DNA of 64,000 nucleotides from positions 2,542,001 to 2,606,000 of the forward strand of contig NZ_JACHBQ010000001.1 in assembly GCF_014200405.1 (NCBI RefSeq). Reading direction: 5' to 3'. A program made the translations under genes and the position numbers. This document shows positions 1 through 64,000 of the stretch, piece after piece. The DNA comes from Cryobacterium roopkundense (lineage in GTDB: Bacteria > Actinomycetota > Actinomycetes > Actinomycetales > Microbacteriaceae). Numbering within the stretch: position 1 is the first letter of the stretch; every line of letters starts with the position of its first letter. Below the pieces are notes generated by a model. It was not told where the DNA came from and did no database searches. It saw only the letters and a list, made by a program, of their open reading frames with translations.

Positions 1-245
1 GTCTCGGGATCGCCGCCGACAAATCGAACGGTGATCTGCATGCCCGGCTCCACGAGCCCGTCGTCGGGCTTCTCCCCCAGTTCGGCGTGCTTCAGCAAGC
101 GCTCCAGCTCGCGGATACGCAGATCGCTGCCCTGACCCTTCTCGGATTCCGGGCTCACCGCCAATGCGAGTTCCGCCAGTTCCGCGCGCAGCCGCTCGAG
201 GGCCTTCGGCGTGACCCAGAACGTTTCTTCGGCAGCACCAGACAT
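1..245 (-). CDS. GreA/GreB-family transcription elongation factor homologue, 3' end beyond the window
   Basis: The minus-strand frame opens with ATG at 245, eight bases after GGAGGG, and runs off the left edge after 81 codons. The visible part starts with a short N-terminal segment (WVTPKALERLRAEL) typical of the Gre coiled coil. It continues into the start of the C-terminal FKBP-like domain (VEPGMQITVRFVGGDPE). Gre factors bind the RNA polymerase secondary channel and help rescue backtracked complexes. The coiled-coil arm looks much shorter than in canonical GreA, and the usual acidic tip (GDLREN-like) is not seen, so it may not stimulate RNA cleavage normally. It lies downstream of tatB on the same strand, with a terminator-like hairpin just before it. 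Confidence 0.7.
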   Translation of the reverse strand, partial: MSGAAEETFWVTPKALERLRAELAELALAVSPESEKGQGSDLRIRELERLLKHAELGEKPDDGLVEPGMQITVRFVGGDPE

Positions 246-266
246 GACAAATCCCTCCACAAACCC

Positions 267-295
267 AAAAAAATCCTCCAGACATGGGTGTCTGG
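267..295 (-). terminator. Hairpin plus T-run just upstream of the Gre-like gene (terminator or attenuator)
   Basis: On the minus strand CCAGACA (295-289) pairs with TGTCTGG (284-278) across a four-base loop. A run of seven T follows at 273-267. The run ends only 21 bases before the ATG at 245, which leaves little room for a separate promoter. It could terminate tatB transcription or act within the Gre leader. Confidence 0.6.
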
Positions 296-426
296 CGGAT
301 TGATCAATGTCCCATCAAAAGCCCGCCGGGTCAAATCCTTCGAGATGACCACACCGAGACGCTGCCGGTCGGGCGTGAGGGACACGACGGGCACGATCGC
401 AGCAACGTACGAGGATCGGCCTGCGA

Positions 427-462
427 GGTCTCGATCGCTCCTTCGTCGCGCCTCGACCAGCG
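427..462. repeat. Degenerate copy of a dispersed GGTCTCGAT...CTCGACCAGCG intergenic repeat
   Basis: The stretch begins GGTCTCGATCGC and ends CCTCGACCAGCG. The same outer motifs, with a different centre, recur at 40983-41023. This pattern resembles an intergenic repeat that I recall as common in Microbacteriaceae genomes. This copy lies between the Gre-like gene and tatB. Confidence 0.55.
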
Positions 463-492
463 AATTAACTGATCAGCGGGGCGGGGGTCGGG

Positions 493-891
493 CTAGGTCG
501 CCTCGGCGTCGTAGGGAGCTGGCGCGACTGCGGCGGGGGTCAGCGGGGTCAGCGCGGCTCCGCCGGCGGCCGCACCGAGCAGCGAAGCTGCCGCGGGGCT
601 CGCCCGGCCGATGGTGGCCGATTGTGCCTTGAGGGGTTCTTCCTCGGTGAGGGCTTCCCGAATGATACGGCGCGGGTCGTACTGGCGCGGATCCAGTTTC
701 TTCCAGTCCAGCTCGTCGAACTCAGGGCCCATCTCGTCACGGATGCGGTCTTTGGCACCGTTGGCCATGTCCCGCAACTGCCTGACAAGACGTCCCAACT
801 GGGCGGCGTAGTGCGGTAACTTCTCTGGTCCGAGCAGGAAGACGGCGATGATCCCGATGATGAGGATCTTCTCAAACGTCAAACCGAACAT
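493..891 (-). CDS. tatB: Sec-independent protein translocase subunit TatB
   Basis: TatB works with TatC as receptor for folded twin-arginine substrates; EfeB in this window carries such a signal. The 132-residue protein starts MFGLTFEKILIIGI, has one N-terminal membrane helix (about residues 5-19) and the hallmark LGPEKLP. An amphipathic helix follows, then a charged and Ala/Pro-rich tail, the layout of TatA/B proteins; the tail length favours TatB. I start at ATG 891 rather than the more upstream in-frame ATG at 945, because TatA/B proteins begin almost directly with the membrane helix. It diverges from the methyltransferase gene, leaving 86 bp between the starts. Confidence 0.85.
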   Translation of the reverse strand: MFGLTFEKILIIGIIAVFLLGPEKLPHYAAQLGRLVRQLRDMANGAKDRIRDEMGPEFDELDWKKLDPRQYDPRRIIREALTEEEPLKAQSATIGRASPAAASLLGAAAGGAALTPLTPAAVAPAPYDAEAT

Positions 892-977
892 ATACCCAGA
901 ATATCGCTCGGCGAGGCATCCACCGACCACAGCCACCTCGGCCATAGTCTTGACCTATTCATCAACTGGAGTGAACC

Positions 978-1610
978 GTGTCTGACATTGTATTGAACTG
1001 GAAATTCTCCGACGATTCTGTCGTGGAGTCCGAAGCCGTCGCCAAGGCCCGGCAGCAGTCCCTCGAGCTCGGCATCGACGCCATCGCGCCAGCAGTGGGG
1101 GCCCAGGCCGCTGTCATCGCGGCCGCGACCGGCGCGCGCAGCATCCTGGAGGTCGGCACGGGCGCCGGAGTCTCCGGCCTGTGGCTGCTTCGCGGCGCAC
1201 CCGGTGCCATGCTCACCTCGATCGACACCGAGGTCGACCACCTGCAGCATGCGAAGGCGAATTTTCTGGAGGCGAAGGTCCCCGCGAACCGAGTTCGCCT
1301 CATCACGGGCAAGGCAGCGGATGTGCTGCCGCGAATGAACGAGAACTCCTACGACATCGTCTTCATCGACGCCGACCCGCAGTCGGTCATCGAGTATGTC
1401 GAGCACGGTTTGCGGCTTGCCCGTCCGGGTGGAACCGTTCTCGTGGCGCACGCCCTGTGGCGCGGCCGCGTGGCCGACCCCGCCAAGCGCGACGACGTCG
1501 CCACGGGCTTCCGCACCCTGCTCACCGAGATCGGGTCGTCTAACGCCGTAATCAGCGCCCTCTCCCCAGTGGGCGACGGGCTGCTGCAGATCACCAAACT
1601 GCGCGCGTAG
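978..1610 (+). CDS. Class I SAM-dependent O-methyltransferase (family 3 type)
   Basis: The 210-residue size and sequence match the small bacterial O-methyltransferases related to catechol O-methyltransferase. The Rossmann SAM-binding motif is LEVGTGAGVSG (about residues 57-67). An acidic residue in SIDTEVDHL (D83) should contact the ribose, and FIDADP (129-134) matches the metal/substrate site. The substrate cannot be read from sequence; relatives are usually annotated only as O-methyltransferase. A bidirectional hairpin follows at 1644-1680. Confidence 0.85.
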   Translation: MSDIVLNWKFSDDSVVESEAVAKARQQSLELGIDAIAPAVGAQAAVIAAATGARSILEVGTGAGVSGLWLLRGAPGAMLTSIDTEVDHLQHAKANFLEAKVPANRVRLITGKAADVLPRMNENSYDIVFIDADPQSVIEYVEHGLRLARPGGTVLVAHALWRGRVADPAKRDDVATGFRTLLTEIGSSNAVISALSPVGDGLLQITKLRA

Positions 1611-1643
1611 CGGCATCCGCTCCGCGACAGCGGGTACAAAAAC

Positions 1644-1680
1644 GGCTGCACGCCCCTGTCGCAACAGGGAACGTGCAGCC
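1644..1680. terminator. Bidirectional terminator between convergent genes
   Basis: GGCTGCACG (1644-1652) pairs with CGTGCAGCC (1672-1680), and inside it CCCTGT (1654-1659) pairs with ACAGGG (1664-1669). On the minus strand the stem is followed by GTTTTTGT, so it best serves the DUF3117 gene and may also stop the methyltransferase transcript. Confidence 0.8.
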
Positions 1681-1696
1681 ATTCAGGCAAGTGAGG

Positions 1697-1873
1697 CTAC
1701 TTGACTGCGTTCACAACTCCGGCGAGCGCGTCGTGAAGTTCTTTGGCCTCGGCGTCGTTCACGGAGACGACGAGTCGCCCTCCACCTTCGAGCGGTACAC
1801 GCACGATGATCAGGCGCCCCTCTTTTACAGCCTCCATTGGCCCGTCTCCGGTCCGTGGCTTCATGGCCGCCAT
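1697..1873 (-). CDS. Small DUF3117-family protein
   Basis: A 58-residue protein beginning MAAMKPRTGDGPMEAVKEGR and containing VPLEGGGRLVVSV, the signature of the actinobacterial DUF3117 family. The function is unknown; these proteins are small, soluble and widely conserved in Actinobacteria. The start at 1873 is supported by GGAAGGGGAG six bases upstream; a second in-frame ATG at 1864 is possible. A longer frame reaching 2398 overlaps the mannosyltransferase gene and is not credible upstream of this ATG. Confidence 0.85.
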   Translation of the reverse strand: MAAMKPRTGDGPMEAVKEGRLIIVRVPLEGGGRLVVSVNDAEAKELHDALAGVVNAVK

Positions 1874-1956
1874 GAACTCCCCTTCCATTCGTCTTTGTAT
1901 ATCCATTATCGACCATGGAGGCCCGAGACGTAAATTACGGCACGCTCGATGACGAG

Positions 1957-3180
1957 TTAAGGCGGCGTCCAGTCCTGGCCGTCGACGCCCCAGCAGATCA
2001 GGAGCCAGCCCCACTGGCCGGCGATGCACAGCAGCACGACGCCGATCCGGTAAAGGGGATGCCGCGGCACGGCCACCGCGCCGAGCAGCGGAAACAGCGG
2101 CATCAGCAGCCGAAACGTGCTCGACTGTGGAAAGAAGACGGCCAGCAGGTAGAGCGCGTAGCTCGCCGCCCAGAACCGAAGATCTCCACCGAGGCGGCGC
2201 ACCGCTGGGGTGAACAAGAACAGTGCGAAGGCGATGATCAACGCCACCACGACGACGGGGCCGCCGGTCGCGCCGAGCCACCACGTGCCGCTCTGGAACC
2301 AGGCCACGAAGGGAACAAGCTCCTGATAGCCGACGTACGGGGCGCGCCAGGACAACTCCGTGTCGGTGTACGCCGTGATGCTGCCCGTGGCAATCCACGC
2401 CGCGATCGGCCAGGCAAGACCCATCACGCCGCTATACACGGCGACAGAGGCCGCGAGAACGCGCTCGCGCATCGGGAACGGATCCTTCGCGCGCGTCACG
2501 AACCTGTAGATCACGTGCAGCGACATGGCCAGCGCGAAGGCGAGCCCGCTCGGCCGGGTGAGCGCCATCACTGCGATCACCGGAAACAGCAGCGCGTACC
2601 GACGCTCGAGCAGCAGGTACAGCGCGAGCGTCAGGAAGAACAGGTACATCGACTCGGCGTAACCGAACTGCAGCAGGGGCGACAGCGGCGCCACGCAGAA
2701 CAGCACGACCGAAAACAGCGCTGTGGACGAGTCGAGAACCCGGTTCATCAACCTGTAAAACATCAGCGCCGTCGCGAGGCTGAACGCCACCGAGACGAAA
2801 ACGGCAACCGGCGCCCACTCCTGACCGCTCACAACCATCAGCAGGCGCGCCACCACCGGGTAGCCGGGCATGAACGCCCACGCGTTCTCGCCGATCTGCC
2901 CGGCATCGGTGAGCGGCAGCACGGAGGGGTAGCCGTACAGGGCCACAATGTTGTACCAGCGGCCGTCCCACATGTTCGCAAAGTCAACGTAGCTCGGGCT
3001 GGCGCCGGTCCACGCATTCGGGCCCTGCACGCGCGCGAGCACGAGCACGAGGGTGGTCGTGACCACTCGGGAGAGCGCCCAGATCAGGAGCACGCGAGCC
3101 CACCACGGCGTGAGCCGGTAGCGCGCCAGAGCGCGCGGCGGCATCCGCTCTACTAGCCGCGCCGACGGGGCACGCTTCAC
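1957..3180 (-). CDS. Multi-spanning membrane glycosyltransferase, PIG-V/mannosyltransferase-like
   Basis: About 407 residues with eight or more predicted membrane segments. An early extracytoplasmic loop holds MWDGRWYNIVALYGYPS, matching the WDxxWYxxIAxxGY pattern of PIG-V-type GT-C mannosyltransferases that use polyprenyl-phosphate sugars. I infer transfer of a sugar to a cell-envelope acceptor; donor and acceptor are unknown. The GTG at 3180 overlaps the dapE stop by four bases (GTGA), suggesting translational coupling. An ATG at 3144 (MPPRALARYRL) is an alternative start giving 395 residues. The longer frame to 3534 overlaps dapE and is rejected. Confidence 0.75.
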   Translation of the reverse strand: MKRAPSARLVERMPPRALARYRLTPWWARVLLIWALSRVVTTTLVLVLARVQGPNAWTGASPSYVDFANMWDGRWYNIVALYGYPSVLPLTDAGQIGENAWAFMPGYPVVARLLMVVSGQEWAPVAVFVSVAFSLATALMFYRLMNRVLDSSTALFSVVLFCVAPLSPLLQFGYAESMYLFFLTLALYLLLERRYALLFPVIAVMALTRPSGLAFALAMSLHVIYRFVTRAKDPFPMRERVLAASVAVYSGVMGLAWPIAAWIATGSITAYTDTELSWRAPYVGYQELVPFVAWFQSGTWWLGATGGPVVVVALIIAFALFLFTPAVRRLGGDLRFWAASYALYLLAVFFPQSSTFRLLMPLFPLLGAVAVPRHPLYRIGVVLLCIAGQWGWLLICWGVDGQDWTPP

Positions 3181-4280
3181 CGAACGGATGCCGCGAGCCA
3201 CGCCCGCAGGCCGGCCTCGCAGGCGGTGATCTGCTCCACGGCCACGCGCTCGTCGTCGGCGTGTGCCTTGAGCGGGTCGCCCGGACCGTAGTTCACAGCC
3301 GGCACACCGAGCGCCGAAAAGCGGGCGACATCGGTCCAGCCGTACTTGGGCATGGCTTCGCCGCCGACGGCGTCGAGAAACTGCCGGGCCAGCGGCGCAT
3401 CGAGTCCCGGTCGAGCCCCCTCTGCCTTGTCGACGACCAGAACGTCGTAGCCGGCGAAGAGCTCGCGCAGGTGGGCCTCGGCCTCGTCGGCGGTGCGGCT
3501 CGGGGCGAACCGGTAGTTCACGTGCACCATGCACTCGTCGGGAATGACGTTACCGGCGACTCCGCCGCTGATGCCGACGGCGTTGAGGCCCTCTCGGTAG
3601 ACGAGCCCCTCGACCTCAACCTCACGCGGCTGGTAGGCGGCGAGCAGGTCGAGGATGGGTCCGGCCTTGTGGATGGCATTCTCGCCCACCCAGGCGCGCG
3701 CGGAGTGGGCGCGCAGCCCGAAGGTGCGCACTTCCACGCGTAGATTGCCGTTGCAGCCGCCCTCAACTCGACTGTTGGTCGGTTCGCCGAGAATCGCGAA
3801 GTCGCCCTCGAACAGGTCGGGCCGATTGCGGGCCAGCCGGCCGAGGCCGTTGAGGTCGTCGGAGACCTCCTCGTGGTCGTACCACATCCAGGTGAGGTCG
3901 ACTCCTGGCTCGGTGAGTTCGGCGGCGAGCTTGAGCTGCACAGCCACGCCGGCCTTCATGTCCACGGTGCCGCGGCCCCAGAGGTAGTCGACGCCGTCGA
4001 TCGTCTCGAAGCGAGTGGGCAGGTTGTCGTTAAGCGGCACGGTGTCGATGTGGCCTGCGATCACGACCCGCTGGGCGCGGCCGAGGTTCGTGCGGGCCAC
4101 CACGGTGTCGCCGTCGCGGATGATCTCGAGGTGCTCATAGCCGCCGAGCGCGTGCTCGATCGCGTCGGCGAGGACCGTCTCGTTGCCAGACACCGACTCA
4201 ATGTCGCAGATCTGACGGGTGAGGTCGATGGAGGATCCGACGAGGTTCAGGGGCGCGAGTTTCGAGGCTGTAGGAGGCAC
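3177..4280 (-). CDS. dapE: Succinyl-diaminopimelate desuccinylase
   Basis: DapE is a two-zinc M20-family amidohydrolase that removes succinate from N-succinyl-LL-diaminopimelate in the lysine and peptidoglycan pathway. The 367-residue product has GHIDT (about 76-80), GRGTVDMK (102-109) with the bridging Asp, HEE (136-138) with the catalytic Glu, GEPT near 165-168, and a C-terminal metal His in KAHADDE. The start is GTG at 4280, facing dapD with only 17 bases between. A TAGATT hexamer six bases before the GTG suggests a leaderless message. The mannosyltransferase gene overlaps its stop. Confidence 0.9.
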   Translation of the reverse strand: MPPTASKLAPLNLVGSSIDLTRQICDIESVSGNETVLADAIEHALGGYEHLEIIRDGDTVVARTNLGRAQRVVIAGHIDTVPLNDNLPTRFETIDGVDYLWGRGTVDMKAGVAVQLKLAAELTEPGVDLTWMWYDHEEVSDDLNGLGRLARNRPDLFEGDFAILGEPTNSRVEGGCNGNLRVEVRTFGLRAHSARAWVGENAIHKAGPILDLLAAYQPREVEVEGLVYREGLNAVGISGGVAGNVIPDECMVHVNYRFAPSRTADEAEAHLRELFAGYDVLVVDKAEGARPGLDAPLARQFLDAVGGEAMPKYGWTDVARFSALGVPAVNYGPGDPLKAHADDERVAVEQITACEAGLRAWLAASVR

Positions 4281-4285
4281 CCTAC

Positions 4286-4292
4286 TAATCTA
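4286..4292. promoter_or_regulatory. Shared bidirectional -10 element for dapE and dapD
   Basis: The seven bases TAATCTA read TAATCT on the plus strand (4286-4291) and TAGATT on the minus strand (4292-4287). Both fit the TAnnnT -10 pattern. Each hexamer ends exactly six bases before a start codon: ATG at 4298 and GTG at 4280. This predicts two leaderless divergent messages from one symmetrical element. The -35 positions lie inside the two coding regions and show only weak matches. Confidence 0.65.
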
Positions 4293-4297
4293 GAGGA

Positions 4298-5275
4298 ATG
4301 GGTAATGCTGTTTCTTCTGAGTCTTCGTCCGCACAGGCCTGGGGCTACGGCCTCGCCACGATCGCGTCGGACGGGACCGTGCTCGACACCTGGTTTCCCT
4401 CCCCCACGCTCGGCGAGCTGCCGGCCAACCGCGACCGCTGGATCATGCCGGCTGAGTTGAGCGAGGCCGCCGGCCCCGACGACCGCCGCGCGGTGCGCCT
4501 CGAGGCCGTCACCGTGGAGATCGACCTGCAGGCGCCTGTCGCCGGCACCTCGGACGCCTACCTGCGCCTGCACCTGCTGTCCCACCTGCTCGTGGCACCG
4601 AACAGCATCAACCTCGACGGCATCTTTGGCCACCTGCCCTCTGTGGTGTGGACGAACGCCGGCCCCATGCTCCCCGCCGACTTCGCCCGCCTGCGCCCCT
4701 CGCTGCAGCGGGCCGGCATCCAGGCCAGCGGCCTCGACAAGTTCCCTCCACTGCTGGACTACGTGATGCCGGTCGGCGTGCGGATAGCGGATGCCTCGCG
4801 CGTTCGCCTGGGCGCCCACCTGGCCCCCGGCACCACGGTGATGCACGAGGGCTTCGTTAACTTCAACGCCGGCACGCTCGGCTCGTCCATGGTCGAGGGA
4901 CGCATCTCCCAGGGCGTCGTGGTGGGCGAGGGCTCCGACATCGGCGGCGGCGCCTCCATCATGGGCACGCTCTCCGGCGGCGGCACGCAGCGCGTGTCGA
5001 TCGGCGCCCGCGCCCTGCTCGGCGCCAACTCGGGCGTGGGCATCGCGATCGGCGATGACACCGTGGTGGAGGCCGGCCTGTACGTGACGGCCGGCACGAA
5101 GGTCGTTCTGGTGGGTTCGCCCGTCGGCAACGACGGCACGGCCCGCACTGTGAAGGCCGTCGAGCTGAGCGGCGTGCCTAACCTGCTGTTCCGCCGCAAT
5201 TCCATTTCCGGCGCCGTCGAGGTGCTCGCCCGCACCGGCACCGGCATCGTGCTCAACGAGGCGCTGCACGCGTAA
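4298..5275 (+). CDS. dapD: 2,3,4,5-tetrahydropyridine-2,6-dicarboxylate N-succinyltransferase
   Basis: DapD transfers succinyl from succinyl-CoA to tetrahydrodipicolinate, two steps before DapE. The 325-residue protein is the long actinobacterial type. It has an N-terminal domain, then a left-handed beta-helix of hexapeptide-like repeats (about residues 160-260; for example [38 protein letters not shown]), then a C-terminal segment. It works as a trimer in known relatives. The ATG at 4298 has only AGAGGA directly next to it, too close for a normal ribosome binding site, which fits a leaderless start. It is divergent from dapE. Confidence 0.9.
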
Positions 5276-5340
5276 CCGTTACCCCCGCGGCATCCGCTTA
5301 CCGGTAGCATCCGGAATACAGACAATCACGAGGGAGTGAT

Positions 5341-7956
5341 GTGGGCACCGACGCACCCAGAAGCAAACGACACCGCAGGCTGAGCCGCCTGTTTGCCGCT
5401 CTGGGCGTGCTGCTCACCCTCGCCCTGATCGCATCGGGCGTCGGCGTATGGACAGTGCACCGGTCGTTCCCGATGCTCGCCGGGGAGATAGCCATTCCGG
5501 GGCTCGAGTCGCAGGTCACCGTCATGCGCGACGAGGCAGGCATCCCCTCGATCACGGCGAAGACCTCCGGCGACCTGTTTCTGGCCCAGGGCTACGTGCA
5601 CGCGCAGGATCGTTTCTGGGAGATGGATTTTCGTCGTCACGTGACGGCCGGCCGGCTGTCGGAGCTGTTCGGCGACAGCCAGGTGGGTACCGACACGTTC
5701 GTGCGCACGCTCGGCTGGCGTGCGGTCGCCGAGGCCGAGGTAGCGTTGCTGGACCCTGAGACCCTCGGCTACTTTCAGGCGTACGCCGACGGCGTAAACG
5801 CCTACCTCGACACCCATCGGGGCGCCGGCCTCTCGCTTGAATACGCCGTGCTGGCCCTGCAGAACCCCGGGTACGAGCCGGAACCGTGGACGCCGGCCGA
5901 CTCGGTGGCCTGGCTGAAGGCGATGGCCTGGGACCTGCGCTCCAACCTCGTCGACGAGATCGACCGCGCGCTGCTCACGACCGACTACACGCCCGCCGAG
6001 ATCGCCGAGCTGCATCCGGCCTACCCCTATGCCACCCATCCCACGATCACGGACGGCCCTCCCGCGGCCGACACGGGCGCTGCGACGGCCGCGCCTGCGT
6101 CAGCGGATGCGGCGAGGCCGGCCGCCGAGGTCCCGGTCACCTCGGCCGCGTACCGCGACGCCCTCTCGTCTCTGCGCACCTCCCTCGCGTCGGTTCCCGA
6201 GCTGCTCGGCCCGGCGGGCGGCGACATCGGCTCCAACTCCTGGGTTGTCTCCGGTGCGCTCACCGACACCGGCGCACCGCTGCTGGCCAACGATCCGCAT
6301 CTCGGGCCGGCGCTGCCGTCGGTCTGGTACCAGGTGGGGCTGCGCTGCAGCACGGTCAGCGCGGAGTGCCCCTTCGACGTGGCCGGCTACAGCTTCTCCG
6401 GGCTGCCCGGCGTGGTGATCGGCCACAACTCCCGCATCGCCTGGGGCTTCACCAACCTCGCCCCGGACGTCGCCGACCTCTACGTGGAGAAGGTGACCGG
6501 GGACACCTACGAGTACGACGGCGTGGCGAAGCCGCTCCTCGTGCGCAGTGAGAAGATCACCGTGGCCGGTGGGGCCGCTGTGAAGATCACGATCCGCTCC
6601 ACCGATCACGGCCCGATCGTGAGCGGCCTCACCGGAACCGAGTTTCCCGCCATCGCGAGCGATTACCCGGCCGCCGCCGATATGCCGCCACAGGCCGAGC
6701 CAGCGGATGCCGCCACCCCCGCCACCACGTACGAGCTATCCCTGCAGTGGACGGCCCTCAGTCCCGGCCGCACGGCATCCGCCATCTTCGCGCTCAATCG
6801 CGCGAGCAACTGGGACAGCTTCCGGGCGGCTGCTGCGAACTTCGACGTGCCATCGCAGAACCTGGTCTACGCCGATGTGGACGGCAACATTGGCTACCAG
6901 GCCCCCGGGGTCGTGCCGATCCGCACCACCGGTGACGGCACGGTGCCCGTTCCGGGATGGACGAGCGAGTACGGCTGGAACGGGTACATCCCCTTCGATG
7001 CGCTGCCGCAGGTCTTCAATCCACCGAGCGGCTACATTGTGGCGGCGAACAACGCGGCCGTTGGCTCCGAGTACCCCTACCTGATTACGGCAGATTGGGA
7101 CCTCGGCTACCGTGCCGCCCAGATCACGAAGCGCCTCACCACCCAGATCGCGGCCGGCACCCCGCTCACGAGCGCGGCGATGAGCGAGATCCAGGCGGAC
7201 GACTTCAGCGCGATCGCCGAGGAGCTGGTACCGGCCCTGCAGGCCGTCACCGTGACCGGCAAGGCCCTCGAAGCGCAGAAGCTGTTCGAGGGCTGGGACT
7301 ACACGGTCGGGGCCGACAGCGCGGCCGCCGGCTACTTCAACATCGTCTGGCACACGCTGTTGGCAGAAATGTTTGATGCCAAGCTTCCCGACGGCGCCGG
7401 CATGACGGGAGGAGACCGATCGTTCGCCGTGGTGACGAACCTGCTCGCCCAGCCGGATTCGCCGTGGTGGGCCAACGAGCGTACCGGAACGGTCGGGCAG
7501 ACGAAGATGCTCGCCCGGGTGCTCGAGGAGGCTGCGAACGAGGGGGTCGACCGGATGGGATCTGACACTGCCGAGTGGCAGTGGGGCCGCATCCACACGC
7601 TCACACTCACCAACCAGAGCCTCGGAGAATCGGGCGTGGCCCCGATCGAGTGGTTGTTCAACCGAGGGCCGTACCGACTCGGCGGCGGATCGGCGGTCGT
7701 GAACGCCAACGGCTCTGATGCCACCGTGTCCGGATACGCCGTCGACTGGGTGCCGTCCATGCGGCAGGTGATCGACCTGGGCGACTTCGACAGGTCCACG
7801 TGGATCAACCTCACCGGGGCATCCGGTCACGCGTTCCATCCGAACTATGTCGACCAGGCGCCGCTCTGGCAAAACCACGAGACCCGACCGTGGCTCTTCA
7901 CACCCGCCGCGCTCACGACCGCCGCCACCGACACCCTCACGCTGTCGCCGGGTTAA
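5341..7956 (+). CDS. Penicillin acylase family (Ntn hydrolase) precursor
   Basis: An 871-residue homologue of penicillin G acylase and N-acyl-homoserine-lactone acylases, made as one chain that cleaves itself into alpha and beta subunits. Residues about 16-38 form an N-terminal signal or anchor helix. The alpha part includes RDEAGIPSITA and GYVHAQDRFWEMDF. The autocleavage site is GGDIG/SNSWVVSG, making Ser298 the N-terminal nucleophile of the beta subunit, followed by LLANDPHLG. The GTG start at 5341 lies four bases after GAGGGAG; the ATG at 5339 is out of frame. The physiological substrate is unknown. A hairpin follows immediately. Confidence 0.85.
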   Translation: MGTDAPRSKRHRRLSRLFAALGVLLTLALIASGVGVWTVHRSFPMLAGEIAIPGLESQVTVMRDEAGIPSITAKTSGDLFLAQGYVHAQDRFWEMDFRRHVTAGRLSELFGDSQVGTDTFVRTLGWRAVAEAEVALLDPETLGYFQAYADGVNAYLDTHRGAGLSLEYAVLALQNPGYEPEPWTPADSVAWLKAMAWDLRSNLVDEIDRALLTTDYTPAEIAELHPAYPYATHPTITDGPPAADTGAATAAPASADAARPAAEVPVTSAAYRDALSSLRTSLASVPELLGPAGGDIGSNSWVVSGALTDTGAPLLANDPHLGPALPSVWYQVGLRCSTVSAECPFDVAGYSFSGLPGVVIGHNSRIAWGFTNLAPDVADLYVEKVTGDTYEYDGVAKPLLVRSEKITVAGGAAVKITIRSTDHGPIVSGLTGTEFPAIASDYPAAADMPPQAEPADAATPATTYELSLQWTALSPGRTASAIFALNRASNWDSFRAAAANFDVPSQNLVYADVDGNIGYQAPGVVPIRTTGDGTVPVPGWTSEYGWNGYIPFDALPQVFNPPSGYIVAANNAAVGSEYPYLITADWDLGYRAAQITKRLTTQIAAGTPLTSAAMSEIQADDFSAIAEELVPALQAVTVTGKALEAQKLFEGWDYTVGADSAAAGYFNIVWHTLLAEMFDAKLPDGAGMTGGDRSFAVVTNLLAQPDSPWWANERTGTVGQTKMLARVLEEAANEGVDRMGSDTAEWQWGRIHTLTLTNQSLGESGVAPIEWLFNRGPYRLGGGSAVVNANGSDATVSGYAVDWVPSMRQVIDLGDFDRSTWINLTGASGHAFHPNYVDQAPLWQNHETRPWLFTPAALTTAATDTLTLSPG

Positions 7957-7960
7957 CGCA

Positions 7961-7988
7961 CGAATCGCCCTGCCCGCAGGGCGATTCG
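7961..7988. terminator. Bidirectional terminator between the acylase gene and gltA
   Basis: CGAATCGCCCTG (7961-7972) pairs perfectly with CAGGGCGATTCG (7977-7988) across a four-base loop. It lies 4 bases after the acylase stop and 11 bases before the gltA stop, between convergent genes. Confidence 0.85.
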
Positions 7989-7999
7989 TTGAAATTGAC

Positions 8000-9334
<1,335 letters not shown>

Positions 9335-9381
9335 GGAGCCTCCCTGAGTCTCGCTGCGTATGGTGCCGGGCGTTCGCCACG

Positions 9382-9393
9382 GCATATATATGC
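9382..9393 (-). promoter_or_regulatory. AT-rich palindrome, possible gltA -10 region
   Basis: GCATATATATGC is a perfect 12-base palindrome 47 bases upstream of the gltA GTG. It offers a TATATAT -10-like core on the minus strand in otherwise GC-rich DNA. No convincing -35 box was found. The rest of the 207-base gap to dapC shows nothing clear. Confidence 0.35.
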
Positions 9394-9541
9394 GCCCGGC
9401 AAACTCGTTCCGACTACAGCCTAAAGGGCGGGGCCGCCTACTGTTGCATCCGCTAAGAGTTCGGGTGTTTCGTTATCGATGTTCCACAGGCCCGTGTGCA
9501 AGGGGTGGAACGGGGCGTGTCCGCACCCCGCCCACGCGGCA

Positions 9542-10642
9542 TCAGCCGCGCAAGCGTGCGGCCGCTGCGGCGATGCGCTCGTCGGTCGCGGTGAGGGAAA
9601 AGCGCACGTGATCGGCGAAGAAATCGCCGTAGAACGGACCGGGGCCGGCGAGGATTCCGAGGTCGGCGAGCTTCGCAATCGATTCCCAGGCGGGCCGGCC
9701 CTCTGTCGCCCAGAGGTAGAGCCCGGCCTCACTTCGGTCGATGCGGAAGCCGGCACCTTCGAGCGCGGGCTTGAGCGTTGCCCGGCGGGCCCTGTAGCGT
9801 TCACGCTGCACTGATACGTGCTCGTCGTCGCCGAGGGCGGCGATCATGGCCGCCTGAAGGGGCGCCGGCAACATCAGCCCCGCGTGTTTGCGCACCGTGA
9901 GCAAGCGCGCCAGCACGTCCGCGTCACCGGCAGCGAAAGCGGCCCGGTATCCGGCCATGTTCGACTGCTTGCTAAGGGAGTAGATCGCGATCACATTGGC
10001 GAGCGATCCGTCGATCACGCGCGGGTCGAGGATGCTGGGGATCGACTCGGTGTCCCAGGGGGCGTCCCAGCCCAGCTCGGCATAGCACTCGTCACTCACG
10101 ATCACGGCACGGAGTTCGCGGGCGCGTGCCACGGCCGCACGAAGTTCGTCGATGGACAGCACTCTGCCGTCGGGATTGCCCGGGCTGTTCAACCAGATCA
10201 GCCTGGTGCTTTCCGGCCAGTCGGTGGGATCATCGGAGGCCAGCGCAGCGGCCCCCGCGATGCCGGCCCCGATCGCGTAGGTGGGATAGGCGGCACGCGG
10301 GTGCACAATGGTGTCGCCCTCGCCCAGGCCGATCATGAAGGGCAGGAGGGCTACGAGCTCCTTCGAGCCGATCGTGGGGAGCACGTTCTTCTCGGTGAGG
10401 TTCGTCACTCCGCGACGGCGCGCGTACCACGCCACGATGGCCCGTTGCAGCTCGGGCGTGCCGGCGGTTTGCGGGTAGGCGTGAGCATCCGTTGCCCGGG
10501 CGAGAGCCTCGCGGATCACGGCAGGCGTCTCATCGGCCGGTGACCCTATAGATAGGTCGACGATGCCGTCCGGATGCGCCTTGGCACGCGCCATGAAGGG
10601 AACCATCTGGTCCCACGGATAGTCGGGCAGCGGCTTCAGCAC
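9542..10642 (-). CDS. dapC: Succinyldiaminopimelate transaminase (DapC type)
   Basis: A 366-residue class I/II PLP aminotransferase that would convert N-succinyl-2-amino-6-ketopimelate to N-succinyl-LL-DAP, the step between DapD and DapE. Visible features: NSPGNP (152-157), SDECY (183-187) with the Asp and Tyr that contact PLP, and the Schiff-base Lys225 in SLSKQSNMAGYR. The N-terminus (LPDYPWDQMVPFMARAKAHP) matches DapC proteins found next to ferredoxin genes in Actinobacteria. The GTG at 10642 follows the fdxA stop by six bases, with no clear ribosome binding site, so translation is probably coupled. Confidence 0.88.
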   Translation of the reverse strand: MLKPLPDYPWDQMVPFMARAKAHPDGIVDLSIGSPADETPAVIREALARATDAHAYPQTAGTPELQRAIVAWYARRRGVTNLTEKNVLPTIGSKELVALLPFMIGLGEGDTIVHPRAAYPTYAIGAGIAGAAALASDDPTDWPESTRLIWLNSPGNPDGRVLSIDELRAAVARARELRAVIVSDECYAELGWDAPWDTESIPSILDPRVIDGSLANVIAIYSLSKQSNMAGYRAAFAAGDADVLARLLTVRKHAGLMLPAPLQAAMIAALGDDEHVSVQRERYRARRATLKPALEGAGFRIDRSEAGLYLWATEGRPAWESIAKLADLGILAGPGPFYGDFFADHVRFSLTATDERIAAAAARLRG

Positions 10643-10648
10643 GAGGAG

Positions 10649-10972
10649 CTAGTGCTGAACCTGGGGAGGCAGCACCGAGATGACCGGGTGGTCCTTGGCG
10701 AGCACGCCGACCTTGGCCGCTCCTCCTGGGGAGCCGATGTCGTCGAAGAATTCGACGTTGGCCTTGTAGTAGTCGGCCCACTGCTCGGGCAGGTCGTCTT
10801 CGTAGTAGATGGCCTCGACCGGGCAGACCGGTTCGCAGGCGCCGCAGTCGACGCACTCGTCGGGGTGGATGTAGAGCGAGCGCTCGCCCTCGTAGATGCA
10901 ATCGACCGGGCATTCGTCGATGCAGGCACGGTCTTTCACGTCGACGCACGGCAAGGCAATCACATACGTCAC
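10649..10972 (-). CDS. fdxA: 7Fe ferredoxin [3Fe-4S][4Fe-4S]
   Basis: A 107-residue cytoplasmic electron carrier. The Cys pattern C9, C17, C21 with Pro next, then C40, C43, C46, C50 with Pro next matches the 7Fe class: C9, C17 and C50 for the [3Fe-4S] cluster and C21, C40, C43, C46 for the [4Fe-4S] cluster. The acidic C-terminal extension is typical of the FdxA group in Actinobacteria. I start at GTG 10972 (VTYVIALPC), with AAGGGA about 10 bases upstream, because the family begins with this segment. It is the first gene of an fdxA-dapC pair. Confidence 0.92.
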
Positions 10973-11003
10973 TTGATTTAGTTCCCTTCGAGAGCAGGCT
11001 TTC

Positions 11004-11009
11004 ATTCTA
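11004..11009 (-). promoter_or_regulatory. Candidate -10 box for fdxA-dapC
   Basis: TAGAAT on the minus strand (11009-11004) fits the TAnnnT pattern. It would give a start site near 10997 and a leader of about 25 bases before the fdxA GTG. No good -35 match is present. Confidence 0.45.
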
Positions 11010-11044
11010 CGCCGGTTCGACCTTCCGGCCGATTCAGCGGATGC

Positions 11045-12049
11045 TCACCTCCGGGTCGGGATTTTCGGCCAGGCCAGCACCAACGCGGCCACGAGGGCCG
11101 GAACGACGGTCCACAGCGTTCCCGTGAGGCCGGCCGGAACCAGCACAGACCCCCCGGCCCCGCGCAGGGAGAGCAGAAAGATCGTGATGAGCAGCCCGGT
11201 CGCGGCCAGGAGCGCGACAGTGCGATTTCCGAGCACGAGACGCAGGCCCACGAGCAGGGCGCTGACCGCCACGAGGGCGAGGATCAGCCCGACCGGGATG
11301 GTAACGGGACCGATCACCGCGGCGGACTGGTGCGCGAGGGTGCCCAGCACACCGAAGGTCACGCCGGCGAGCACACCGAGGACGCCGGCGAGCACGCGGT
11401 TCAGCATCGTGGTCGGCACCTCGGCGGCCTGCAGGGTGCGCGGCGGGTCGAGGCGGGCAAAGGCCTCCGACCCGGAGACCGGCGCCGTCGGCCCTCCCGC
11501 CACGGTCACGGCCGTCCCCTCGACCTGCCACCGCGACGGAAAGTGCGCGAGCGCCCGCAGCTTCTGCTCAAGGTGGTCGCTCACGTCGATCGCCACGAGC
11601 CGCTGCACGGCAGCGTCCGCCACTCGTCGGCACAGGAAGACCGGCAGGCGGGCGGCGTGCGCTGCAGCCGTCGCATCGAGTCGCAGCGCGTCACTCACAG
11701 TGCCGATCACGACTGCCGTCGCCCATTCCTCGGCCAGCGCTTCCGTGAGCGCGTCGGCGAGGCCGCGCTCCGCAGCGGATGCCGCTGGCAGCCCGCGCCA
11801 CCGAGTCACTCCGAGTTCGCCCAGCGCGGCTGTCACCGTCGCACCGACGGCAGGCGCGAGGCTTCCGTCTGACTCGGCATCCGCTTCATAGAGCACGAGC
11901 GAGGTCGCCCCGTCGCCGTTCAGGCGAGCGATGGTGCCTCCGGTCAGCCAGGATTCGTCGCCGGGGTGACCGTGCACGAACACGATGCTTTCGCCGCTGC
12001 CGGACATGACCATGGGACCCACTGCACTTCCTGTGAAAGATACATTCAC
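11045..12049 (-). CDS. PIG-L deacetylase-like protein fused to a membrane domain, active-site Asp missing
   Basis: A 334-residue protein. The N-terminal half resembles PIG-L/MshB zinc deacetylases: VFVHGHPGDESWLTGGTIAR aligns with the family motif built on AHPDDE. The first Asp of that motif, the catalytic base in MshB-type enzymes, is Gly here, so deacetylase activity is doubtful. A later His (DATAAAHAA) may match the third zinc ligand. The C-terminal part (about residues 215-330) has four predicted membrane helices. The GTG at 12049 is used here; ATGs at 12013 and 12007 are alternatives closer to the conserved domain. It diverges from efeU. Confidence 0.6.
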   Translation of the reverse strand: MNVSFTGSAVGPMVMSGSGESIVFVHGHPGDESWLTGGTIARLNGDGATSLVLYEADAESDGSLAPAVGATVTAALGELGVTRWRGLPAASAAERGLADALTEALAEEWATAVVIGTVSDALRLDATAAAHAARLPVFLCRRVADAAVQRLVAIDVSDHLEQKLRALAHFPSRWQVEGTAVTVAGGPTAPVSGSEAFARLDPPRTLQAAEVPTTMLNRVLAGVLGVLAGVTFGVLGTLAHQSAAVIGPVTIPVGLILALVAVSALLVGLRLVLGNRTVALLAATGLLITIFLLSLRGAGGSVLVPAGLTGTLWTVVPALVAALVLAWPKIPTRR

Positions 12050-12089
12050 CTCACAGAATCATAACTAGACATGGGCGGGTTCACCGGTC

Positions 12090-12095
12090 TAGAGT
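12090..12095 (+). promoter_or_regulatory. Candidate -10 box of the efeUOB promoter
   Basis: TAGAGT fits TAnnnT and predicts a transcription start near 12102, at the left edge of the iron box at 12105-12123. A repressor bound there would block initiation or early elongation. Confidence 0.5.
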
Positions 12096-12104
12096 CGGGA
12101 AAGG

Positions 12105-12123
12105 TAAGGTTAGCCTTACCAAA
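12105..12123. promoter_or_regulatory. DtxR/IdeR-type iron box
   Basis: The 19 bases TAAGGTTAGCCTTACCAAA match the DtxR/IdeR consensus TWAGGTWAGSCTWACCTWA at 18 of 19 positions by eye. The site is 41 bases upstream of the efeU GTG, consistent with Fe(II)-dependent repression of the iron-uptake operon. Confidence 0.85.
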
Positions 12124-12163
12124 ATCTTTGTCTCTCTCGCCTCTCTATTTTTTTGGACGTGAC

Positions 12164-13027
12164 GTGCTCGGTAACTACCTGATCGGTTTGCGCGAAGGGC
12201 TCGAAGCCGCCCTGATCGTGACCATTCTCATTGCCTACATCGTCAAAATCGACCGAAAAGACGTGCTGCCGCGTATCTGGCTCGGCGTTGGCCTGGCCGT
12301 GCTGCTGGCCCTCGGCATCGGCGCGCTTCTCACCTTCGGCACCTACGGCCTGTCGTTCACGGCGCAGGAAATCATCGGGGGCGTTCTCTCCATCATCGCC
12401 ACCGCGCTCGTGACGTGGATGGTGTTTTGGATGCTGCGCACCGCACGAGACCTCAAGGGTCACCTGCAGGGCAACATCGACAGGCACCTCGTGGGCTCGG
12501 GCATCGGCCTCGTTCTCGTGGCGTTCCTGGCCGTGGGCCGCGAAGGCATCGAGACGGCAGTCTTCCTCTGGGCGGCCGTGCAGGCGAGCGGGTCCAACGC
12601 CCTTCCGCTCCTCGGCGCGGGGCTCGGCATCCTCACCGCCATTGCCCTCGGCTGGTTGATCTACTCCGGCATGCTGCGCATCAACCTGTCCCGCTTCTTC
12701 ACCTGGACCGGCGCGATTCTCATCGTCGTCGCCGCCGGCGTGCTGTCCTACGGAGTGCACGACCTGCAGGAGGCCGGCGTGCTGCCGGGACTGAACAGCC
12801 TCGCGTTCAACGTGAGCGCGGCGGTGCCGCCGGGCAGTTGGTATGGCACGCTGCTCAAGGGCACACTCAACTTCTCTCCCGCCACCACCTGGCTCGAGTT
12901 GACGGCCTGGCTCGGCTACGTCCTGCCCACCCTCACTCTCTTCATCGTGAAGAGCCGGCGAGGACGCGCGCAGCGCGTTGCCGCACCGGTGCCGGCACCG
13001 GCGCCGGCCCCCGTTCTCGCCCACTGA
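12164..13027 (+). CDS. efeU: Ferrous/ferric iron permease EfeU (FTR1 family)
   Basis: EfeU is the membrane channel of the EfeUOB iron-uptake system. The 287-residue product has about seven membrane helices and two REXXE iron-binding motifs: LREGLEAALIV near the N-terminus and GREGIETAVF in the middle. The GTG at 12164 (VLGNYLIGLREGLE) is chosen because FTR1 proteins begin just before the first REXXE helix. The longer frame from 12071 would run through the iron box. It heads the efeU-efeO-efeB operon, and the IdeR-type box upstream indicates iron control. Confidence 0.9.
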   Translation: MLGNYLIGLREGLEAALIVTILIAYIVKIDRKDVLPRIWLGVGLAVLLALGIGALLTFGTYGLSFTAQEIIGGVLSIIATALVTWMVFWMLRTARDLKGHLQGNIDRHLVGSGIGLVLVAFLAVGREGIETAVFLWAAVQASGSNALPLLGAGLGILTAIALGWLIYSGMLRINLSRFFTWTGAILIVVAAGVLSYGVHDLQEAGVLPGLNSLAFNVSAAVPPGSWYGTLLKGTLNFSPATTWLELTAWLGYVLPTLTLFIVKSRRGRAQRVAAPVPAPAPAPVLAH

Positions 13028-13063
13028 TCGCTCCCACAGCCCTCCCCGTCTCGAAGGATTCCC

Positions 13064-14248
13064 ATGCGCGCCCGTGCCCCCCGCAACGCCCTGAACTTCA
13101 CCGCGCTTTGCGCCCTCGGTGCCGTCGCGGCCCTCGCCCTGAGCGGATGCGTCGCCAACGCACCGAAGACCACCCACGAGAAACTCACGGTCGACAGCTC
13201 GGCGACCGATTGCACGGTCTCGGCCGACACCGCGCCCGCCGGAACGGTGAGCTTCACGGTGACGAACTCCGGTGACGAGGTCACCGAGTTCTACCTGCTC
13301 GGCGAGGATGGCCTCACCATCAAGGGAGAGGCCGAGAACATCGGTCCTGGCCTGAGCCGCGAGCTCGTCGTGCAGATCTCGGCCGGCAGCTACTTCACGG
13401 CCTGCAAGCCGGGGATGACCGGAGACGGCGTGGGCAAGGCCGAATTCACGGTGACGAAGTCCGACGCCGCAGCGAAGCCGAACGCCGACCTCGCGGCCCA
13501 GATCGACACGGCCAACACAAACTACGCTTCCTATGTGAAAGACCAGGTCGACCAGCTCGCCACGGGAACGGACGCCTTCACCGCCGCCTACGTGGCGGGT
13601 GACGATGACGCCGCACGCGCCCTCTACGCCCCGACCCGGGCACACTGGGAGCGCGTGGAGACTATCGCGGAGTCCTTCGGCGACCTCGACCCGAAGCTCG
13701 ACCTGCGCGAAGCCGACCTCGAAGAGGGCCAGGAATGGACGGGCTGGCACGCCATCGAGAAAGACCTCTGGCCTGCGGAAGCCGAGGCCGGCTTCGCCGC
13801 GTACACTTCGGAGAAGCGCCAACACCTCACTGGTCTTCTCGTGGCCGACACGGCCACTCTTAAGGAGAAGGTGCAGGGCCTGTCCTTCACGCTGTCACAG
13901 CAGACCAACGGCGCGATCGGCCTGCTCGACGAGGTCGCCTCCGGCAAGGTCACGGGCGAGGAGGAATTCTGGTCGCACACCGATCTCTGGGACTTCCAAG
14001 CCAACGTCGACGGCGCGGCGGTGCTGTATGCCGGCGTGCGCGACCTACTCGTGCAGGAAGATCCCGACCTGGCCCAGTCTCTCGACAGCGAGTTCGCCGC
14101 CCTGCAGGTGCTGCTCGATGCCCAGCGAATCGGCGACGGCTTCACCCTCTACACCGACCTCACGCCCGCCAAGATCCGGGCCCTAGCCGACCAGGTGAAT
14201 GCGCTCGGCGAGCCGCTCAACCAGCTCACGTCCGCGCTCGTGCTGTGA
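13064..14248 (+). CDS. efeO: Iron uptake lipoprotein EfeO (cupredoxin plus M75 domain)
   Basis: A 394-residue surface lipoprotein. Its signal peptide ends in the lipobox LSGC, lipidated at Cys29. An N-terminal cupredoxin-like domain (about 35-135) is followed by a C-terminal M75/imelysin-like helical domain (about 145-390). That domain holds GWHAIEKDLWP, the conserved metal-binding region of EfeO/EfeM proteins. It should bind iron outside the membrane and hand it to EfeU. The stop overlaps the efeB GTG by four bases (GTGA). Confidence 0.9.
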   Translation: MRARAPRNALNFTALCALGAVAALALSGCVANAPKTTHEKLTVDSSATDCTVSADTAPAGTVSFTVTNSGDEVTEFYLLGEDGLTIKGEAENIGPGLSRELVVQISAGSYFTACKPGMTGDGVGKAEFTVTKSDAAAKPNADLAAQIDTANTNYASYVKDQVDQLATGTDAFTAAYVAGDDDAARALYAPTRAHWERVETIAESFGDLDPKLDLREADLEEGQEWTGWHAIEKDLWPAEAEAGFAAYTSEKRQHLTGLLVADTATLKEKVQGLSFTLSQQTNGAIGLLDEVASGKVTGEEEFWSHTDLWDFQANVDGAAVLYAGVRDLLVQEDPDLAQSLDSEFAALQVLLDAQRIGDGFTLYTDLTPAKIRALADQVNALGEPLNQLTSALVL

Positions 14249-15567
14249 TCCTCCGCAAGAAGAAGCCCGCTGCCGGAGCGCCTGAACCCCAGTCGGAACC
14301 CACCCCGACCCGCGGCCTGACCAGGCGCGGACTGCTGGGCCTGGCGGGTGCAGGCGCGGCGGGAATCGGCCTGGGCGTCGCGGGCGACCGCGTCGTGGCC
14401 ACGGCGGTGGGGGCATCCGTTTCGGATGATTCCGCCCAGTACCCCTTCTACGGCAACCACCAGGCCGGCATCGTGACGCCGGCGCAGGACCGCCTTCACT
14501 TCGCCGCATTCGACATGGCCGCCGGCGCCACCCGCGCCGACCTGATCGACCTGCTCCGCGACTGGAGCGTCGCCGCGGCCGCGCTCACCGCCGGGCGCGA
14601 CGTGGGCGAGTTCGGGGCGGTCAGCGGCCCCTACGACGCTCCGCCGCAGGACACCGGGGAGGCGCAGGGCCTGCCGCCGGCCGGGCTGACCATCACCTTC
14701 GGCTTCGGCCCGTCGCTGTTCGAAACAGCGGATGCCGTGGACCGCTTCGGCATCGCGGCCCGTCGTCCCGCAGACCTCACGCGGCTCCCGCATTTTCCCG
14801 GCGATGCCCTCGAAGACGCGTTCAGCGACGGCGACCTGTGCATCCAGGCCTGCGCGAACGATCCGCAGGTGGCCGTGCACGCCATCCGCAACCTCTCCCG
14901 CATCGCGTTCGGCCGCGCCGTCATCCGCTGGTCACAGCTGGGTTTCGGACGCACCTCGAGCACGAGCACAACGCAGTCCACGCCGCGCAACCTGTTCGGC
15001 TTCAAAGACGGCACGGCGAACATCAAGGCCGAGCAGCCGGCCGTCGTAAACGAGCACGTCTGGGTGCCCTCAGGCAGCGACCAGTCCTGGCTCGCCGGCG
15101 GCTCCTATCTCGTGGCGCGGCGCATCCGCATGACGATTGAGACCTGGGACCGCACGATCATGCGGGAGCAGGAGACCGTCTTCGGCCGTACCAAGGGCGA
15201 GGGTGCGCCCCTGTCTGGCGGCACGGAGTTCACCGAACCCGACTTCGATCTGACGGGTGGCGAGGGCGAACCCCTGATCGCCGCGGCCTCACACGTGAGG
15301 CTAGCCCACCCGGCCCAGAACGCCGGCGCCCAGCTGTTGCGCCGCGGGTACAACTTCGTTGACGGCAATGACGACCTCGGCCGTCTGGAAGCCGGGCTGT
15401 TCTTCATCAGCTTCCAGCGTGCTCCGAAGCAGTTCACCACGGTGCAGCTGAACCTCGCCAAGCACGACAGCATGAACGAGTACGTGCGGCACGTGGGCAG
15501 CGCCCTCTTCGTGGTGCCGGCCGGCGCCCGCGCCGGGAGCTATGTCGGCGCCCCGCTCTTCTCCTGA
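14245..15567 (+). CDS. efeB: Tat-exported Dyp-type heme peroxidase EfeB
   Basis: A 440-residue deferrochelatase/peroxidase, the third component of EfeUOB. The N-terminus carries a twin-arginine signal, LTRRGLLGLAG (Arg27-Arg28), so it is probably exported folded through the Tat system to which the nearby tatB contributes. The Dyp signature GFKDGTAN contains the distal catalytic Asp, and HVRLAHPAQNAG holds the candidate heme-ligand His. GTG at 14245 overlaps the efeO stop. Its proposed role in iron oxidation or heme iron release comes from the family. Confidence 0.92.
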   Translation: MILRKKKPAAGAPEPQSEPTPTRGLTRRGLLGLAGAGAAGIGLGVAGDRVVATAVGASVSDDSAQYPFYGNHQAGIVTPAQDRLHFAAFDMAAGATRADLIDLLRDWSVAAAALTAGRDVGEFGAVSGPYDAPPQDTGEAQGLPPAGLTITFGFGPSLFETADAVDRFGIAARRPADLTRLPHFPGDALEDAFSDGDLCIQACANDPQVAVHAIRNLSRIAFGRAVIRWSQLGFGRTSSTSTTQSTPRNLFGFKDGTANIKAEQPAVVNEHVWVPSGSDQSWLAGGSYLVARRIRMTIETWDRTIMREQETVFGRTKGEGAPLSGGTEFTEPDFDLTGGEGEPLIAAASHVRLAHPAQNAGAQLLRRGYNFVDGNDDLGRLEAGLFFISFQRAPKQFTTVQLNLAKHDSMNEYVRHVGSALFVVPAGARAGSYVGAPLFS

Positions 15568-15619
15568 CCGCCACGCCCCCCTACCGCACGGGGCCCGGGC
15601 CCCGAACTACGGCCCAGTC

Positions 15620-15642
15620 TATGAACTGGGCCCAGGTTCATA
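15620..15642. repeat. 23-base near-perfect palindrome between convergent genes
   Basis: The arms TATGAAC and GTTCATA flank a GGGCCC core, with one mismatched pair beside it. Two further GGCCC-containing elements lie at about 15611 and 15647. It may act as a terminator for efeB or the facing lipoprotein gene, although no T-run follows, or it may be a protein-binding site. Confidence 0.5.
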
Positions 15643-15688
15643 AAGTGGGCCCGGCTTCCGCCCCGGGTTGGCGCCCCGCCCGACTCGA

Positions 15689-16123
15689 CTAGAGCGGCGT
15701 GACCGTGTAGAGGATGCCGTCGCTGTTGGCGACCACGACCACGCGGTAGGTGTCGTTCTTCATGGCGACGACGCCGGAGCTCTCACTGGAGGCGCTCTTG
15801 TCGGCCACGAAGCCGGCGCCTTCCAGTTGGGTGCGCGCGTCGGCAAGCGGATCCGTCGAGGTCGCGTCGATCGTGACGACCCACCCCTGCTTGTCACTCG
15901 TTGATGTGCCGGCCCCGAAGAGGATCGTGCCGTCGATCACGGGAACCTCGCTCGGCCAGCCCGCGGGAAGCTGCCCACCGAGACTCACGTTACCGCCCGT
16001 CGCATCGGTCACGGCGGTGTTCACCGCGCCGCCGACGGCATCACAGCCAGCCAACAGGGGAACGAAGCCGAGCGCCGCGATCAGGGCAAGAGTTACCGTC
16101 CGGACCCGGGGTGATGTCGTCAT
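15689..16123 (-). CDS. Small putative lipoprotein of unknown function
   Basis: A 144-residue protein with a signal peptide (positively charged start, hydrophobic core about 11-24) and lipobox LLAGC, predicting lipidation at Cys27. The mature part is rich in Gly, Thr, Ser and Val and contains LPAGWPSEVPVIDG, and looks like a small beta-rich domain. I do not recognise a functional family. It converges with efeB; typA lies upstream on the same strand, separated from it by a strong terminator. Confidence 0.75.
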   Translation of the reverse strand: MTTSPRVRTVTLALIAALGFVPLLAGCDAVGGAVNTAVTDATGGNVSLGGQLPAGWPSEVPVIDGTILFGAGTSTSDKQGWVVTIDATSTDPLADARTQLEGAGFVADKSASSESSGVVAMKNDTYRVVVVANSDGILYTVTPL

Positions 16124-16143
16124 GAGTTCATTGTCCCCCGAAA

Positions 16144-16180
16144 CACGAGAACCCGCAGCCGGTGGCTGCGGGTTCTCGTG
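16144..16180 (-). terminator. Strong rho-independent-type terminator after typA
   Basis: CACGAGAACCCGCAGCC (16144-16160) pairs over 17 bases with GGCTGCGGGTTCTCGTG (16164-16180) around a three-base loop. It lies 16 bases after the typA stop and separates typA from the lipoprotein gene. Confidence 0.85.
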
Positions 16181-16196
16181 GTGAGGCGGGTGCGGT

Positions 16197-18107
16197 TTAG
16201 TTGCCGTCCATCTTCTTGACGCGCGAGACCTGGCGCGAGCGAGCCGCGGCGGTCAGCTCGACCTTGCGGATGCGCACTGCGGCGGGGGTGACCTCGACGC
16301 ACTCGTCTTCACGGGCGAATTCGAGGCACTGCTCGAGCGAGAGAACCTTGGGCGGCGTCATCGACTCGAACGTGTCGGAGCTGGACTGACGCATGTTGGT
16401 CAGTTTCTTTTCCTTGGTGATGTTCACGTCCATGTCGTCGGCGCGCGAGTTCTCGCCGATGACCATGCCTTCGTAGACCTCGGAGGTAGGCTGCACGAAG
16501 AACGACATGCGCTCCTGCAGGTTGATGATCGCGAACGGGGTGACCGCACCAGAACGGTCGGCCACGATGGAACCGTTCGTGCGGGTGTTGATCGTACCGG
16601 CCCAGGGCTCGTAGCCGTGCAGGATCGCGTTGGCGATACCGGTACCGCGGGTGTCCGTGAGGAACTGGGTACGGAAGCCGATCAGGCCGCGCGACGGAAC
16701 GATGAATTCCATGCGAACCCAGCCGGTGCCATGGTTCGCCATGTTTTCCATGCGACCCTTGCGAGCGGCGAGCAGCTGCGTGATCGCACCGAGGTACTCC
16801 TCGGGTGCGTCGATGGTGAGGTGCTCGAAGGGCTCGTGCACCTTTCCGTCGATGCGCTTCACAACCACCTGCGGCTTGCCGACGGTAAGCTCGAAGCCTT
16901 CGCGGCGCATCTGCTCGACCAGGATGGCGAGGGCCAGTTCTCCACGGCCCTGCACCTCCCAGGCGTCCGGGCGTCCGATGTCGACGACCTTGAGCGAGAC
17001 GTTACCGACGAGCTCACGGTCCAGGCGGTCCTTCACCATGCGGGCGGTGAGCTTGTGGCCGCGGATCTTGCCCATGAGCGGCGAGGTGTTGGTTCCGATG
17101 GTCATCGAGATGGCCGGGTCGTCGACCGTGATGGTCGGCAGGGGGCGCACGTCGTCGGGGTCGGCGAGGGTCTCACCGATGGTGATGTTGTCGATACCGG
17201 CAACGGCCACGATGTCGCCGGGGCCGGCGCTCTCGGTCGGGTAGCGGTCGAGAGCCTTGGTGATCAGCAGCTCGGTGATCTTCACGTTGGAGACGGTGCC
17301 GTCCTGCTGCACCCAGGCCACGGTCTGGCCCTTCTTGATGGTGCCCTGGAAGATGCGCAGCAGTGCGAGGCGGCCGAGGAACGGCGAGGCGTCGAGGTTG
17401 GTGACGTGCGCCTGGAGGGGGTGCTCGTCATCGTACGTCGGTGCCGGGATGTGCTTGAGAATCGCGTCGAAGAGCGGCTCAAGGTCGTCGTTGTCGGGCA
17501 GCGTGCCGTCGTCGGGCTTGTTCCAGCTCGCGGCGCCGTTGCGGCCTGACGCGTAGACGACGGGTACGTCGAGCACGGCGTCGAGGTCGAGGTCAGGGAA
17601 GTCGTCGGCCATGTCGCTCGCGAGACCGATGAGCAGGTCCTGGCTCTCGGCCACAACCTCGTCGATGCGCGCGTCGGGACGGTCGGTCTTGTTGACCAGC
17701 AGGATGACGGGCAGCTTGGCTTCAAGCGCCTTGCGCAGCACAAATCGCGTCTGCGGCAGCGGGCCCTCGCTCGCGTCCACGAGGAGAACGACACCGTCGA
17801 CCATGGACAGGCCGCGCTCGACCTCGCCACCGAAGTCGGCGTGGCCGGGGGTGTCGATCACGTTGATCGTGATGGGACCCTCGTGGGCGTGGATGCCCTT
17901 ATACGAAACCGCCGTGTTCTTGGCGAGAATCGTGATGCCCTTTTCGCGCTCGAGCTCGTTCGAGTCCATGGCGCGCTCTTCGACCTTGGCATGGTCGGAA
18001 AACGAGTCAGTCTGCTTGAGCATCGCGTCGACCAGCGTCGTCTTGCCGTGGTCAACGTGAGCGACGATGGCAACATTTCGGAGGTTATTGCGCGTGGCAA
18101 TCGCCAT
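16197..18107 (-). CDS. typA: Ribosome-associated translational GTPase TypA/BipA
   Basis: The 636-residue length and sequence are typical of TypA/BipA, an EF-G-like GTPase that binds the ribosome and helps 50S assembly and stress or cold adaptation. Motifs: G1 in VAHVDHGKTT (about 16-25), G3 in DTPGHADFGGEV, G4 in NKTDRPDA. EF-G-like domains follow, then the BipA-specific C-terminal region (GENSRADDMDVN). The ATG at 18107 opens MAIATRNNLRNVAIVAHVDH. A candidate -10 (TAGGAT on the minus strand, 18203-18198) lies upstream. Confidence 0.93.
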   Translation of the reverse strand: MAIATRNNLRNVAIVAHVDHGKTTLVDAMLKQTDSFSDHAKVEERAMDSNELEREKGITILAKNTAVSYKGIHAHEGPITINVIDTPGHADFGGEVERGLSMVDGVVLLVDASEGPLPQTRFVLRKALEAKLPVILLVNKTDRPDARIDEVVAESQDLLIGLASDMADDFPDLDLDAVLDVPVVYASGRNGAASWNKPDDGTLPDNDDLEPLFDAILKHIPAPTYDDEHPLQAHVTNLDASPFLGRLALLRIFQGTIKKGQTVAWVQQDGTVSNVKITELLITKALDRYPTESAGPGDIVAVAGIDNITIGETLADPDDVRPLPTITVDDPAISMTIGTNTSPLMGKIRGHKLTARMVKDRLDRELVGNVSLKVVDIGRPDAWEVQGRGELALAILVEQMRREGFELTVGKPQVVVKRIDGKVHEPFEHLTIDAPEEYLGAITQLLAARKGRMENMANHGTGWVRMEFIVPSRGLIGFRTQFLTDTRGTGIANAILHGYEPWAGTINTRTNGSIVADRSGAVTPFAIINLQERMSFFVQPTSEVYEGMVIGENSRADDMDVNITKEKKLTNMRQSSSDTFESMTPPKVLSLEQCLEFAREDECVEVTPAAVRIRKVELTAAARSRQVSRVKKMDGN

Positions 18108-18232
18108 AAAAGTAGATCCTTACGAAGAATGAATGCCGCAGAGTGACGCTGGCGACGAAGAGTGGATGTGCGGGGCCACAGTTAGACCCAAGGAATCATC
18201 CTACCGTATTCACGAGGGGCCCCGCTGGGAGC

Positions 18233-20011
18233 CTATTCTCGATCGGCTCCGCCTTCCGCAGCGGCCAGCAGGGCCAGGCGCAACTCTCTCCGGTCGCGTT
18301 GCGTGTCCGGGTCCGGTACCGGGATTGCGGCGATCAATCGCTGCGTGTAAGGGTCCTTAGGAGCACGGAGCACCTCGTCGCGGGTTCCGGTTTCCACGAT
18401 TCGGCCGTAGTGCATCACCGCGATGCGATCGGCCATGATGTCGACGACGGCCAAGTCGTGACTGATGAACAAGCAGGCGAACTTCATCTCGGCCTGCAGT
18501 TCCTTGAGGAGTTCAAGAACAGTCGCCTGCACCGACACGTCGAGGGCAGAGGTCGGCTCGTCGGCAACCAGCAAGAGCGGACTCAGACTCAGCGCGCGTG
18601 CGATTCCAACGCGTTGCTTCTGTCCGCCGGACAGTTCGTGGGGATAACGGTTCCGATAGGACCTGGGCAGGCGCACGCTGTCGAGCAGCTCTTCGATTCG
18701 CAGACCGAGGGCCTTGCCCTTCGATTCGCCCGCCAGCTTGAGTGGCTCCCCAATGCTGTCCCCGATCGACAGCCGCGGGTTCAGCGAGGAGGACGGGTCT
18801 TGGAAAACGATGCCGACCCGGCGGCGCAGCCCCTGCAGGTCCTTTCGAGTGGCTTTCGTGATGTCCCGACCCGTCACGATCAGCGAGCCCTCGACGATGG
18901 GCTGCAGGCCCACCGCGGCACGGCCTATCGTGGTCTTGCCGGAGCCCGACTCCCCCACGAGCCCCAACACTTCACCGGAGCGGATGCTGAGGGACACGCC
19001 GTCGACGGCGCGGAAGGCCTTGATCTTGCCGCGCTTTCCGAACTCCACGGCGATGTCGTCCATCTGCAGCACGGCATCACCCGCACCGACAGGTTCGGGC
19101 GCAGTCGCCCGCTCTGTGGCGGTGGCCGGGCCGAGCTCAAGCGCCTCGGCAAGGGCGGCTGTCACGTCGATCGCGCCCGTGGCATCCGCTGCACCAAAGC
19201 CGAAGCCAAGGCGAGGTACGGCCGCGAGCAAGGCCTTGGTGTACTCGTGCTGTGGGTTCAGGAAGATCTGGTGCACCTCCCCTGCCTCGACGATCTCGCC
19301 GTCCTTCATGACCACGATGTCGTCTGCGAGGTCGGCGACGACGCCCATGTCGTGGGTGATGAGCAGCACGGCGCTGTTGAGCTTGTTTCGCAGGTCGCGC
19401 AGCAGCTCGAGAATTTCGGCCTGAACCGTCACGTCGAGAGCGGTGGTGGGCTCGTCGGCGATCAGCAGCATCGGGTCGCAGGAGAGCGCCTGAGCAATCA
19501 TGGCGCGCTGTCGCTGGCCGCCGGAGAGCTGATGGGGGTAGGAGTTGTACGCCTTTTCCGGATCCGGCAGTTCCACCATGCTGAGGAGTTCGAGAGCGCG
19601 GGCTCGCGCATCGATCGGGCGCATCCCCGTGTGCACTCGCAGGGTTTCCACAATCTGGAAGCCGATTGTGAAGACGGGGTTGAGGGCCGTCATGGGCTCC
19701 TGGAAGATCGCAGCCACCTTCTCGCCGCGCACCTGGCGCATCCGGCCGGCGGTAAGGCCACGCAGTTCCTGGCCATCGAGCTTGATGCTGCCCGTCACTC
19801 TGCTGTTGCGGGGAAGCAGGTCGAGGATTGCCATCGAACTCGCACTCTTGCCCGAGCCGGATTCGCCGACGACGGCCAGGATCTGGCCGCGCCGGATGGA
19901 GTAGGTGAGGTTCTTCGCCGCCGGAACCCAGTCTCGCTCCACGCCGAATTCAACGCCGACGTTGATCATTTCGAGTACCGGAACCGCGCTCTGGGCCGTC
20001 TGGTCAGGCAT
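18233..20011 (-). CDS. Oligopeptide ABC importer, fused double ATPase (cassette 1)
   Basis: A 592-residue protein with two complete ABC domains in one chain, equivalent to DppD plus DppF. The first half has Walker A GESGSGKSASS, signature LSGGQRQR and Walker B LLIADEPTTALDV. The second has GESGSGKTTIGRA, LSGGQKQR and LLVADEPTSALDV. It energises uptake by the permeases at 20687-23253. ATG 20011 (MPDQTAQ) is chosen over the upstream in-frame codon because GGGAGAG lies eight bases before it. Its start is only 28 bases from the divergent PH-domain gene, which separates it from the rest of its operon. Confidence 0.9.
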   Translation of the reverse strand: MPDQTAQSAVPVLEMINVGVEFGVERDWVPAAKNLTYSIRRGQILAVVGESGSGKSASSMAILDLLPRNSRVTGSIKLDGQELRGLTAGRMRQVRGEKVAAIFQEPMTALNPVFTIGFQIVETLRVHTGMRPIDARARALELLSMVELPDPEKAYNSYPHQLSGGQRQRAMIAQALSCDPMLLIADEPTTALDVTVQAEILELLRDLRNKLNSAVLLITHDMGVVADLADDIVVMKDGEIVEAGEVHQIFLNPQHEYTKALLAAVPRLGFGFGAADATGAIDVTAALAEALELGPATATERATAPEPVGAGDAVLQMDDIAVEFGKRGKIKAFRAVDGVSLSIRSGEVLGLVGESGSGKTTIGRAAVGLQPIVEGSLIVTGRDITKATRKDLQGLRRRVGIVFQDPSSSLNPRLSIGDSIGEPLKLAGESKGKALGLRIEELLDSVRLPRSYRNRYPHELSGGQKQRVGIARALSLSPLLLVADEPTSALDVSVQATVLELLKELQAEMKFACLFISHDLAVVDIMADRIAVMHYGRIVETGTRDEVLRAPKDPYTQRLIAAIPVPDPDTQRDRRELRLALLAAAEGGADRE

Positions 20012-20039
20012 GTGTGGCTCTCCCTGCAATCATTGGAAA

Positions 20040-20666
20040 ATGACTCATCGTGCATCGGAGCCTGAAATCATCGGCTCGAGATTCAATAGGACTGTGTGTG
20101 TCGTGGTGTGGGCCGTGGCGGGAATCATGCTCCTGAGCGCCTTCTTCGGCGGCGGCGAAGCCACGCTGCGGTCCGCCCCGACGATTGCCCTGCTCGCCTA
20201 CGCCGGCTGGGTGGTGCTGTGGCGGCCGAACCTGGTGATCACCGACGAGCACGTGTCGCTGCGCAACGTCGTGACCACCGTTGTGGTGCCGTGGTCCGCG
20301 CTCATTCAGGTGGACACCCGATTCGCGCTGACGCTCGTGACGCCGGGTCACCGTTACTCCGCCTGGGTCGCACCAGCCCCTGGAGCGCTCACGTCCCAGC
20401 GGATGGCCCGCCGCTCCCGCAAGGCGGAGAACGAGAATCCCCTGGAACGTTCCAGCGACGGTCGCAGCCTTCCCGGCGAACTCCGCGGCAGCGAATCCGG
20501 AGACGCGGCCCGCCGCGTTCGGGCGCGCTGGGACGCCCTGATTGAGGCCGGCGCCGTTCAGACGGGTACCGCCGACACGACTCCGGTCACCCGAACGATG
20601 CATGTGACTGTTCTCGGCGTGCTGGCGGCGCTCCTCGGTCTCAGCCTGACGGCCGCGCTGATCTAG
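20040..20666 (+). CDS. PH-domain membrane protein (bPH_6-like), inverted inside ABC cassette 1
   Basis: A 208-residue protein with two N-terminal membrane helices (about 17-35 and 45-64). A bacterial PH-like domain follows, including VPWSALIQVDTRFALTLVTP and WVAPAPG, then a charged linker and a C-terminal helix (about 186-207). The function is unknown. It is read against the importer genes and lies exactly between the DppC-like permease and the ATPase. A paralogue occupies the same position in cassette 2 (29208-29813). The ATG at 20040 has no well-placed ribosome binding site, so the start is less certain than the family call. Confidence 0.75.
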   Translation: MTHRASEPEIIGSRFNRTVCVVVWAVAGIMLLSAFFGGGEATLRSAPTIALLAYAGWVVLWRPNLVITDEHVSLRNVVTTVVVPWSALIQVDTRFALTLVTPGHRYSAWVAPAPGALTSQRMARRSRKAENENPLERSSDGRSLPGELRGSESGDAARRVRARWDALIEAGAVQTGTADTTPVTRTMHVTVLGVLAALLGLSLTAALI

Positions 20667-20686
20667 CAACGCCGCGACACACACAG

Positions 20687-21715
20687 TCATGCGAGGGCCT
20701 TGTTCGCGCGGCGCGGACGGAAGCGACGCTGACGCGGGTCGAAGGCGTCGCGCAGCCCGTCTCCGATGAAGTTCACGCACAGCGCGAGCGTGATGATGAA
20801 CACACCGGGCCACCAGAACAGCCACGGCCGCGTCGCGAACGACGACTGGTTGTCGCTGATCAGGCGCCCGAGGGATACGTCGGGCGGCCGCACGCCGAGC
20901 CCTAGGAACCCGAGGGCGACTTCGAGCAGGATGGCGCCCGCCATCAGCAGCGTTGCCGCCACAATCACGACACCGATCGCGTTGGGCAGAATGTGTTTGA
21001 AGATAATCCGCAGGTCCGAGGCGCCAGCGACCCGGGCCGCCTCCACGTATTCGCGCTCACGCAGGGTGAAGAATTCGCCGCGCACCAGCCGGGCCAGAGT
21101 CGTCCAGGTGAAGAAGCCGAGCAGGATCGCCAGGATGACAGGGCCGTCGATCGCGCCGCCGAGCCGGCTCGCGATAGCTCCAACGAGAGCACCGACCACG
21201 ATCACCGGAATGATGATGATGAGGTCCGTGAAACGCATCAGGATGGCGTCGACCACGCCGCGGTAGTAGCCGGCGACGGCGCCGATGACGGTGCCGATCA
21301 CGGTCGCGAGGATCCCCACGATCAACATCACCGTGAGTGAGTTCTGGATGCCTCGCATGGTCATGGCGAAGTAGTCTTTGCCGATGCGGTCCTGCCCGAA
21401 TGGGTGGTCGCCGAGGAAAAGTCCTTCACCGCCCAGCCAGCGGGGCACGACAGACATGGTCGGGGCTCCGCCGTCGACCAGCGGGTTGAGCTGGTTGTAA
21501 CTGAGGTGCCACCACCCCGACAACGGTCCGATGCCCACTGCAGACGACGACAGCACCGCGATGAATGCCACGATGGCGATGGAGACAAGGGCGATCTTAT
21601 GCTCGACGAAACGGCCCAGAACGAGACGGGTCTGGCTGCGCCCGGCCTCGTCAGACTTTGTGGCACCCGCGTCGGGTGTCGGGCTCTGGCTGGCCACGGG
21701 CTGGTGCTGGCTCAT
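20687..21715 (-). CDS. Oligopeptide ABC importer permease, DppC-like (cassette 1)
   Basis: A 342-residue inner-membrane subunit with about six membrane helices. The cytoplasmic EAA loop, EYVEAARVAGASDLRIIFKH, couples to the ATPase. The DppC/OppC hallmark GQDRIGKDYFAM lies in the external loop. ATG 21715 overlaps the stop of the DppB-like gene by one base (TGATG), so the two permeases are translated together. It is 57% or more similar by eye to the cassette 2 permease at 29828-30847. The inverted PH gene follows 20 bases downstream. Confidence 0.9.
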   Translation of the reverse strand: MSQHQPVASQSPTPDAGATKSDEAGRSQTRLVLGRFVEHKIALVSIAIVAFIAVLSSSAVGIGPLSGWWHLSYNQLNPLVDGGAPTMSVVPRWLGGEGLFLGDHPFGQDRIGKDYFAMTMRGIQNSLTVMLIVGILATVIGTVIGAVAGYYRGVVDAILMRFTDLIIIIPVIVVGALVGAIASRLGGAIDGPVILAILLGFFTWTTLARLVRGEFFTLREREYVEAARVAGASDLRIIFKHILPNAIGVVIVAATLLMAGAILLEVALGFLGLGVRPPDVSLGRLISDNQSSFATRPWLFWWPGVFIITLALCVNFIGDGLRDAFDPRQRRFRPRRANKALA

Positions 21716-23253
21716 CAGTGCGTCCTTACTCTCGGGTCAAGCGCCGCGTAGGACAGGTCAGCCACGAGGTTGGCAATCAGCGCGACCACTGAGATCACGA
21801 CGAAGTAGGCCATGACCGGATTCGGGTCGACGTTGTTGAGCGATCGAATGAAGAGTTGGCCCATACCGCTGATGGCGAAGACCTGCTCGGTGATGATCGC
21901 CCCGCCGATGATTGCGCCGATATCGGCCGCGACGAGGGTGGCGAGGGGGATGAGGGCGTTGCGGAAGGCGTGCCGCACGATGACGGTTCGTTCGTCAAGT
22001 CCCTTGGCGCGCGCGGTGCGGATGTAGTCCTGGTCGAGAACGTCGAGCATTCCCGATCTCACATACCGGGTGTACCCGGCGAGGGAGATCAGGGTCAACG
22101 AAATGGTCGGCAACAGGAAATGGGTGAAGGTGTCGATGCCCATGATCCAGATGTCGCCCTCGAGCGTCGGCGTGCTTGATCCGACGGTGGCGATGGGACG
22201 GCCGCCGATCGCACGGTTGCCCGCGTACTCGGCCCAGGACTGCATGAATCGGTCGATCAGCAGAAGCCCGCCGGAGAGCACAGCGGTGATCGCGCCGATG
22301 CGCATGTTCACCGTGCGGTCGTCGCCGCCGACGAGCCACCCGCTGGCCAGTCCCACGGCCAGGGTGGCCAGGGCGAGAATGCAAATCGTTCCCCAGCTCG
22401 AGATGTCGAGCAGGCTCTGGAGGGTGAAGTAGGCCACGATCGCGAAGCCGGCATTGAGCAGAGCCGTGATCATGGCACGCGGGTCCTTGAAACCGGCGAT
22501 GAGGGCCGTCACGAGGATTCCGGTCCCGATGGCTGAGACCGCAATCATGACAGGGCCCAACCCGGGGTTGCGGAACCAGTCGGTCTCGTTGAAGAACACG
22601 AGCAGCGCAGCTGTTGCCAGCCCGGAGATCACGAAGATTCCCCCTCGCCGACGTACGGGCCCCGCCACCATGGCCTGCCAGATGATGCCGGCCACGACCG
22701 CGATGACCGCGATCGTCGGGTAGGTGATCACCGGCGCCGCAAGAAAGTCGTTGAAGCCGATCGCGAGGAATTCCTTGAGCAGCACGGCGATCCAGAACGC
22801 CGGCATGGAGAACAACAGAAAGATGATGAAGGTGACGGAGTAGTCGAATCCGGTGTTGTGGCGCAGGGCGGAGACGATGCCGATGGTGATTCCGAAGATG
22901 ATGGCGAGAACCGTGGCGCCCGTGATCAGCTGGATCGTGGAGTTGAGGGCGAGCGGTATCAGCTCGGTCACCTGCTGGTTGAAGATGTTCACGCCGAGGT
23001 CGCAGGCATTCGCGAAGGGGATCAGGCACTGGGCGGTGCCGCCCAGCCAGCCGAAGTAGCGCAAGGGAATGGGCACGTCGAGGTTGAGCTGGTCGGAGCG
23101 CAACTGAATGAGCTGGTCCCGGTTGGGGTCACGGCTCCCGCGCAGTTCCTCGAGCGGGTCACCCGAGATGGCTGTCAGCACGTACATGATGAATGACGCT
23201 CCGAGTAGGAGCAGGGCGGAGACGAAAATTCGCCTGGTGATAAAGCTCAACAT
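21715..23253 (-). CDS. Oligopeptide ABC importer permease, unusually long DppB-like (cassette 1)
   Basis: At 512 residues it is about 170-190 longer than a normal DppB (310-340). The N-terminal part (ITRRIFVSALLLLGASFIMY) and the C-terminal part with the EAA loop (DYIRTARAKGLDERTVIVRH) are standard. The extra block (about residues 190-350) contains several more hydrophobic helices. The same expansion is present in the cassette 2 paralogue, so it is not a cloning or frame artefact. The meaning of the added helices is unknown. A large stem-loop lies between the binding-protein gene and this start. Confidence 0.88.
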   Translation of the reverse strand: MLSFITRRIFVSALLLLGASFIMYVLTAISGDPLEELRGSRDPNRDQLIQLRSDQLNLDVPIPLRYFGWLGGTAQCLIPFANACDLGVNIFNQQVTELIPLALNSTIQLITGATVLAIIFGITIGIVSALRHNTGFDYSVTFIIFLLFSMPAFWIAVLLKEFLAIGFNDFLAAPVITYPTIAVIAVVAGIIWQAMVAGPVRRRGGIFVISGLATAALLVFFNETDWFRNPGLGPVMIAVSAIGTGILVTALIAGFKDPRAMITALLNAGFAIVAYFTLQSLLDISSWGTICILALATLAVGLASGWLVGGDDRTVNMRIGAITAVLSGGLLLIDRFMQSWAEYAGNRAIGGRPIATVGSSTPTLEGDIWIMGIDTFTHFLLPTISLTLISLAGYTRYVRSGMLDVLDQDYIRTARAKGLDERTVIVRHAFRNALIPLATLVAADIGAIIGGAIITEQVFAISGMGQLFIRSLNNVDPNPVMAYFVVISVVALIANLVADLSYAALDPRVRTH

Positions 23254-23340
23254 TGCTCTCAGGAACCTCGCTTGGCCGTGGGACTCGCGACATCATTGTC
23301 GACGAGTCGGTCTTCGCATGCTTAGGGGTCGTACCAGTAA

Positions 23341-23382
23341 TACCGGTGCGCCGGGGATTCTGAGATCCCCGGCGCACCGGTA
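23341..23382 (-). terminator. Intercistronic stem-loop between binding protein and permeases (cassette 1)
   Basis: TACCGGTGCGCCGGGGAT (23341-23358) pairs over 18 bases with its exact complement at 23365-23382 around a six-base loop. No T-run follows, so partial termination or protection of the upstream binding-protein message is likely. The rest of the 164-base gap shows nothing else clear. Confidence 0.8.
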
Positions 23383-23417
23383 CCGGCCTTGTTGTTCAGC
23401 CGACTAGCTGCGGCTGG

Positions 23418-25190
23418 CTAGGAGACCATGGTCCAGTCCCAGAAGTTCCAGATCGGGCCAGTCTGCCAGGGGCTGTACTCGACGCCGTCAACATTCGGAC
23501 CAGACGCGATCACGCCGGGCGAGATGAAGAGGGGAAGACCAAAGCCACCCTCCCAGAGCAGTTGCTCAACCTGCACCTGCAGCTCGACCTGGGTGGCCGA
23601 ATCAGTGGTGCGAACGAGTTCGTCCATCAGGGCATCCGCTTCGGGGTTGCTGAACTTGCCGAAGTTGCTGTCCGCTTCGGAGTCGAAGAGCTGGGGCACG
23701 CCGAGCACTCCGGCACCGACAGTGCTCCAACCGAAGATGAAGGCGTCCCAGGTCTCGGGGAGCGACAGGGCCTCACCCCACTGGTCGGCCGGGAGTCCGC
23801 CGTCGACGACGGTGATTCCGGCTTCGGCCGCAGAGGCCTGAATGGCGAGGAATGCGTCGACCCGGTTCGGGTTGGCGTTGTTGTAGGCGACGCGAACGCT
23901 CGGGGTGGCGCCGGCGAGCAGGGCGGTGGCCCCGGCAACGTCAACCACGTCATAGGCGTCAGACCCGTTCGTCGACGTTGCTTCGTCGTAGCCATCCACG
24001 CCCGGGAAGAAGATCTGCGAGTTGAGCAGGCTGGCTTCAGGGTCGAGCGGACGAATGAGCGCGTCGAGGATCTGCTCACGCGGGATCGTCTTGAGGAATG
24101 CCTCACGCACGCTGGCCTCACCGAACACACCGGCGGGGTCGAAGTTCAGGTCGATGTGGTCGTAGCTGCCGGTGTCGCCGGTCATCACGTTCACTCCGGT
24201 GAGTGCCTCGAGGGACGACAGTGTGTCTGCAGACGCCTGCGGGTTGATGATGTCAACCTCACCGTTCTGCAGCGCCTGCACCTGGGCGTTCGCGTCGGCG
24301 ATGAACCGAACAACCACCTGGTCGATGCCGTCGGGTGCGAGGTCGCCCGTGTAGGACTCGTTCACGGCCATGGTGACCGACTGTCCGGAATCCCAGGACG
24401 ATACGATGAACGGTCCTGAGGAGAGGTACAGCGAGGCGTCGCTCGGCAGTGAAGCCGTCACGAATCCGCTGTTCCAGACATCCGCTACGGCACGCAGGTC
24501 GGCGTTCGTCTCGGCCGGAGCGTCAACATTGCCTTCCGTGGCGCTCTCGAAGAGCGCGACGAGGGAATCGGGCTCGAGACCCGCCTTTTCGGCGACGACG
24601 TGAGCGGGAACGCTCATCGGGGAGAAAAGAGTCCAGTCGGCGTAGGGGCCGCTGTAGGTCGTAGTGATCGAGCGACCATCGTCGCCCACCTCGGGCAGCG
24701 CGATCTGGTCGAGACCGGAGGTGCTGCCGGCCGGAGTGAAGTAGGTCGTGCCCACGGTGCCTTCGGCGTCGGCGTCGTCGTAGTAGCCCGACGTGGCGGC
24801 CCAGCCGAGCAGCAGGTCGTCGGCGTCGATCGCTTCGCCGTCGGACCAGGTGACACCCTCGTTCACGGTGTATTTGATGGACAGCGGGTCGTCCGAGAGC
24901 TTTTCGACGGTGCCGAAGCTCTCGTCGTACACCACGGAGGCGGTGTCATCCAGACGGAAGAAGTCCCCCTGCGTGAAGTATTCAATCTGGTTGTTGATGT
25001 CAACGTTGCCGTCAGCAGTGCCCGTGTTGAATGAGCTGAGCTCGTTCACCTCGGCAATGCGAACGGTTCCGCCCTCGGAGGCCGCAGGCCCCGTATCGGT
25101 CGTCGTGCAGGCCGTGAGAACGAGCGCTGACACGCCGAGCAGCGCCCCGGCGGCAGCCAGTCGCTTCACTCGTGGAGTTGAAATGTACAA
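23418..25190 (-). CDS. Oligopeptide-binding lipoprotein, solute-binding family 5 (cassette 1)
   Basis: A 590-residue surface lipoprotein with signal KRLAAAGALLGVSALVLTAC and lipidated Cys, followed by the large SBP_bac_5 fold. It captures peptides or similar solutes for the permeases downstream. I start at TTG 25190, five bases after a perfect AGGAGG, instead of the further upstream in-frame start at 25250, which would put about 20 unrelated residues before the signal peptide. The same AGGAGGAACAT-TTG layout recurs before the cassette 2 binding protein. A strong stem-loop follows the gene. Confidence 0.88.
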   Translation of the reverse strand: MYISTPRVKRLAAAGALLGVSALVLTACTTTDTGPAASEGGTVRIAEVNELSSFNTGTADGNVDINNQIEYFTQGDFFRLDDTASVVYDESFGTVEKLSDDPLSIKYTVNEGVTWSDGEAIDADDLLLGWAATSGYYDDADAEGTVGTTYFTPAGSTSGLDQIALPEVGDDGRSITTTYSGPYADWTLFSPMSVPAHVVAEKAGLEPDSLVALFESATEGNVDAPAETNADLRAVADVWNSGFVTASLPSDASLYLSSGPFIVSSWDSGQSVTMAVNESYTGDLAPDGIDQVVVRFIADANAQVQALQNGEVDIINPQASADTLSSLEALTGVNVMTGDTGSYDHIDLNFDPAGVFGEASVREAFLKTIPREQILDALIRPLDPEASLLNSQIFFPGVDGYDEATSTNGSDAYDVVDVAGATALLAGATPSVRVAYNNANPNRVDAFLAIQASAAEAGITVVDGGLPADQWGEALSLPETWDAFIFGWSTVGAGVLGVPQLFDSEADSNFGKFSNPEADALMDELVRTTDSATQVELQVQVEQLLWEGGFGLPLFISPGVIASGPNVDGVEYSPWQTGPIWNFWDWTMVS

Positions 25191-25253
25191 ATGTTCCTCC
25201 TGTGCAAGATGTACAAGGGGCGACAACACAATCTCAAGCGCCGTCGCCAAGGT

Positions 25254-25323
25254 GGTTACCCCGACACTAGGCGCAGGGAGTAACCCCAGACCAAAAGTCC
25301 ACGAAACGTTACACGTTGGTAAC
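25254..25323 (-). promoter_or_regulatory. Cluster of GTTAC/GTAAC half-sites upstream of the cassette 1 binding protein
   Basis: Four half-sites occur: GGTTAC (25254-25259), GTAAC (25280-25284), GTTAC (25308-25312) and GTAAC (25319-25323). They form two inverted pairs. AT-rich DNA at about 25320-25350 probably holds the promoter for the minus-strand gene. A regulator-binding function is inferred only from spacing. Confidence 0.4.
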
Positions 25324-25459
25324 TAAATTACTGAATAATAGTGAGATATGCTCAAGTTCTGCCAGAAAAGGCAACACTATGCTCAAATGAGCACAGTGAA
25401 GAGGTGACTTTCGCGTTATGATCACCGCGTGGGCCGGGCATACCGCGCTCCCGGCGGAT

Positions 25460-25477
25460 GCGCCCCATCCGGGGCGC
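25460..25477 (-). terminator. Short hairpin after the fourth binding-protein gene
   Basis: GCGCCCC (25460-25466) pairs perfectly with GGGGCGC (25471-25477) around a four-base loop, nine bases past the stop at 25487. There is no T-run. It marks the end of the cassette 2 operon. Confidence 0.55.
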
Positions 25478-25486
25478 TCGGAGCCG

Positions 25487-27289
25487 TTACCGGGAGTCGT
25501 CGACAGTCCAGTCGGGCAAATTCCACAGCAGCTGGGGCGCCAGGATAGATGGCGCCACGCCCGTGACCCGATCGCTGTGCGCCGTGACGATCGGAAGATC
25601 GAAGAGCGGCAGCCCATAGGCGTTGTCCCACAGCAGCGTGTCCAGTCGCTGCTGCAAGTCGATCTGGGTGGCCGGGTCCAGCTCGACGCCCAATGCCGCG
25701 GTGACGGCATCGACCTCGGGGTTGGAAAAATACGAGAAGTTGTTGCTCCCGCCGGTGCGGAAGGTGTCGCTCGTTGCCGACACGGCCAGGGACGGAGTCG
25801 ACCATCCGAACAGCGCGGCGTCGTAGTGGTTGGCCGCCCCCAGCAGTTCGCGCCAGTCTGGGTCGCCGCAGTCGGTCACGACGAAGCCCGCCTGGGCCGC
25901 CGAGGCCGCGATGAGCGTGAACTCCTGGACCCGCCGAGGATTACTGGATTCGTACAGCACGCAGACCTCGGGCGCTGACACCCCCGCGGCGGCCAGCAGG
26001 GCCCGAGCACCCGGCACGTCCACGTCGGCATATGCTCGAGATCCGTTCTGTTTCACGGACTCGGCGTAGCCCGGGGTTCCGGGCACAAGGACCTGAGAGT
26101 CACGCGGCACTGCCGGGTCGCCGGCGACCGGCGTCACCAGTTCGTCGACCATCTGCTGCCGGGGCACAACCCTCAGAAACGCCTGGCGCACTCGGAGATC
26201 GTCGAACACGCCACTCTTCGACTGTGCCGCCTGCACATCGATGTGCTCGTACGTGCCGCCGGATCCTGACAAGGAGGTCACGTTCTCCAGTGCCTCGAGG
26301 GAATCCGCCACGGCGGCCGTCGCCGGGGTGGAGAGCACGTCGACCTCCCCCGTGCCGAGGGCCTGAACGGCGGCGAGGGGGTCGCCGATGCGTCTCAGCA
26401 CCACGGTTTCGATCGAGGGCTTGCGAGCGCCGGTGTACTCGGGATTCGCGGTGAGGGTAACGGATTCTCCCGCCTCGATTCCCGAAATCGTATACGGACC
26501 GGTGCTGAGCATGAGCTCGGTATCCGCCGGCATTTCGGTGAAGTTGAACCCGGAGTTCCACACCGAGGCGACTCTGGACAGCGGCCCCGTGTCGCCGGAC
26601 GTGATGGCCGAGCTCACGGCCTTCTTGGACTCAGCGCTGTCGGTGAGGCCCAGGGCCTTCTGACCCACGACATGCGCGGGCAGTGCGGCCGGGAACACGA
26701 GTTCCCAGTCCGCATAGGGAGCCGAATAAACCATCGTGATCGAGCGGTTGTCATCGCTCACGGTGGGCAGGTCGTGAACGAGCCCCAGGCCTGAGTCGGG
26801 TTGCGCGCCGGAATCGAAATACACAGTGTCTGCGGGCAGGTCCCCTTTGATCTCGTGGGTTTGGGCGTCGGCGAGGGCCCCTGGCACGTATCCGGGGGTA
26901 TCACGGGCCCGAGAGTTCGCCACCCAGTTGAGCAGCAGGTCGGCGGCGTCCACCGCCGTGCCGTCCGACCATTTCACGCCCGAATTCACGGTGTACTTCA
27001 CGGTGAGGGGATCGGTGGAGACGCGTTCGTAATGTCCGAACGATTCGTCCCGCACCACGGCCGGCGTATCGTCCACCGAGAAGAACCAGTCGTTCGTCAG
27101 GGAACCGACACCCAGATTGGCCGTTGAATTGCCGTAGGTCGTCGCCGGATTGCTCGAGTCGAAGGCCTCATCGACGGCGACCGTGAGGGTGGTGCCCTTG
27201 TCCAATCCGGATTCGGCCGTCGAGGCCGTGCACCCGGTCAGCAGCAGACCGGCGGCAACGACCCAGGCGACCGTGGATCTGATTCTCAT
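25487..27289 (-). CDS. Additional solute-binding family 5 lipoprotein between the two cassettes
   Basis: A 600-residue binding protein with signal peptide and lipobox LLTGC. It shares the same fold and many segments with the flanking binding proteins, for example VKYTVNSGVKWSDGTAVDAADLLLNW. It lies 50 bases downstream of the cassette 2 ATPase and so is probably its last gene, giving that importer two binding proteins. Unlike the other binding proteins of this region it starts with ATG. Its more divergent sequence suggests a different ligand range. Confidence 0.85.
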   Translation of the reverse strand: MRIRSTVAWVVAAGLLLTGCTASTAESGLDKGTTLTVAVDEAFDSSNPATTYGNSTANLGVGSLTNDWFFSVDDTPAVVRDESFGHYERVSTDPLTVKYTVNSGVKWSDGTAVDAADLLLNWVANSRARDTPGYVPGALADAQTHEIKGDLPADTVYFDSGAQPDSGLGLVHDLPTVSDDNRSITMVYSAPYADWELVFPAALPAHVVGQKALGLTDSAESKKAVSSAITSGDTGPLSRVASVWNSGFNFTEMPADTELMLSTGPYTISGIEAGESVTLTANPEYTGARKPSIETVVLRRIGDPLAAVQALGTGEVDVLSTPATAAVADSLEALENVTSLSGSGGTYEHIDVQAAQSKSGVFDDLRVRQAFLRVVPRQQMVDELVTPVAGDPAVPRDSQVLVPGTPGYAESVKQNGSRAYADVDVPGARALLAAAGVSAPEVCVLYESSNPRRVQEFTLIAASAAQAGFVVTDCGDPDWRELLGAANHYDAALFGWSTPSLAVSATSDTFRTGGSNNFSYFSNPEVDAVTAALGVELDPATQIDLQQRLDTLLWDNAYGLPLFDLPIVTAHSDRVTGVAPSILAPQLLWNLPDWTVDDSR

Positions 27290-27339
27290 TGCTCAAAACC
27301 ATACCCGGTGCCGGCTGGGAATTGAGGATCGCTCGCGCG

Positions 27340-29145
27340 TTACCCCTCCGCGCCCGCCGCCAGGACACTGCGCCGGAGTTCTCGACGAGCCCGCTGTTCG
27401 ACAGGGTCGGGAAGGGGAACCGCCGCCAGCAATCGCTGGGTGTACGGATGTTTCGGGTAGCGCAGAATCTCATCCCGCGTGCCGGTCTCGACGATGAGTC
27501 CGTGGTGCATGACGGCGATTCGATCCGCCAGCACGTCTATGACCGCAAGGTCGTGCGTGATGAACAGGCAGGCGAACTGCATCTCGATCTGCAGGGCCTG
27601 CATGAGATCGAGAACGCGGGCCTGCACAGACACGTCGAGGGCGCTCGTCGGCTCATCGGCGATGAGAACGCGAGGCTTCAACGACAGGGCCCGCGCTATG
27701 CCCACCCGCTGCTTCTGGCCACCCGACAGCTCGTGGGGAAAACGTCCGCGATAGTTGCGGGGCAGCTCGACGCTGTCGAGCAGCCGCTCCACCTGCACGT
27801 TGAGCGCGGCCCCGCGCAGCCCCTGGGCCAGGCGCAGGGGCTCCCCGATACTGTCGCCGATCGGCATCCGTGGATTCAACGACGAAGACGGATCCTGAAA
27901 AACTATGCCGACGCTCTTGTGCAGCGTTCTGATCTCGTCGCGGGAGGCTGCGGAGATGTCCTGCCCGGCTACGATGAGCCGGCCGGCCGTAATCGGCAGC
28001 AGTCCGATCGCCGCACGACCAAGAGTGGTCTTGCCCGATCCCGACTCACCGACCAGCCCGAGTACCTCACCCTCCCGCACCACGAGGGTGACCGCGTCGG
28101 CCGCACGGAAGGCCGGAACGCGCCCGTGTTTGGGATAGTCAATCGAGACGTGTTCGAAGTTCACCACCACCTCGCGCTCGTCGCGCGCGGCGGCGGACGC
28201 TGCCTGCGCGGCCAGGCGCTCGTTCACCTGGATCCGCTCCGAGAGGGCCTCATCCACGAGTACGTCGGTGCCCACGGCGAGGGCAGCCGTCGTGTCGATC
28301 GTCTCGTCGCCCCGCTGACCCAGATGCGGCACGGCCTTCAGGAGCGCGATCGTGTAGGGATGTGCGGGCGCGGAGAAGACCTGCTCCACTGTGCCTCGCT
28401 CCACGATCAGGCCCCGACGCATCACGGCGATATCGTCGGCCAGGTCGGCGACCACGCCCATGTCGTGGGTGATCAGCAGGATGGCACTGTCGAGGCGGTC
28501 GCGCAGACTCCGGAGCAGGTCAAGAATTTCGGCCTGCACTGTCACGTCGAGTGCGGTGGTTGGTTCGTCGGCGATCAGCAGTTGCGGGTCGCACGAGATC
28601 GATTGGGCGATCATCACCCGCTGCAGCTGCCCACCGGAAAGCTGGTGGGGAAATGAGTTGAAGGCCTTGTTCGGATCGGGCAATTCCACCATGCCCAGCA
28701 GCTCGAGGGAGCGGACCTTCGCCTCGTGCGGCGACATGCCGAAGTGAGCGCGCAGAGTCTCCATGATCTGGAAGCCGATCGTGTAGACCGGGTTCAGGGC
28801 CGTCATCGGCTCTTGGAAGATCATCGCGATCTGCCCGCCGCGCACCTTACGCATCTGAGCCGGCTTGAGCCCGAGCAACTCTCGGCCGTCGAGCTTCGCG
28901 CTGCCGGTGATTCGGCTGTTCTCGGGCAACAGATCGAGGATGGCCATGGAACTCGCACTCTTGCCCGAGCCTGACTCCCCCACGATCGCGAGCACCTTGC
29001 CGCGTTCAATCGAGTAGGTGAGCTTGATGGCCGCGGGGATCCAGACGTTGTCCACCCCGAAGTCGACGCTCAGGTCGGTGACCTCGAGCACGAGAGCGGA
29101 TGTCTTCTTCGCTTCGGGAAGCTGGCCGATCGACTGGTTCGTCAT
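27340..29145 (-). CDS. Oligopeptide ABC importer, fused double ATPase (cassette 2)
   Basis: A 601-residue paralogue of the cassette 1 ATPase with two ABC domains. The first has GESGSGKSASS, LSGGQLQR and LLIADEPTTALDV. The second has GESGSGKTTLGRA, LSGGQKQR and VLIADEPTSALDV. The C-terminal parts contain the oligopeptide-transporter motif HPYTQRL. GGAAGAG lies just before the ATG at 29145. As in cassette 1, a divergent PH-domain gene (62 bases away) separates it from the permease genes, so it may need its own promoter. Confidence 0.9.
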   Translation of the reverse strand: MTNQSIGQLPEAKKTSALVLEVTDLSVDFGVDNVWIPAAIKLTYSIERGKVLAIVGESGSGKSASSMAILDLLPENSRITGSAKLDGRELLGLKPAQMRKVRGGQIAMIFQEPMTALNPVYTIGFQIMETLRAHFGMSPHEAKVRSLELLGMVELPDPNKAFNSFPHQLSGGQLQRVMIAQSISCDPQLLIADEPTTALDVTVQAEILDLLRSLRDRLDSAILLITHDMGVVADLADDIAVMRRGLIVERGTVEQVFSAPAHPYTIALLKAVPHLGQRGDETIDTTAALAVGTDVLVDEALSERIQVNERLAAQAASAAARDEREVVVNFEHVSIDYPKHGRVPAFRAADAVTLVVREGEVLGLVGESGSGKTTLGRAAIGLLPITAGRLIVAGQDISAASRDEIRTLHKSVGIVFQDPSSSLNPRMPIGDSIGEPLRLAQGLRGAALNVQVERLLDSVELPRNYRGRFPHELSGGQKQRVGIARALSLKPRVLIADEPTSALDVSVQARVLDLMQALQIEMQFACLFITHDLAVIDVLADRIAVMHHGLIVETGTRDEILRYPKHPYTQRLLAAVPLPDPVEQRARRELRRSVLAAGAEG

Positions 29146-29207
29146 GCTCTTCCGTTCCCTCGTTCGGTGGGTTGCAGAGGCACGACTCCTGCTGCGACGA
29201 TGTCGTC

Positions 29208-29813
29208 ATGAAACCGGCAGCGGATCCCGACGCGTACGTCTCTCGCTTCAATCGCGCGCTTGCGGCACTCGTGTGGGTGCTCTGCGCGGCGTCGGCCGTG
29301 GCGCTGTCGATCACCGGGCAGGAGCTCTATCTGATTCCCACCGGCTTCATCGTCCTGCTTGGCTGGGTGTTCCTGTGGGCACCCTCCGTTCGAGTCAGTG
29401 ACGCCGCTGTCACGGTGCGAAACCCTCTGCGCGCGATCGTGATCCCCTGGCAGGCACTCATCCAGGTGGACACGAAGTTTTCGCTCACCCTGTACACACC
29501 CGGGCGATCGTGGCCCGTGTGGGTGGCCCCCGCCCCGGGCCGAGGTGCCGTTCGCCGGGCCAACCGCGCCGGGACATCCGTTGACCGCACGCCGTTCATG
29601 ACCGTGGAACCACGCCCCGGGGACCTTCCCGGAACGGAGTCGGGCGACGCCGCGCAGCTCGTTCGGGACCGCTGGAGCCGACTGCAGGCGAGCGGCGTGA
29701 TCGAAGCCGGTGTCGCGGAGCACACGCCTGTCGAGATCGTGCCGCAACGCGGGGCGCTGATCGCCCTTGCCGTGTTCGGCGTGGGCACCGTGGCCGCCAT
29801 TCTGCTCGGTTAG
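29208..29813 (+). CDS. PH-domain membrane protein (bPH_6-like), inverted inside ABC cassette 2
   Basis: A 201-residue paralogue of the gene at 20040-20666. It has two N-terminal membrane helices, a PH-like domain with IPWQALIQVDTKFSLTLYTP and WVAPAPGRG, a conserved GTESGDAAQLVRDRW segment and a C-terminal hydrophobic helix. It converges on the DppC-like permease with 14 bases between stops. No strong ribosome binding site precedes the ATG at 29208; translation could start at a nearby upstream codon. The function is unknown. Confidence 0.75.
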   Translation: MKPAADPDAYVSRFNRALAALVWVLCAASAVALSITGQELYLIPTGFIVLLGWVFLWAPSVRVSDAAVTVRNPLRAIVIPWQALIQVDTKFSLTLYTPGRSWPVWVAPAPGRGAVRRANRAGTSVDRTPFMTVEPRPGDLPGTESGDAAQLVRDRWSRLQASGVIEAGVAEHTPVEIVPQRGALIALAVFGVGTVAAILLG

Positions 29814-29827
29814 GCCCGCCACCCGAC

Positions 29828-30847
29828 TCACGGCTTCTCCTCCCCGGGCTCCGGGATACTCTCCTGCATCAGGCGGAGCTTGAAGCGCCGGTGTCGCGGG
29901 TCGAAAGCGTCGCGCAAGCCGTCGCCGACGAAGTTCACGAGCAGGGCCAGCGACACTATGAACACCCCCGGCCACCAGAACAGCCACGGTCTGGTCTGAA
30001 AGGCCGATTGGTTGGAACTGATCAGCAGCCCCAGCGACACATCGGGAGAGCGGATGCCGTAGCCCAGAAAGCTCAGTGCGGTCTCGAGCAGGATCGCCGA
30101 GGCCATGATGAGGGTCGCCGACACGATCACGACTCCCATGGCGTTGGGCAGGATGTGCTTGAAAATGATACGGCGATCCGAGGCGCCGGCCACCCGGGCC
30201 GCTTCCACGAAGGCCCGCTCTCGCAGGGACAGGAACTCGCCGCGCACGAGCCGCGCGATCCCCATCCAGGAGAAGAAGCCGAGCATGATCGCCAGCACTG
30301 GAGCGCCGAGCCCGCCGAACCAGTGACCGACGACTGACCCGATCACGAGGGCGGGAATCACGATGAACACGTCGGTGATGCGCATGAGCGTTGCGTCGAC
30401 CCAGCCGCGGTAGTACCCGGCAACCGCCCCCACAACCACCCCGAGAATCGTGGCGATGAGGCCAAGCACCACCATCACGAGCGCGGAGTTCTGGATGCCG
30501 CGCATCGTCATGGCGAAGTAGTCCTTGCCGATGCGATCCTGGCCGAACGGATGCTCACCGAGCGTCACACCGTCACCTCCGAGCCACCTCGGCACGACTG
30601 ACAACGTGGGGTCTCCCCCGTTCACCTGCGGGTTGAGTTCCCGGTAGCCATATTTCCACCAGCCGGGAATGGGACCCACCCCGATGGCTGAGATGGAAAA
30701 GACCACAATCAGCACGATGAGGATCACCGACACGACGGCCACGCGATTGGCCGTGAACCGGCGCCAGATGAGTCGCCCCTGGCTCACCGGCGGGGTGCTG
30801 GGAACGGGCTGATCTGGAGCGATGACAGGTTCGAGCGAATTCGACAT
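29828..30847 (-). CDS. Oligopeptide ABC importer permease, DppC-like (cassette 2)
   Basis: A 339-residue permease with about six helices, external GQDRIGKDYFAMTMRGIQNS identical to cassette 1, and EAA loop AFVEAARVAGASDRRIIFKH. It starts at ATG 30847, overlapping the stop of the DppB-like gene by one base, the same junction as in cassette 1. The C-terminal tail after DAFDPRHRRFK differs from its paralogue. Confidence 0.9.
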   Translation of the reverse strand: MSNSLEPVIAPDQPVPSTPPVSQGRLIWRRFTANRVAVVSVILIVLIVVFSISAIGVGPIPGWWKYGYRELNPQVNGGDPTLSVVPRWLGGDGVTLGEHPFGQDRIGKDYFAMTMRGIQNSALVMVVLGLIATILGVVVGAVAGYYRGWVDATLMRITDVFIVIPALVIGSVVGHWFGGLGAPVLAIMLGFFSWMGIARLVRGEFLSLRERAFVEAARVAGASDRRIIFKHILPNAMGVVIVSATLIMASAILLETALSFLGYGIRSPDVSLGLLISSNQSAFQTRPWLFWWPGVFIVSLALLVNFVGDGLRDAFDPRHRRFKLRLMQESIPEPGEEKP

Positions 30848-32379
30848 CAGCGGATCCTCACCCTCGGATCAAGACCGGCGTAGGCAAGGTCGGCGAGAAA
30901 GTTGAAAAGGATGGCCATCGCTGCGATCACCACGAAGTAGCCCATGACCGGGTTGACATCCCCACGGCGCAACCCGGCGTTGAAGAGGTACCCCATGCCG
31001 GGAATCGCAAACACTGTCTCGGTGATGATCGCGCCACCCAGCAGTGCCCCCACGTCGAACGCGATCAGGGTCGTGATGGGGATCAGCATGTTGCGGAACG
31101 CGTGCCGCATGATCACGGTGCGTTCAGGGATGCCCTTGGCTCGCGCGGTGCGCACGTAGTCGAGGCTGAGCACCTCCAGCATGCCCGCGCGGGAATATCT
31201 TGTGTAGCCGGCGAAGGAGATCAGCAACAGCGCAATCGTCGGCAGGGCGAGGTGGGTGTACGTGTCCAGTCCGGTCAGCCAGACGTCGCCCGAGAGCCCC
31301 GGCGTCGACGATCCCACGGTCGCGATCGGCCGACCATTGGTGGCGGCAGCCAGGGCGCCCCACGACTGCATGAAGCGGTCCAGCAAGACCACACCGCCCG
31401 AGAGCACGGCGGTGATCACGCCCACCCGCATGTTCTGGCCCCTGTCGTAGCCGCCCACCAGAAACCCGCTGATCAGCCCGACAGCGATCGTGGCCAGGGC
31501 CAGAATGAGCAGTGTCCCAGCCGACGACACGTCGAACAGCGGCTGCAGCACGAAGTAGGCGATGATCGCGAGTGCCCCGTTGATTCCGGCCGTCAGGAGG
31601 GCGCGGCGGTTGTGCAGGCCGGCCGCGAGCGAGGTCGTTCCGAGAGCGATCGCCGCAATCAACACGGTCACGGTGACGGGTCCAAGGCCAGGGTCATGAA
31701 ACCAGTTCGTAGCGAGCATGACGAGCAGGATGCCCACGGTCATGCCGCCGGAGAGGCCGAAGACGATCAGCCGTCGACGTCGGTCGCCACCGAGGAGAGA
31801 CTGCAGGATGACGCCGACGATGATTCCGATCACCGCGAGGGCGACGCCGCTGATCACGGGGTCGCGCAAAAAATCGTTGAAGCCGATGGCGACGAACTCC
31901 TTCAAGAGCACTGCCACGAGGAAGGCTGGAAGCGAGTAGAGGAAGAAACTGATGAAGGTCACGGTGTTGTCGAGGCCGCTGTACTGGCGAAGGGCTGTCA
32001 CGATGCCGATCATCACGCCCAGTACGATGGCGAGCACGAGGGCGAGTGTGACGAGCTGGACCGTCGAGGCAAGGGCCTGCGGCAGGATGTCCACCACGAG
32101 CGCGTTCGAGATCGTGGAGCCGAGGTCACAGGAATTCGCGAAGGGAATCACGCAGCGGGCGACCCCGCCGAGCCAGAGAATCCAGCGCAGCGGCGGAGGC
32201 ACGTCAAGGTCCAGCAGCTGGATGCGCGCGTTGATGAGCTGCACCTTGTTGGGCGAATTGCTGTCGCGAAGGTCCTGCAGCGGGTCGGCGGAATAGGCCA
32301 CCATCATGTACATCAAGAATGAGGCCGCAACGAGAATGAGCACAGAGACGAGTAGCCGTCTCACGATGAAACTCACCAT
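30847..32379 (-). CDS. Oligopeptide ABC importer permease, unusually long DppB-like (cassette 2)
   Basis: A 510-residue paralogue of the cassette 1 DppB-like protein, with the same extra block of hydrophobic helices in the middle (about residues 190-350) and EAA loop DYVRTARAKGIPERTVIMRH. I choose ATG 32379 (MVSFIVRRLL), which aligns with MLSFITRRIF of cassette 1, over the in-frame codon at 32394. GAGG lies upstream. It follows the binding-protein gene after a stem-loop. Confidence 0.88.
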   Translation of the reverse strand: MVSFIVRRLLVSVLILVAASFLMYMMVAYSADPLQDLRDSNSPNKVQLINARIQLLDLDVPPPLRWILWLGGVARCVIPFANSCDLGSTISNALVVDILPQALASTVQLVTLALVLAIVLGVMIGIVTALRQYSGLDNTVTFISFFLYSLPAFLVAVLLKEFVAIGFNDFLRDPVISGVALAVIGIIVGVILQSLLGGDRRRRLIVFGLSGGMTVGILLVMLATNWFHDPGLGPVTVTVLIAAIALGTTSLAAGLHNRRALLTAGINGALAIIAYFVLQPLFDVSSAGTLLILALATIAVGLISGFLVGGYDRGQNMRVGVITAVLSGGVVLLDRFMQSWGALAAATNGRPIATVGSSTPGLSGDVWLTGLDTYTHLALPTIALLLISFAGYTRYSRAGMLEVLSLDYVRTARAKGIPERTVIMRHAFRNMLIPITTLIAFDVGALLGGAIITETVFAIPGMGYLFNAGLRRGDVNPVMGYFVVIAAMAILFNFLADLAYAGLDPRVRIR

Positions 32380-32420
32380 GGGTTCTGACCTCACTGCACT
32401 GTTCGGCGGAAGCGATGGGG

Positions 32421-32453
32421 GGTGGGCCGGGTTCCCGGGGAACCCGGCCCACC
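32421..32453 (-). terminator. Intercistronic stem-loop between binding protein and permeases (cassette 2)
   Basis: GGTGGGCCGGGTT (32421-32433) pairs exactly with AACCCGGCCCACC (32441-32453), and the seven bases between are nearly self-complementary. The position matches the stem-loop of cassette 1, although the sequence differs. Confidence 0.8.
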
Positions 32454-32475
32454 TGGTGATGTAGTGCTTCGGGTA

Positions 32476-34257
32476 CTACTGGCTGACGGACCACTCCCAG
32501 AAGTTCCAGAAGGGACCGTTCTGGGTGCCCGTGAATTCCACGCCGTCCACGCGCTTGGACACACCGAACACACCGGGCAGCTGGAAGAGCGGCAGGCCAT
32601 AGGCATCCGCGAACGTCTGCTTGTCGATGTTCATCTCCAGCTCCACGAGGGCATCGGGGTCGAGCGTCGTCTGCGTCTTGAGCGCGTCAGCGTTGGTGCC
32701 CGTGTAGTTGTTGTAGTTGCCGCCGCCCTGGCTGGAGAAGATCTGCGGCAGGGCGCTGGTTCCGGCGCCCGGACTGATCCAGCCGAACAGGGAGGCGTCA
32801 TAGTCGCCGCCCGGCAACAGCTTGCTCCAGTCGGGCGACCCGGCGTCGGCGATCGTGAAGCCGGCCTTGGCCGCCGACTCCTGAATCGCCTGGAACTCGT
32901 CCACCCGATTCGGGTTGTTCGTGTTGTAGAGGATGCGAATCGTGGGCGTCGCCCCAGCGAGCAGTTCCTTGGCCCCGTCGATGTCCACATCCGCGTAGGC
33001 GCTGGAACCGTTGTTCGCCACCGAATCCGCGTACGGGTCGTTCGCCGGAACCCAGATCTGCGAGTTCAGCACCTCGGCATCGGGATTGACCGGCGTCACG
33101 ATGGAGTCCAGAATCTGCTGGCGCGGGATTGTCTTCAGAAAGGCCTGGCGAACACTCAGGTCGGCAAAGACGGCCGAGCCGAAGTTCAGGTCGAGGTGAT
33201 CATACGACAGCTGGTCTCCGGTGAGAACGTCGGCACCCGAATTCTCCAGGGCCGTGAGCGTGTCAGCGGACGCCTGCGGGTTGATGATATCCACCTCGCC
33301 GTTCTGAAGCGCCGTCACCTGGGCGTTCGCATCCGGAATGATGCGGAAGATGATCTTGTCGACCTTCGGTGTCATTCCGCCCACGTAGTAGCTGTTGCGC
33401 TCCATGGTGAGGGATTGTCCGGGCGTCCAGTCCGAGACCACGAAGGCTCCGCTCGACACGAGGATGTCAGGGTCGGTCGGGAACGCCGTCACGTCGTAGC
33501 CGGTGTTCACCCACGAGGCCGCGGCCTGCAGGGTGGCATCCGGGGCTGCGGGGGCAGCCGGATCCCCCGCCGGCAGGGATTCGAGAAGGGCCGTCAGATC
33601 CGCCGCCGACTCCAGGCCGGCCTTCTGGGCAACAATGTGCGCGGGCTGCGCGATCGGGTTCACCAGCTCCCAGTCCACGTATGGCGTGTCGTACTCGAGA
33701 GTGATTGTTGTGTTGTCGTCGGAGACCGTGGGGTACGCGGTAGCGTCGAGGCCCGCCGTGCTAGCCGCAATCGTGAAGTACTGCGTTCCGCCACTTACCT
33801 CACCGGAGGTCTCGTCGAAGGTAGCGCTGTCGTAGTAGCCGGATTGGATGGCCCAGCCGAGCACCATGTCATCCGCTGTGACGGGTTCGCCGTCTGACCA
33901 CTTGTTATCTTTGTTGAGGGTGTATTTCACCGTGAGGGGGTCGTCGGAGGTCTTCTCATAGGTGCCGAACTTCTCGTCGTGCACGATCTTGAGCTCATTG
34001 CTGATGTAGGAGAAGCCCGAGCCGTAGGACCCGTTGAGATAGGCCACCTGCCCATTAGTGTCAAGGTTTCCCTGCGGCGTCTGCGAGTTGAACGAGGTGA
34101 AGTCGTTGACGACGGCAACTGTTACCGTGCCGCCGCTCGCGGCCGTTGAGGTGGACGTGCTTCCGGTCGTGGTGCATGCGGTCAGGGCGATCGCGGCGAT
34201 GCCGACGATGGCCACCCCGCTGAGCGCCCTGCGGACAGATTTTCCTCTGACTGGCAA
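32476..34257 (-). CDS. Oligopeptide-binding lipoprotein, solute-binding family 5 (cassette 2)
   Basis: A 593-residue binding protein with signal peptide RRALSGVAIVGIAAIALTAC and lipidated Cys, then the SBP_bac_5 fold. TTG at 34257 is chosen as start, four bases after AAGGAGG. The in-frame codon at 34347 would add an unrelated 30-residue stretch before the signal. It heads the second importer operon. The sequence is closely related to the cassette 1 protein (shared LQNGEVDIINPQASADTL). Confidence 0.88.
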   Translation of the reverse strand: MPVRGKSVRRALSGVAIVGIAAIALTACTTTGSTSTSTAASGGTVTVAVVNDFTSFNSQTPQGNLDTNGQVAYLNGSYGSGFSYISNELKIVHDEKFGTYEKTSDDPLTVKYTLNKDNKWSDGEPVTADDMVLGWAIQSGYYDSATFDETSGEVSGGTQYFTIAASTAGLDATAYPTVSDDNTTITLEYDTPYVDWELVNPIAQPAHIVAQKAGLESAADLTALLESLPAGDPAAPAAPDATLQAAASWVNTGYDVTAFPTDPDILVSSGAFVVSDWTPGQSLTMERNSYYVGGMTPKVDKIIFRIIPDANAQVTALQNGEVDIINPQASADTLTALENSGADVLTGDQLSYDHLDLNFGSAVFADLSVRQAFLKTIPRQQILDSIVTPVNPDAEVLNSQIWVPANDPYADSVANNGSSAYADVDIDGAKELLAGATPTIRILYNTNNPNRVDEFQAIQESAAKAGFTIADAGSPDWSKLLPGGDYDASLFGWISPGAGTSALPQIFSSQGGGNYNNYTGTNADALKTQTTLDPDALVELEMNIDKQTFADAYGLPLFQLPGVFGVSKRVDGVEFTGTQNGPFWNFWEWSVSQ

Positions 34258-34397
34258 TGTTCCTCCTTGCGAAGTGAACCCGACCTGGCGTTCATAGCGC
34301 CCGTGTCGAGCGTGGATACGCTTGACAATAGAGAGGTAGCGCCACAAAAGCTAATAAATCCTCATTTTTGTTACCGAGCGGTGATCAAATCAAAAAA

Positions 34398-34436
34398 GCG
34401 CGGACGAGCGGCACACTGTGTGCCGCTCGTCCGCGC
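34398..34436 (-). terminator. Rho-independent terminator of the third importer operon
   Basis: GCGCGGACGAGCGGCACA (34398-34415) pairs over 18 bases with its complement at 34419-34436. On the minus strand the stem is followed directly by TTTTTTGATTT, a classical T-run. It lies 16 bases past the ATPase stop at 34453. Confidence 0.92.
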
Positions 34437-34452
34437 CGTTTGGATGTTGCTC

Positions 34453-36201
34453 CTAGCGTCCGAACTCGAAATTCGCTCCGGGGATGGCCTCGAGCAGTTC
34501 CTGCGTGTAGGCCTGCTGGGGGTTGTCGAAAACATCGTCGGTACTCGACGCCTCCACGATGCGGCCCTTCTGCATGACGCAGACGTTGTCGGCCACCAGC
34601 CGCACCACCGCGAGGTCGTGGGTGATGAACAGGTACGTCAGGCCCAGTTCCGCCTGCAGCTCGGTCAGCAGGTTCAGCACCTGACCCTGCACGAGCACGT
34701 CGAGGGCTGAAACGGCCTCGTCGAGCACGAGTACGTCGGGCTTGAGAGCCAACGCGCGTGCGATCGCGATGCGCTGACGCTGGCCGCCGGACAGTTCGCT
34801 GGGATAGCGGAACTGCGTGGCAGCCGGGAGCGACACCTGGTCGAGAAGCTCCAGCACGCGAGCCTGGCGCTCCTTCTTGGTGCCGATGTTGTGCGCCAAG
34901 AGTGGTTCCGCGATGGTATTACCCACGTTGTACTGCGGGTCCAGCGAGCCGTACGGGTCCTGGAACACCGGCTGCACGCGCCGGCGGAACTTCAGAAGCT
35001 CCTTACCCTTGAGGCCGGCCACATCCTGGCCGTCGAAGGAGATACTGCCGCTCGTGATGGTCTCGAGCTGCAGGATCAGCTTGGCAACGGTGGACTTGCC
35101 CGAGCCGGACTCCCCCACGATGGCCGTGGTGGTGCCCTTCTTCACGCCGAACGACACGTCGTTGACCGCGAGCAGCTCGTTGTACTTCAGCCCCTTGGTG
35201 CGGATGCGATAGAGCTTGGAGATCGCCTCCACCGAGATCAGGTCCTTGGTCGGAGCCGACTGCTCGCGCAACGCCGCCCGGTCGATGAGCCCGGTGTCGA
35301 GGGAACCCGGGGAGTAGATCGGCTGACCAGACTCTTCGGGGTGCTTCTTCGACTGAATACGGCGCGAGGCCAGGCTGGGTGCCGCCGCCACCAGGCGCTG
35401 GGTGTACGGATGCTGGGGGTTTGCCAGGATCACCTGTGACGGCCCGGACTCGACGACCTTGCCCTTGTACATCACGACGAGCTGTTCGGCCCGCTCCGCG
35501 GCGAGGCCGAGGTCGTGCGTGATGAACAGTACCGAGGTGCCGTAGTCACGGGTGAGGGTGCCGAGGTGATCAAGGATCTGCCGCTGCACAGTCACGTCGA
35601 GAGCCGACGTCGGCTCGTCGGCGATCAGTAGCTTGGGACGTGCCGACAGGCCGATCCCGATCAGCACACGCTGGCGCATACCGCCGGAGAACTGGTGCGG
35701 ATACTGCTTGAGGCGATCTTCGGCGTCGCTGAGCCCGGCCTCCTTCAGCACCTCGATGGTGCGCTTGCGCGCCTCCTTGCCCCGAAGGCCGCTGTTGGAC
35801 TTCACGGCCTCCTCAACCTGGTATCCGATGTTCCACACGGGGTTCAGGTTGCTCATCGGGTCCTGCGGCACATAGCCGATCTGCCGACCGCGAACGGCCT
35901 GCATTTCTTTCGCGCTCAGCTTGGTGAGGTCTCGTCCTTCGAACAGAATCGAGCCCGCGGTCACCTGACCTGTTCCGGCCAGCAGGTTGATGATCGCCTG
36001 CGCAGTCGTGGTCTTGCCGGAGCCGGACTCTCCCACGATGGCGAGAGTCTGGCCCGCGTGCAGGGTGAGGCTGACGCCGCGCACCGCTGGCACGACGCCG
36101 CGCTGAGTGCGGAATCCTACCTCGAGGTCGCGGATCTGAAGCAGGGGGGCGTTCTCGTTGGAGACGCTCTGCATCACGGTTTCATTTGCTAGTTGAGTCA
36201 T
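34453..36201 (-). CDS. Oligopeptide ABC importer, fused double ATPase (third system)
   Basis: A 582-residue double ABC protein with GESGSGKTTTAQA, FSGGMRQR and LLIADEPTSALDV in the first half, and GESGSGKSTVAKL, LSGGQRQR and VLVLDEAVSALDV in the second. Pro replaces the usual residue nowhere, but the second Walker B has EAVS instead of EPTS, a common DppF variant. It is less similar to cassettes 1 and 2 than they are to each other. ATG 36201 overlaps the DppC-like stop by four bases, so this system is a compact operon without a PH gene. Confidence 0.9.
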   Translation of the reverse strand: MTQLANETVMQSVSNENAPLLQIRDLEVGFRTQRGVVPAVRGVSLTLHAGQTLAIVGESGSGKTTTAQAIINLLAGTGQVTAGSILFEGRDLTKLSAKEMQAVRGRQIGYVPQDPMSNLNPVWNIGYQVEEAVKSNSGLRGKEARKRTIEVLKEAGLSDAEDRLKQYPHQFSGGMRQRVLIGIGLSARPKLLIADEPTSALDVTVQRQILDHLGTLTRDYGTSVLFITHDLGLAAERAEQLVVMYKGKVVESGPSQVILANPQHPYTQRLVAAAPSLASRRIQSKKHPEESGQPIYSPGSLDTGLIDRAALREQSAPTKDLISVEAISKLYRIRTKGLKYNELLAVNDVSFGVKKGTTTAIVGESGSGKSTVAKLILQLETITSGSISFDGQDVAGLKGKELLKFRRRVQPVFQDPYGSLDPQYNVGNTIAEPLLAHNIGTKKERQARVLELLDQVSLPAATQFRYPSELSGGQRQRIAIARALALKPDVLVLDEAVSALDVLVQGQVLNLLTELQAELGLTYLFITHDLAVVRLVADNVCVMQKGRIVEASSTDDVFDNPQQAYTQELLEAIPGANFEFGR

Positions 36202-37145
36202 CGGCGTGCCCTCGCTTGGGGATCAAGTGCATCTCGAACGACGTCGCCGAGCATGAGGAAGGCGAGCACGGTCACCGACAGCGCTGCTGCCGGGTACATG
36301 AGCACCTGGGGGGCCGTACGGATGCTGGTCTGCGCCTGGCTGATGTCGTTGCCCCAGCTCATGACGTTCGGGTCGAGGCCAATGCCGAGGAAGGACAGCG
36401 TGGCCTCGGCGACGATGAACGTTCCGAGAGAGATCGTCGCCACCACGATCACGGGTGCGATGGCGTTGGGCACGACGTGACGCAGCAGAATCTTGAACTT
36501 GGACACACCGAGGGCAACGGACGCCGTGACGTAGTCAGAGTTCCGTGCGCTCAGCACTGCGCCACGCATGATGCGCGCCACCTGCGGCCAGGCAAAGATC
36601 GACATCACGAGCGCGATGGTGACCGGGGTGCGTTCCGGCAAGACCGACAGCAGCACGATAGCGCCGAGTACGGTCGGCACCGCGAAGAAGATGTCTCCGA
36701 CCCGGGAAACGACGGCGTCAAGAAAGCCGCCGTAGTAGCCGGCCAGTGCGCCGATGATGATGCCCGTCACGGTCACGAGGATCGTGGCGAGCAGGCCGAC
36801 GATGACGGAGGCCTGGGCACCGAAAATCACCCTGGCGTACACGTCACAGCCTTGGCGAGTGAAACCGAACGGGTGACCGGCCTCCGGCTCGCCGTTGCTG
36901 TTGCCAAGAAGGCAGTCAGTCGGTGACGCCGACGAAAACAGTCCCGGTAGGAAGGCGACGGCCAGAATCAGCACGATCAGCACGGAGGAAATCCAGAACG
37001 TCGGTCGACGCCGCATGGAATCCCACGCATCCGACCATGTGCTGCGGGCCTTCTGCGTTTCGTCCAGCCGGTCGACGGCCGCGATCGGGGTGTCTTCGAG
37101 GGCGGCCACGTAGTGCGGCTGCGCCTCCAAATTGTTACTTGGCAT
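36198..37145 (-). CDS. Oligopeptide ABC importer permease, DppC-like (third system)
   Basis: A 315-residue permease of normal length with about six helices. The external loop holds HPFGFTRQGCDVYARVIFGA, the counterpart of the DppC GTDxxGRD region, and the EAA loop is DYVTASVALGVSKFKILLRH. It overlaps the DppB-like gene upstream by 11 bases and the ATPase downstream by four. Family knowledge predicts dipeptide or oligopeptide import; the ligand is unknown. Confidence 0.9.
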   Translation of the reverse strand: MPSNNLEAQPHYVAALEDTPIAAVDRLDETQKARSTWSDAWDSMRRRPTFWISSVLIVLILAVAFLPGLFSSASPTDCLLGNSNGEPEAGHPFGFTRQGCDVYARVIFGAQASVIVGLLATILVTVTGIIIGALAGYYGGFLDAVVSRVGDIFFAVPTVLGAIVLLSVLPERTPVTIALVMSIFAWPQVARIMRGAVLSARNSDYVTASVALGVSKFKILLRHVVPNAIAPVIVVATISLGTFIVAEATLSFLGIGLDPNVMSWGNDISQAQTSIRTAPQVLMYPAAALSVTVLAFLMLGDVVRDALDPQARARR

Positions 37146-38064
37146 AGCGAATCCTCGGGTCCAGGGCTGCGTAAAGCAGGTCCACGAGCAGGTTGGCCAG
37201 CACGAAGATCACGACCATCACGGCGATGAACGACACCACTGTCGGTCCTTCACCGAGCTTGATCGCGTCGTAGACGGTGCCGCCCACTCCGTTGATGTTG
37301 AAGATGCCCTCGGTGACGATGGCACCTACCATGAGAGACCCGATGTCGACGCCCAGAAAGGTGACGACGGGCACGAGCGAGTTGCGCAAAACATGCACGC
37401 TCACGACGCGCGGCCGGGACAGCCCCTTTGCTGTCGCCGTACGAACGAAGTCCGCGTTCAGGTTGTCTGACACGCTCGCCCGGGTGAGACGCACGATGTA
37501 CGCGAACGACACGGAAGCCAGCACGAGAGCCGGCAGGATCAGCTCATCGAGCGGCGCTGCTCCACTGACCGTCGTGCGCGCCCACCCGAGTTGGATGCCG
37601 AACACGAATTGGAGTACGAAGCCGATCACGAAGGTCGGCACGCTGATCAGCAGCAGGCTGACCACGAGAGCGCTGGCGTCGAAGAGCTTGCCCTTGCGGA
37701 GTCCGGCAACGAGGCCCACCAGAATGCCTGCGACGGCTTCGAAGAACAGGGCCAACATGGCGAGACGGAAGGTGATGGGGAAGGCCGACGCCATCACGTC
37801 GGACACCGAACGGCCCGAGAATGTGGTCCCCAGGTCGCCCTGGAAGAAGTTGCCGATGTAAATGAAGTACTGAACGATCAGAGGCTTGTCGAGGTTGTAC
37901 TCGGCACGAAGCTGGGCGATGACGCCCGGCGAGACCGGTCGGTCACCGAACAGGGCGGCGATGGGATCCCCGGGAAGGGAAAAAACCATGAAGTAGATCA
38001 GGAAGGTGGCTCCGAAAAAAACCGGGATCATCTGAAGAAGACGTTTACCGGTGTACCAGAGCAT
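37135..38064 (-). CDS. Oligopeptide ABC importer permease, DppB-like (third system)
   Basis: A 309-residue permease of the usual DppB length, in contrast to the 510-residue versions of the other two importers. EAA loop: DFVRTATAKGLSRPRVVSVH. I start at ATG 38064 (MLWYTGKRLLQMIPVFFG), two bases after GGGAACC, since DppB proteins begin with this helix; the in-frame codon at 38133 lies in the intergenic stem-loop region. Confidence 0.9.
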   Translation of the reverse strand: MLWYTGKRLLQMIPVFFGATFLIYFMVFSLPGDPIAALFGDRPVSPGVIAQLRAEYNLDKPLIVQYFIYIGNFFQGDLGTTFSGRSVSDVMASAFPITFRLAMLALFFEAVAGILVGLVAGLRKGKLFDASALVVSLLLISVPTFVIGFVLQFVFGIQLGWARTTVSGAAPLDELILPALVLASVSFAYIVRLTRASVSDNLNADFVRTATAKGLSRPRVVSVHVLRNSLVPVVTFLGVDIGSLMVGAIVTEGIFNINGVGGTVYDAIKLGEGPTVVSFIAVMVVIFVLANLLVDLLYAALDPRIRYAK

Positions 38065-38138
38065 CAGGTTCCCACAATGGAACGTATATGCATGAACATC
38101 ACAATCACTTAGAGAGAGAAAAAGTCTAACCAACCAAA

Positions 38139-38164
38139 TACCCGGGGGCTCACGCCCCCGGGTA
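38139..38164 (-). terminator. Intercistronic stem-loop between binding protein and permeases (third system)
   Basis: TACCCGGGGGC (38139-38149) pairs exactly with GCCCCCGGGTA (38154-38164) around a four-base loop, 32 bases past the binding-protein stop. It is the third stem-loop at this position in the window. Confidence 0.8.
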
Positions 38165-38196
38165 CTTGAACATTAGGTAATTCTTACGGCTGCTAC

Positions 38197-39876
38197 TTAG
38201 TTCTTGGTGATCTCGTGGTACAGCGGCACGGAGTCCCAACCGAATTCGACGTTGCTGACGGTGTCAGCGTTCCACACCGCGGTGACGTTCGAGTACCACA
38301 GCGGGATGGTCGGGAGGTCCTTGAGCAGAACTTCCTGAGCGGCGACGTACTTGGCCGTGGCGTCGTCGACGCTCGACGCGGCAGCGCCTTCCTTTAGCAG
38401 GCCGTCGAACTCTTCGCTGCTGTAGCCTTCGTAGTTCGATCCGGCACCGGTCTGGTACAGCGGGGCGAGGAAGTTGTACATCGACGGGTAGTCTGCCTGC
38501 CAGCCGGCGCGGGTTGCCCCGGTCAGCGTTCCGGCGGAGCGGTCATCGAGTGCAGCTGCGAAGGTCGGGTACGGCTTACCGACTGCTTCGATGCCGAGCG
38601 TGTTCTTGACGCTGTTGACAACGGCGTCGACCCAGGCCTGGTGGCCACCATCGGAGTTGTACGCGATGTCGAAGGTACCCGTGTACGGGGAGATCGCATC
38701 GGCTTCAGCCCACTTGGCAACGGCTTCTTCGGGGTTGTAGTCGAGAACCTCTGAGCCCTCGAGGGAATCGGAGTAGCCGTCGATCACCGGGGAGGTGAAG
38801 TCGGTGGCCGGGGTACGGGTGCCCTGGAAGATGACATCGGTGATCTCGGCACGGTCGATGGCCATCGAGATGGCAGCACGACGCAGCTCGCCTTCCTCGC
38901 CACTCCAGTGTTCGAGGTAGTACGGCATGTTGAATGCCTGGAAGATCGCGGCCGGATCGTTGACGTTGCTGTCCGGGAAATCGGTCTTGTAGGTCGCGAA
39001 AGCGGAGTCCGGCACGGCGTCGAGAACGTCGAGGTCGCCGCCCTGCACGGCGGCGTAGGCGCCATCCTGCGAGGCGAAGAAGATGATGTTCAGTCCGTCG
39101 TTGGCCGGCGTGCGCACACCTGCGTAGTCCGGGTTCGTCACGAGGTCGATCTGAACGTCGTGCTGCCAGGCGCCCTCACTCGCGAGCTCATAGGGACCGT
39201 TGCCGATCGGGTTCTCGCCGAATGCGGCCATATCCTCGTACGCGACGGTCGGCAGCGGCGAGAAGGCAGTATAGCCGAGGCGAAGCGGGTAGTCTGCCTC
39301 GGCGGCGGCGAGCTCGACCGTGAAGGTCGTGTCGTCGATGACCGTCAGTCCGCTCATGGACTCGGCGAGCGGGTCGCCGACCTGAAGCACGTTGCCGTCT
39401 TCGTCGACGGCTCCGGTCGGGTCGTCCATGGTGTTCTGCACGTCGGAGTAGCCGACGATGTTGTCGAAAAAGTACGACGTGGACTGCGCGTTGTCGTACA
39501 GCGCACCGTAGTTCCACGCGTCCACGAAGGACTGCGCCGTGACGGCCTCATCGTTGGTGAACTTCCAGCCGTCGTTCAGCGTCACGGTCCAGGTCGTGGC
39601 GTCATCGGACTCGATCGACTGCGCGACCTCGTTCTCGATCTCGCCCGTTGCACTATAGGAAACCAGTCCGGCGAAGATCGATGTGATGATCTTGCCACCA
39701 CCGACCTCGGTGGTGTTGGTCGGGATGAGCGGCATCTGCGGCTCGTTACCGTTGGTCGTGATGATTCCGCCACCGGCTGTGCCTGCATCGTTGGATGCAC
39801 CCGAGCAGCCGGAAAGCGTCAGCGCTCCCACGGCGGCAATGGCGATCGCGACGACGCCAAGTCTCTTGATTCTCAA
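38197..39876 (-). CDS. Oligopeptide-binding lipoprotein, solute-binding family 5 (third system)
   Basis: A 559-residue surface lipoprotein with signal IKRLGVVAIAIAAVGALTLSGC and lipidated Cys, then an SBP_bac_5 domain (for example WTVTLNDGWKFTNDEAVTAQ). I start at TTG 39876, four bases after GGAGG; the in-frame codon at 39960 would add 28 unrelated residues. It is the first gene of the third importer operon and the third binding protein here with a TTG start behind a strong ribosome binding site. Confidence 0.88.
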   Translation of the reverse strand: MRIKRLGVVAIAIAAVGALTLSGCSGASNDAGTAGGGIITTNGNEPQMPLIPTNTTEVGGGKIITSIFAGLVSYSATGEIENEVAQSIESDDATTWTVTLNDGWKFTNDEAVTAQSFVDAWNYGALYDNAQSTSYFFDNIVGYSDVQNTMDDPTGAVDEDGNVLQVGDPLAESMSGLTVIDDTTFTVELAAAEADYPLRLGYTAFSPLPTVAYEDMAAFGENPIGNGPYELASEGAWQHDVQIDLVTNPDYAGVRTPANDGLNIIFFASQDGAYAAVQGGDLDVLDAVPDSAFATYKTDFPDSNVNDPAAIFQAFNMPYYLEHWSGEEGELRRAAISMAIDRAEITDVIFQGTRTPATDFTSPVIDGYSDSLEGSEVLDYNPEEAVAKWAEADAISPYTGTFDIAYNSDGGHQAWVDAVVNSVKNTLGIEAVGKPYPTFAAALDDRSAGTLTGATRAGWQADYPSMYNFLAPLYQTGAGSNYEGYSSEEFDGLLKEGAAASSVDDATAKYVAAQEVLLKDLPTIPLWYSNVTAVWNADTVSNVEFGWDSVPLYHEITKN

Positions 39877-39914
39877 TTTTCCTCCAGTGAAAAGGTGAAC
39901 GCCGGGCGCAGTTT

Positions 39915-39994
39915 GTAACGGCACCGGCGTACTCGTTAGTTTCGACACTAATTGGGGCATTGACCAAACCCGCCATCGGTGTCGTAACCGTTAC
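39915..39994. promoter_or_regulatory. Palindromes upstream of the third binding-protein gene
   Basis: GTAAC at 39915-39919, the palindrome TTAGT-TTCGAC-ACTAA at 39936-39951 and the palindrome GTAAC-C-GTTAC at 39984-39994 lie in the 267-base gap between the binding-protein gene and the CPBP gene. They could be operator sites. The remainder of the gap (to 40143) is relatively AT-rich and presumably contains both promoters. Confidence 0.4.
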
Positions 39995-40143
39995 CTACGC
40001 GAAACAATTGGCGCAGGTAATCTGCGTGAAATCGGCCGATCTTATGCAATTTGTGCAAGAAACGACTCTTTTAGAACAATCTCTTCACGTCATGCCCGTT
40101 GTACTGCCGCATGCTGTGACCCTGACACTGGCATTATGGGTTC

Positions 40144-40923
40144 ATGATCGAATCATCCGGCGGCCTGCGGAAAGCCCGCGTGTATTGGGAGGTCGGCATT
40201 GTTCTCGGGCTCTCGCTCGGCGCATCCGCTGTGTATTCGGTCGTGTCCATCGTTGCTCGGCTCACCGACACCACTCCACTCGCCGACCAGTCGGCGACGC
40301 TCAACGGCTCGCAGTCACCGCGGGAATGGCTCGACTTCACGTACCAGTTTCTGGGCATCGGATTCGGGCTGGTGGCCGTCGCCCTCGTGCTGTACCTGCT
40401 CTGGCTTCCCGGTACCAATCCCTTCCGGCTGATCGGCTTCGACCTCACCCAGCCGGGCAGGGACCTGCGGCGCGGTCTGGGGCTGTTACTCGTGATCGGC
40501 ATCCCGGGGCTCGCGCTCTACCTCGCCGGTCGGGCCTTCGGCTTCACCGTTGCCGTCGTTCCCGCGCCCATCGACACCTTCTGGTGGACCATTCCGATTC
40601 TGGTCTTTTCGGCACTGCGCAGCGCCCTCGTGGAGGAGATCATCGTGGTGGGCTACCTGTTCACCAGGCTGCGCCAGCTCGGCTGGTCGACCTGGACGAT
40701 CATTCTCTCCTCGGCCGTGCTGCGCGGCAGTTACCACCTGTACCAGGGCATCGGCCCGTTCTTCGGCAATGTCGCGATGGGTGTCGTCTTCGGCTGGTGC
40801 TACAACCGCTGGGGCCGCACGATGCCCCTGGTGATCACGCACTGGCTGCTCGACATTCTGTCGTTCGTCGGCTATCCCCTCGCGCTCGCCTGGTGGCCGG
40901 GGCTGCTCGCCCCGGCCAACTGA
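40144..40923 (+). CDS. CPBP-family intramembrane metalloprotease homologue
   Basis: A 259-residue protein with about seven or eight membrane helices and the CPBP (Abi) core in its C-terminal half. Motif 1 is EEIIVVGYLFTRLRQLGW, with the two glutamates present but Val in place of the usual Arg, a variant I recall from other actinobacterial members. Motif 2 has His in RGSYHLYQGIG, and a third candidate ligand is His in ITHWLLD. Relatives cleave membrane or prenylated proteins; the substrate here is unknown. It stands alone between the importer and the gcv operon. Confidence 0.85.
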   Translation: MIESSGGLRKARVYWEVGIVLGLSLGASAVYSVVSIVARLTDTTPLADQSATLNGSQSPREWLDFTYQFLGIGFGLVAVALVLYLLWLPGTNPFRLIGFDLTQPGRDLRRGLGLLLVIGIPGLALYLAGRAFGFTVAVVPAPIDTFWWTIPILVFSALRSALVEEIIVVGYLFTRLRQLGWSTWTIILSSAVLRGSYHLYQGIGPFFGNVAMGVVFGWCYNRWGRTMPLVITHWLLDILSFVGYPLALAWWPGLLAPAN

Positions 40924-40943
40924 ATTAACTCAGAGCGCACAAG

Positions 40944-40990
40944 TCGAGACCACGCAAGCCGGGTCTAAGAGTCGGCTTGCGTGGTCTCGA
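40944..40990. terminator. Long hairpin between the CPBP gene and gcvP
   Basis: TCGAGACCACGCAAGCC (40944-40960) pairs over 17 bases with GGCTTGCGTGGTCTCGA (40974-40990). It lies between convergent genes and probably serves both. The right arm merges into the dispersed repeat at 40983. Confidence 0.75.
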
Positions 40991-41023
40991 TACGCGCGCC
41001 AGCGCGCATTACTCGACCAGCGG
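40983..41023. repeat. Dispersed intergenic repeat GGTCTCGATACGC...ACTCGACCAGCGG
   Basis: The element has an internal inverted repeat (GCGCGCC-A-GCGCGC-like) between the outer motifs GGTCTCGATA and TACTCGACCAGCGG. A degenerate copy is at 427-462. It sits immediately before the gcvP stop at 41044. Confidence 0.65.
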
Positions 41024-41043
41024 GATGGGCGCGAGGCGCCGGG

Positions 41044-43992
41044 CTACTCCTCGAAGGCCTCGGGTGGTGGGCAGGCGCACACGAGGTTGCGGTCCCCGTA
41101 GGCATTGTCGATGCGGCGGACCGGCGGCCAGTACTTGTGGCTAACCAGGGAGCGCAGCGGGTACACGGCGGTAGCACGGTCGTAGGCATGTTCCCACTCC
41201 CCCTCGATCACCGCTTGCGCGGTGTGCGGGGCGTTGTGCAGCGGGTTGTCGTCGGCCGGCCAGACACCGGCGGCGACGGCATCCGCTTCCGCGTGGATGG
41301 CCAGCATCGCGTCGATGAAGCGGTCGATCTCCCCAAGGTCTTCGCTTTCGGTGGGCTCGACCATGAGCGTTCCCGCCACCGGGAAGCTCATCGTGGGCGA
41401 GTGGAAGCCGTAGTCGATGAGGCGCTTGGCCACGTCGTCCACGGTCACCCCTGTTGCCGCGGTTAACGGACGCAGGTCGAGGATGCACTCGTGCGCCACA
41501 AGACCGTTGTCGCCTGAATAGAGCAGTGGGAAGGCGCCCGAGAGCCGCTTGGCCACGTAGTTGGCTGCGAGAACGGCCGCGCCGGTGGCCTGCCTGAGGC
41601 CGTCGGCGCCCATCATGCGCACGTAGGACCAGGAGATGGGCAGGATGCTCGGGCTGCCGTAGGGCGCGGCCGAGACCGGCCCGCCCTCGTGACGAACCGT
41701 GCCCGGCGTGCCGTCTGCGGCGAGCAGGTAGTGCTCGTCGCTCTGGGCAAGCGGATGTCCAGGGAGGAACGGTGCCAAGTGGGCCTTGGCCGCCACCGGG
41801 CCGACGCCCGGTCCGCCGCCGCCGTGCGGGATACAGAACGTCTTGTGCAGGTTGAGGTGCGACACGTCGCCGCCGAAGTCGCCGTAGCGAGCGAAACCGA
41901 GCAGGGCGTTCAGGTTGGCACCGTCGACGTACACCTGTCCGCCGGCGTCGTGCACGGCGCGACAGATGGTCGCGACCTCGTGCTCGTACACACCGTGGGT
42001 GGACGGGTAGGTGATCATGAGCGCGGAGAGGTCGTCGGCGTGCTCGGCGATCTTGGTGTGCAGGTCGTCGAGGTCCACGTTGCCGAGGTCGTCACACGCC
42101 ACCACGACAACACGCATGCCGGCGAGGGCAGCGGATGCTGCGTTGGTGCCGTGGGCGCTCGACGGGATCAGGCACACCGTGCGTGCACCCTCGCCGCGTG
42201 AGCCGTGGTAGGCGCTGATCGCGAGGAGCCCGGCGAGTTCGCCCTGGCTGCCGGCGTTCGGCTGAAGCGACACTGACTCGTAACCCGTGACGTCGCTCAG
42301 CCAGGTTTCGAGCTGGCGAACGAGCTGCAGGTAGCCCTCCACGTCGGCGCGCGGCGCGAAGGGGTGCAGCCCGGCGAACTCGGGCCAGCTCACGGCCTCC
42401 ATCTCGCTCGCGGCGTTGAGCTTCATGGTGCAGGAACCCAGCGGGATCATGCCGCGGTCAAGCGCGTAGTCAGCGTCGGCGAGGCGCTTCAGGTAGCGCA
42501 TCATGCTCGTCTCCGAGCGGTGCGTGTTGAAGACAGGGTGCTCGAGGTACGGGCTCGTGCGCGCCAGCTCGGCGGGCAGTCCCTCGGTGGCCACATCGAA
42601 GTCCACGTGCCCGAAGGCATCGCTGCCGCCGAACGCCTGCACGATGTGCCCGAGGTCGGCGAGAGTCGTCGTCTCGTCGACCGACAGACCCACGGTGTCG
42701 GCGTCGACGAGGCGCAGGTTGTAGCCGCCGTTCGCGGCGCGGTCCACGAGAGTCGCGGCGGTTCCGGGTGCGGACACCTGGATGGTGTCGAAGAAGCTGT
42801 CGCTCACGGCGGGGAAGCCGGCGGCGCCGAGCGCGGCGGCCAACTGGCCCGCGCGCTCGTGCACTTGGGCGGCGATCGCTTTCAGGCCCTCAGGCCCGTG
42901 GTACACGGCGTACATTCCGGCCATCACGGCGAGGAGCACCTGCGCGGTGCAGATGTTGGACGTCGCCTTGTCACGGCGGATGTGTTGCTCGCGCACCTGC
43001 AGCGCGAGACGGTAGGCGGGGTGGCCAGTGGCGTCGACGCTCACGCCCACAAGCCGCCCGGGCAGCTGTCGCTCGAGTCCCTTGCGCACGGCCATGTAGC
43101 CGGCGTGCGGGCCTCCGAAGCCCATCGGCACACCGAAGCGCTGGCTCGTGCCTACGGCCACGTCGGCGCCGAGATCGCCCGGCGAGGCGATCAGCGTCAG
43201 GGCGAGCAGGTCGGCGGCCACGACGGCGAGGGCCTTCTGCTCGTGGGCGAGGGCGATCACGCCCGCCGGGTTCCAGATCCGACCGGATGCCGCGGGGTAC
43301 TGCACGAAGATACCGAAGTACTCCCCCAGCTCGGCCGCGGTGGTCTCCTCGTTCAGGGGCAGCACGGCGAGCTCGATGCCGAGCGCGTGCGCCCGGTTCG
43401 CGAGCAGCGCATGGGTCTGCGGCAGGGCGTCGGCGTCCACGATGAAGCGGCGGCTGGCGCCCTTCGAGGCGCGGCGGGCGAGGAGCATGCCCTCCACGAC
43501 GGCGGTGGACTCGTCGAGCATCGAGGCATTTGCGGTGTTCAGCCCGGTGAGGTCGGCGATCATCGTCTGGAAGTTGATGAGCGCCTCGAGGCGACCCTGG
43601 GAGATCTCGGGCTGGTAAGGAGTGTAGGCCGTGTACCAGCTGGGGTTTTCGAACACATTGCGCTTGATCACGGCGGGCGTGAACGTGTCGTAGTAGCCGA
43701 GTCCGATCATCGACCGCTTCACTGTATTGCGGGCGGCGAGCAGCCGAAGCTCGGCGATGGCTTCCGGCTCCGTCGCGGCAGGAGGGAGGGCGTTGTCGCC
43801 CTCGGTGCGGAAGAGGTCTGAGTGGATCGCGCCCGGAATGGCCGCGGCCACGAGGTCTTCGACGCTGTCGTAGCCGAGGGTGGCGAGCATGTGCGCCTGC
43901 GCGGGCGCATCCGTTCCGATGTGGCGCTGGGCAAACGCCGGCGAGCCGGACGTCTGCTGCGTGGAACTGTCTTTCACGATGAGAGTCTCCAT
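41044..43992 (-). CDS. gcvP: Glycine dehydrogenase (decarboxylating), P protein
   Basis: The 982-residue single-chain P protein decarboxylates glycine and passes the aminomethyl group to lipoyl-GcvH. The PLP lysine lies in [18 protein letters not shown] in the C-terminal half. The N-terminus shows the family pattern FAQRHIGTD. The C-terminal half also has [20 protein letters not shown]. It is the last gene of gcvT-gcvH-gcvP; the ATG at 43992 is three bases after the gcvH stop, with a GTG at 43977 as an alternative start. Confidence 0.94.
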
Positions 43993-43995
43993 GGA

Positions 43996-44367
43996 TTATT
44001 CGCCGGTAAGGGCGGAGTACTCCGCGAAGGTGAGGAGAGGGGGCAGCTCCGTGAACGTGATCTTGAGCAACCACCCCTCGCCGAACGGGTCGCTGTTGAC
44101 GAGCTCAGGGGCGTCGACCACGGCGGAGTTGACGGCCGTGACGGTGCCGTTGACCGGGGCGAACAGCTCTCCGACGGACTTGGTGGACTCGATCTCGCCC
44201 ACGACGGTTCCGCTGGTGACGGCGCTGCCCACGTCGGGGAGTTCGACGAAGACCACGTCACCGAGCTTCTCGGCGGCGTAATCGCTGATGCCGACGGTGG
44301 CGATGTCGCCCTCGACGAGCACCCACTCGTGCTCGGCGGTGTACTGGAGTTCGGATTTGTCAGTCAT
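43996..44367 (-). CDS. gcvH: Glycine cleavage system H protein
   Basis: A 123-residue carrier protein that shuttles the aminomethyl group on a lipoyl arm between P, T and L proteins. The lipoylation site is Lys63 in [18 protein letters not shown], the family signature. It lies 26 bases after gcvT in the riboswitch-controlled operon and just ahead of gcvP. Confidence 0.94.
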
Positions 44368-44393
44368 GGGAAACCTTTCGAAGAGAGAAGGAA

Positions 44394-45530
44394 CTACTTC
44401 TTGCGCGAGTAAAAGGGGAGAGAGGCGACGGTGGCGGGAATGCGGGTGCCCCGCACGTCCATGTAGACCTCTGTGCCGAGACGGGCCAAGGCAGGCGTGA
44501 CGTAGGCCATGGCAATGGGATAACCGAGGGTCGGCGAGAGGGCACCGCTGGTGATTTCGCCCGCTGGTTCGGTCGCATCCGTGCTGGAGTAGATACCGTA
44601 GCCGGCGCGGCCGGCCCGCTTGCCCTGCGCGATCAGGCCGACGAGCACTGGCGCCGTGGCGCTCGGGCCTTCCTCGCTCGCGGCCCGGCCGATGAAGTCG
44701 GTGTCTTTCGCGAGGTTAACGACGCGACCGAGTCCGGCCTGGGCCGGAAAGGTGCTGAGGCTGAGCTCGTGGCCGTACAGCGGCATGCCGGCCTCGAGTC
44801 GAAGCGTGTCGCGGCTTGCGAGCCCGGCGGGCACGAGACCGTGCGCCTCTCCGGCGGAGACGATGGCCTCCCAGAGCGCGAGCGCCTGGGCTACCGGCAC
44901 GTACACCTCGAAGCCGTCTTCGCCCGTGTAACCGGTGCGAGCGATGAACAGCGATGTTCCGTTAAATGCGCCGTTCATTGCCCGGTAGTAACGCAGGGTG
45001 ATCATGTCGCCGCCGGCCGCGAAGCCCGCGGTTTTGTTGAGGATCGTGCGGGCGTTCGGCCCCTGCACCGCGATGAGCGCCACGTCGTCGCTCTCATCGA
45101 CGACTGTCACGTCGAAGCGAGCCGCGCGGGCCTGCATTGCTGCGACGGCCGGGAATCTGTTTCCGGCGTTGGCGACAACCAGGTACTCGGCGTCGCCGAG
45201 GCGGTACACGACGACGTCGTCGATGATGCCGCCTGCCTCGTTGAGCAGCAGGCTGTACTTGGCCTGCATCAGGGCGATGGCGGAGAGCTGACCGGCGAAG
45301 GCGTAGTCGAGGTACGTTCCGGCATCGGGGCCGGTGACGCGGATCTCCGCCATGTGGGAGAGATCGAAGATGCCGGCGGTGGTGCGCACAGCGTGGTGCT
45401 CGGCGAGATCGCTCGAATACCGCACGGGCATTTGCCAACCGGCAAAGTCGGTGAAGCTGGCGCCGAGTTCGACGTGAGCCTGGTGCAGGGGTGAGAATCG
45501 CGCTTCCGCGTGGGGGTCGACCGAGGTCAT
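44394..45530 (-). CDS. gcvT: Glycine cleavage system aminomethyltransferase, T protein
   Basis: The 378-residue T protein transfers the methylene group from GcvH to tetrahydrofolate, releasing ammonia. The N-terminus has the typical [13 protein letters not shown] and [19 protein letters not shown]; the folate-binding and C-terminal barrel regions follow ([14 protein letters not shown]). ATG 45530 is preceded by GGAGA six bases upstream. It is the first gene downstream of the tandem glycine riboswitch. Confidence 0.93.
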
Positions 45531-45597
45531 GAGTTCTCCGGGACAAGCCGGCCGAAGCCGAACGAGAGCACCGAGGCTCGGTTGAGCCTCGTGGGAA

Positions 45598-45803
45598 CTC
45601 CCCCTCTGTCGTCTTAAAGCCTGAGAGCTTCACCATGCCGGCGGGGCATGACTTTCACCTTGGGCGGAACTGACGGCGTATCGCTTCGCTCAATTCACTT
45701 TTCAGAGTGGCCAGTTCGATGCGGTACGCGTACCTGAGAGATTGTCGGGGAGGATTGCTCCTTCGGTGTTCGCTCGTCTTGCGACGTCGAACTCTCCCGC
45801 ATC
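45598..45803 (-). promoter_or_regulatory. Tandem glycine riboswitch upstream of gcvT
   Basis: On the minus strand two glycine-aptamer-like blocks are seen. The first runs from GCGGGAGAGTT through ACACCGAAGGAGCAAT to ATCTCTCAGGT (about 45800-45735). The second has GCCCAAGGTGAAAGTC and AGCTCTCAGGCTTTAAGACG, ending in GACAGAGGGGGA (about 45665-45598). These match the conserved cores of type I and II glycine aptamers. A further hairpin, CGAGGCTC/GAGCCTCG at 45572-45591, may be part of the expression platform; it has no T-run. Glycine binding usually turns gcv operons on. Confidence 0.88.
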
Positions 45804-45881
45804 GACCTTGATGGCCCAGTATTCAATTCTGGATGTTGTAAACAAGCCTAGCGCCCACGCCCTCACGGACGCGACCGATGA

Positions 45882-45887
45882 TAATAT
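45882..45887 (+). promoter_or_regulatory. Candidate -10 box of the membrane-protein gene
   Basis: TAATAT predicts a transcription start near 45894 and a leader of about 30 bases before the ATG at 45925. The 394-base stretch between gcvT and this gene is otherwise occupied by the riboswitch and its promoter region. Confidence 0.5.
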
Positions 45888-45924
45888 TCGCGCGACAGAC
45901 GCCCCAGGTGACGGAGGCATTCCT

Positions 45925-46689
45925 ATGGATGGGCTGCGCAAACCGTTCTTCATCGCCGCGATCATTGTCGCGGCCCTGGTCGTATTCGCCGAACTTGGCC
46001 TTTCCTTCTTCGTCATCAATGCCGCCGTCATCCCACCCGATGCCGGGGCAGCTCAGGACCTCGGAGTGCCCGCCGGCGTCGAGGCTGTTAATGCCGCCAA
46101 CGGCTCCGATCCGCCGGGATCGGGAATCGCCTTTCTGGCGCTGATCGACGGCCTCGTGCTCTTCACCGTGGGCATGCTCGGCTTGAGCCTGGTCATGCCC
46201 CTGCGCCTCTACGGCCGGGTGCAGGGGATCGTGACCCTGGTCGTGTCTTTCCTATGGGTCATCATGTGTTTTCTGCTGCTGATCGTGGGGCTCATTCAGC
46301 TGTTTCTGATGATCGGGCTGTTGGTCGCCGTCCCATTCGGCACGGTGGTCTACTTGGCCATCTGGGGCTCGTTCCCGGAGGGAGCCGCGGCCGCCGTTCT
46401 CGGGGCGATCCTGTTCCTCAAGATCGCTTTCGGAGTGTTGCTTATCGTGGCGCAGCCCCGATTCCTCAGGGTCACGGGACTGGTGGTCCTCGTTCTGCTG
46501 TCGGTCGTACTGCAGCTTGTTCTCGGGTTCATCCACGGCTTCCTGCCGGGAATCGTCGTCGCCATCGGCGATCAGTTCTGGGCCCTGGTCACGGGCGTCG
46601 TCGCACTCGTGTGGGCACTCATCATGCTGATCGTCTCCATTCCCGCGATCGTCAAGGCGATCAAAGCGAGCGAATCCGCTACTGATTGA
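45925..46689 (+). CDS. Multi-spanning membrane protein of unknown function
   Basis: A 254-residue protein with about six predicted membrane helices. One extracytoplasmic loop after the first helix is rich in Ala, Pro and Gly (about residues 30-65). I do not recognise the family. The ATG at 45925 follows GGAGG by eight bases. Its last 11 bases overlap the 3' end of the convergent contractile-injection operon (46679), and it diverges from the gcv riboswitch, so any link to either neighbour is unproven. Confidence 0.7.
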   Translation: MDGLRKPFFIAAIIVAALVVFAELGLSFFVINAAVIPPDAGAAQDLGVPAGVEAVNAANGSDPPGSGIAFLALIDGLVLFTVGMLGLSLVMPLRLYGRVQGIVTLVVSFLWVIMCFLLLIVGLIQLFLMIGLLVAVPFGTVVYLAIWGSFPEGAAAAVLGAILFLKIAFGVLLIVAQPRFLRVTGLVVLVLLSVVLQLVLGFIHGFLPGIVVAIGDQFWALVTGVVALVWALIMLIVSIPAIVKAIKASESATD

Positions 46690-47533
46690 TGTCGATTCCG
46701 TTCAGGTTGGGCAGTATCTCACCGGTGTCGAACTTCTCCAGGAACTGCTTTTCCTCGAAGAAGACGCAGGCGGTCGGATTGAAAATGCAGAAGTCGTCGA
46801 CGATAACACCGCCCCCGGTGGCCTGCGGAGCGACATACTCGAAGATGGCCACACCGAGCTGTGAGCCCCCGCTCTCGACGAGGAGTGGCACCTGGCCGGC
46901 CTGCGCCGCGGGCGGCGTGCTGAATGTCACCTGCGTGTCGCTCACCTTCGTGGTCGACACGCTCGTCTCCCCCACGGTGACGATAGTCGACTCACCGAAT
47001 TGACCGGTCAGCAAGACGATAGTGCCTCCCTCCACACCGCCCTGCGATGGAGTGAAAGACGTGAGCGCAGGCGTGACCTCGGGCGGACGGGTAAGGATAA
47101 AGGCCGTCACTCCGCCGCCGATGATCACCACGGCCGCAACAACGGCCACGATCCACCAGGGGAACTTCCTCACCACCACGGGCGCGACCTCCGGCACCAC
47201 GAGCTGCACGACGAATCCGAGCTCGGCGTAATCTTCGGGGGCCTCGTCCGCGCTGTAGGGAATGAGCTTCACTTGGTAGGTGCCGGGCAGCGCCCCTGTC
47301 GTGTCGAAGGCGACCTCGTATTGCACTGTGGCCCCGGGATCGATCGTGCGCAGCGGCTCCTCGATCGTTGCGCCTGTCGAGCCGGGAAGGCTGTTCGGCA
47401 CACCCACGGGGAATGCCCCCAGCACCACGCGCTCGGGCGCGGCCGAGGCATTCGTCACCGATGCGGTGAGCGTTCCTTTTCCGTCGGTCAGCGCAACGGT
47501 TTGCGAGCTGAGCGTCATGGCCAGTTTCTTCAT
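46679..47533 (-). CDS. Single-pass membrane protein with IPT/TIG-like domain, last gene of the injection-system operon
   Basis: A 284-residue protein without a signal peptide. Residues 1-118 form a beta-rich, Ig-like segment that should be cytoplasmic. Residues about 126-147 (WWIVAVVAAVVIIGGGVTAF) span the membrane. Residues about 154-234 resemble an IPT/TIG domain (SFTPSQGGVEGGTIVLLTGQ), followed by a C-terminal tail with two Cys. With domains on both sides of the membrane it could tether or dock the particle. The function is inferred only from context. Confidence 0.6.
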   Translation of the reverse strand: MKKLAMTLSSQTVALTDGKGTLTASVTNASAAPERVVLGAFPVGVPNSLPGSTGATIEEPLRTIDPGATVQYEVAFDTTGALPGTYQVKLIPYSADEAPEDYAELGFVVQLVVPEVAPVVVRKFPWWIVAVVAAVVIIGGGVTAFILTRPPEVTPALTSFTPSQGGVEGGTIVLLTGQFGESTIVTVGETSVSTTKVSDTQVTFSTPPAAQAGQVPLLVESGGSQLGVAIFEYVAPQATGGGVIVDDFCIFNPTACVFFEEKQFLEKFDTGEILPNLNGIDINQ

Positions 47534-47594
47534 GGGGTCCTCCTCGGGGAATCCAGAAACTTCAGATGCGCAACGTGGATGCTACTCCTGAGCG

Positions 47595-48071
47595 TCATAT
47601 CGGGCTCACTTGCAGGATGCAGGCATCAAATCCCGGACAGTCGAAGGTCAGGGAACCACCGGAGCGGCCAACGGTGAGGTCCGTCGAGTCACCCTGCTCC
47701 AGCTTCTGGGCGGCATCCGTTCCCTCGATGAGCATGCTCACGGTGACCTCTCCCGGCGCTGACAGCACGGTGAGCCTTGCCCTTTTCGTCACCGGTCCGA
47801 GGTCGAATGTGCCGCCGAATTCCGCAATCGTGAAGGTGCAGGTCTGCTGCACCTGGATGAGCTGCCCGCTGATGGCACAGTCCCCGTTGCTCAACACCAG
47901 ATCGGTGGTCTCAAGGGCCGCGACCGGACCGATGCCGGCCAGCCCTGACACCGTGGACCCACCCGCCGGGCGGTCGCCTCTGCCGAACCCCACACCCATC
48001 AGGAAGAGCACCAGCACCAGGCCGGCAACCGCGCAGGCGATGATAATCGGCTTGCGATTACTCTCGCTCAT
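47595..48071 (-). CDS. Small membrane-anchored protein of the injection-system operon
   Basis: A 158-residue protein with a short basic N-terminus, one membrane helix (about 9-28) and an exported beta-rich domain containing four Cys (NGDCAISG, QTCTFTI, FDCPGFDACIL) that could form disulfides. I do not recognise a family. Its ATG at 48071 overlaps the end of the upstream tail-protein gene by 14 bases, which places it firmly in the operon. Confidence 0.6.
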   Translation of the reverse strand: MSESNRKPIIIACAVAGLVLVLFLMGVGFGRGDRPAGGSTVSGLAGIGPVAALETTDLVLSNGDCAISGQLIQVQQTCTFTIAEFGGTFDLGPVTKRARLTVLSAPGEVTVSMLIEGTDAAQKLEQGDSTDLTVGRSGGSLTFDCPGFDACILQVSPI

Positions 48072-48627
48072 GGCTGCTCCCGTCTGACAGGCTCGGCGGT
48101 GCGGAGTCGACCACGAGATCGTGCGTGATGTGGGCCGGCTTCATGACGCCGACAATCCGGTGCACTAGGTCGACCTGGCCAGCGGCATCCGCGGGGATAT
48201 GCACGACCACGTGAAAGGCCCCGGGATCGTCGACAACGCCGAAACCGCCGACGCCCGTAGCGAGTTGCAGAAATCTGGCGAGTCCGGCGGGTGTGCCGCG
48301 GCGGGCCGACAGGTCTGCGGCATTGGCGACGAGGTCTCGCTGCCGAGCCGGGTCGACCCCGGATCCGCCGGGCGTCGGACCCGTCAGCCAATCGAGGTCC
48401 ACCCAGCTGGCGAGGTAGGGCACGAGCTGCTCCGGGGCCCGGTACGGGTGCACGAGAGTGTCGACCGCATCGAGCACGTCAAGAACCGGCGTCTGCAAGT
48501 CTGCCGTGACGGCGATCAGCGCCCGCAACGGCGCACTCCGCACGGCGGACACCTGAAAGACCTCCGGCAGGATGCCGAGGAGCAGGGCCTCGGATGGCTC
48601 GGTTTCGGGCAACACAGGCCTAGGCAT
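48058..48627 (-). CDS. Phage tail-like protein, TIGR02242/gpI-like
   Basis: A 189-residue baseplate-associated protein. The motif VLDAVDTLVHPYRAPEQLVPYLASWVDLDW and the following arginine-rich helix match the tail protein I-like family that accompanies contractile injection systems. The C-terminal part (HVVVHIPADAAGQVDLVHR...KPAHITHDLVV) is also typical. In the complex it should help form the baseplate periphery. ATG 48627 overlaps the end of the baseplate J-like gene by eight bases; the longer frame to 48960 is rejected because it would sit inside that gene. Confidence 0.85.
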   Translation of the reverse strand: MPRPVLPETEPSEALLLGILPEVFQVSAVRSAPLRALIAVTADLQTPVLDVLDAVDTLVHPYRAPEQLVPYLASWVDLDWLTGPTPGGSGVDPARQRDLVANAADLSARRGTPAGLARFLQLATGVGGFGVVDDPGAFHVVVHIPADAAGQVDLVHRIVGVMKPAHITHDLVVDSAPPSLSDGSSHERE

Positions 48628-51244
48628 TGGCGCGCACCACCTCGATGCGATGTTCCCCCGAACAGAACAGCCAGGTCGGCGGCAGGGTGATGAAGGTATC
48701 GACGTTTCTGGCCGTGCAGGTGCTCCAGGTGTCGGCTTCATCCGTCGAGCGGAAGATTCCCTCCGGCCCGGCGCCGAGCACGAGCGGCACGCCGTCGGCA
48801 CCCAGGGCACCCGAAACCGACCGCACCGGTTGGAACCTCGCCCGGTCCCGAAGAGGCAGGCCGCAGTTGACATCACGCTGGTCCCAGACGCGTTTCTGCC
48901 CCGCCGAAAGCGGCAGCCGCAACACTCCACCACTCTGAGTGGCGGCGTAGGCGGCGTCACCCGTCACATGCACGCCCCAGCAACTGCCGCCGCCCCACCC
49001 CGCGCCCAGTTCTTCCCACGAGGCCATCAGGGCAGCATCGAACGTGGTGCGGGCGAGGTCATCGATGCGCAGCCGAGCGCACCCGGTGCCCGTACCCTCC
49101 GGCACCGCGCGACCCAGCCACAGGTACGTGGCTGGACCGTCGTATTGCACGGCCAGGCAGCGGATGTCTTCCCCCGCCGCGCGCACGCGCTTGAAGGATT
49201 CCGGTGCGCCCGCCGTGGGTGACATCCACACTCCGGCGGCAGCCTCCGCCGTGATGATGACCCCGGTCTGGCCGCGCACATCGGTGAACGAATCGATGGC
49301 ATAGAAGCCGCGGTCCGGCTGCGCCGGATCGACGAGGTTCTGCACCGGGATGGCGCCCTCGTTGTGAGCGAGCTCATAGAGGCCCTTTTCTCCGGCGAGC
49401 AGGAGCACCGGGCTGCCGAGCCGGTCCACCCAGGCGAGATCGGCGAGCGTGAACCCGAGTTCTGCGCGTCGCAGCCAACTCTCACCGAGGTCGTCGCTCA
49501 CATAGACGCGTGAGCCGTCGCCGGCATCCGTTGCCACGGCGACCATGCCCGGATGCGTGGTAGATGCGCCCTGCCCCACCCGGAAAGGAACTATCGCGCG
49601 CACGTCTTCTCCCGCGAACTGCGCACAGGCCTCCCAGCCGTCCCCGAAGTTGGTGGTGCGAAAGAGAGTGTCGCCTTGGGCGACAAACCACGTGCCGGTC
49701 TGGCCTTCGGCCTGGATGAGGGAGGTCGCGTCGGTGTCGGGCACCTTGTCCAGTTCGAGCCGCACGCGTTCCACGTACTGCACGCCGGGCTCGGATTCCT
49801 CCATTGCCCGGTAGAGGTTGGAAGCACGCAGCGCGCGCCCGAACCCGAAACCGAAGCCGATGCCGCCCGCGCTGCCTGCCGTTCCGTTGGGAAGCGGGTT
49901 GATCGCCTCGCCCAGTCTGCGCACGATCCTCTCCCTGACCGCGACCGGATCCTCGTCGGGACGAACGACCACCCTCGCGTCGACGAGCACTTGCTTGTAG
50001 AGGGCCCAGCGGACCACGGGGGTGGCGCCGATGGTCGCGCGATCGCGAAGGTAGCGGTCGACCTCGGCCCGCACGTTGTCGCGAGCCTGCGCTCCGAGTT
50101 GGTCGAGGGAGATTCCCCCATTAGTTCGGTTGCCGAGGGGAATCTGCGGCACGAGAACGACCTCAACCTCACCCGGACTCGCAAAAGCCCACACCTCGCG
50201 CCTCGTGAGGGCATGAGCCCGCGCAACCCCGCCATGCCTGGCGGCAAGCACCTCGTAGTCGCGGCCGGTCACCGCTCGATCTCGGGACTGAAAGTCCTGC
50301 GGCGCCCTGCGCAACGCATCCTCGAGTGGCTCCTGATCGCGGCCTCCGGTCGCGGGCGCAGGGTTGCTCACCCGAAGACCCGGAAGGGAGCTGCGCAGAA
50401 CGGTCAGGGTGCCCGCCGCAACGTTTCCACGCTCGCCTCCACCGCTTCGAAACCAGGCTCGCACCTGGGCACCGGGTGCGGGAACGGCTGGAACCGGTGC
50501 AATGAATTGATCTCGAGCATCGGTTCCGCCCGCTGCCCGCTCGCTCCACCAAGCGAAAATGACGGTGCCAGAAGATCGGTCGACGCGCACCACGGGCTCG
50601 CCGTCCTCTGCGTCCGCGAAGGCCTCGACCTCGCGGCAAAAACGGAAGGGCATTCCGTCCACAAGCACCGCTTCGCCGCTGGCGAGCGGCGACCCGGAGG
50701 GGAACTCAATTCCGATGCTCAGCCCCGGTCCCGCGACCGCCGGCGAGCTGGGCAGGGTAAAGATCTGACCGGGTCGCCCCGTGCCGACCCCGAGGAGGAC
50801 GGCCTCGACCGGCGTCGAATCCGCCGCTTCGACGGTGACGCTCGTCGCTCCGGCTGCGAGCACCGTGTCGGCGAGGGTACTGAATACCGGCAGCGCGACA
50901 CCGGGCACTCCAGGCGGCGGGCTCACCTGTGTGCCGCGCGGGATCAGCACTTCCGGCCCGTCCCCGGCGGCGCGGGTGAACTCGAGAGTGACCGTGGCCG
51001 CGCTCGGCGGGTACACGGCGGTACCCAGCAGATTGAGGTAGACGGCATAAAGCTTTTCAGGCACCCGATTGAGGCGATACATAAGCAGGTCGGTGAGGTG
51101 GGCGAAGGCTTCCACGAGCACGATGCCCGGGTCATGCACCGAGAGATCGGTCCACTCCGGATCCAGCTGGCGAATACGGTCGCGTGCACTGTCGATGAGC
51201 TCGACGAAGGTGCGGTCGTCGAGATTGGGCACAGGAATGCTCAT
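48620..51244 (-). CDS. Baseplate J-like assembly protein with C-terminal beta-propeller
   Basis: An 874-residue protein. Residues 1 to about 515 match the putative baseplate assembly family of injection systems (TIGR02243/gpJ-like): an N-terminal LDPEWTDLSVHDPGIVLVEA block, then RDRAVTGRDYEVLA and the C-terminal wedge segment. From about residue 517 to the end, repeated blades with Asp-box motifs (FRTTNFGDGW, VYVSDDLGESW, FRSTDEADTW) indicate a BNR/YCF48-like beta-propeller. The propeller would be exposed at the particle rim, where it could contact targets. It overlaps gp25 by four bases. Confidence 0.82.
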   Translation of the reverse strand: MSIPVPNLDDRTFVELIDSARDRIRQLDPEWTDLSVHDPGIVLVEAFAHLTDLLMYRLNRVPEKLYAVYLNLLGTAVYPPSAATVTLEFTRAAGDGPEVLIPRGTQVSPPPGVPGVALPVFSTLADTVLAAGATSVTVEAADSTPVEAVLLGVGTGRPGQIFTLPSSPAVAGPGLSIGIEFPSGSPLASGEAVLVDGMPFRFCREVEAFADAEDGEPVVRVDRSSGTVIFAWWSERAAGGTDARDQFIAPVPAVPAPGAQVRAWFRSGGGERGNVAAGTLTVLRSSLPGLRVSNPAPATGGRDQEPLEDALRRAPQDFQSRDRAVTGRDYEVLAARHGGVARAHALTRREVWAFASPGEVEVVLVPQIPLGNRTNGGISLDQLGAQARDNVRAEVDRYLRDRATIGATPVVRWALYKQVLVDARVVVRPDEDPVAVRERIVRRLGEAINPLPNGTAGSAGGIGFGFGFGRALRASNLYRAMEESEPGVQYVERVRLELDKVPDTDATSLIQAEGQTGTWFVAQGDTLFRTTNFGDGWEACAQFAGEDVRAIVPFRVGQGASTTHPGMVAVATDAGDGSRVYVSDDLGESWLRRAELGFTLADLAWVDRLGSPVLLLAGEKGLYELAHNEGAIPVQNLVDPAQPDRGFYAIDSFTDVRGQTGVIITAEAAAGVWMSPTAGAPESFKRVRAAGEDIRCLAVQYDGPATYLWLGRAVPEGTGTGCARLRIDDLARTTFDAALMASWEELGAGWGGGSCWGVHVTGDAAYAATQSGGVLRLPLSAGQKRVWDQRDVNCGLPLRDRARFQPVRSVSGALGADGVPLVLGAGPEGIFRSTDEADTWSTCTARNVDTFITLPPTWLFCSGEHRIEVVRANA

Positions 51245-51708
51245 GCGGAGCCTCTCTCGGTCGTTCGATCGGCCGTTCCCGGTGCCTGTCCCGACACGGG
51301 CACGCCCACGGCCAGCTCGTCCTCGTGCTGGGTGGCTTTGACCCGATACCGCAGGCGCACCTCGAGCAGGGCCGGGTCTTCCGGTGCCCGAGCCGCATCC
51401 AGTGAGAGAACCGTCACCCGTGGTTCCCAGCGTTGCAGGGCACTTGACACGTAGTGGATGGCGAGTCCGGCGGTTGTGTCGTCGGCCGCAGCGAAGGCCA
51501 GCCGGAACAGGTGGCAGCCGTAGTTCGGTCGGTTAACCCGCTCGCCGGGCCGGGTGCTCAAGAGAAGAAGCACGGCCTGGCGCACTGAGGCGTCTTCCGT
51601 GACGGTGGCGAGGCGGCCGTCAGGAGTGAGGCTGAAACCCGGAGGTCCCGCGGACGCATCGAAATCGGGATGCACGAGCGCGATGGCACGGTATCGGGGC
51701 GCGCTCAT
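51241..51708 (-). CDS. Baseplate wedge protein, gp25/GPW family
   Basis: A 155-residue protein with the gp25 core: VRQAVLLLLSTRPGERVNRP, GCHLFRLAF, and WEPRVTVL, which contains the conserved EPR motif. gp25 caps the first sheath ring on the baseplate. ATG 51708 overlaps the stop of the tip-protein gene (ATGA) and its own stop overlaps the baseplate J-like gene by four bases. The longer frame to 51873 would extend into the tip gene and is not used. Confidence 0.88.
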   Translation of the reverse strand: MSAPRYRAIALVHPDFDASAGPPGFSLTPDGRLATVTEDASVRQAVLLLLSTRPGERVNRPNYGCHLFRLAFAAADDTTAGLAIHYVSSALQRWEPRVTVLSLDAARAPEDPALLEVRLRYRVKATQHEDELAVGVPVSGQAPGTADRTTERGSA

Positions 51709-52043
51709 GTCGACGCCCCCACCAATTGCTCGCCCGGCGAGCGCACCGTGTACTTCACGGCGCCGGGCGGTGTGCCGTCGGTGTACCCCTCCACGGAATC
51801 CAGACAAATGGCATGGCCACCGATGCGCAGGAACGTCGAGTATCCCTTGTGCACCACCAGCGTGTGCGTGCACGGCTTAATATTGACGCCGATGTTAGGG
51901 CACCCGTTGATATCCCGTCCCTGCGGGTCGTTCTCGACGAGCACGGGGGATGCGAGGATTGTGACCCACTCCTGCGATGGCACATTCTTCACGACGCCGT
52001 CATGGCCGCAGCGCACCACTCCCTTTTCAACGAGAACCTTCAT
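51705..52043 (-). CDS. PAAR-like spike-tip protein
   Basis: A 112-residue protein positioned between the VgrG-like spike and gp25, where injection systems encode the spike tip. Cys12, Cys48, Cys58 and Cys80 together with His14, His60 and His77 could bind a metal, as in PAAR tips, although the repeats are not canonical. The first strand (VEKGVVRCGHDG) resembles PAAR-like N-termini. It overlaps both neighbours by four bases. Confidence 0.75.
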   Translation of the reverse strand: MKVLVEKGVVRCGHDGVVKNVPSQEWVTILASPVLVENDPQGRDINGCPNIGVNIKPCTHTLVVHKGYSTFLRIGGHAICLDSVEGYTDGTPPGAVKYTVRSPGEQLVGAST

Positions 52044-53560
52044 GTCGCCTCCTCGAAATCCACGGTCTTGGCGCGCACCTTCATCGCATGGCCTGGCGCC
52101 TCGATCGTGAGGTCGGTCGCGGAATGCAGGCTGAAAAGATCCGGTCCGAGCGACACAGACGACCCGTGGCCGTCTTCCAGACGGATGCTGTGGTCGTCGC
52201 CATCGAGAACGACCCGCTGCCCGTCCGCGGTCGCCACGGTGAAGCGTCGACCCCGAGTGCCGGCCAGGTCCGTGTCGGGAACCTTCTCGGGCCCGAAGAG
52301 CCCGCCGAGAACAACGGCGTCGGCCGGATCCGCTGCGACCAGAAGTACCAGCACGGTGTCACCGGTGTTCGGGAGCAGGACGGCGCCCTTGCCGGTCCCC
52401 GCGCCCTGGGTGAGCACCGGTGCCCAGCCCGTGGTGACCTGCGGGTAACATGCGAGATCCACCTGCACCCGCGCACGCTGCTCGGGGTCTTCGACGTCGA
52501 CGACGAGGCCCAGGGTCGTCACGTCAGCCGGGCGAGAGGTCGCCGGGGTGGCCGGAAACGCGGGCGGTCTCGTCGACACCGTGGTCTCGTATCCGCTGCC
52601 CTGCACGGAGTGCACAACGTCACACACCGTGTACGTGCCCTCGAGGCTGGCCGTGACCCCGCTGATCTTCACTCGTCCGCCCACACGGATGCGCGGATCG
52701 CCCTCGGCCACGAAGACGCCGGTGATCTCGCCCGCTGCCCGCACGTCGAGCTCTGCCTGCGCGAGGTCCGCGGCCGCCGAGTCGTCGACGAGGGTGTCGT
52801 TCTGGCGCAGCAAGGCGCCCCCGCCTCCCACGCTCTGTGGCGCAGCATCGGCTCGCACCCCTGCCCGGGCCCGATTGTCGTCTGCCTCGCCGTGCACGAT
52901 GGCCGCAGAATCAGGATTCCAGCCCGTCACCGAGGCGCTCAGGAATGCGGGTTCCTGGCTGATCTCCAGCTCCGCAGAGTGAAGGGTGGTGCCGAGAACA
53001 AGCTCCACGGGCTCTCCCTCCCCCTCGAGCCCCACGAGCCGCAGGGCTGACTCATCGACGACCGGGTACAGGCCCGCGCGGCGGCTCGCCTGAACGAGCA
53101 GGCTCAGGTCGGAACATGCCAGTTGGTAGGTGCGCGCGGGGCGGCCGGTCCCGCCGACGACGCTGAGCCCGGTTCCAGCGCACAGGGCCACCGCGAGACC
53201 GTTCAGGTCAACGTCTGCGTGCACCCTGGTGAACTGACGTTTTCGCAGCCGGTGCAGGGCGTCGTAGGCGCGCACCCGTATCTCCTCAGAGAGGTCGGCC
53301 CCGTAGCTGTGCTCGACCACGGTCACCTCCCCCACGAACAACGCGCGTCGTACCCCGACGACCTCGACCCGCAGTGCGTCGCCGGGTGCCGGGTCAACCC
53401 GGCGGCCCGCGTCGAGGGTCAGCCACGTGATGCTGCACCGGGTCGGCTGCGCCAGTGCGGCGTGCACTTCGATCGAGGAAACGGATGCAGCTTCGGCCGC
53501 GGTCAGCCGGTCGCGTCCGAGGGTGATGATAATTTCCGGGAGTCCCTGCACCTCTGTCAT
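52040..53560 (-). CDS. VgrG/Afp8-like spike protein
   Basis: A 506-residue homologue of VgrG/gp27-gp5 spike proteins. The N-terminal half is gp27-like (SYGADLSEEIRVRAYDALHRLRK, QLACSDLSLLVQASRRAGLY). The C-terminal half contains the gp5-like OB fold (LVVDVEDPEQRARVQVDLACYP, VLLPNTGDTVLVLLV, VLGGLFG) and a short beta-helix-like tail. It forms the trimeric centre of the baseplate and carries the tip protein. It starts at ATG 53560, overlapping the Afp7-like gene by four bases. Confidence 0.88.
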   Translation of the reverse strand: MTEVQGLPEIIITLGRDRLTAAEAASVSSIEVHAALAQPTRCSITWLTLDAGRRVDPAPGDALRVEVVGVRRALFVGEVTVVEHSYGADLSEEIRVRAYDALHRLRKRQFTRVHADVDLNGLAVALCAGTGLSVVGGTGRPARTYQLACSDLSLLVQASRRAGLYPVVDESALRLVGLEGEGEPVELVLGTTLHSAELEISQEPAFLSASVTGWNPDSAAIVHGEADDNRARAGVRADAAPQSVGGGGALLRQNDTLVDDSAAADLAQAELDVRAAGEITGVFVAEGDPRIRVGGRVKISGVTASLEGTYTVCDVVHSVQGSGYETTVSTRPPAFPATPATSRPADVTTLGLVVDVEDPEQRARVQVDLACYPQVTTGWAPVLTQGAGTGKGAVLLPNTGDTVLVLLVAADPADAVVLGGLFGPEKVPDTDLAGTRGRRFTVATADGQRVVLDGDDHSIRLEDGHGSSVSLGPDLFSLHSATDLTIEAPGHAMKVRAKTVDFEEAT

Positions 53561-54321
53561 CGGGGCTTCTCTCCGAGCGGCGGGATCGACAGTCGTCCCG
53601 CGAAGTGCAGGGGGTCGTCCACGTTGCTGAATTCGAGGATCTGCTTCACGAGCAGCGGCGTGCCGTAGGTCAGCATCGAGATGATCCCGTATTCGCGGGT
53701 CGGGGTCAGCGGCCGCGGCGGCGCCCCCTCCGGGGCGTCGGGAACCAGGGTTTCGAAGCTGCCGTCACCCTGCACGGCCACGGTGTCCACCGGAGGTGCC
53801 GTGAGGTCGACGACCGGAAGTCTCTGGGCGAGCTCGTAATTCTCGCCGCCCTCGTCATCGGCGCTTTGGCCAACCCGCACGAAGACGAGCCGCATCCAAG
53901 AACGCAGAGGGGAACCATCCGCTGCAAACCTGTCGAAGCGCTCGGCGACCTCCGTCACGATACCGGGCATGTCCCACGCGCGCCCCCACAGAAAGTGCAC
54001 CCCGGGCGGCCGGCGCTTCTTGTCGACCTCTGTCGAGTTTTCGGCGAGCTTCCAGATGGGGCGGGTCATTTGACGCACGTCTGTCACCCGCTGGTTGGAC
54101 GGAGCGAGGTCAACGTCGAAGAGCAGGTCGAGCCGCAGCTCGGTGTGGCCGCCTCCGGTGAACAACAGCGGGTCGTCGGCGAGGCCGGCGCCGGTGAGAC
54201 GGCCGCCCGCCGAACGCCGAGGCTCGACACCGGCCGTGCGCGACATGACCACGGTTTCCGGGTTGAGCAGGCAGCCAAAGTGCTCCCCGGTGTTGTCGAT
54301 GAGAAACGCCACCCGTTCCAT
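53557..54321 (-). CDS. Contractile injection system tube/baseplate protein, Afp7-like
   Basis: A 254-residue protein of the CIS tube protein family that links the spike to the tube. Visible family segments: an N-terminal FGCLLNPETVVMSRTAG, the central DPLLFTGGGHTELRLDLLFD, and LRSWMRLVFVRV. The C-terminal region (TYGTPLLVKQILEFSNVDDPLHF) resembles the LysM-like part of Afp7. A single base separates ATG 54321 from the preceding stop (TGACATG), as at the sheath-tube junction. Confidence 0.82.
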   Translation of the reverse strand: MERVAFLIDNTGEHFGCLLNPETVVMSRTAGVEPRRSAGGRLTGAGLADDPLLFTGGGHTELRLDLLFDVDLAPSNQRVTDVRQMTRPIWKLAENSTEVDKKRRPPGVHFLWGRAWDMPGIVTEVAERFDRFAADGSPLRSWMRLVFVRVGQSADDEGGENYELAQRLPVVDLTAPPVDTVAVQGDGSFETLVPDAPEGAPPRPLTPTREYGIISMLTYGTPLLVKQILEFSNVDDPLHFAGRLSIPPLGEKPR

Positions 54322-54322
54322 G

Positions 54323-55579
54323 TCACACCAGGGACTCTTCGACGGCCAGCCGCCGGGCGCGCGCGATGCGTCTCACAACGGCTTCGGTGTTCGGCCGGTC
54401 CTGAGGCGTCGGGCGGGCAGTGGCGAGTTCGGGCCACGGGTGCGGGCTCGCCGCGGCGACGGCAGTACGGGCCGGCCACGCCGAGTGCAACGCGACCGGC
54501 GACAGACCCTGCCGGACTTGCTCGACGCTGCGGTGAGCTGGGGATTCGGCCCGAGAGGCAATCGCGGGGGCAGGAATCGATGCTCTCACCGTCGGTGCCG
54601 GCACGAATACCGGCCGGTGTGCGATATCCCGCCCACGCAGGTGCAGAGCGGGCGCCACGTCGCTTCGGATTGGCTGCCTCACCCTCCTGAGGAGGCTTGT
54701 GCGGTCGTGCACGCCGTCCACGGGCACCGGACGAGGCTCCGCGGCGGCACGCGCGACGGGCGCAGTCGCGGGACCAGGCTCGGCGACAACGGATGCCCCC
54801 GGCTGGCGCCCCGGCGCCGCAACGCCATTCCGGCTGGAGCCCTGCTCCGCTGCGGCACGTTCGGGCCGCGGTCGTGCGGCGCTGGCGCGGTCGGTGACAT
54901 CACGGGAGCCCGTAGCTGTCTCCAAATCGGGACTGTCGCTAGAGTGCGACACCCCTCGCGCGGCACCCGGGCGGGTCGCCGCTGGTCGAATACTCAATCG
55001 GGCAATCCCCGGGGCGAGCGGCCACTGCCTCAGAGACTCCACAGGAGAGACGGTGTCCGGTTCCGGGTTTGCACCGGACAGCAGGCCCGGCGGCCGGTCA
55101 TGATCGGCGACACGTTGCGGGGTCGCGTTCGGTTCGGCGTCGACGTCTCGTGCCGAACGCGCATCGGCTCGCAGGACCGCTCGGGCGCTCGGGCGCCGAA
55201 CCCGGGAGGCCGCTCCCGGCGCAGGACTCTCCCCCACACCCGGTCTAGCACCGTGACCCGCGACATCGCCCACGGGCAAGCCAGGGGTCGGGCTCGGCGT
55301 CACCGTCGCCGCGAGTGCCTGGCTGTGCAGCCCGGCCTCGCGGACTCGGCGAAGCCAATGCTCCGGCACCCCGTCGACCGTGCTCATCCAAGACAGGTCA
55401 GGGTCGGGCCCACCGGCCGGCGCGTCGACCAGCCCCACGGCATCCGTCGCCCTACCGCCACCGTGCGCGAGCGGAGGACTCAGGGCGTCGCCGAGCGCTG
55501 GCGCCGAGTCGACCAATCCTGCCAGCGCGCGCAGGCCCGCGCCGAGGCGTCTACGCAGCAGGCGGGGTCGCGGGAGCAT
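54323..55579 (-). CDS. Pro/Ala/Arg-rich, probably disordered protein of the injection-system operon
   Basis: A 418-residue protein rich in Pro, Ala, Arg, Gly and Ser with few hydrophobic stretches, except for a short amphipathic N-terminus (LLRRRLGAGLRALAGLVDS) and a more ordered C-terminal 50 residues. No family was recognised. It is a real gene by context: ATG 55579 overlaps the tube gene by 29 bases and its stop is one base from the Afp7-like ATG. It occupies the place between tube and baseplate genes where a length-control or assembly factor might sit; that role is speculative. Confidence 0.65.
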   Translation of the reverse strand: MLPRPRLLRRRLGAGLRALAGLVDSAPALGDALSPPLAHGGGRATDAVGLVDAPAGGPDPDLSWMSTVDGVPEHWLRRVREAGLHSQALAATVTPSPTPGLPVGDVAGHGARPGVGESPAPGAASRVRRPSARAVLRADARSARDVDAEPNATPQRVADHDRPPGLLSGANPEPDTVSPVESLRQWPLAPGIARLSIRPAATRPGAARGVSHSSDSPDLETATGSRDVTDRASAARPRPERAAAEQGSSRNGVAAPGRQPGASVVAEPGPATAPVARAAAEPRPVPVDGVHDRTSLLRRVRQPIRSDVAPALHLRGRDIAHRPVFVPAPTVRASIPAPAIASRAESPAHRSVEQVRQGLSPVALHSAWPARTAVAAASPHPWPELATARPTPQDRPNTEAVVRRIARARRLAVEESLV

Positions 55580-56057
55580 CGTCGAGCTTCAGCTGGTCGT
55601 AGGCGAGGCTGAGCGATTCGATCGCCAGTTCTTTGCCGAGGGCATCCAGCGGAGCACCGGACCATTCACACGGCCAGGCACCGATCAGGTTCCAGCGCCT
55701 CACCTCGGCCGATCCGGCGTCGTTGAGCATGGCGAGCGACACGTTGCGGCGCTCGACTGTGCCGTCAACGGCCTTGAAGAGCCACTGCAGCAACTCCTTG
55801 GAATCGGTCATGCCGTAGCGCAGGGTGACCGGCGGGTACTCGACCGGACCTGGCATCGTGCGCACGGCCGCGTGTTCACCGCCTTCCCGCCACAGCAGGC
55901 GTGGAATCACGATTCCGAGACCGTCCACGCGAGTGAAGTGGCCCTGCACCACGCTTTGGATCACGAGTTTGAAGTTGTACGCACGGTAGGGGTCGACCAC
56001 GTTTCCCGGTTGCGCCTGCGGGGGTGGGGTGGCTGCTGTTGCTGCTGCATCGGACAT
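55551..56057 (-). CDS. Inner tube protein (TIGR02241/gp19-like)
   Basis: A 168-residue protein forming the stacked-ring tube through which cargo passes. Family segments: DPYRAYNFKLVIQ near the N-terminus, FTRVDGLGIVIP, and SLSLAYDQLKLD at the C-terminus, the usual ending of Hcp/gp19-like tube proteins of injection systems. Only one tube gene is present, whereas many such loci have two or more. ATG 56057 follows the sheath stop after one base. Confidence 0.88.
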   Translation of the reverse strand: MSDAAATAATPPPQAQPGNVVDPYRAYNFKLVIQSVVQGHFTRVDGLGIVIPRLLWREGGEHAAVRTMPGPVEYPPVTLRYGMTDSKELLQWLFKAVDGTVERRNVSLAMLNDAGSAEVRRWNLIGAWPCEWSGAPLDALGKELAIESLSLAYDQLKLDDAPATPPAA

Positions 56058-56058
56058 G

Positions 56059-57306
56059 TCACGCTCCCAGGTTTTCGATCTCGGTGGTGTCCACCGACTG
56101 CATGAGTTTGAACACGATGAACTCGGCCGGTTTCACGGGCGCGAGCCCGATAATCGTGACGACCCGGCCGGCGTCCCGCACTTCTGGCGGGTTCGTCTCG
56201 GCGTCGCACTTCACGAAAAACGCCTGCTGCGGCGTGGTTCCGAACAGGGCGCCGTCGTGCCAGACGTTCGTGAGGAAGTTGCCGATGTCCCGTCGCAGCG
56301 AGCGCCACAGCTCGTCTTTGTTGGGCTCGAAGACGGCCCAGCGGGTGCCGTCCTCGATGGACTCCTTGATCATGTTGGTCAGCCGCCGCACCGGCACATA
56401 CCGATACTCGCTCGCCTCGGGGGCCTTGGTCCGGGCACCCCACACCCGGATGCCCTCCCCGGGGAAATAGCGGATGCAGTTGACCCCGGCGGGGTTCAGC
56501 ACCTCCTGCTCGCCTCGGCTGATGCGCTGCCGAAGATCGAGCGCACCCTGGATCGGCTCGTTGGCGGGTGCCTTGTGCACCCCACGACTGCTGTCGACCC
56601 TGGCCCAGACCCCGGCGATATGGCCCGACGGTGGTTGGGTGACTCTGAGTCCGGACACCGGGTCGAGCACGACAAGCCACGGTACATAGAACGCTGCGTA
56701 GCCGCCGGGCGACTCCGGCGGGCCCAGGGCGAGCTCAGTGTCGTCCGTCTTGCTTGTTCCTTTGGGCGCGGATGGGGCATCCGCTGCGCCCCCGGTCTTT
56801 GTCGGCACGCCCGAGGTCGCCACCCGGGTGAGCGCCGATACGTCGGGGCCCCAATCTTCGACGCCGTCGAGGATCGCCACGCGGTCCTGCCGCAGCGGAT
56901 GCTCGCAGTGCTCAAGCAGGGCCGCGTAGGAGTCGGCGTCCACGTAGCCCGGAGCCGCCACAATGGAGATGTCGTCGACCTTCTCGAAGTTACGCAGGCC
57001 GGTCGGGTGGGTCGCCGTGCCGAGCAAGGTGCCGTTCGCACCGATGTTCACCACATAGCACCGGCCGCCGCCGTTGTTGAAGAAGCCGTACACGGCGTTA
57101 GAGAGCGGCGTGCCCCCAGTTGCCGTTCCCACATAGGTGTCGACGAACTGGGTCCAGTTGTCAAGCACCACGGTCTCGTCGACCTTGGCGGAGGCATCCG
57201 GTGCAATGCCCACGAACCCGGCGATGCTCGAGTTCACCTGCCCGATGGCGCGGGCTCCACTCGGGACCTCCTGCACGTACACGCCCGGAGCAAGATAGTT
57301 GGGCAT
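56059..57306 (-). CDS. Contractile sheath protein
   Basis: A 415-residue sheath subunit. The N-terminus LAPGVYVQEVPSGARAIGQV and SSIAGFVGIA, and the C-terminal VTIIGLAPVKPAEFIVFKL, are the signatures of eCIS and phage sheath proteins. Its contraction drives the tube and spike into the target. It is the only sheath gene in the window. It lies 32 bases after the cap gene and begins the structural part of the operon. Confidence 0.93.
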   Translation of the reverse strand: MPNYLAPGVYVQEVPSGARAIGQVNSSIAGFVGIAPDASAKVDETVVLDNWTQFVDTYVGTATGGTPLSNAVYGFFNNGGGRCYVVNIGANGTLLGTATHPTGLRNFEKVDDISIVAAPGYVDADSYAALLEHCEHPLRQDRVAILDGVEDWGPDVSALTRVATSGVPTKTGGAADAPSAPKGTSKTDDTELALGPPESPGGYAAFYVPWLVVLDPVSGLRVTQPPSGHIAGVWARVDSSRGVHKAPANEPIQGALDLRQRISRGEQEVLNPAGVNCIRYFPGEGIRVWGARTKAPEASEYRYVPVRRLTNMIKESIEDGTRWAVFEPNKDELWRSLRRDIGNFLTNVWHDGALFGTTPQQAFFVKCDAETNPPEVRDAGRVVTIIGLAPVKPAEFIVFKLMQSVDTTEIENLGA

Positions 57307-57338
57307 GCTGTTCTCCTTTCATTGCTTGAGGTTTCTCT

Positions 57339-57989
57339 TCAGGTGGGCGCCCAGGTCAGCACGAGGGCGGGATCGACGGGTGCGGTCACGAGGCGGGTGA
57401 CGCCCCGAAACTCCACGGTGAATTGCTGGACCGCCTCGAGGCTCGACAGCAGGGTGAACCGCCCTGTCGTATCGCTCGCAACCGAGACCGACGACGCTCG
57501 AGAGCGGATGCTGACGCCAGCGATTCCTCGCCCGTCCGGCCCGACCACCACCCCGCTCAGCCGCCGGCCCACCATCGTCGTGACGTGCACGGGCTCGAGG
57601 ATGGCCGGCCCGCTCGGCTCGGTCAGCCGCAGGGTGACGGGGACCCGCACCAGGAAACCCAGGCCCGCGGCCGAGGAGGCCTCCGGCGTGAGCGGCGCCA
57701 CCGAATACCTGGAGGTGTTTTCCACTGCCGTGAGCATCTGCTCCGCGTTTTCGAGGCTGCGCGGCCCCGTACACGAGACTGCGGCGGAGAGCTCAAGGTC
57801 GAGCACCGGGCCGTCGCGCCGGGAGCGGCCGATTCGTTCGAGGGTCAGGACCCTCACGATGACGGGGTCCGTCGGCACAGCGTCTGTCGACCCCGGGCCG
57901 CCGCCGTCGGAAACCCCTACGGAATCGGGGGCGACAGCTTCGGCGAGTACCGAGACAAGGGCAGACAGGGACGAGCGAACAACGCTCAC
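57339..57989 (-). CDS. DUF4255 (Pvc16/Afp16-like) cap or terminator protein with carboxypeptidase-regulatory-like domain
   Basis: A 216-residue protein. The N-terminal part (VVRSSLSALVSVLAEAV, IGRSRRDGPVLDLELSAAVSC) matches DUF4255, the domain of Afp16/Pvc16 proteins that cap the distal end of the particle. The C-terminal part (SGVVVGPDGRGIAGVSIRSR...TDTTGRFTL-like) is a small beta-sandwich resembling carboxypeptidase regulatory domains. I start at GTG 57989, six bases after GAGG; the in-frame codon at 58028 is within the leader. It is the first gene of the operon. Confidence 0.78.
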   Translation of the reverse strand: MSVVRSSLSALVSVLAEAVAPDSVGVSDGGGPGSTDAVPTDPVIVRVLTLERIGRSRRDGPVLDLELSAAVSCTGPRSLENAEQMLTAVENTSRYSVAPLTPEASSAAGLGFLVRVPVTLRLTEPSGPAILEPVHVTTMVGRRLSGVVVGPDGRGIAGVSIRSRASSVSVASDTTGRFTLLSSLEAVQQFTVEFRGVTRLVTAPVDPALVLTWAPT

Positions 57990-58030
57990 GCTGACCTCGC
58001 TTCCCCGAGTGCCGACCGGAAGATGCAAAC

Positions 58031-58059
58031 ACCATACCCCCGTCGCCGCCAGGTGTCAC
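58031..58059 (-). promoter_or_regulatory. Promoter of the contractile injection operon
   Basis: On the minus strand GTGACA (58059-58054) and TATGGT (58036-58031) are separated by exactly 17 bases and resemble housekeeping -35 and -10 boxes. The start would be near 58024, giving a leader of about 35 bases before the GTG at 57989. The -35 lies inside the small palindrome GGTGTCACC. Confidence 0.65.
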
Positions 58060-58101
58060 CGGATGGGTGCCCAGTGACGGGCAGACCGCGCCGCGCGGGA
58101 G

Positions 58102-58107
58102 TACTAT
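58102..58107 (+). promoter_or_regulatory. Candidate -10 box of the first sigma-like unit
   Basis: TACTAT would place the start near 58114, about 37 bases before the small frame at 58151. No good -35 partner is visible. The same role could be played by TATGCT at 60200-60205 before the second unit. Confidence 0.4.
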
Positions 58108-58150
58108 CGCGTCGAGGTTCACTCGTCCGTCTGAGATGTAAGGACGCAAC

Positions 58151-58240
58151 ATGATTGCGCTCATGGAACCAGAGTCCGCACCCACGCGACACTCGCGCAA
58201 GCACGCAGCTCCGTCAGTTCGGGACTTGCATCGTGTGTGA
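58151..58240 (+). CDS. 29-residue upstream reading frame overlapping sigma-like gene 1
   Basis: ATG 58151 lies seven bases after AAGGAC and opens a 29-codon frame, rich in basic residues, ending His-Arg-Val-stop. Its last eight bases overlap the GTG start of the sigma-like gene (58233) in another frame. The second unit has the same arrangement. It may be a leader peptide that couples translation, or the first part of a frameshifted product. Confidence 0.55.
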   Translation: MIALMEPESAPTRHSRKHAAPSVRDLHRV

Positions 58241-58937
58241 CGTTCCCCCGCGCCGACTCCGGCCATCACTTCACCCATCCAGAATCATGCTGGCTGTGTT
58301 GGCCGTGGCCTTGGTCGTAGCGGGCATGTTGCTGAGAGACCCCGGCAGCCCTGGGGTGCTAGGGCTCGGGCTTCTGGGCCTCGGGCTCATCGGCCTCGGG
58401 GCTGCGGTGCTCGTGGCAGCGGTGATGTTTCCCGTCATCAAGGAGTTCGAGTTCGGGTTTCCCAGCGGTGTCAAGATCATGGCCGCCGTCCATGATCGCG
58501 AGGAAGATCTGCGCGCCGCTTTTGCGAAGCAGCGAGGCGACCTCGGTCTCTACACCCAGCTGATGTGCGACGATCCCGCCGTGGCCGCACGCCTTCTCGA
58601 GGCGGCCTGGGAAAAAACGGCCTCGCTGTGGCGCGGCCCCGTGACCGACGATCTGCGAACCTTCGTGCTCTGCGAGTTTGTTGAACTTCTCACTGCTCAC
58701 TCCCGGTGGACCCCATCCGATGATCCCGATGGCACCCGCGCGGCCCCCAACGTCTCGGCCCCGCTGGCGTCTCTCCCCCTCGCCGAGCGGGTGGTCGTCG
58801 TGCTGCGCGAGTTCGCCGGACTGCCTCTCGCCCAGATCGCCACCCTGACGGAGCGGCCCCTCGACGACATCTCCAAGGACCTGCGATCCGCCCGGCGCCG
58901 AGTCGCGCTCATCACGGTTTCGGACGACGAACTATGA
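58233..58937 (+). CDS. Membrane-tethered ECF sigma factor-like protein, copy 1
   Basis: A 234-residue protein. Two N-terminal membrane helices (about 18-34 and 41-69) form a hairpin that keeps both ends inside. Residues about 104-160 (LGLYTQLMCDDPAVAARLLE...RTFVLCEFVELL) resemble ECF sigma region 2. Residues about 178-224 (LPLAERVVVVLREFAGLPLA, then DDISKDLRSARRRV) resemble region 4 with its helix-turn-helix. The GTG at 58233 is chosen because VC-x-VP-x-RR is where similarity with copy 2 begins. It overlaps the Ig-like gene by four bases, as sigma/anti-sigma pairs often do. DNA binding is inferred. Confidence 0.62.
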   Translation: MCDVPPRRLRPSLHPSRIMLAVLAVALVVAGMLLRDPGSPGVLGLGLLGLGLIGLGAAVLVAAVMFPVIKEFEFGFPSGVKIMAAVHDREEDLRAAFAKQRGDLGLYTQLMCDDPAVAARLLEAAWEKTASLWRGPVTDDLRTFVLCEFVELLTAHSRWTPSDDPDGTRAAPNVSAPLASLPLAERVVVVLREFAGLPLAQIATLTERPLDDISKDLRSARRRVALITVSDDEL

Positions 58938-60130
58938 ACGCGCAGACGCGCCGATATCTCCTGGCGCGAGCACAGGAAGCCAGTGAAGAGTTCCCCGCCG
59001 CGATCGAACAGCCTCTCTCCCTGGGCCTGCACCGATACCGCGCTCGCCTCCTACGGGTCTTCGCTGCGAGCGCCGTGCTGGCGGTGATCGTACTCGGCGT
59101 CGTGATCTCGGTGCATCCGACCACCGTCGCGGCTCTGGAAACCCTGTTCCCGGCGTCGTCGACCTCCGAGGCGACCCTGGTTGAGATCTCAGTGACCCCC
59201 GGCGACCTCACAGTGCAGATTGGCGAGCAAGGTCAGCTCACGGCACAAGGCCGCTACAGCGACGACACCACTGTCGACCTGAAAGCCGAGGTGAAGTGGA
59301 CCTCGGCAGACCCGGATGTGGTCGGGGTCGACGACAGCGGGCTCATTGCGGCGATGAACCCCGGCGCCTCCGTGATCACCGCCACGCTGGGCACGATCCA
59401 GGGTTCCTCAGCCGTCACAGTTCTCGCCCCAGGCGCACCGCCCCCCGCGGCTCCAGAGGACGCGGATCCCAGTGGCCCCAAGACCCAAACAGGCATCACG
59501 ATCATCCCCGAGAGCGTGACCCTCGCTCCGCAGGAGACCCAGCAATTGGAAATTCTTGCCACCTTCAGCGATGACACAACAGCGGCCGTCACGGGCACCC
59601 CGCAATGGTCCACCGACAACATGAGGATCGCCCGGGTCGATGAGGCAGGTCTGCTGACGGCAGGCCCGTTCGGCGAAAAAGCACAGGCGTTTACCCCAAT
59701 CGCTCCGTCGGCAACCACAACGGTTCGGGCAGAACTCGACGGTTTCACCGCAGACCCGGTGTCCGTCACCGTCGATCCCCTGAAAAATTTCACCCTCACA
59801 GTGTCCGGGGTCGTCCGTGACCTCCTCCCAGGCGAAACGCTTCAGCTCACGGCCACTCTGTCGGATGGCAAGCAGGAATTCGACGTCACCGACAACCGCG
59901 ACACCTCGTGGACGTGCGGCCCCGAAGAAGTCGCTGAGGTCGACACGTCCGGCGCCGTGACGGCCAACGCGGCGGGCACCGCGGTCATCACCGCTTCCTG
60001 GCGCAGCCTGAATGGCCAAGCCACCGTCGACGTGACTGCGCCCCCCAAGATCCCGGTTCCCGATACTGTGCCCGACCCTCTTCCCAAAGCGCCCGTCGAC
60101 GCTGACGATCCAGTCGTCCCGATTTCCTGA
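58934..60130 (+). CDS. Single-pass membrane protein with three Big_2-like Ig repeats, copy 1
   Basis: A 398-residue protein with a basic N-terminal cytoplasmic part (1-41), one membrane helix (about 42-60) and three bacterial Ig-like repeats outside (about 82-164, 186-281, 286-368; for example KWTSADPDVVGVDDSGLIAA). A Pro-rich linker joins the first two and a Pro/Asp tail ends the chain. Overlap with the sigma-like gene suggests an anti-sigma or sensor partner. No known anti-sigma domain is evident in the short cytoplasmic part. Confidence 0.7.
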   Translation: MNAQTRRYLLARAQEASEEFPAAIEQPLSLGLHRYRARLLRVFAASAVLAVIVLGVVISVHPTTVAALETLFPASSTSEATLVEISVTPGDLTVQIGEQGQLTAQGRYSDDTTVDLKAEVKWTSADPDVVGVDDSGLIAAMNPGASVITATLGTIQGSSAVTVLAPGAPPPAAPEDADPSGPKTQTGITIIPESVTLAPQETQQLEILATFSDDTTAAVTGTPQWSTDNMRIARVDEAGLLTAGPFGEKAQAFTPIAPSATTTVRAELDGFTADPVSVTVDPLKNFTLTVSGVVRDLLPGETLQLTATLSDGKQEFDVTDNRDTSWTCGPEEVAEVDTSGAVTANAAGTAVITASWRSLNGQATVDVTAPPKIPVPDTVPDPLPKAPVDADDPVVPIS

Positions 60131-60199
60131 CCACGCTCGTCCCAGGACGTGATCACGGTCGACGGCGTCGGTATTCGGGCGCACATCCTCACACAGGCA

Positions 60200-60205
60200 T
60201 ATGCT
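60200..60205 (+). promoter_or_regulatory. Candidate -10 box of the second sigma-like unit
   Basis: TATGCT fits TAnnnT and predicts a start near 60212, 32 bases before the small frame at 60244. The 198-base gap after the first unit otherwise shows only the palindrome CGTGATCACG near 60149. Confidence 0.35.
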
Positions 60206-60243
60206 GTCGCGACAACCCTCGACCGCGCAAGGACGCATTTCCC

Positions 60244-60336
60244 ATGACAACAACACCCTCTGTGCCAGGCCGACGTGAAATCCGTGCGGGCGGCTCGCGG
60301 TGGCGTCAACACCGCAGGGGCGCGCGCCGTGTGTAA
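60244..60336 (+). CDS. 30-residue upstream reading frame overlapping sigma-like gene 2
   Basis: ATG 60244 is preceded by AAGGACGCA, also found before the counterpart at 58151. The frame encodes 30 residues rich in Arg and ends Arg-Arg-Val-stop, overlapping the next GTG (60329) by eight bases. The peptide sequences differ between the two copies, but the length, ending and overlap are the same. Confidence 0.55.
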   Translation: MTTTPSVPGRREIRAGGSRWRQHRRGARRV

Positions 60337-61009
60337 GGTGCCGGCTCGCCGCTGGCGGGCGGCGATCCAGCCTTCCCGTGTCACCCTGGCCCTGTTGTCA
60401 CTGGCCCTGATCGTCATGGGCACTCTCATCCACGATCTGACGGGGCTCCTGCTGCTCGGGCTGGGAGCCGTCGCCCTACTGGCAGCCGTCGTGTTTCCCG
60501 TCATCCGAGGCGTGGAATTCGGCTTCCCCACCGGGGTACGAATCTCGGCCGGACTCAGGGACCGTGAGCAGGAACTCCAGGCCGCATTCCAGGCCCAGCG
60601 AGGGGATCTCGGGCTGTACACCCAGCTCATCTGCGACGATCCGGCGCTGGCCAGCGAGTTGCTGGAGGCCGCGTGGGCGCGCACTGCCGCCGTGTGGCGC
60701 GGACCCGTAACGCCGGAACTGCGCACGTACGTGCTGTGTGAATTCGTTCACGTGGCCACGGTGCACGCCCGCTGGAGGGTGACAGAGGCAGGTACCGGGC
60801 CCTCGCCTCACACCGCCGCTGTCGCGGGGGGCGCGCTCTCGGCGCTCCCCCTGCCGGCGAGAATCTCCGTGGTGCTCCGGGAATTCGCCGATCTGCCCAC
60901 GGCCCAGATCTCGTCGCTGACGGGGCGTCCGCTTGCCGAGGTGGTCAGTGATCTGGTGAAGTCCGAAACCGTGCTGGCGAGGTTCGCCTCAACCGGTGAC
61001 GACTCATGA
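60329..61009 (+). CDS. Membrane-tethered ECF sigma factor-like protein, copy 2
   Basis: A 226-residue paralogue of 58233-58937, with membrane helices at about 18-34 and 38-59, a sigma-2-like part (about 94-150; LGLYTQLICDDPALASELLE, RTYVLCEFVHVA) and a sigma-4-like part (about 172-218). The predicted recognition helix reads PLAEVVSDLVKSETV, without the Arg cluster kept in copy 1 (SARRRV), so DNA binding may be altered or lost. It starts GTG TGT like copy 1 and overlaps the following Ig-like gene by four bases. Confidence 0.6.
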   Translation: MCKVPARRWRAAIQPSRVTLALLSLALIVMGTLIHDLTGLLLLGLGAVALLAAVVFPVIRGVEFGFPTGVRISAGLRDREQELQAAFQAQRGDLGLYTQLICDDPALASELLEAAWARTAAVWRGPVTPELRTYVLCEFVHVATVHARWRVTEAGTGPSPHTAAVAGGALSALPLPARISVVLREFADLPTAQISSLTGRPLAEVVSDLVKSETVLARFASTGDDS

Positions 61010-61866
61010 ACACCCACCTGCGACGGCGCCTGCTGGCCGATGCCGCCGTGAATTCGCACGCGAACCCGGCGCACGTCGACCGGGCGCTGCAGTACGGCAA
61101 CAGCCGGTATCGCCGCCGCGTCGCATCCGTTTACGCCGTCACCCTTACGGTATCGGCAATCCTGATGCTCGCCCTGGTTGCGGTTCATCCGGCGGCCTAC
61201 GCCGTGCTGAACAGTCTGGGGGCCGATTCGACAACAACAGCGCCCCTGCCCACGGCGACGAACCTATCGGACACCCCGAACTCCAACATCGTGCTCGCGA
61301 GCATTAGCATCGTGCCGGGTGCGGTGACCCTCGCTGCGGGCGAAACGGCCCAGCTCTCCGTGGTCGGCAATTTCAGCGACGGGGCCAGTGGCCCCGTGTC
61401 AGGCGTTGCCACCTGGCAGTCTGACAACGATACGATCGCGATCATCACCACCGAGGGCGTCGTCACCGCCCTTGTGCCGGACCAGAATGCCACCATCACG
61501 GCGTCGCTGGGCGGGTTCACCGACACGACGACGGTGATCGTGGCGGCGAAGGTTCTCACCCGAATCAGCATCCGCTCCGTGCAATCGAGCTACAACAGCT
61601 TCCAGAAGGACCTCGAAACCGACAGCCAAGCCGGCCTGCCGGTGGGCGGCGAAGCGGCGCTGGTCGCGGACGGAGCATACAGCGACGGAACATCCGGCGC
61701 GCTGGCGGGCGTCACCTGGGCTTCCGACGAAACTGGCATCGCGACGATCGGTGCCGACGGAACGCTGCGCGCCGTCGCCGCGGGCACCGCCCAGGTCACG
61801 GCGTCGCTACAGGGTGTCGTGGGCACCGTCACCATCGATGTCAGCGAAGCCAACGTCGTGGACTGA
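61006..61866 (+). CDS. Single-pass membrane protein with two Big_2-like Ig repeats, copy 2
   Basis: A 286-residue paralogue of the protein at 58934-60130: basic N-terminal segment (1-40), membrane helix (about 41-60), a Thr/Ser/Pro linker, and two Ig-like repeats (about 98-181 and 185-280; ATWQSDNDTIAIITTEGVVT, VTWASDETGIATIGADGTL). It has one repeat fewer than copy 1. It presumably pairs with the sigma-like protein encoded just upstream. Confidence 0.7.
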   Translation: MNTHLRRRLLADAAVNSHANPAHVDRALQYGNSRYRRRVASVYAVTLTVSAILMLALVAVHPAAYAVLNSLGADSTTTAPLPTATNLSDTPNSNIVLASISIVPGAVTLAAGETAQLSVVGNFSDGASGPVSGVATWQSDNDTIAIITTEGVVTALVPDQNATITASLGGFTDTTTVIVAAKVLTRISIRSVQSSYNSFQKDLETDSQAGLPVGGEAALVADGAYSDGTSGALAGVTWASDETGIATIGADGTLRAVAAGTAQVTASLQGVVGTVTIDVSEANVVD

Positions 61867-61944
61867 GCCGAAAGCCCCTACCGCCCGCGAACGCGCACCG
61901 CTACCGTCGAGGGGAGCACGAGGGTTTGAGAGAAGGGACACACC

Positions 61945-62925
61945 ATGACGCAAGCTGGAACGGCCGGGCGCACCGGCGCTTCGCCATTCGCTGCACCGCT
62001 CGATCAGAACGCCATCGAAGTGACCGATGTCACCAAGCGCTTTGGCACGAACCTAGCGTTGAAGGGCGTGAGCTTCACGGTCGCCCGCGGCAGCGTCTTC
62101 GGCGTCATCGGCCCGAACGGGGCCGGCAAGACCACCCTCATGCGCACCCTCCTCGACATCATCCGGGCCACGTCTGGGCGCGCGGCCGTTCTCGGAACGG
62201 ACTCGCGCAATGCCGGCCCGGAACTACGCAGACGCATCGGTTATCTGCCCGGCGACCTCGTGCTGGAGGGGCGCGTCAGCGGAGCGCGCCTACTGAAGCA
62301 CTACGCGGACATCTCTGGTCCTGTGCGGGAGGGGCGGATCGAGCAACTCGCAGACCGCCTCAAGCTCGACCTGAATCGGCCCGTGCGCAACCTCTCCAAG
62401 GGGAACAAGCAGAAGCTCGGCGTCATTCAGGCCTTCATGCACGAACCGGAGTTGCTCGTTCTCGACGAGCCGACTAGCGGCCTCGATCCGCTCATGCAGC
62501 AGGAATTTCTGGGTCTGGTGCAGGAGGCGAGCGAGGCCGGCCAGACCGTGTTCCTGTCCTCGCATGTGATCAGCGAGATCCAGCAAGCCGCGGATGAGGT
62601 CGCGATTCTGCGCGACGGTCGAATCGTGACGATTGCGAGCGTGGAGGAGCTGCGGAACTCCGCTATCCGGCACCTGCGCATGAGCGCGACGGGCCTCGGC
62701 ACTGCGCAACTCGCCGCGAGGTTAGGCGGGCTGCCCGGCCTCGGCGACCTCGATTGCACTCTCACCGCCACCGGGGCCACCGAAGCGACCGCCACCCTTC
62801 GCGGGGATCTCCAGCCCTTCGTGCAGGCCATCGGCACGCTGACCCTCACGGACCTTGTGCTTGAAGAACCGGACCTCGAAGAATCCGTACTCAAGCTGTA
62901 TTCCTCACCGGAGGTCGACTCATGA
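61945..62925 (+). CDS. ABC-2 type exporter ATP-binding protein
   Basis: A 326-residue ATPase of the CcmA/DrrA type, with Walker A GPNGAGKTT, signature LSKGNKQK, Walker B LLVLDEPTSGLDP and switch His in LSSHVISE, and a C-terminal regulatory extension. It energises the permease encoded next, with which it overlaps by four bases. The substrate is unknown; relatives export antibiotics or lipids. GAGAAGGGACAC precedes the ATG at 61945. Confidence 0.9.
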   Translation: MTQAGTAGRTGASPFAAPLDQNAIEVTDVTKRFGTNLALKGVSFTVARGSVFGVIGPNGAGKTTLMRTLLDIIRATSGRAAVLGTDSRNAGPELRRRIGYLPGDLVLEGRVSGARLLKHYADISGPVREGRIEQLADRLKLDLNRPVRNLSKGNKQKLGVIQAFMHEPELLVLDEPTSGLDPLMQQEFLGLVQEASEAGQTVFLSSHVISEIQQAADEVAILRDGRIVTIASVEELRNSAIRHLRMSATGLGTAQLAARLGGLPGLGDLDCTLTATGATEATATLRGDLQPFVQAIGTLTLTDLVLEEPDLEESVLKLYSSPEVDS

Positions 62926-63773
62926 CCCAGCCTGTGCTGCGGCCACGCCCCCTCCGCGCGATTCCCACCGTGCAACGGGCTCGCTTCCCCCTCTTCAGCA
63001 AGGTCTTCAGCGACAGCTGGCGCTCGCTACTCGCCTGGAGCCTGGGCCTCGTGGCCGCCGCCTCGCTGTACCTGCCCATCTATCCGAGCATGGGCGGCAG
63101 CGCCCAGATGCAGGACCTCATCGACACCCTGCCGAAGGAGCTCGTGCGGAGCCTCAACTACGACCAGATCGGCACGGGCCCCGGGTATGCCCAAGCCACG
63201 ATCTTCGGGCTGATCGCCTACCTACTGCTCGGCATCGCCGTCATCAGCTGGGGGGCCGCGGCCCTCGGCGGTGACGAGGAGTCCGGACAACTCGAGCTGA
63301 CTCTCGCGCATGCAGTCACCCGAGTGCAGGTTGCCGTGGCGCGCTTCGCGGCCCTCGCCGTGAAGGTCCTTGCGCTGTCTCTCTTTCTGGGCGCGCTCGT
63401 GCTGTTCTGGAATTCCCCAGCCCAACTCGACATCGACGCCGTCAACCTGCTCGGCACCTGCCTGCTGTTCGCCGGGCTCATCCTGCTCAGCGGAACCGCG
63501 GCGCTCCTCTGCGGCGCAGTGGGTGGTCGACGTGTCTGGGGAGTTGGCGGCGGCGCCTTCGTGGCCGTGCTGGGGTATGTGCTCAACGCCCTAGGCAACC
63601 AGAGCGCCGACCTGGAGTGGCTGCACGCACTGTCGCCCTACAACTGGGTGTTCGGCCACAACCCGCTCTCTAACGGAGCCGATTGGGCAACAGTGGGTCT
63701 CTTGTTCGCCGCGTCGGTCGTGCTCGCCGTCGCCACGGCCCTCGTTGTGCGGCAGCGCGATGTGGGAGTGTAA
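62922..63773 (+). CDS. ABC-2 type exporter permease
   Basis: A 283-residue membrane protein with about six helices, in the ABC-2 permease family (LFSKVFSDSWRSLLAWSLGL, LTLAHAVTRVQVAVARF with DEESGQLE before it). It forms the transmembrane pathway for the ATPase encoded immediately upstream. It is followed by a short hairpin, CCGCGA/TCGCGG at 63813-63827, and a LysR-type gene that might regulate the pair. Confidence 0.88.
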   Translation: MTQPVLRPRPLRAIPTVQRARFPLFSKVFSDSWRSLLAWSLGLVAAASLYLPIYPSMGGSAQMQDLIDTLPKELVRSLNYDQIGTGPGYAQATIFGLIAYLLLGIAVISWGAAALGGDEESGQLELTLAHAVTRVQVAVARFAALAVKVLALSLFLGALVLFWNSPAQLDIDAVNLLGTCLLFAGLILLSGTAALLCGAVGGRRVWGVGGGAFVAVLGYVLNALGNQSADLEWLHALSPYNWVFGHNPLSNGADWATVGLLFAASVVLAVATALVVRQRDVGV

Positions 63774-63845
63774 CCGAATCATCCGCTCAGAACGCGTACC
63801 CTTGACGGGTGACCGCGACTTTCGCGGAACCCTGAAAGGCCACTC

Positions 63846-64000
63846 GTGGACACCATCCAGCTCCAGCACTTCGCCGCCGTCGCGGAGGTGTTGAATTTCA
63901 CTCACGCGGCCAAGAAGCTGAACGTGCCCCGCATGACCGTAAGCCTGTCCGTGAAGAATCTCGAGGCCGAACTCGGCTACGCCCTCTTCGACCGCAGCAC
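63846..64000 (+). CDS. LysR-family transcriptional regulator, 5' part only
   Basis: The frame from GTG 63846 reads DTIQLQHFAAVAEVLNFTHA, then NVPRMTVSLSVKNLEAELGY and ALFDRS, the classic N-terminal helix-turn-helix of LysR regulators. Only 51 codons are inside the window. GAAAGG lies seven bases upstream. Target genes are unknown. Confidence 0.9.
   Translation, partial: MDTIQLQHFAAVAEVLNFTHAAKKLNVPRMTVSLSVKNLEAELGYALFDRS

Follow-up and report, generated by a model that had tools for sequence, protein, structure and literature searches.

A membrane-anchored sigma-like protein with an Ig-like membrane partner in Cryobacterium roopkundense: a proposed envelope-sensing pair, sometimes beside a contractile injection system

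Introduction

What is the function of a sigma-like protein that is anchored in the membrane and encoded together with an Ig-like surface protein? The question is raised by two adjacent two-gene units in a stretch of 64,000 nucleotides of the Cryobacterium roopkundense genome (contig NZ_JACHBQ010000001.1, positions 2,542,001 to 2,606,000), referred to here as the window. A first-pass annotation of the letters alone had described them as tandem duplicated pairs of a membrane-tethered sigma-like protein and an Ig-like membrane protein. We consider it probable, with clear reservations, that each unit encodes a two-protein membrane signalling complex, in which a pseudo-sigma protein (gene 1) and a tail-clamping partner with an Ig-like stalk (gene 2) would act as an envelope-sensing switch.

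Gene layout

58233–58937, forward strand: unit A gene 1, putative membrane-anchored pseudo-sigma protein, 234 aa, GTG start
58934–60130, forward strand: unit A gene 2, single-pass protein, 398 aa; N-terminal tail of ~42 residues, one helix, three Big_2 stretches
60329–61009, forward strand: unit B gene 1, second putative pseudo-sigma protein, 226 aa when counted from the conserved GTG; reading frame open from 60275
61006–61866, forward strand: unit B gene 2, single-pass protein, 286 aa, two Big_2 stretches
58151–58240, forward strand: possible leader ORF of 29 codons that overlaps unit A gene 1 at its start (suggestive only)
60244–60336, forward strand: possible leader ORF of 30 codons that overlaps unit B gene 1 at its start (suggestive only)

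The coordinates and the arrangement as two adjacent units had been given correctly before, and the overlap of gene 1 and gene 2 is exactly 4 bp in both. For unit B gene 1, the conserved GTG at 60329 is a more likely start than 60275. The gene 1 copies share 52–54% identity and the gene 2 copies 27%. Given that unit B gene 1 shares 70% identity with the only copy in Cryobacterium MLB-32 but 54% with unit A gene 1, the two units are old copies, and the term tandem duplicated holds for the layout, not for a recent event.

Possible leader ORFs upstream of gene 1 comprise 29 codons in unit A, 30 in unit B, 21 in MLB-32 and perhaps 16 in one unit of genome G046; none was found in the other G046 unit, in G501 or in G678. 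The stop of this ORF is partly imposed by the start sequence GTGTGTRA. The upstream regions align poorly outside Cryobacterium, and no common promoter motif is claimed.

The sigma-like protein

58275–58448, forward strand: membrane hairpin in unit A gene 1, with helices spanning residues 15–33 and 47–72 (hydropathy and predicted model; topology putative)
58485–58712, forward strand: sigma-2-like domain of unit A gene 1, residues ~85–160, lacking the core-binding Gln and the Arg residues of region 2.4
58752–58928, forward strand: sigma-4-like helix-turn-helix domain of unit A gene 1, residues ~174–232, basic recognition-helix residues mostly gone family-wide

Gene 1 of both units encodes two hydrophobic segments followed by a sigma-like region, as the first-pass annotation had read it, and the profile searches it had suggested did return sigma matches, all of them below the cut-offs. 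Pfam Sigma70_r4_2 matched at E 4.8e-5 (A) and 1.8e-3 (B), neither reaching the Pfam cut-off, and the SigE-family model TIGR02983 of NCBIfam matched at E 5.1e-6 with 26.5 bits (A) and E 2.8e-9 with 37.1 bits (B), against a curated cut-off of 141.55 bits. In unit B this match covers residues 96–236 and thus both sigma domains. The pair shares the sigma-2/sigma-4 fold and the two-gene order with the actinobacterial SigE-family (TIGR02983-like) ECFs and their adjacent partners; these sigmas, however, are soluble and retain the residues for RNA polymerase and DNA, whereas gene 1 is membrane-anchored and has lost them.

Two protein searches, each scoring the 8000 candidates that share most words, returned 31 and 66 largely overlapping proteins, amounting to at least 67 distinct ones, two of which are from units A and B, so that the resemblance is not a chance one; the relative P0002 is 91% identical to unit A gene 1. 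The phylogeny came with a program warning about meeting long branches. A viral or plasmid origin was considered and rejected, as none of 26 pattern matches in viral contigs was confirmed as a relative and the plasmid collection yielded a single record, from Arthrobacter StoSoilB13.

To compare sigma hallmarks, 61 family rows were set against 14 ordinary ECFs at positions picked from the comparison itself and from general knowledge. In ECFs, the conserved Asp/Gln of region 2.2 contact core RNA polymerase, and residues of regions 2.4 and 4.2 contact the promoter. The core-binding Gln of region 2.2 is present in 0/61 family members and 14/14 ECFs, and the Asp/Glu of this region in 19/61 against 14/14. 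Promoter-contact positions are similarly depleted: Asp/Asn in 2/61 against 13/14, the first Arg/Lys (region 2.4) in 3/61 against 14/14, the second Arg/Lys in 6/61 against 12/14, and an Arg in 2/61 against 10/14. The recognition-helix Lys/Arg was found in 7/61 members against 13/14 ECFs, with a mean net charge of the recognition-helix columns of -0.5 against +2.3. The median linker is about 12 residues shorter (17 against 29), although among the seven nearest ECF loci there is one, L083, whose linker of 21 residues lies within the family range. Because hallmark residues and linker length are lost across the family, a working ECF sigma factor is not the best reading of gene 1; judged from these alignments, a membrane-anchored pseudo-sigma is the best interpretation of the family, with the sigma-like domain of PhyR as a parallel.

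AlphaFold predicted a closed fold for gene 1. SigG1 alone matches this form equally well, and the anti-sigma complexes SigmaE-RseA, SigK and AlgU-MucA align to the model over one domain only; the closed form is therefore not specific to anti-sigma complexes and may reflect a preference of AlphaFold for compact packing.

The Ig-like partner

The picture of gene 2 as a single-pass protein with a short N-terminal segment and two or three Big_2 repeats was borne out: Big_2 (PF02368) matched at E 1.4e-23 in three stretches (A) and at E 3e-12 in two (B), and significant Big_2 domains are present in all 17 gene 2 proteins examined. The first-pass annotation had also suggested a survey of genomes for the gene pair, and had named two refuting outcomes, the lack of a significant sigma-domain match and separation of the two genes in most relatives; neither was seen. 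Gene 1 and gene 2 were paired in an operon in 17 of 17 units found, and a surface-sensing module, as it had put forward, appears plausible.

Class II anti-sigma factors clamp sigma-2 and sigma-4 with short cytoplasmic helices; in the class II pair CnrH/CnrY, CnrH is a functional soluble sigma factor. The length of the gene 2 tail fits this class, and two tail helices were modelled at low confidence. Partners of SigE-family sigmas at most inspected loci likewise have an N-terminal tail of 35–45 residues and one membrane helix, but their tails gave no significant profile match to those of gene 2. Shared ancestry of the two kinds of tail had looked likely by eye; since hhalign gave a probability of 12.8 for the tail plus membrane helix and 2.4 for the tail by itself, we do not claim it. 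Searched against the database, the N-terminal 85 residues of unit B gene 2 retrieved only the protein itself and P0069 (83% identical), which lies on a contig of length 6873, the length also of the contig that carries P0002. Class I anti-sigma factors, as described in PMC7406223, have an N-terminal anti-sigma domain of four helices and more than 50 residues; the gene 2 tail, with ~42 residues and no Pfam anti-sigma match, does not belong there.

Genomic neighbourhood

48058–58028, reverse strand: contractile injection system (CIS) cluster that faces unit A head-to-head, with genes for Tail_P2_I, baseplate J, gp25, spike, CIS_tube, gp19-type tube and sheath, plus the gene at 57339–58028
46679–47533, reverse strand: membrane protein with a TIG domain and a single pass, downstream of the CIS baseplate genes

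In a third of the carriers (5/15, from two families), this CIS and the pair are arranged head-to-head; in the other 10 no CIS gene was found beside the pair within the stretch read. The syntenic Cryobacterium G023 has the CIS and lacks the pair. In a family sample, the pair was missing from 7 of 8 sheath-positive genomes; the sheath test in the second family sampled 20 of 187 non-carriers. We therefore rejected the pair as an exclusive CIS component, given the 10 carriers and G023, and its absence from G023 also speaks against an essential component of this CIS subtype.

CisA, a membrane protein of the Streptomyces CIS locus, is, by its description in PMC12237407, bitopic with a cytoplasmic N-terminus and an extracytoplasmic C-terminus, as predicted for gene 2, but unlike gene 2 it is encoded downstream of baseplate genes, and its outer domain is solute-binding-like. 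The TIG protein at 46679–47533 fits the position of CisA better than gene 2 does. Its homologue in genome G1192 carries Big_2 domains in place of TIG.

Relatives of the ABC transporter at 61945–63773 adjoin the pair in Cryobacterium and are ~5 kb away in two second-family genomes that belong to one genus; ABC genes are common, and no conclusion is drawn. The gene next downstream of the pair encodes a Trypco2-CHAT protein once and a trypsin-like protein in G678 only; no trypsin-like gene was found beside the pair in the same-genus carriers G1179, G1211 and G1261.

Discussion

In the signalling complex that we favour, gene 1 would have an ECF (SigE-type) sigma fold on an N-terminal two-helix hairpin anchor with both ends inside and, no longer equipped to bind RNA polymerase or a promoter, would serve as a protein-binding module only. 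Gene 2 would be its fixed partner: its short tail, weakly predicted as two helices, would clamp the sigma-like domain from the cytoplasmic side in the manner of a class II anti-sigma factor, and one membrane helix would lead to an outside Ig-like stalk, once also with PASTA. The stalk may sense the state of the envelope and shift the tail on the pseudo-sigma domain, so that a surface for another cytoplasmic protein would become exposed or hidden; next to the CIS, that protein is probably the particle itself or part of its regulation. We thus propose an envelope-sensing switch that is sometimes tied to the CIS. A more specific version, which we regard as possible but unlikely, is a dedicated envelope receptor that controls the CIS without transcription: the sigma fold would be a membrane-bound docking or trigger module, a cell-wall signal received through the Ig/PASTA stalk would license the particle to fire or assemble, and elsewhere the pair would serve other local effectors, such as the Trypco2-CHAT or trypsin-like proteins encoded next downstream.

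A PhyR-like decoy is partly compatible with the signalling complex. PhyR, of the alphaproteobacterial general stress response, has a receiver domain and titrates NepR; gene 1 carries the degenerate sigma-like domain that such an anti-anti-sigma factor requires, but it is membrane-anchored, has a dedicated membrane partner, and yielded no receiver domain in either copy (Pfam at E 1). The membrane pseudo-sigma would compete for an anti-sigma factor, the gene 2 tail or another, and free a separate genuine ECF. No orphan sigma target was identified: the genome itself has eight TIGR02983 matches, none above the cut-off, and two of them are the gene 1 copies. Fixed pairing moreover suggests that gene 1 itself is the ligand of the gene 2 tail, and we consider the decoy unlikely.

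A purely structural pair, with the sigma-like domain as a mere cytoplasmic anchor and the Ig stalk as an adhesin or wall spacer, would suit the matches of the gene 2 ectodomain to surface and S-layer modules (LigA, SbsC, intimin). However, gene 1 is more conserved than this ectodomain (mean identity 0.48 against 0.32 in eight pairs), the tail alignment is gap-free, and the CIS neighbourhood suggests an inward function; all this is still compatible with an anchor, yet we find a pair without signalling quite improbable.

Very unlikely is a working tethered ECF, with gene 2 as anti-sigma factor and sensor and proteolysis freeing the sigma domain for transcription (as in IutY or as proposed for ECF52-type proteins; the first-pass annotation had also considered proteolytic release), for which the true sigma-2/sigma-4 homology, the gene order and the existence of tethered ECFs (PMC8999054) speak, but which the family-wide loss of core-binding, region 2.4 and recognition-helix residues, the altered charge and the short linker contradict.

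The membrane-fixed sigma configuration itself, thought unfamiliar at first, has precedents: according to PMC8999054, a single chain of ECF36, ECF48/52/53 or IutY combines membrane helices with a sigma domain, as in gene 1. In those proteins, sigma and anti-sigma parts form one fusion, whereas gene 1 lacks an anti-sigma domain, has lost the sigma residues and has a separate Ig-like partner; some ECF36 members have 3–4 N-terminal helices and DUF2275, in contrast to the two helices of gene 1.

If the signalling complex is real, it is a case beyond alphaproteobacterial PhyR in which a sigma factor took on a signalling role without transcription, here at the membrane and with a fixed Ig-like receptor, and actinobacterial CIS would gain, next to CisA, a second candidate module for control at the membrane. 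Several family members bear the JGI name ‘DNA-directed RNA polymerase specialized sigma24 family protein’; names of this type may then mislead on function.

Layout and pairing of the two-gene unit

Two tandem units of two genes each were found in the window sequence at 58233-61866:

58233-58937 (+), unit A, gene 1: sigma-like protein with two membrane helices followed by a soluble domain
58934-60130 (+), unit A, gene 2: single-pass membrane protein with a short N-terminal tail and Big_2 domains
60329-61009 (+), unit B, gene 1: as in unit A
61006-61866 (+), unit B, gene 2: as in unit A

The genes of each unit overlap by exactly 4 bp, and the layout of adjacent pairs described in the first-pass annotation, with a two-helix protein followed by a single-pass Big_2 protein, is borne out. 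Units A and B are 52% identical in gene 1 and 27% in gene 2. The genome survey proposed in the same annotation likewise upheld the pairing, as an Ig-like single-pass protein was the next gene in all 17 units inspected (two in the window, two in genome G046, one each in G032, G501 and Arthrobacter sp. StoSoilB13, and ten in genomes of a second family, which may be Micrococcaceae) rather than lying apart in most relatives. The 4-bp overlap was present in 15/17 units, and in the remaining two the start picked by the script lies 4 and 13 bp past the stop.

The two G046 units (locus L042) have near-identical sequence of about 80 bp upstream in common, whereas those of the window (58029-58232 region) are unlike in this respect, which suggests that duplication or conversion took place independently. 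Possible leader ORFs of 29 and 30 codons (58151-58240 and 60244-60336, both +) have a similar start context and stop inside the start of gene 1; a comparable one of 21 codons precedes gene 1 in MLB-32.

Big_2 was significant in 17/17 gene 2 proteins, and the partner at locus L089 has an additional PASTA domain (9.8e-15). Across the first 8 pairs, the N-terminal part of gene 2 aligned without gaps, with a mean identity of 0.41 for the 43-residue tail and 0.32 for the ectodomain, compared with 0.48 for gene 1. The structure model of gene 2 is weak (pLDDT 70.6, pTM 0.34, tail low); its Ig domains match modules of LigA, SbsC and intimin.

Loss of sigma hallmarks in gene 1

For comparison, 61 family rows were placed in one alignment with 14 ordinary ECF sigma factors from related genomes (16 ECF loci tried, two without a match). 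The family rows comprise 56 from alignment A2, namely both gene 1 proteins of the window plus 54 of 67 search matches, 13 truncated or near-identical ones having been left out, and five from genomes, three of which repeat a protein already included. The region 2.2 Gln is present in 0/61 family rows and 14/14 ECFs, the region 2.4 Arg/Lys in 3/61 and 14/14, and the Lys/Arg of the recognition helix in 7/61 and 13/14. Across seven hallmark positions, 0, 1 or 2 are kept in 25, 33 and 3 family rows, while the ECFs keep 7 or 5 (10 and 4 rows). The functional meaning of the individual residues is taken here from general knowledge. As a control, residue class was compared in columns that the ECFs conserve: its mean retention was 0.65 in the 25 hydrophobic columns and 0.33 in the 8 polar ones, so that the family has preserved the hydrophobic core better than the polar surface.

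Nine further members, among which the L085 protein is probably the same as P0027, also lack the Gln and retain Cys147 and the WRGP motif peculiar to the family. By contrast, neither the core Asp nor the core Gln is missing from any of the seven ordinary ECF loci found nearest in the class. The linker between the sigma-2-like and sigma-4-like domains, which in ECFs enters the polymerase active site according to PMC8103513, has a median length of 17 in the family against 29 in the ECFs; in one of the seven loci (L083) its length is 21. In a midpoint-rooted tree, which came with a program warning about the meeting of long branches, the 61 family rows fall together on one side of one branch (support 100/99, stem 1.74). 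With these hallmarks gone, the gene 1 proteins, judged from their sequences, are probably not working sigma factors, and the earlier reading as an ECF sigma domain that might need proteolytic release is not supported.

Conserved cysteines occur at residues 2, 112 and 147 of the 58233-58937 protein (N-terminal MCxxP-type motif in 42/61 rows, several others being truncated; Cys112 in 57/61; Cys147 in 59/61) and possibly have a redox or metal role.

We consider it reasonably likely that gene 1 encodes a pseudo-sigma anchored in the membrane, that the tail of the Ig-like receptor holds it, and that its output does not run via RNA polymerase. PhyR provides a precedent for a pseudo-sigma, its sigma-like domain having the right ECF structure with degenerate promoter and core regions, as described in PMC8103513. 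The first-pass annotation regarded the configuration as unrecognised. Tethering as such is known, since PMC8999054 lists ECF48/52/53, IutY and, within ECF36, some members with helices at the N-terminus; the combination with both a fixed Ig-like partner and a recurrent contractile injection system (CIS) neighbourhood was not found in searches of the open-licence literature, a scope outside which the main ECF classification paper lies.

Association with a contractile injection system

Directly upstream of the units, on the opposite strand, lies a CIS cluster with sheath, tube, spike, gp25, baseplate J and Tail_P2_I genes. In three Cryobacterium genomes the units (2, 2 and 1) are flanked by this cluster on one side and an ABC transporter on the other, whereas G023 has the same synteny without any unit, its flanking genes being close together. 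Within the genus, a sheath was found in 3/3 carriers of the pair versus 1/54 other genomes (Fisher p 1.4e-4, only a guide as the genomes are related). In the second family, G1204 and G1192 carry the pair head-to-head with the same CIS cluster, their sheaths being 64-71% identical to that of the window; the genes on the pair's far side differ and in G1192 are flagellar, as recognised by eye.

The pair lies beside a CIS in 5/15 carriers (7/17 units), and no CIS gene was detected by tblastn (1e-8) in the 14-25 kb around the pair in the other 10. Among the 11 carriers in the second and third families, 5 have a sheath of any kind, versus 1/20 non-carriers (Fisher p 0.013), a test that covered 20 of 187 second-family non-carriers and includes one positive carrier, G678, at 33% identity only. 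A sheath with 64% or more identity to that of the window was seen in six genomes, and five of these have the pair adjacent, a count that favours carriers because all second-family carriers but few non-carriers were searched. In the family sample, a sheath was found in 8/398 genomes; in seven of these it is 40-60% identical, and none of the seven has the pair; the link between pair and CIS thus fades at looser sheath kinship. Control exerted directly on a local effector, for example the CIS, seems a doubtful output. A partner switch acting on a real sigma factor is partly compatible with the pseudo-sigma reading and appears unlikely.

Membrane proteins of the CIS cluster type were found at the following positions:

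46679-47533 (-): TIG-domain single-pass protein with N-terminal domain and one helix, after the baseplate genes
L101 7549-8607: Big_2 version of this protein in G1192
L043 6329-7183 and 7396-8118: N-domain/helix/TIG-or-Big_2 protein, twice in MLB-32

The G1192 homologue is 56% identical to the 46679-47533 protein over the first 161 residues, directly adjoins the pair and carries Big_2 (5.4e-23) like gene 2; therefore, at this locus the CIS-linked membrane protein has an outer module in common with the partner of the pseudo-sigma. Proteins of the 46679-47533 type are possible counterparts of CisA, a membrane protein needed for Streptomyces CIS contraction (PMC12237407), being likened to it by position and layout, not by sequence.

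A multi-helix membrane protein (45742-46689, +) without a Pfam match adjoins the CIS cluster and is kept in three other Cryobacterium loci and G1192. An ABC-2 exporter pair (61945-63773, +) adjoins the units in Cryobacterium, and in another family two genomes of a single genus carry relatives, 55-61% identical, at a distance of about 5 kb from the pair.

Distribution and downstream genes

In overlapping samples, carriers were 3/57 in the genus, 1/398 in the family, 3/396 in the order (at >200 bits; two more matches at 43-45 bits are ECF-like), 1/335 in the class (the other seven matches at 1e-12 being ordinary ECFs), 10/197 in the second family and 1/121 in the third. Among carriers without an adjacent CIS, the pair is followed in G678 by a trypsin-like protein (L065 11674-12621; Trypsin_2 2.9e-5, just under the cut-off) and in G1239 by a Trypco2-CHAT protein and then a weakly matched alpha/beta-hydrolase (L096 2803-4995 and 1348-2730). 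For bacterial conflict systems, PMC7159879 describes pairings of Trypco2 with trypsin and of caspase-like peptidase with alpha/beta-hydrolase.
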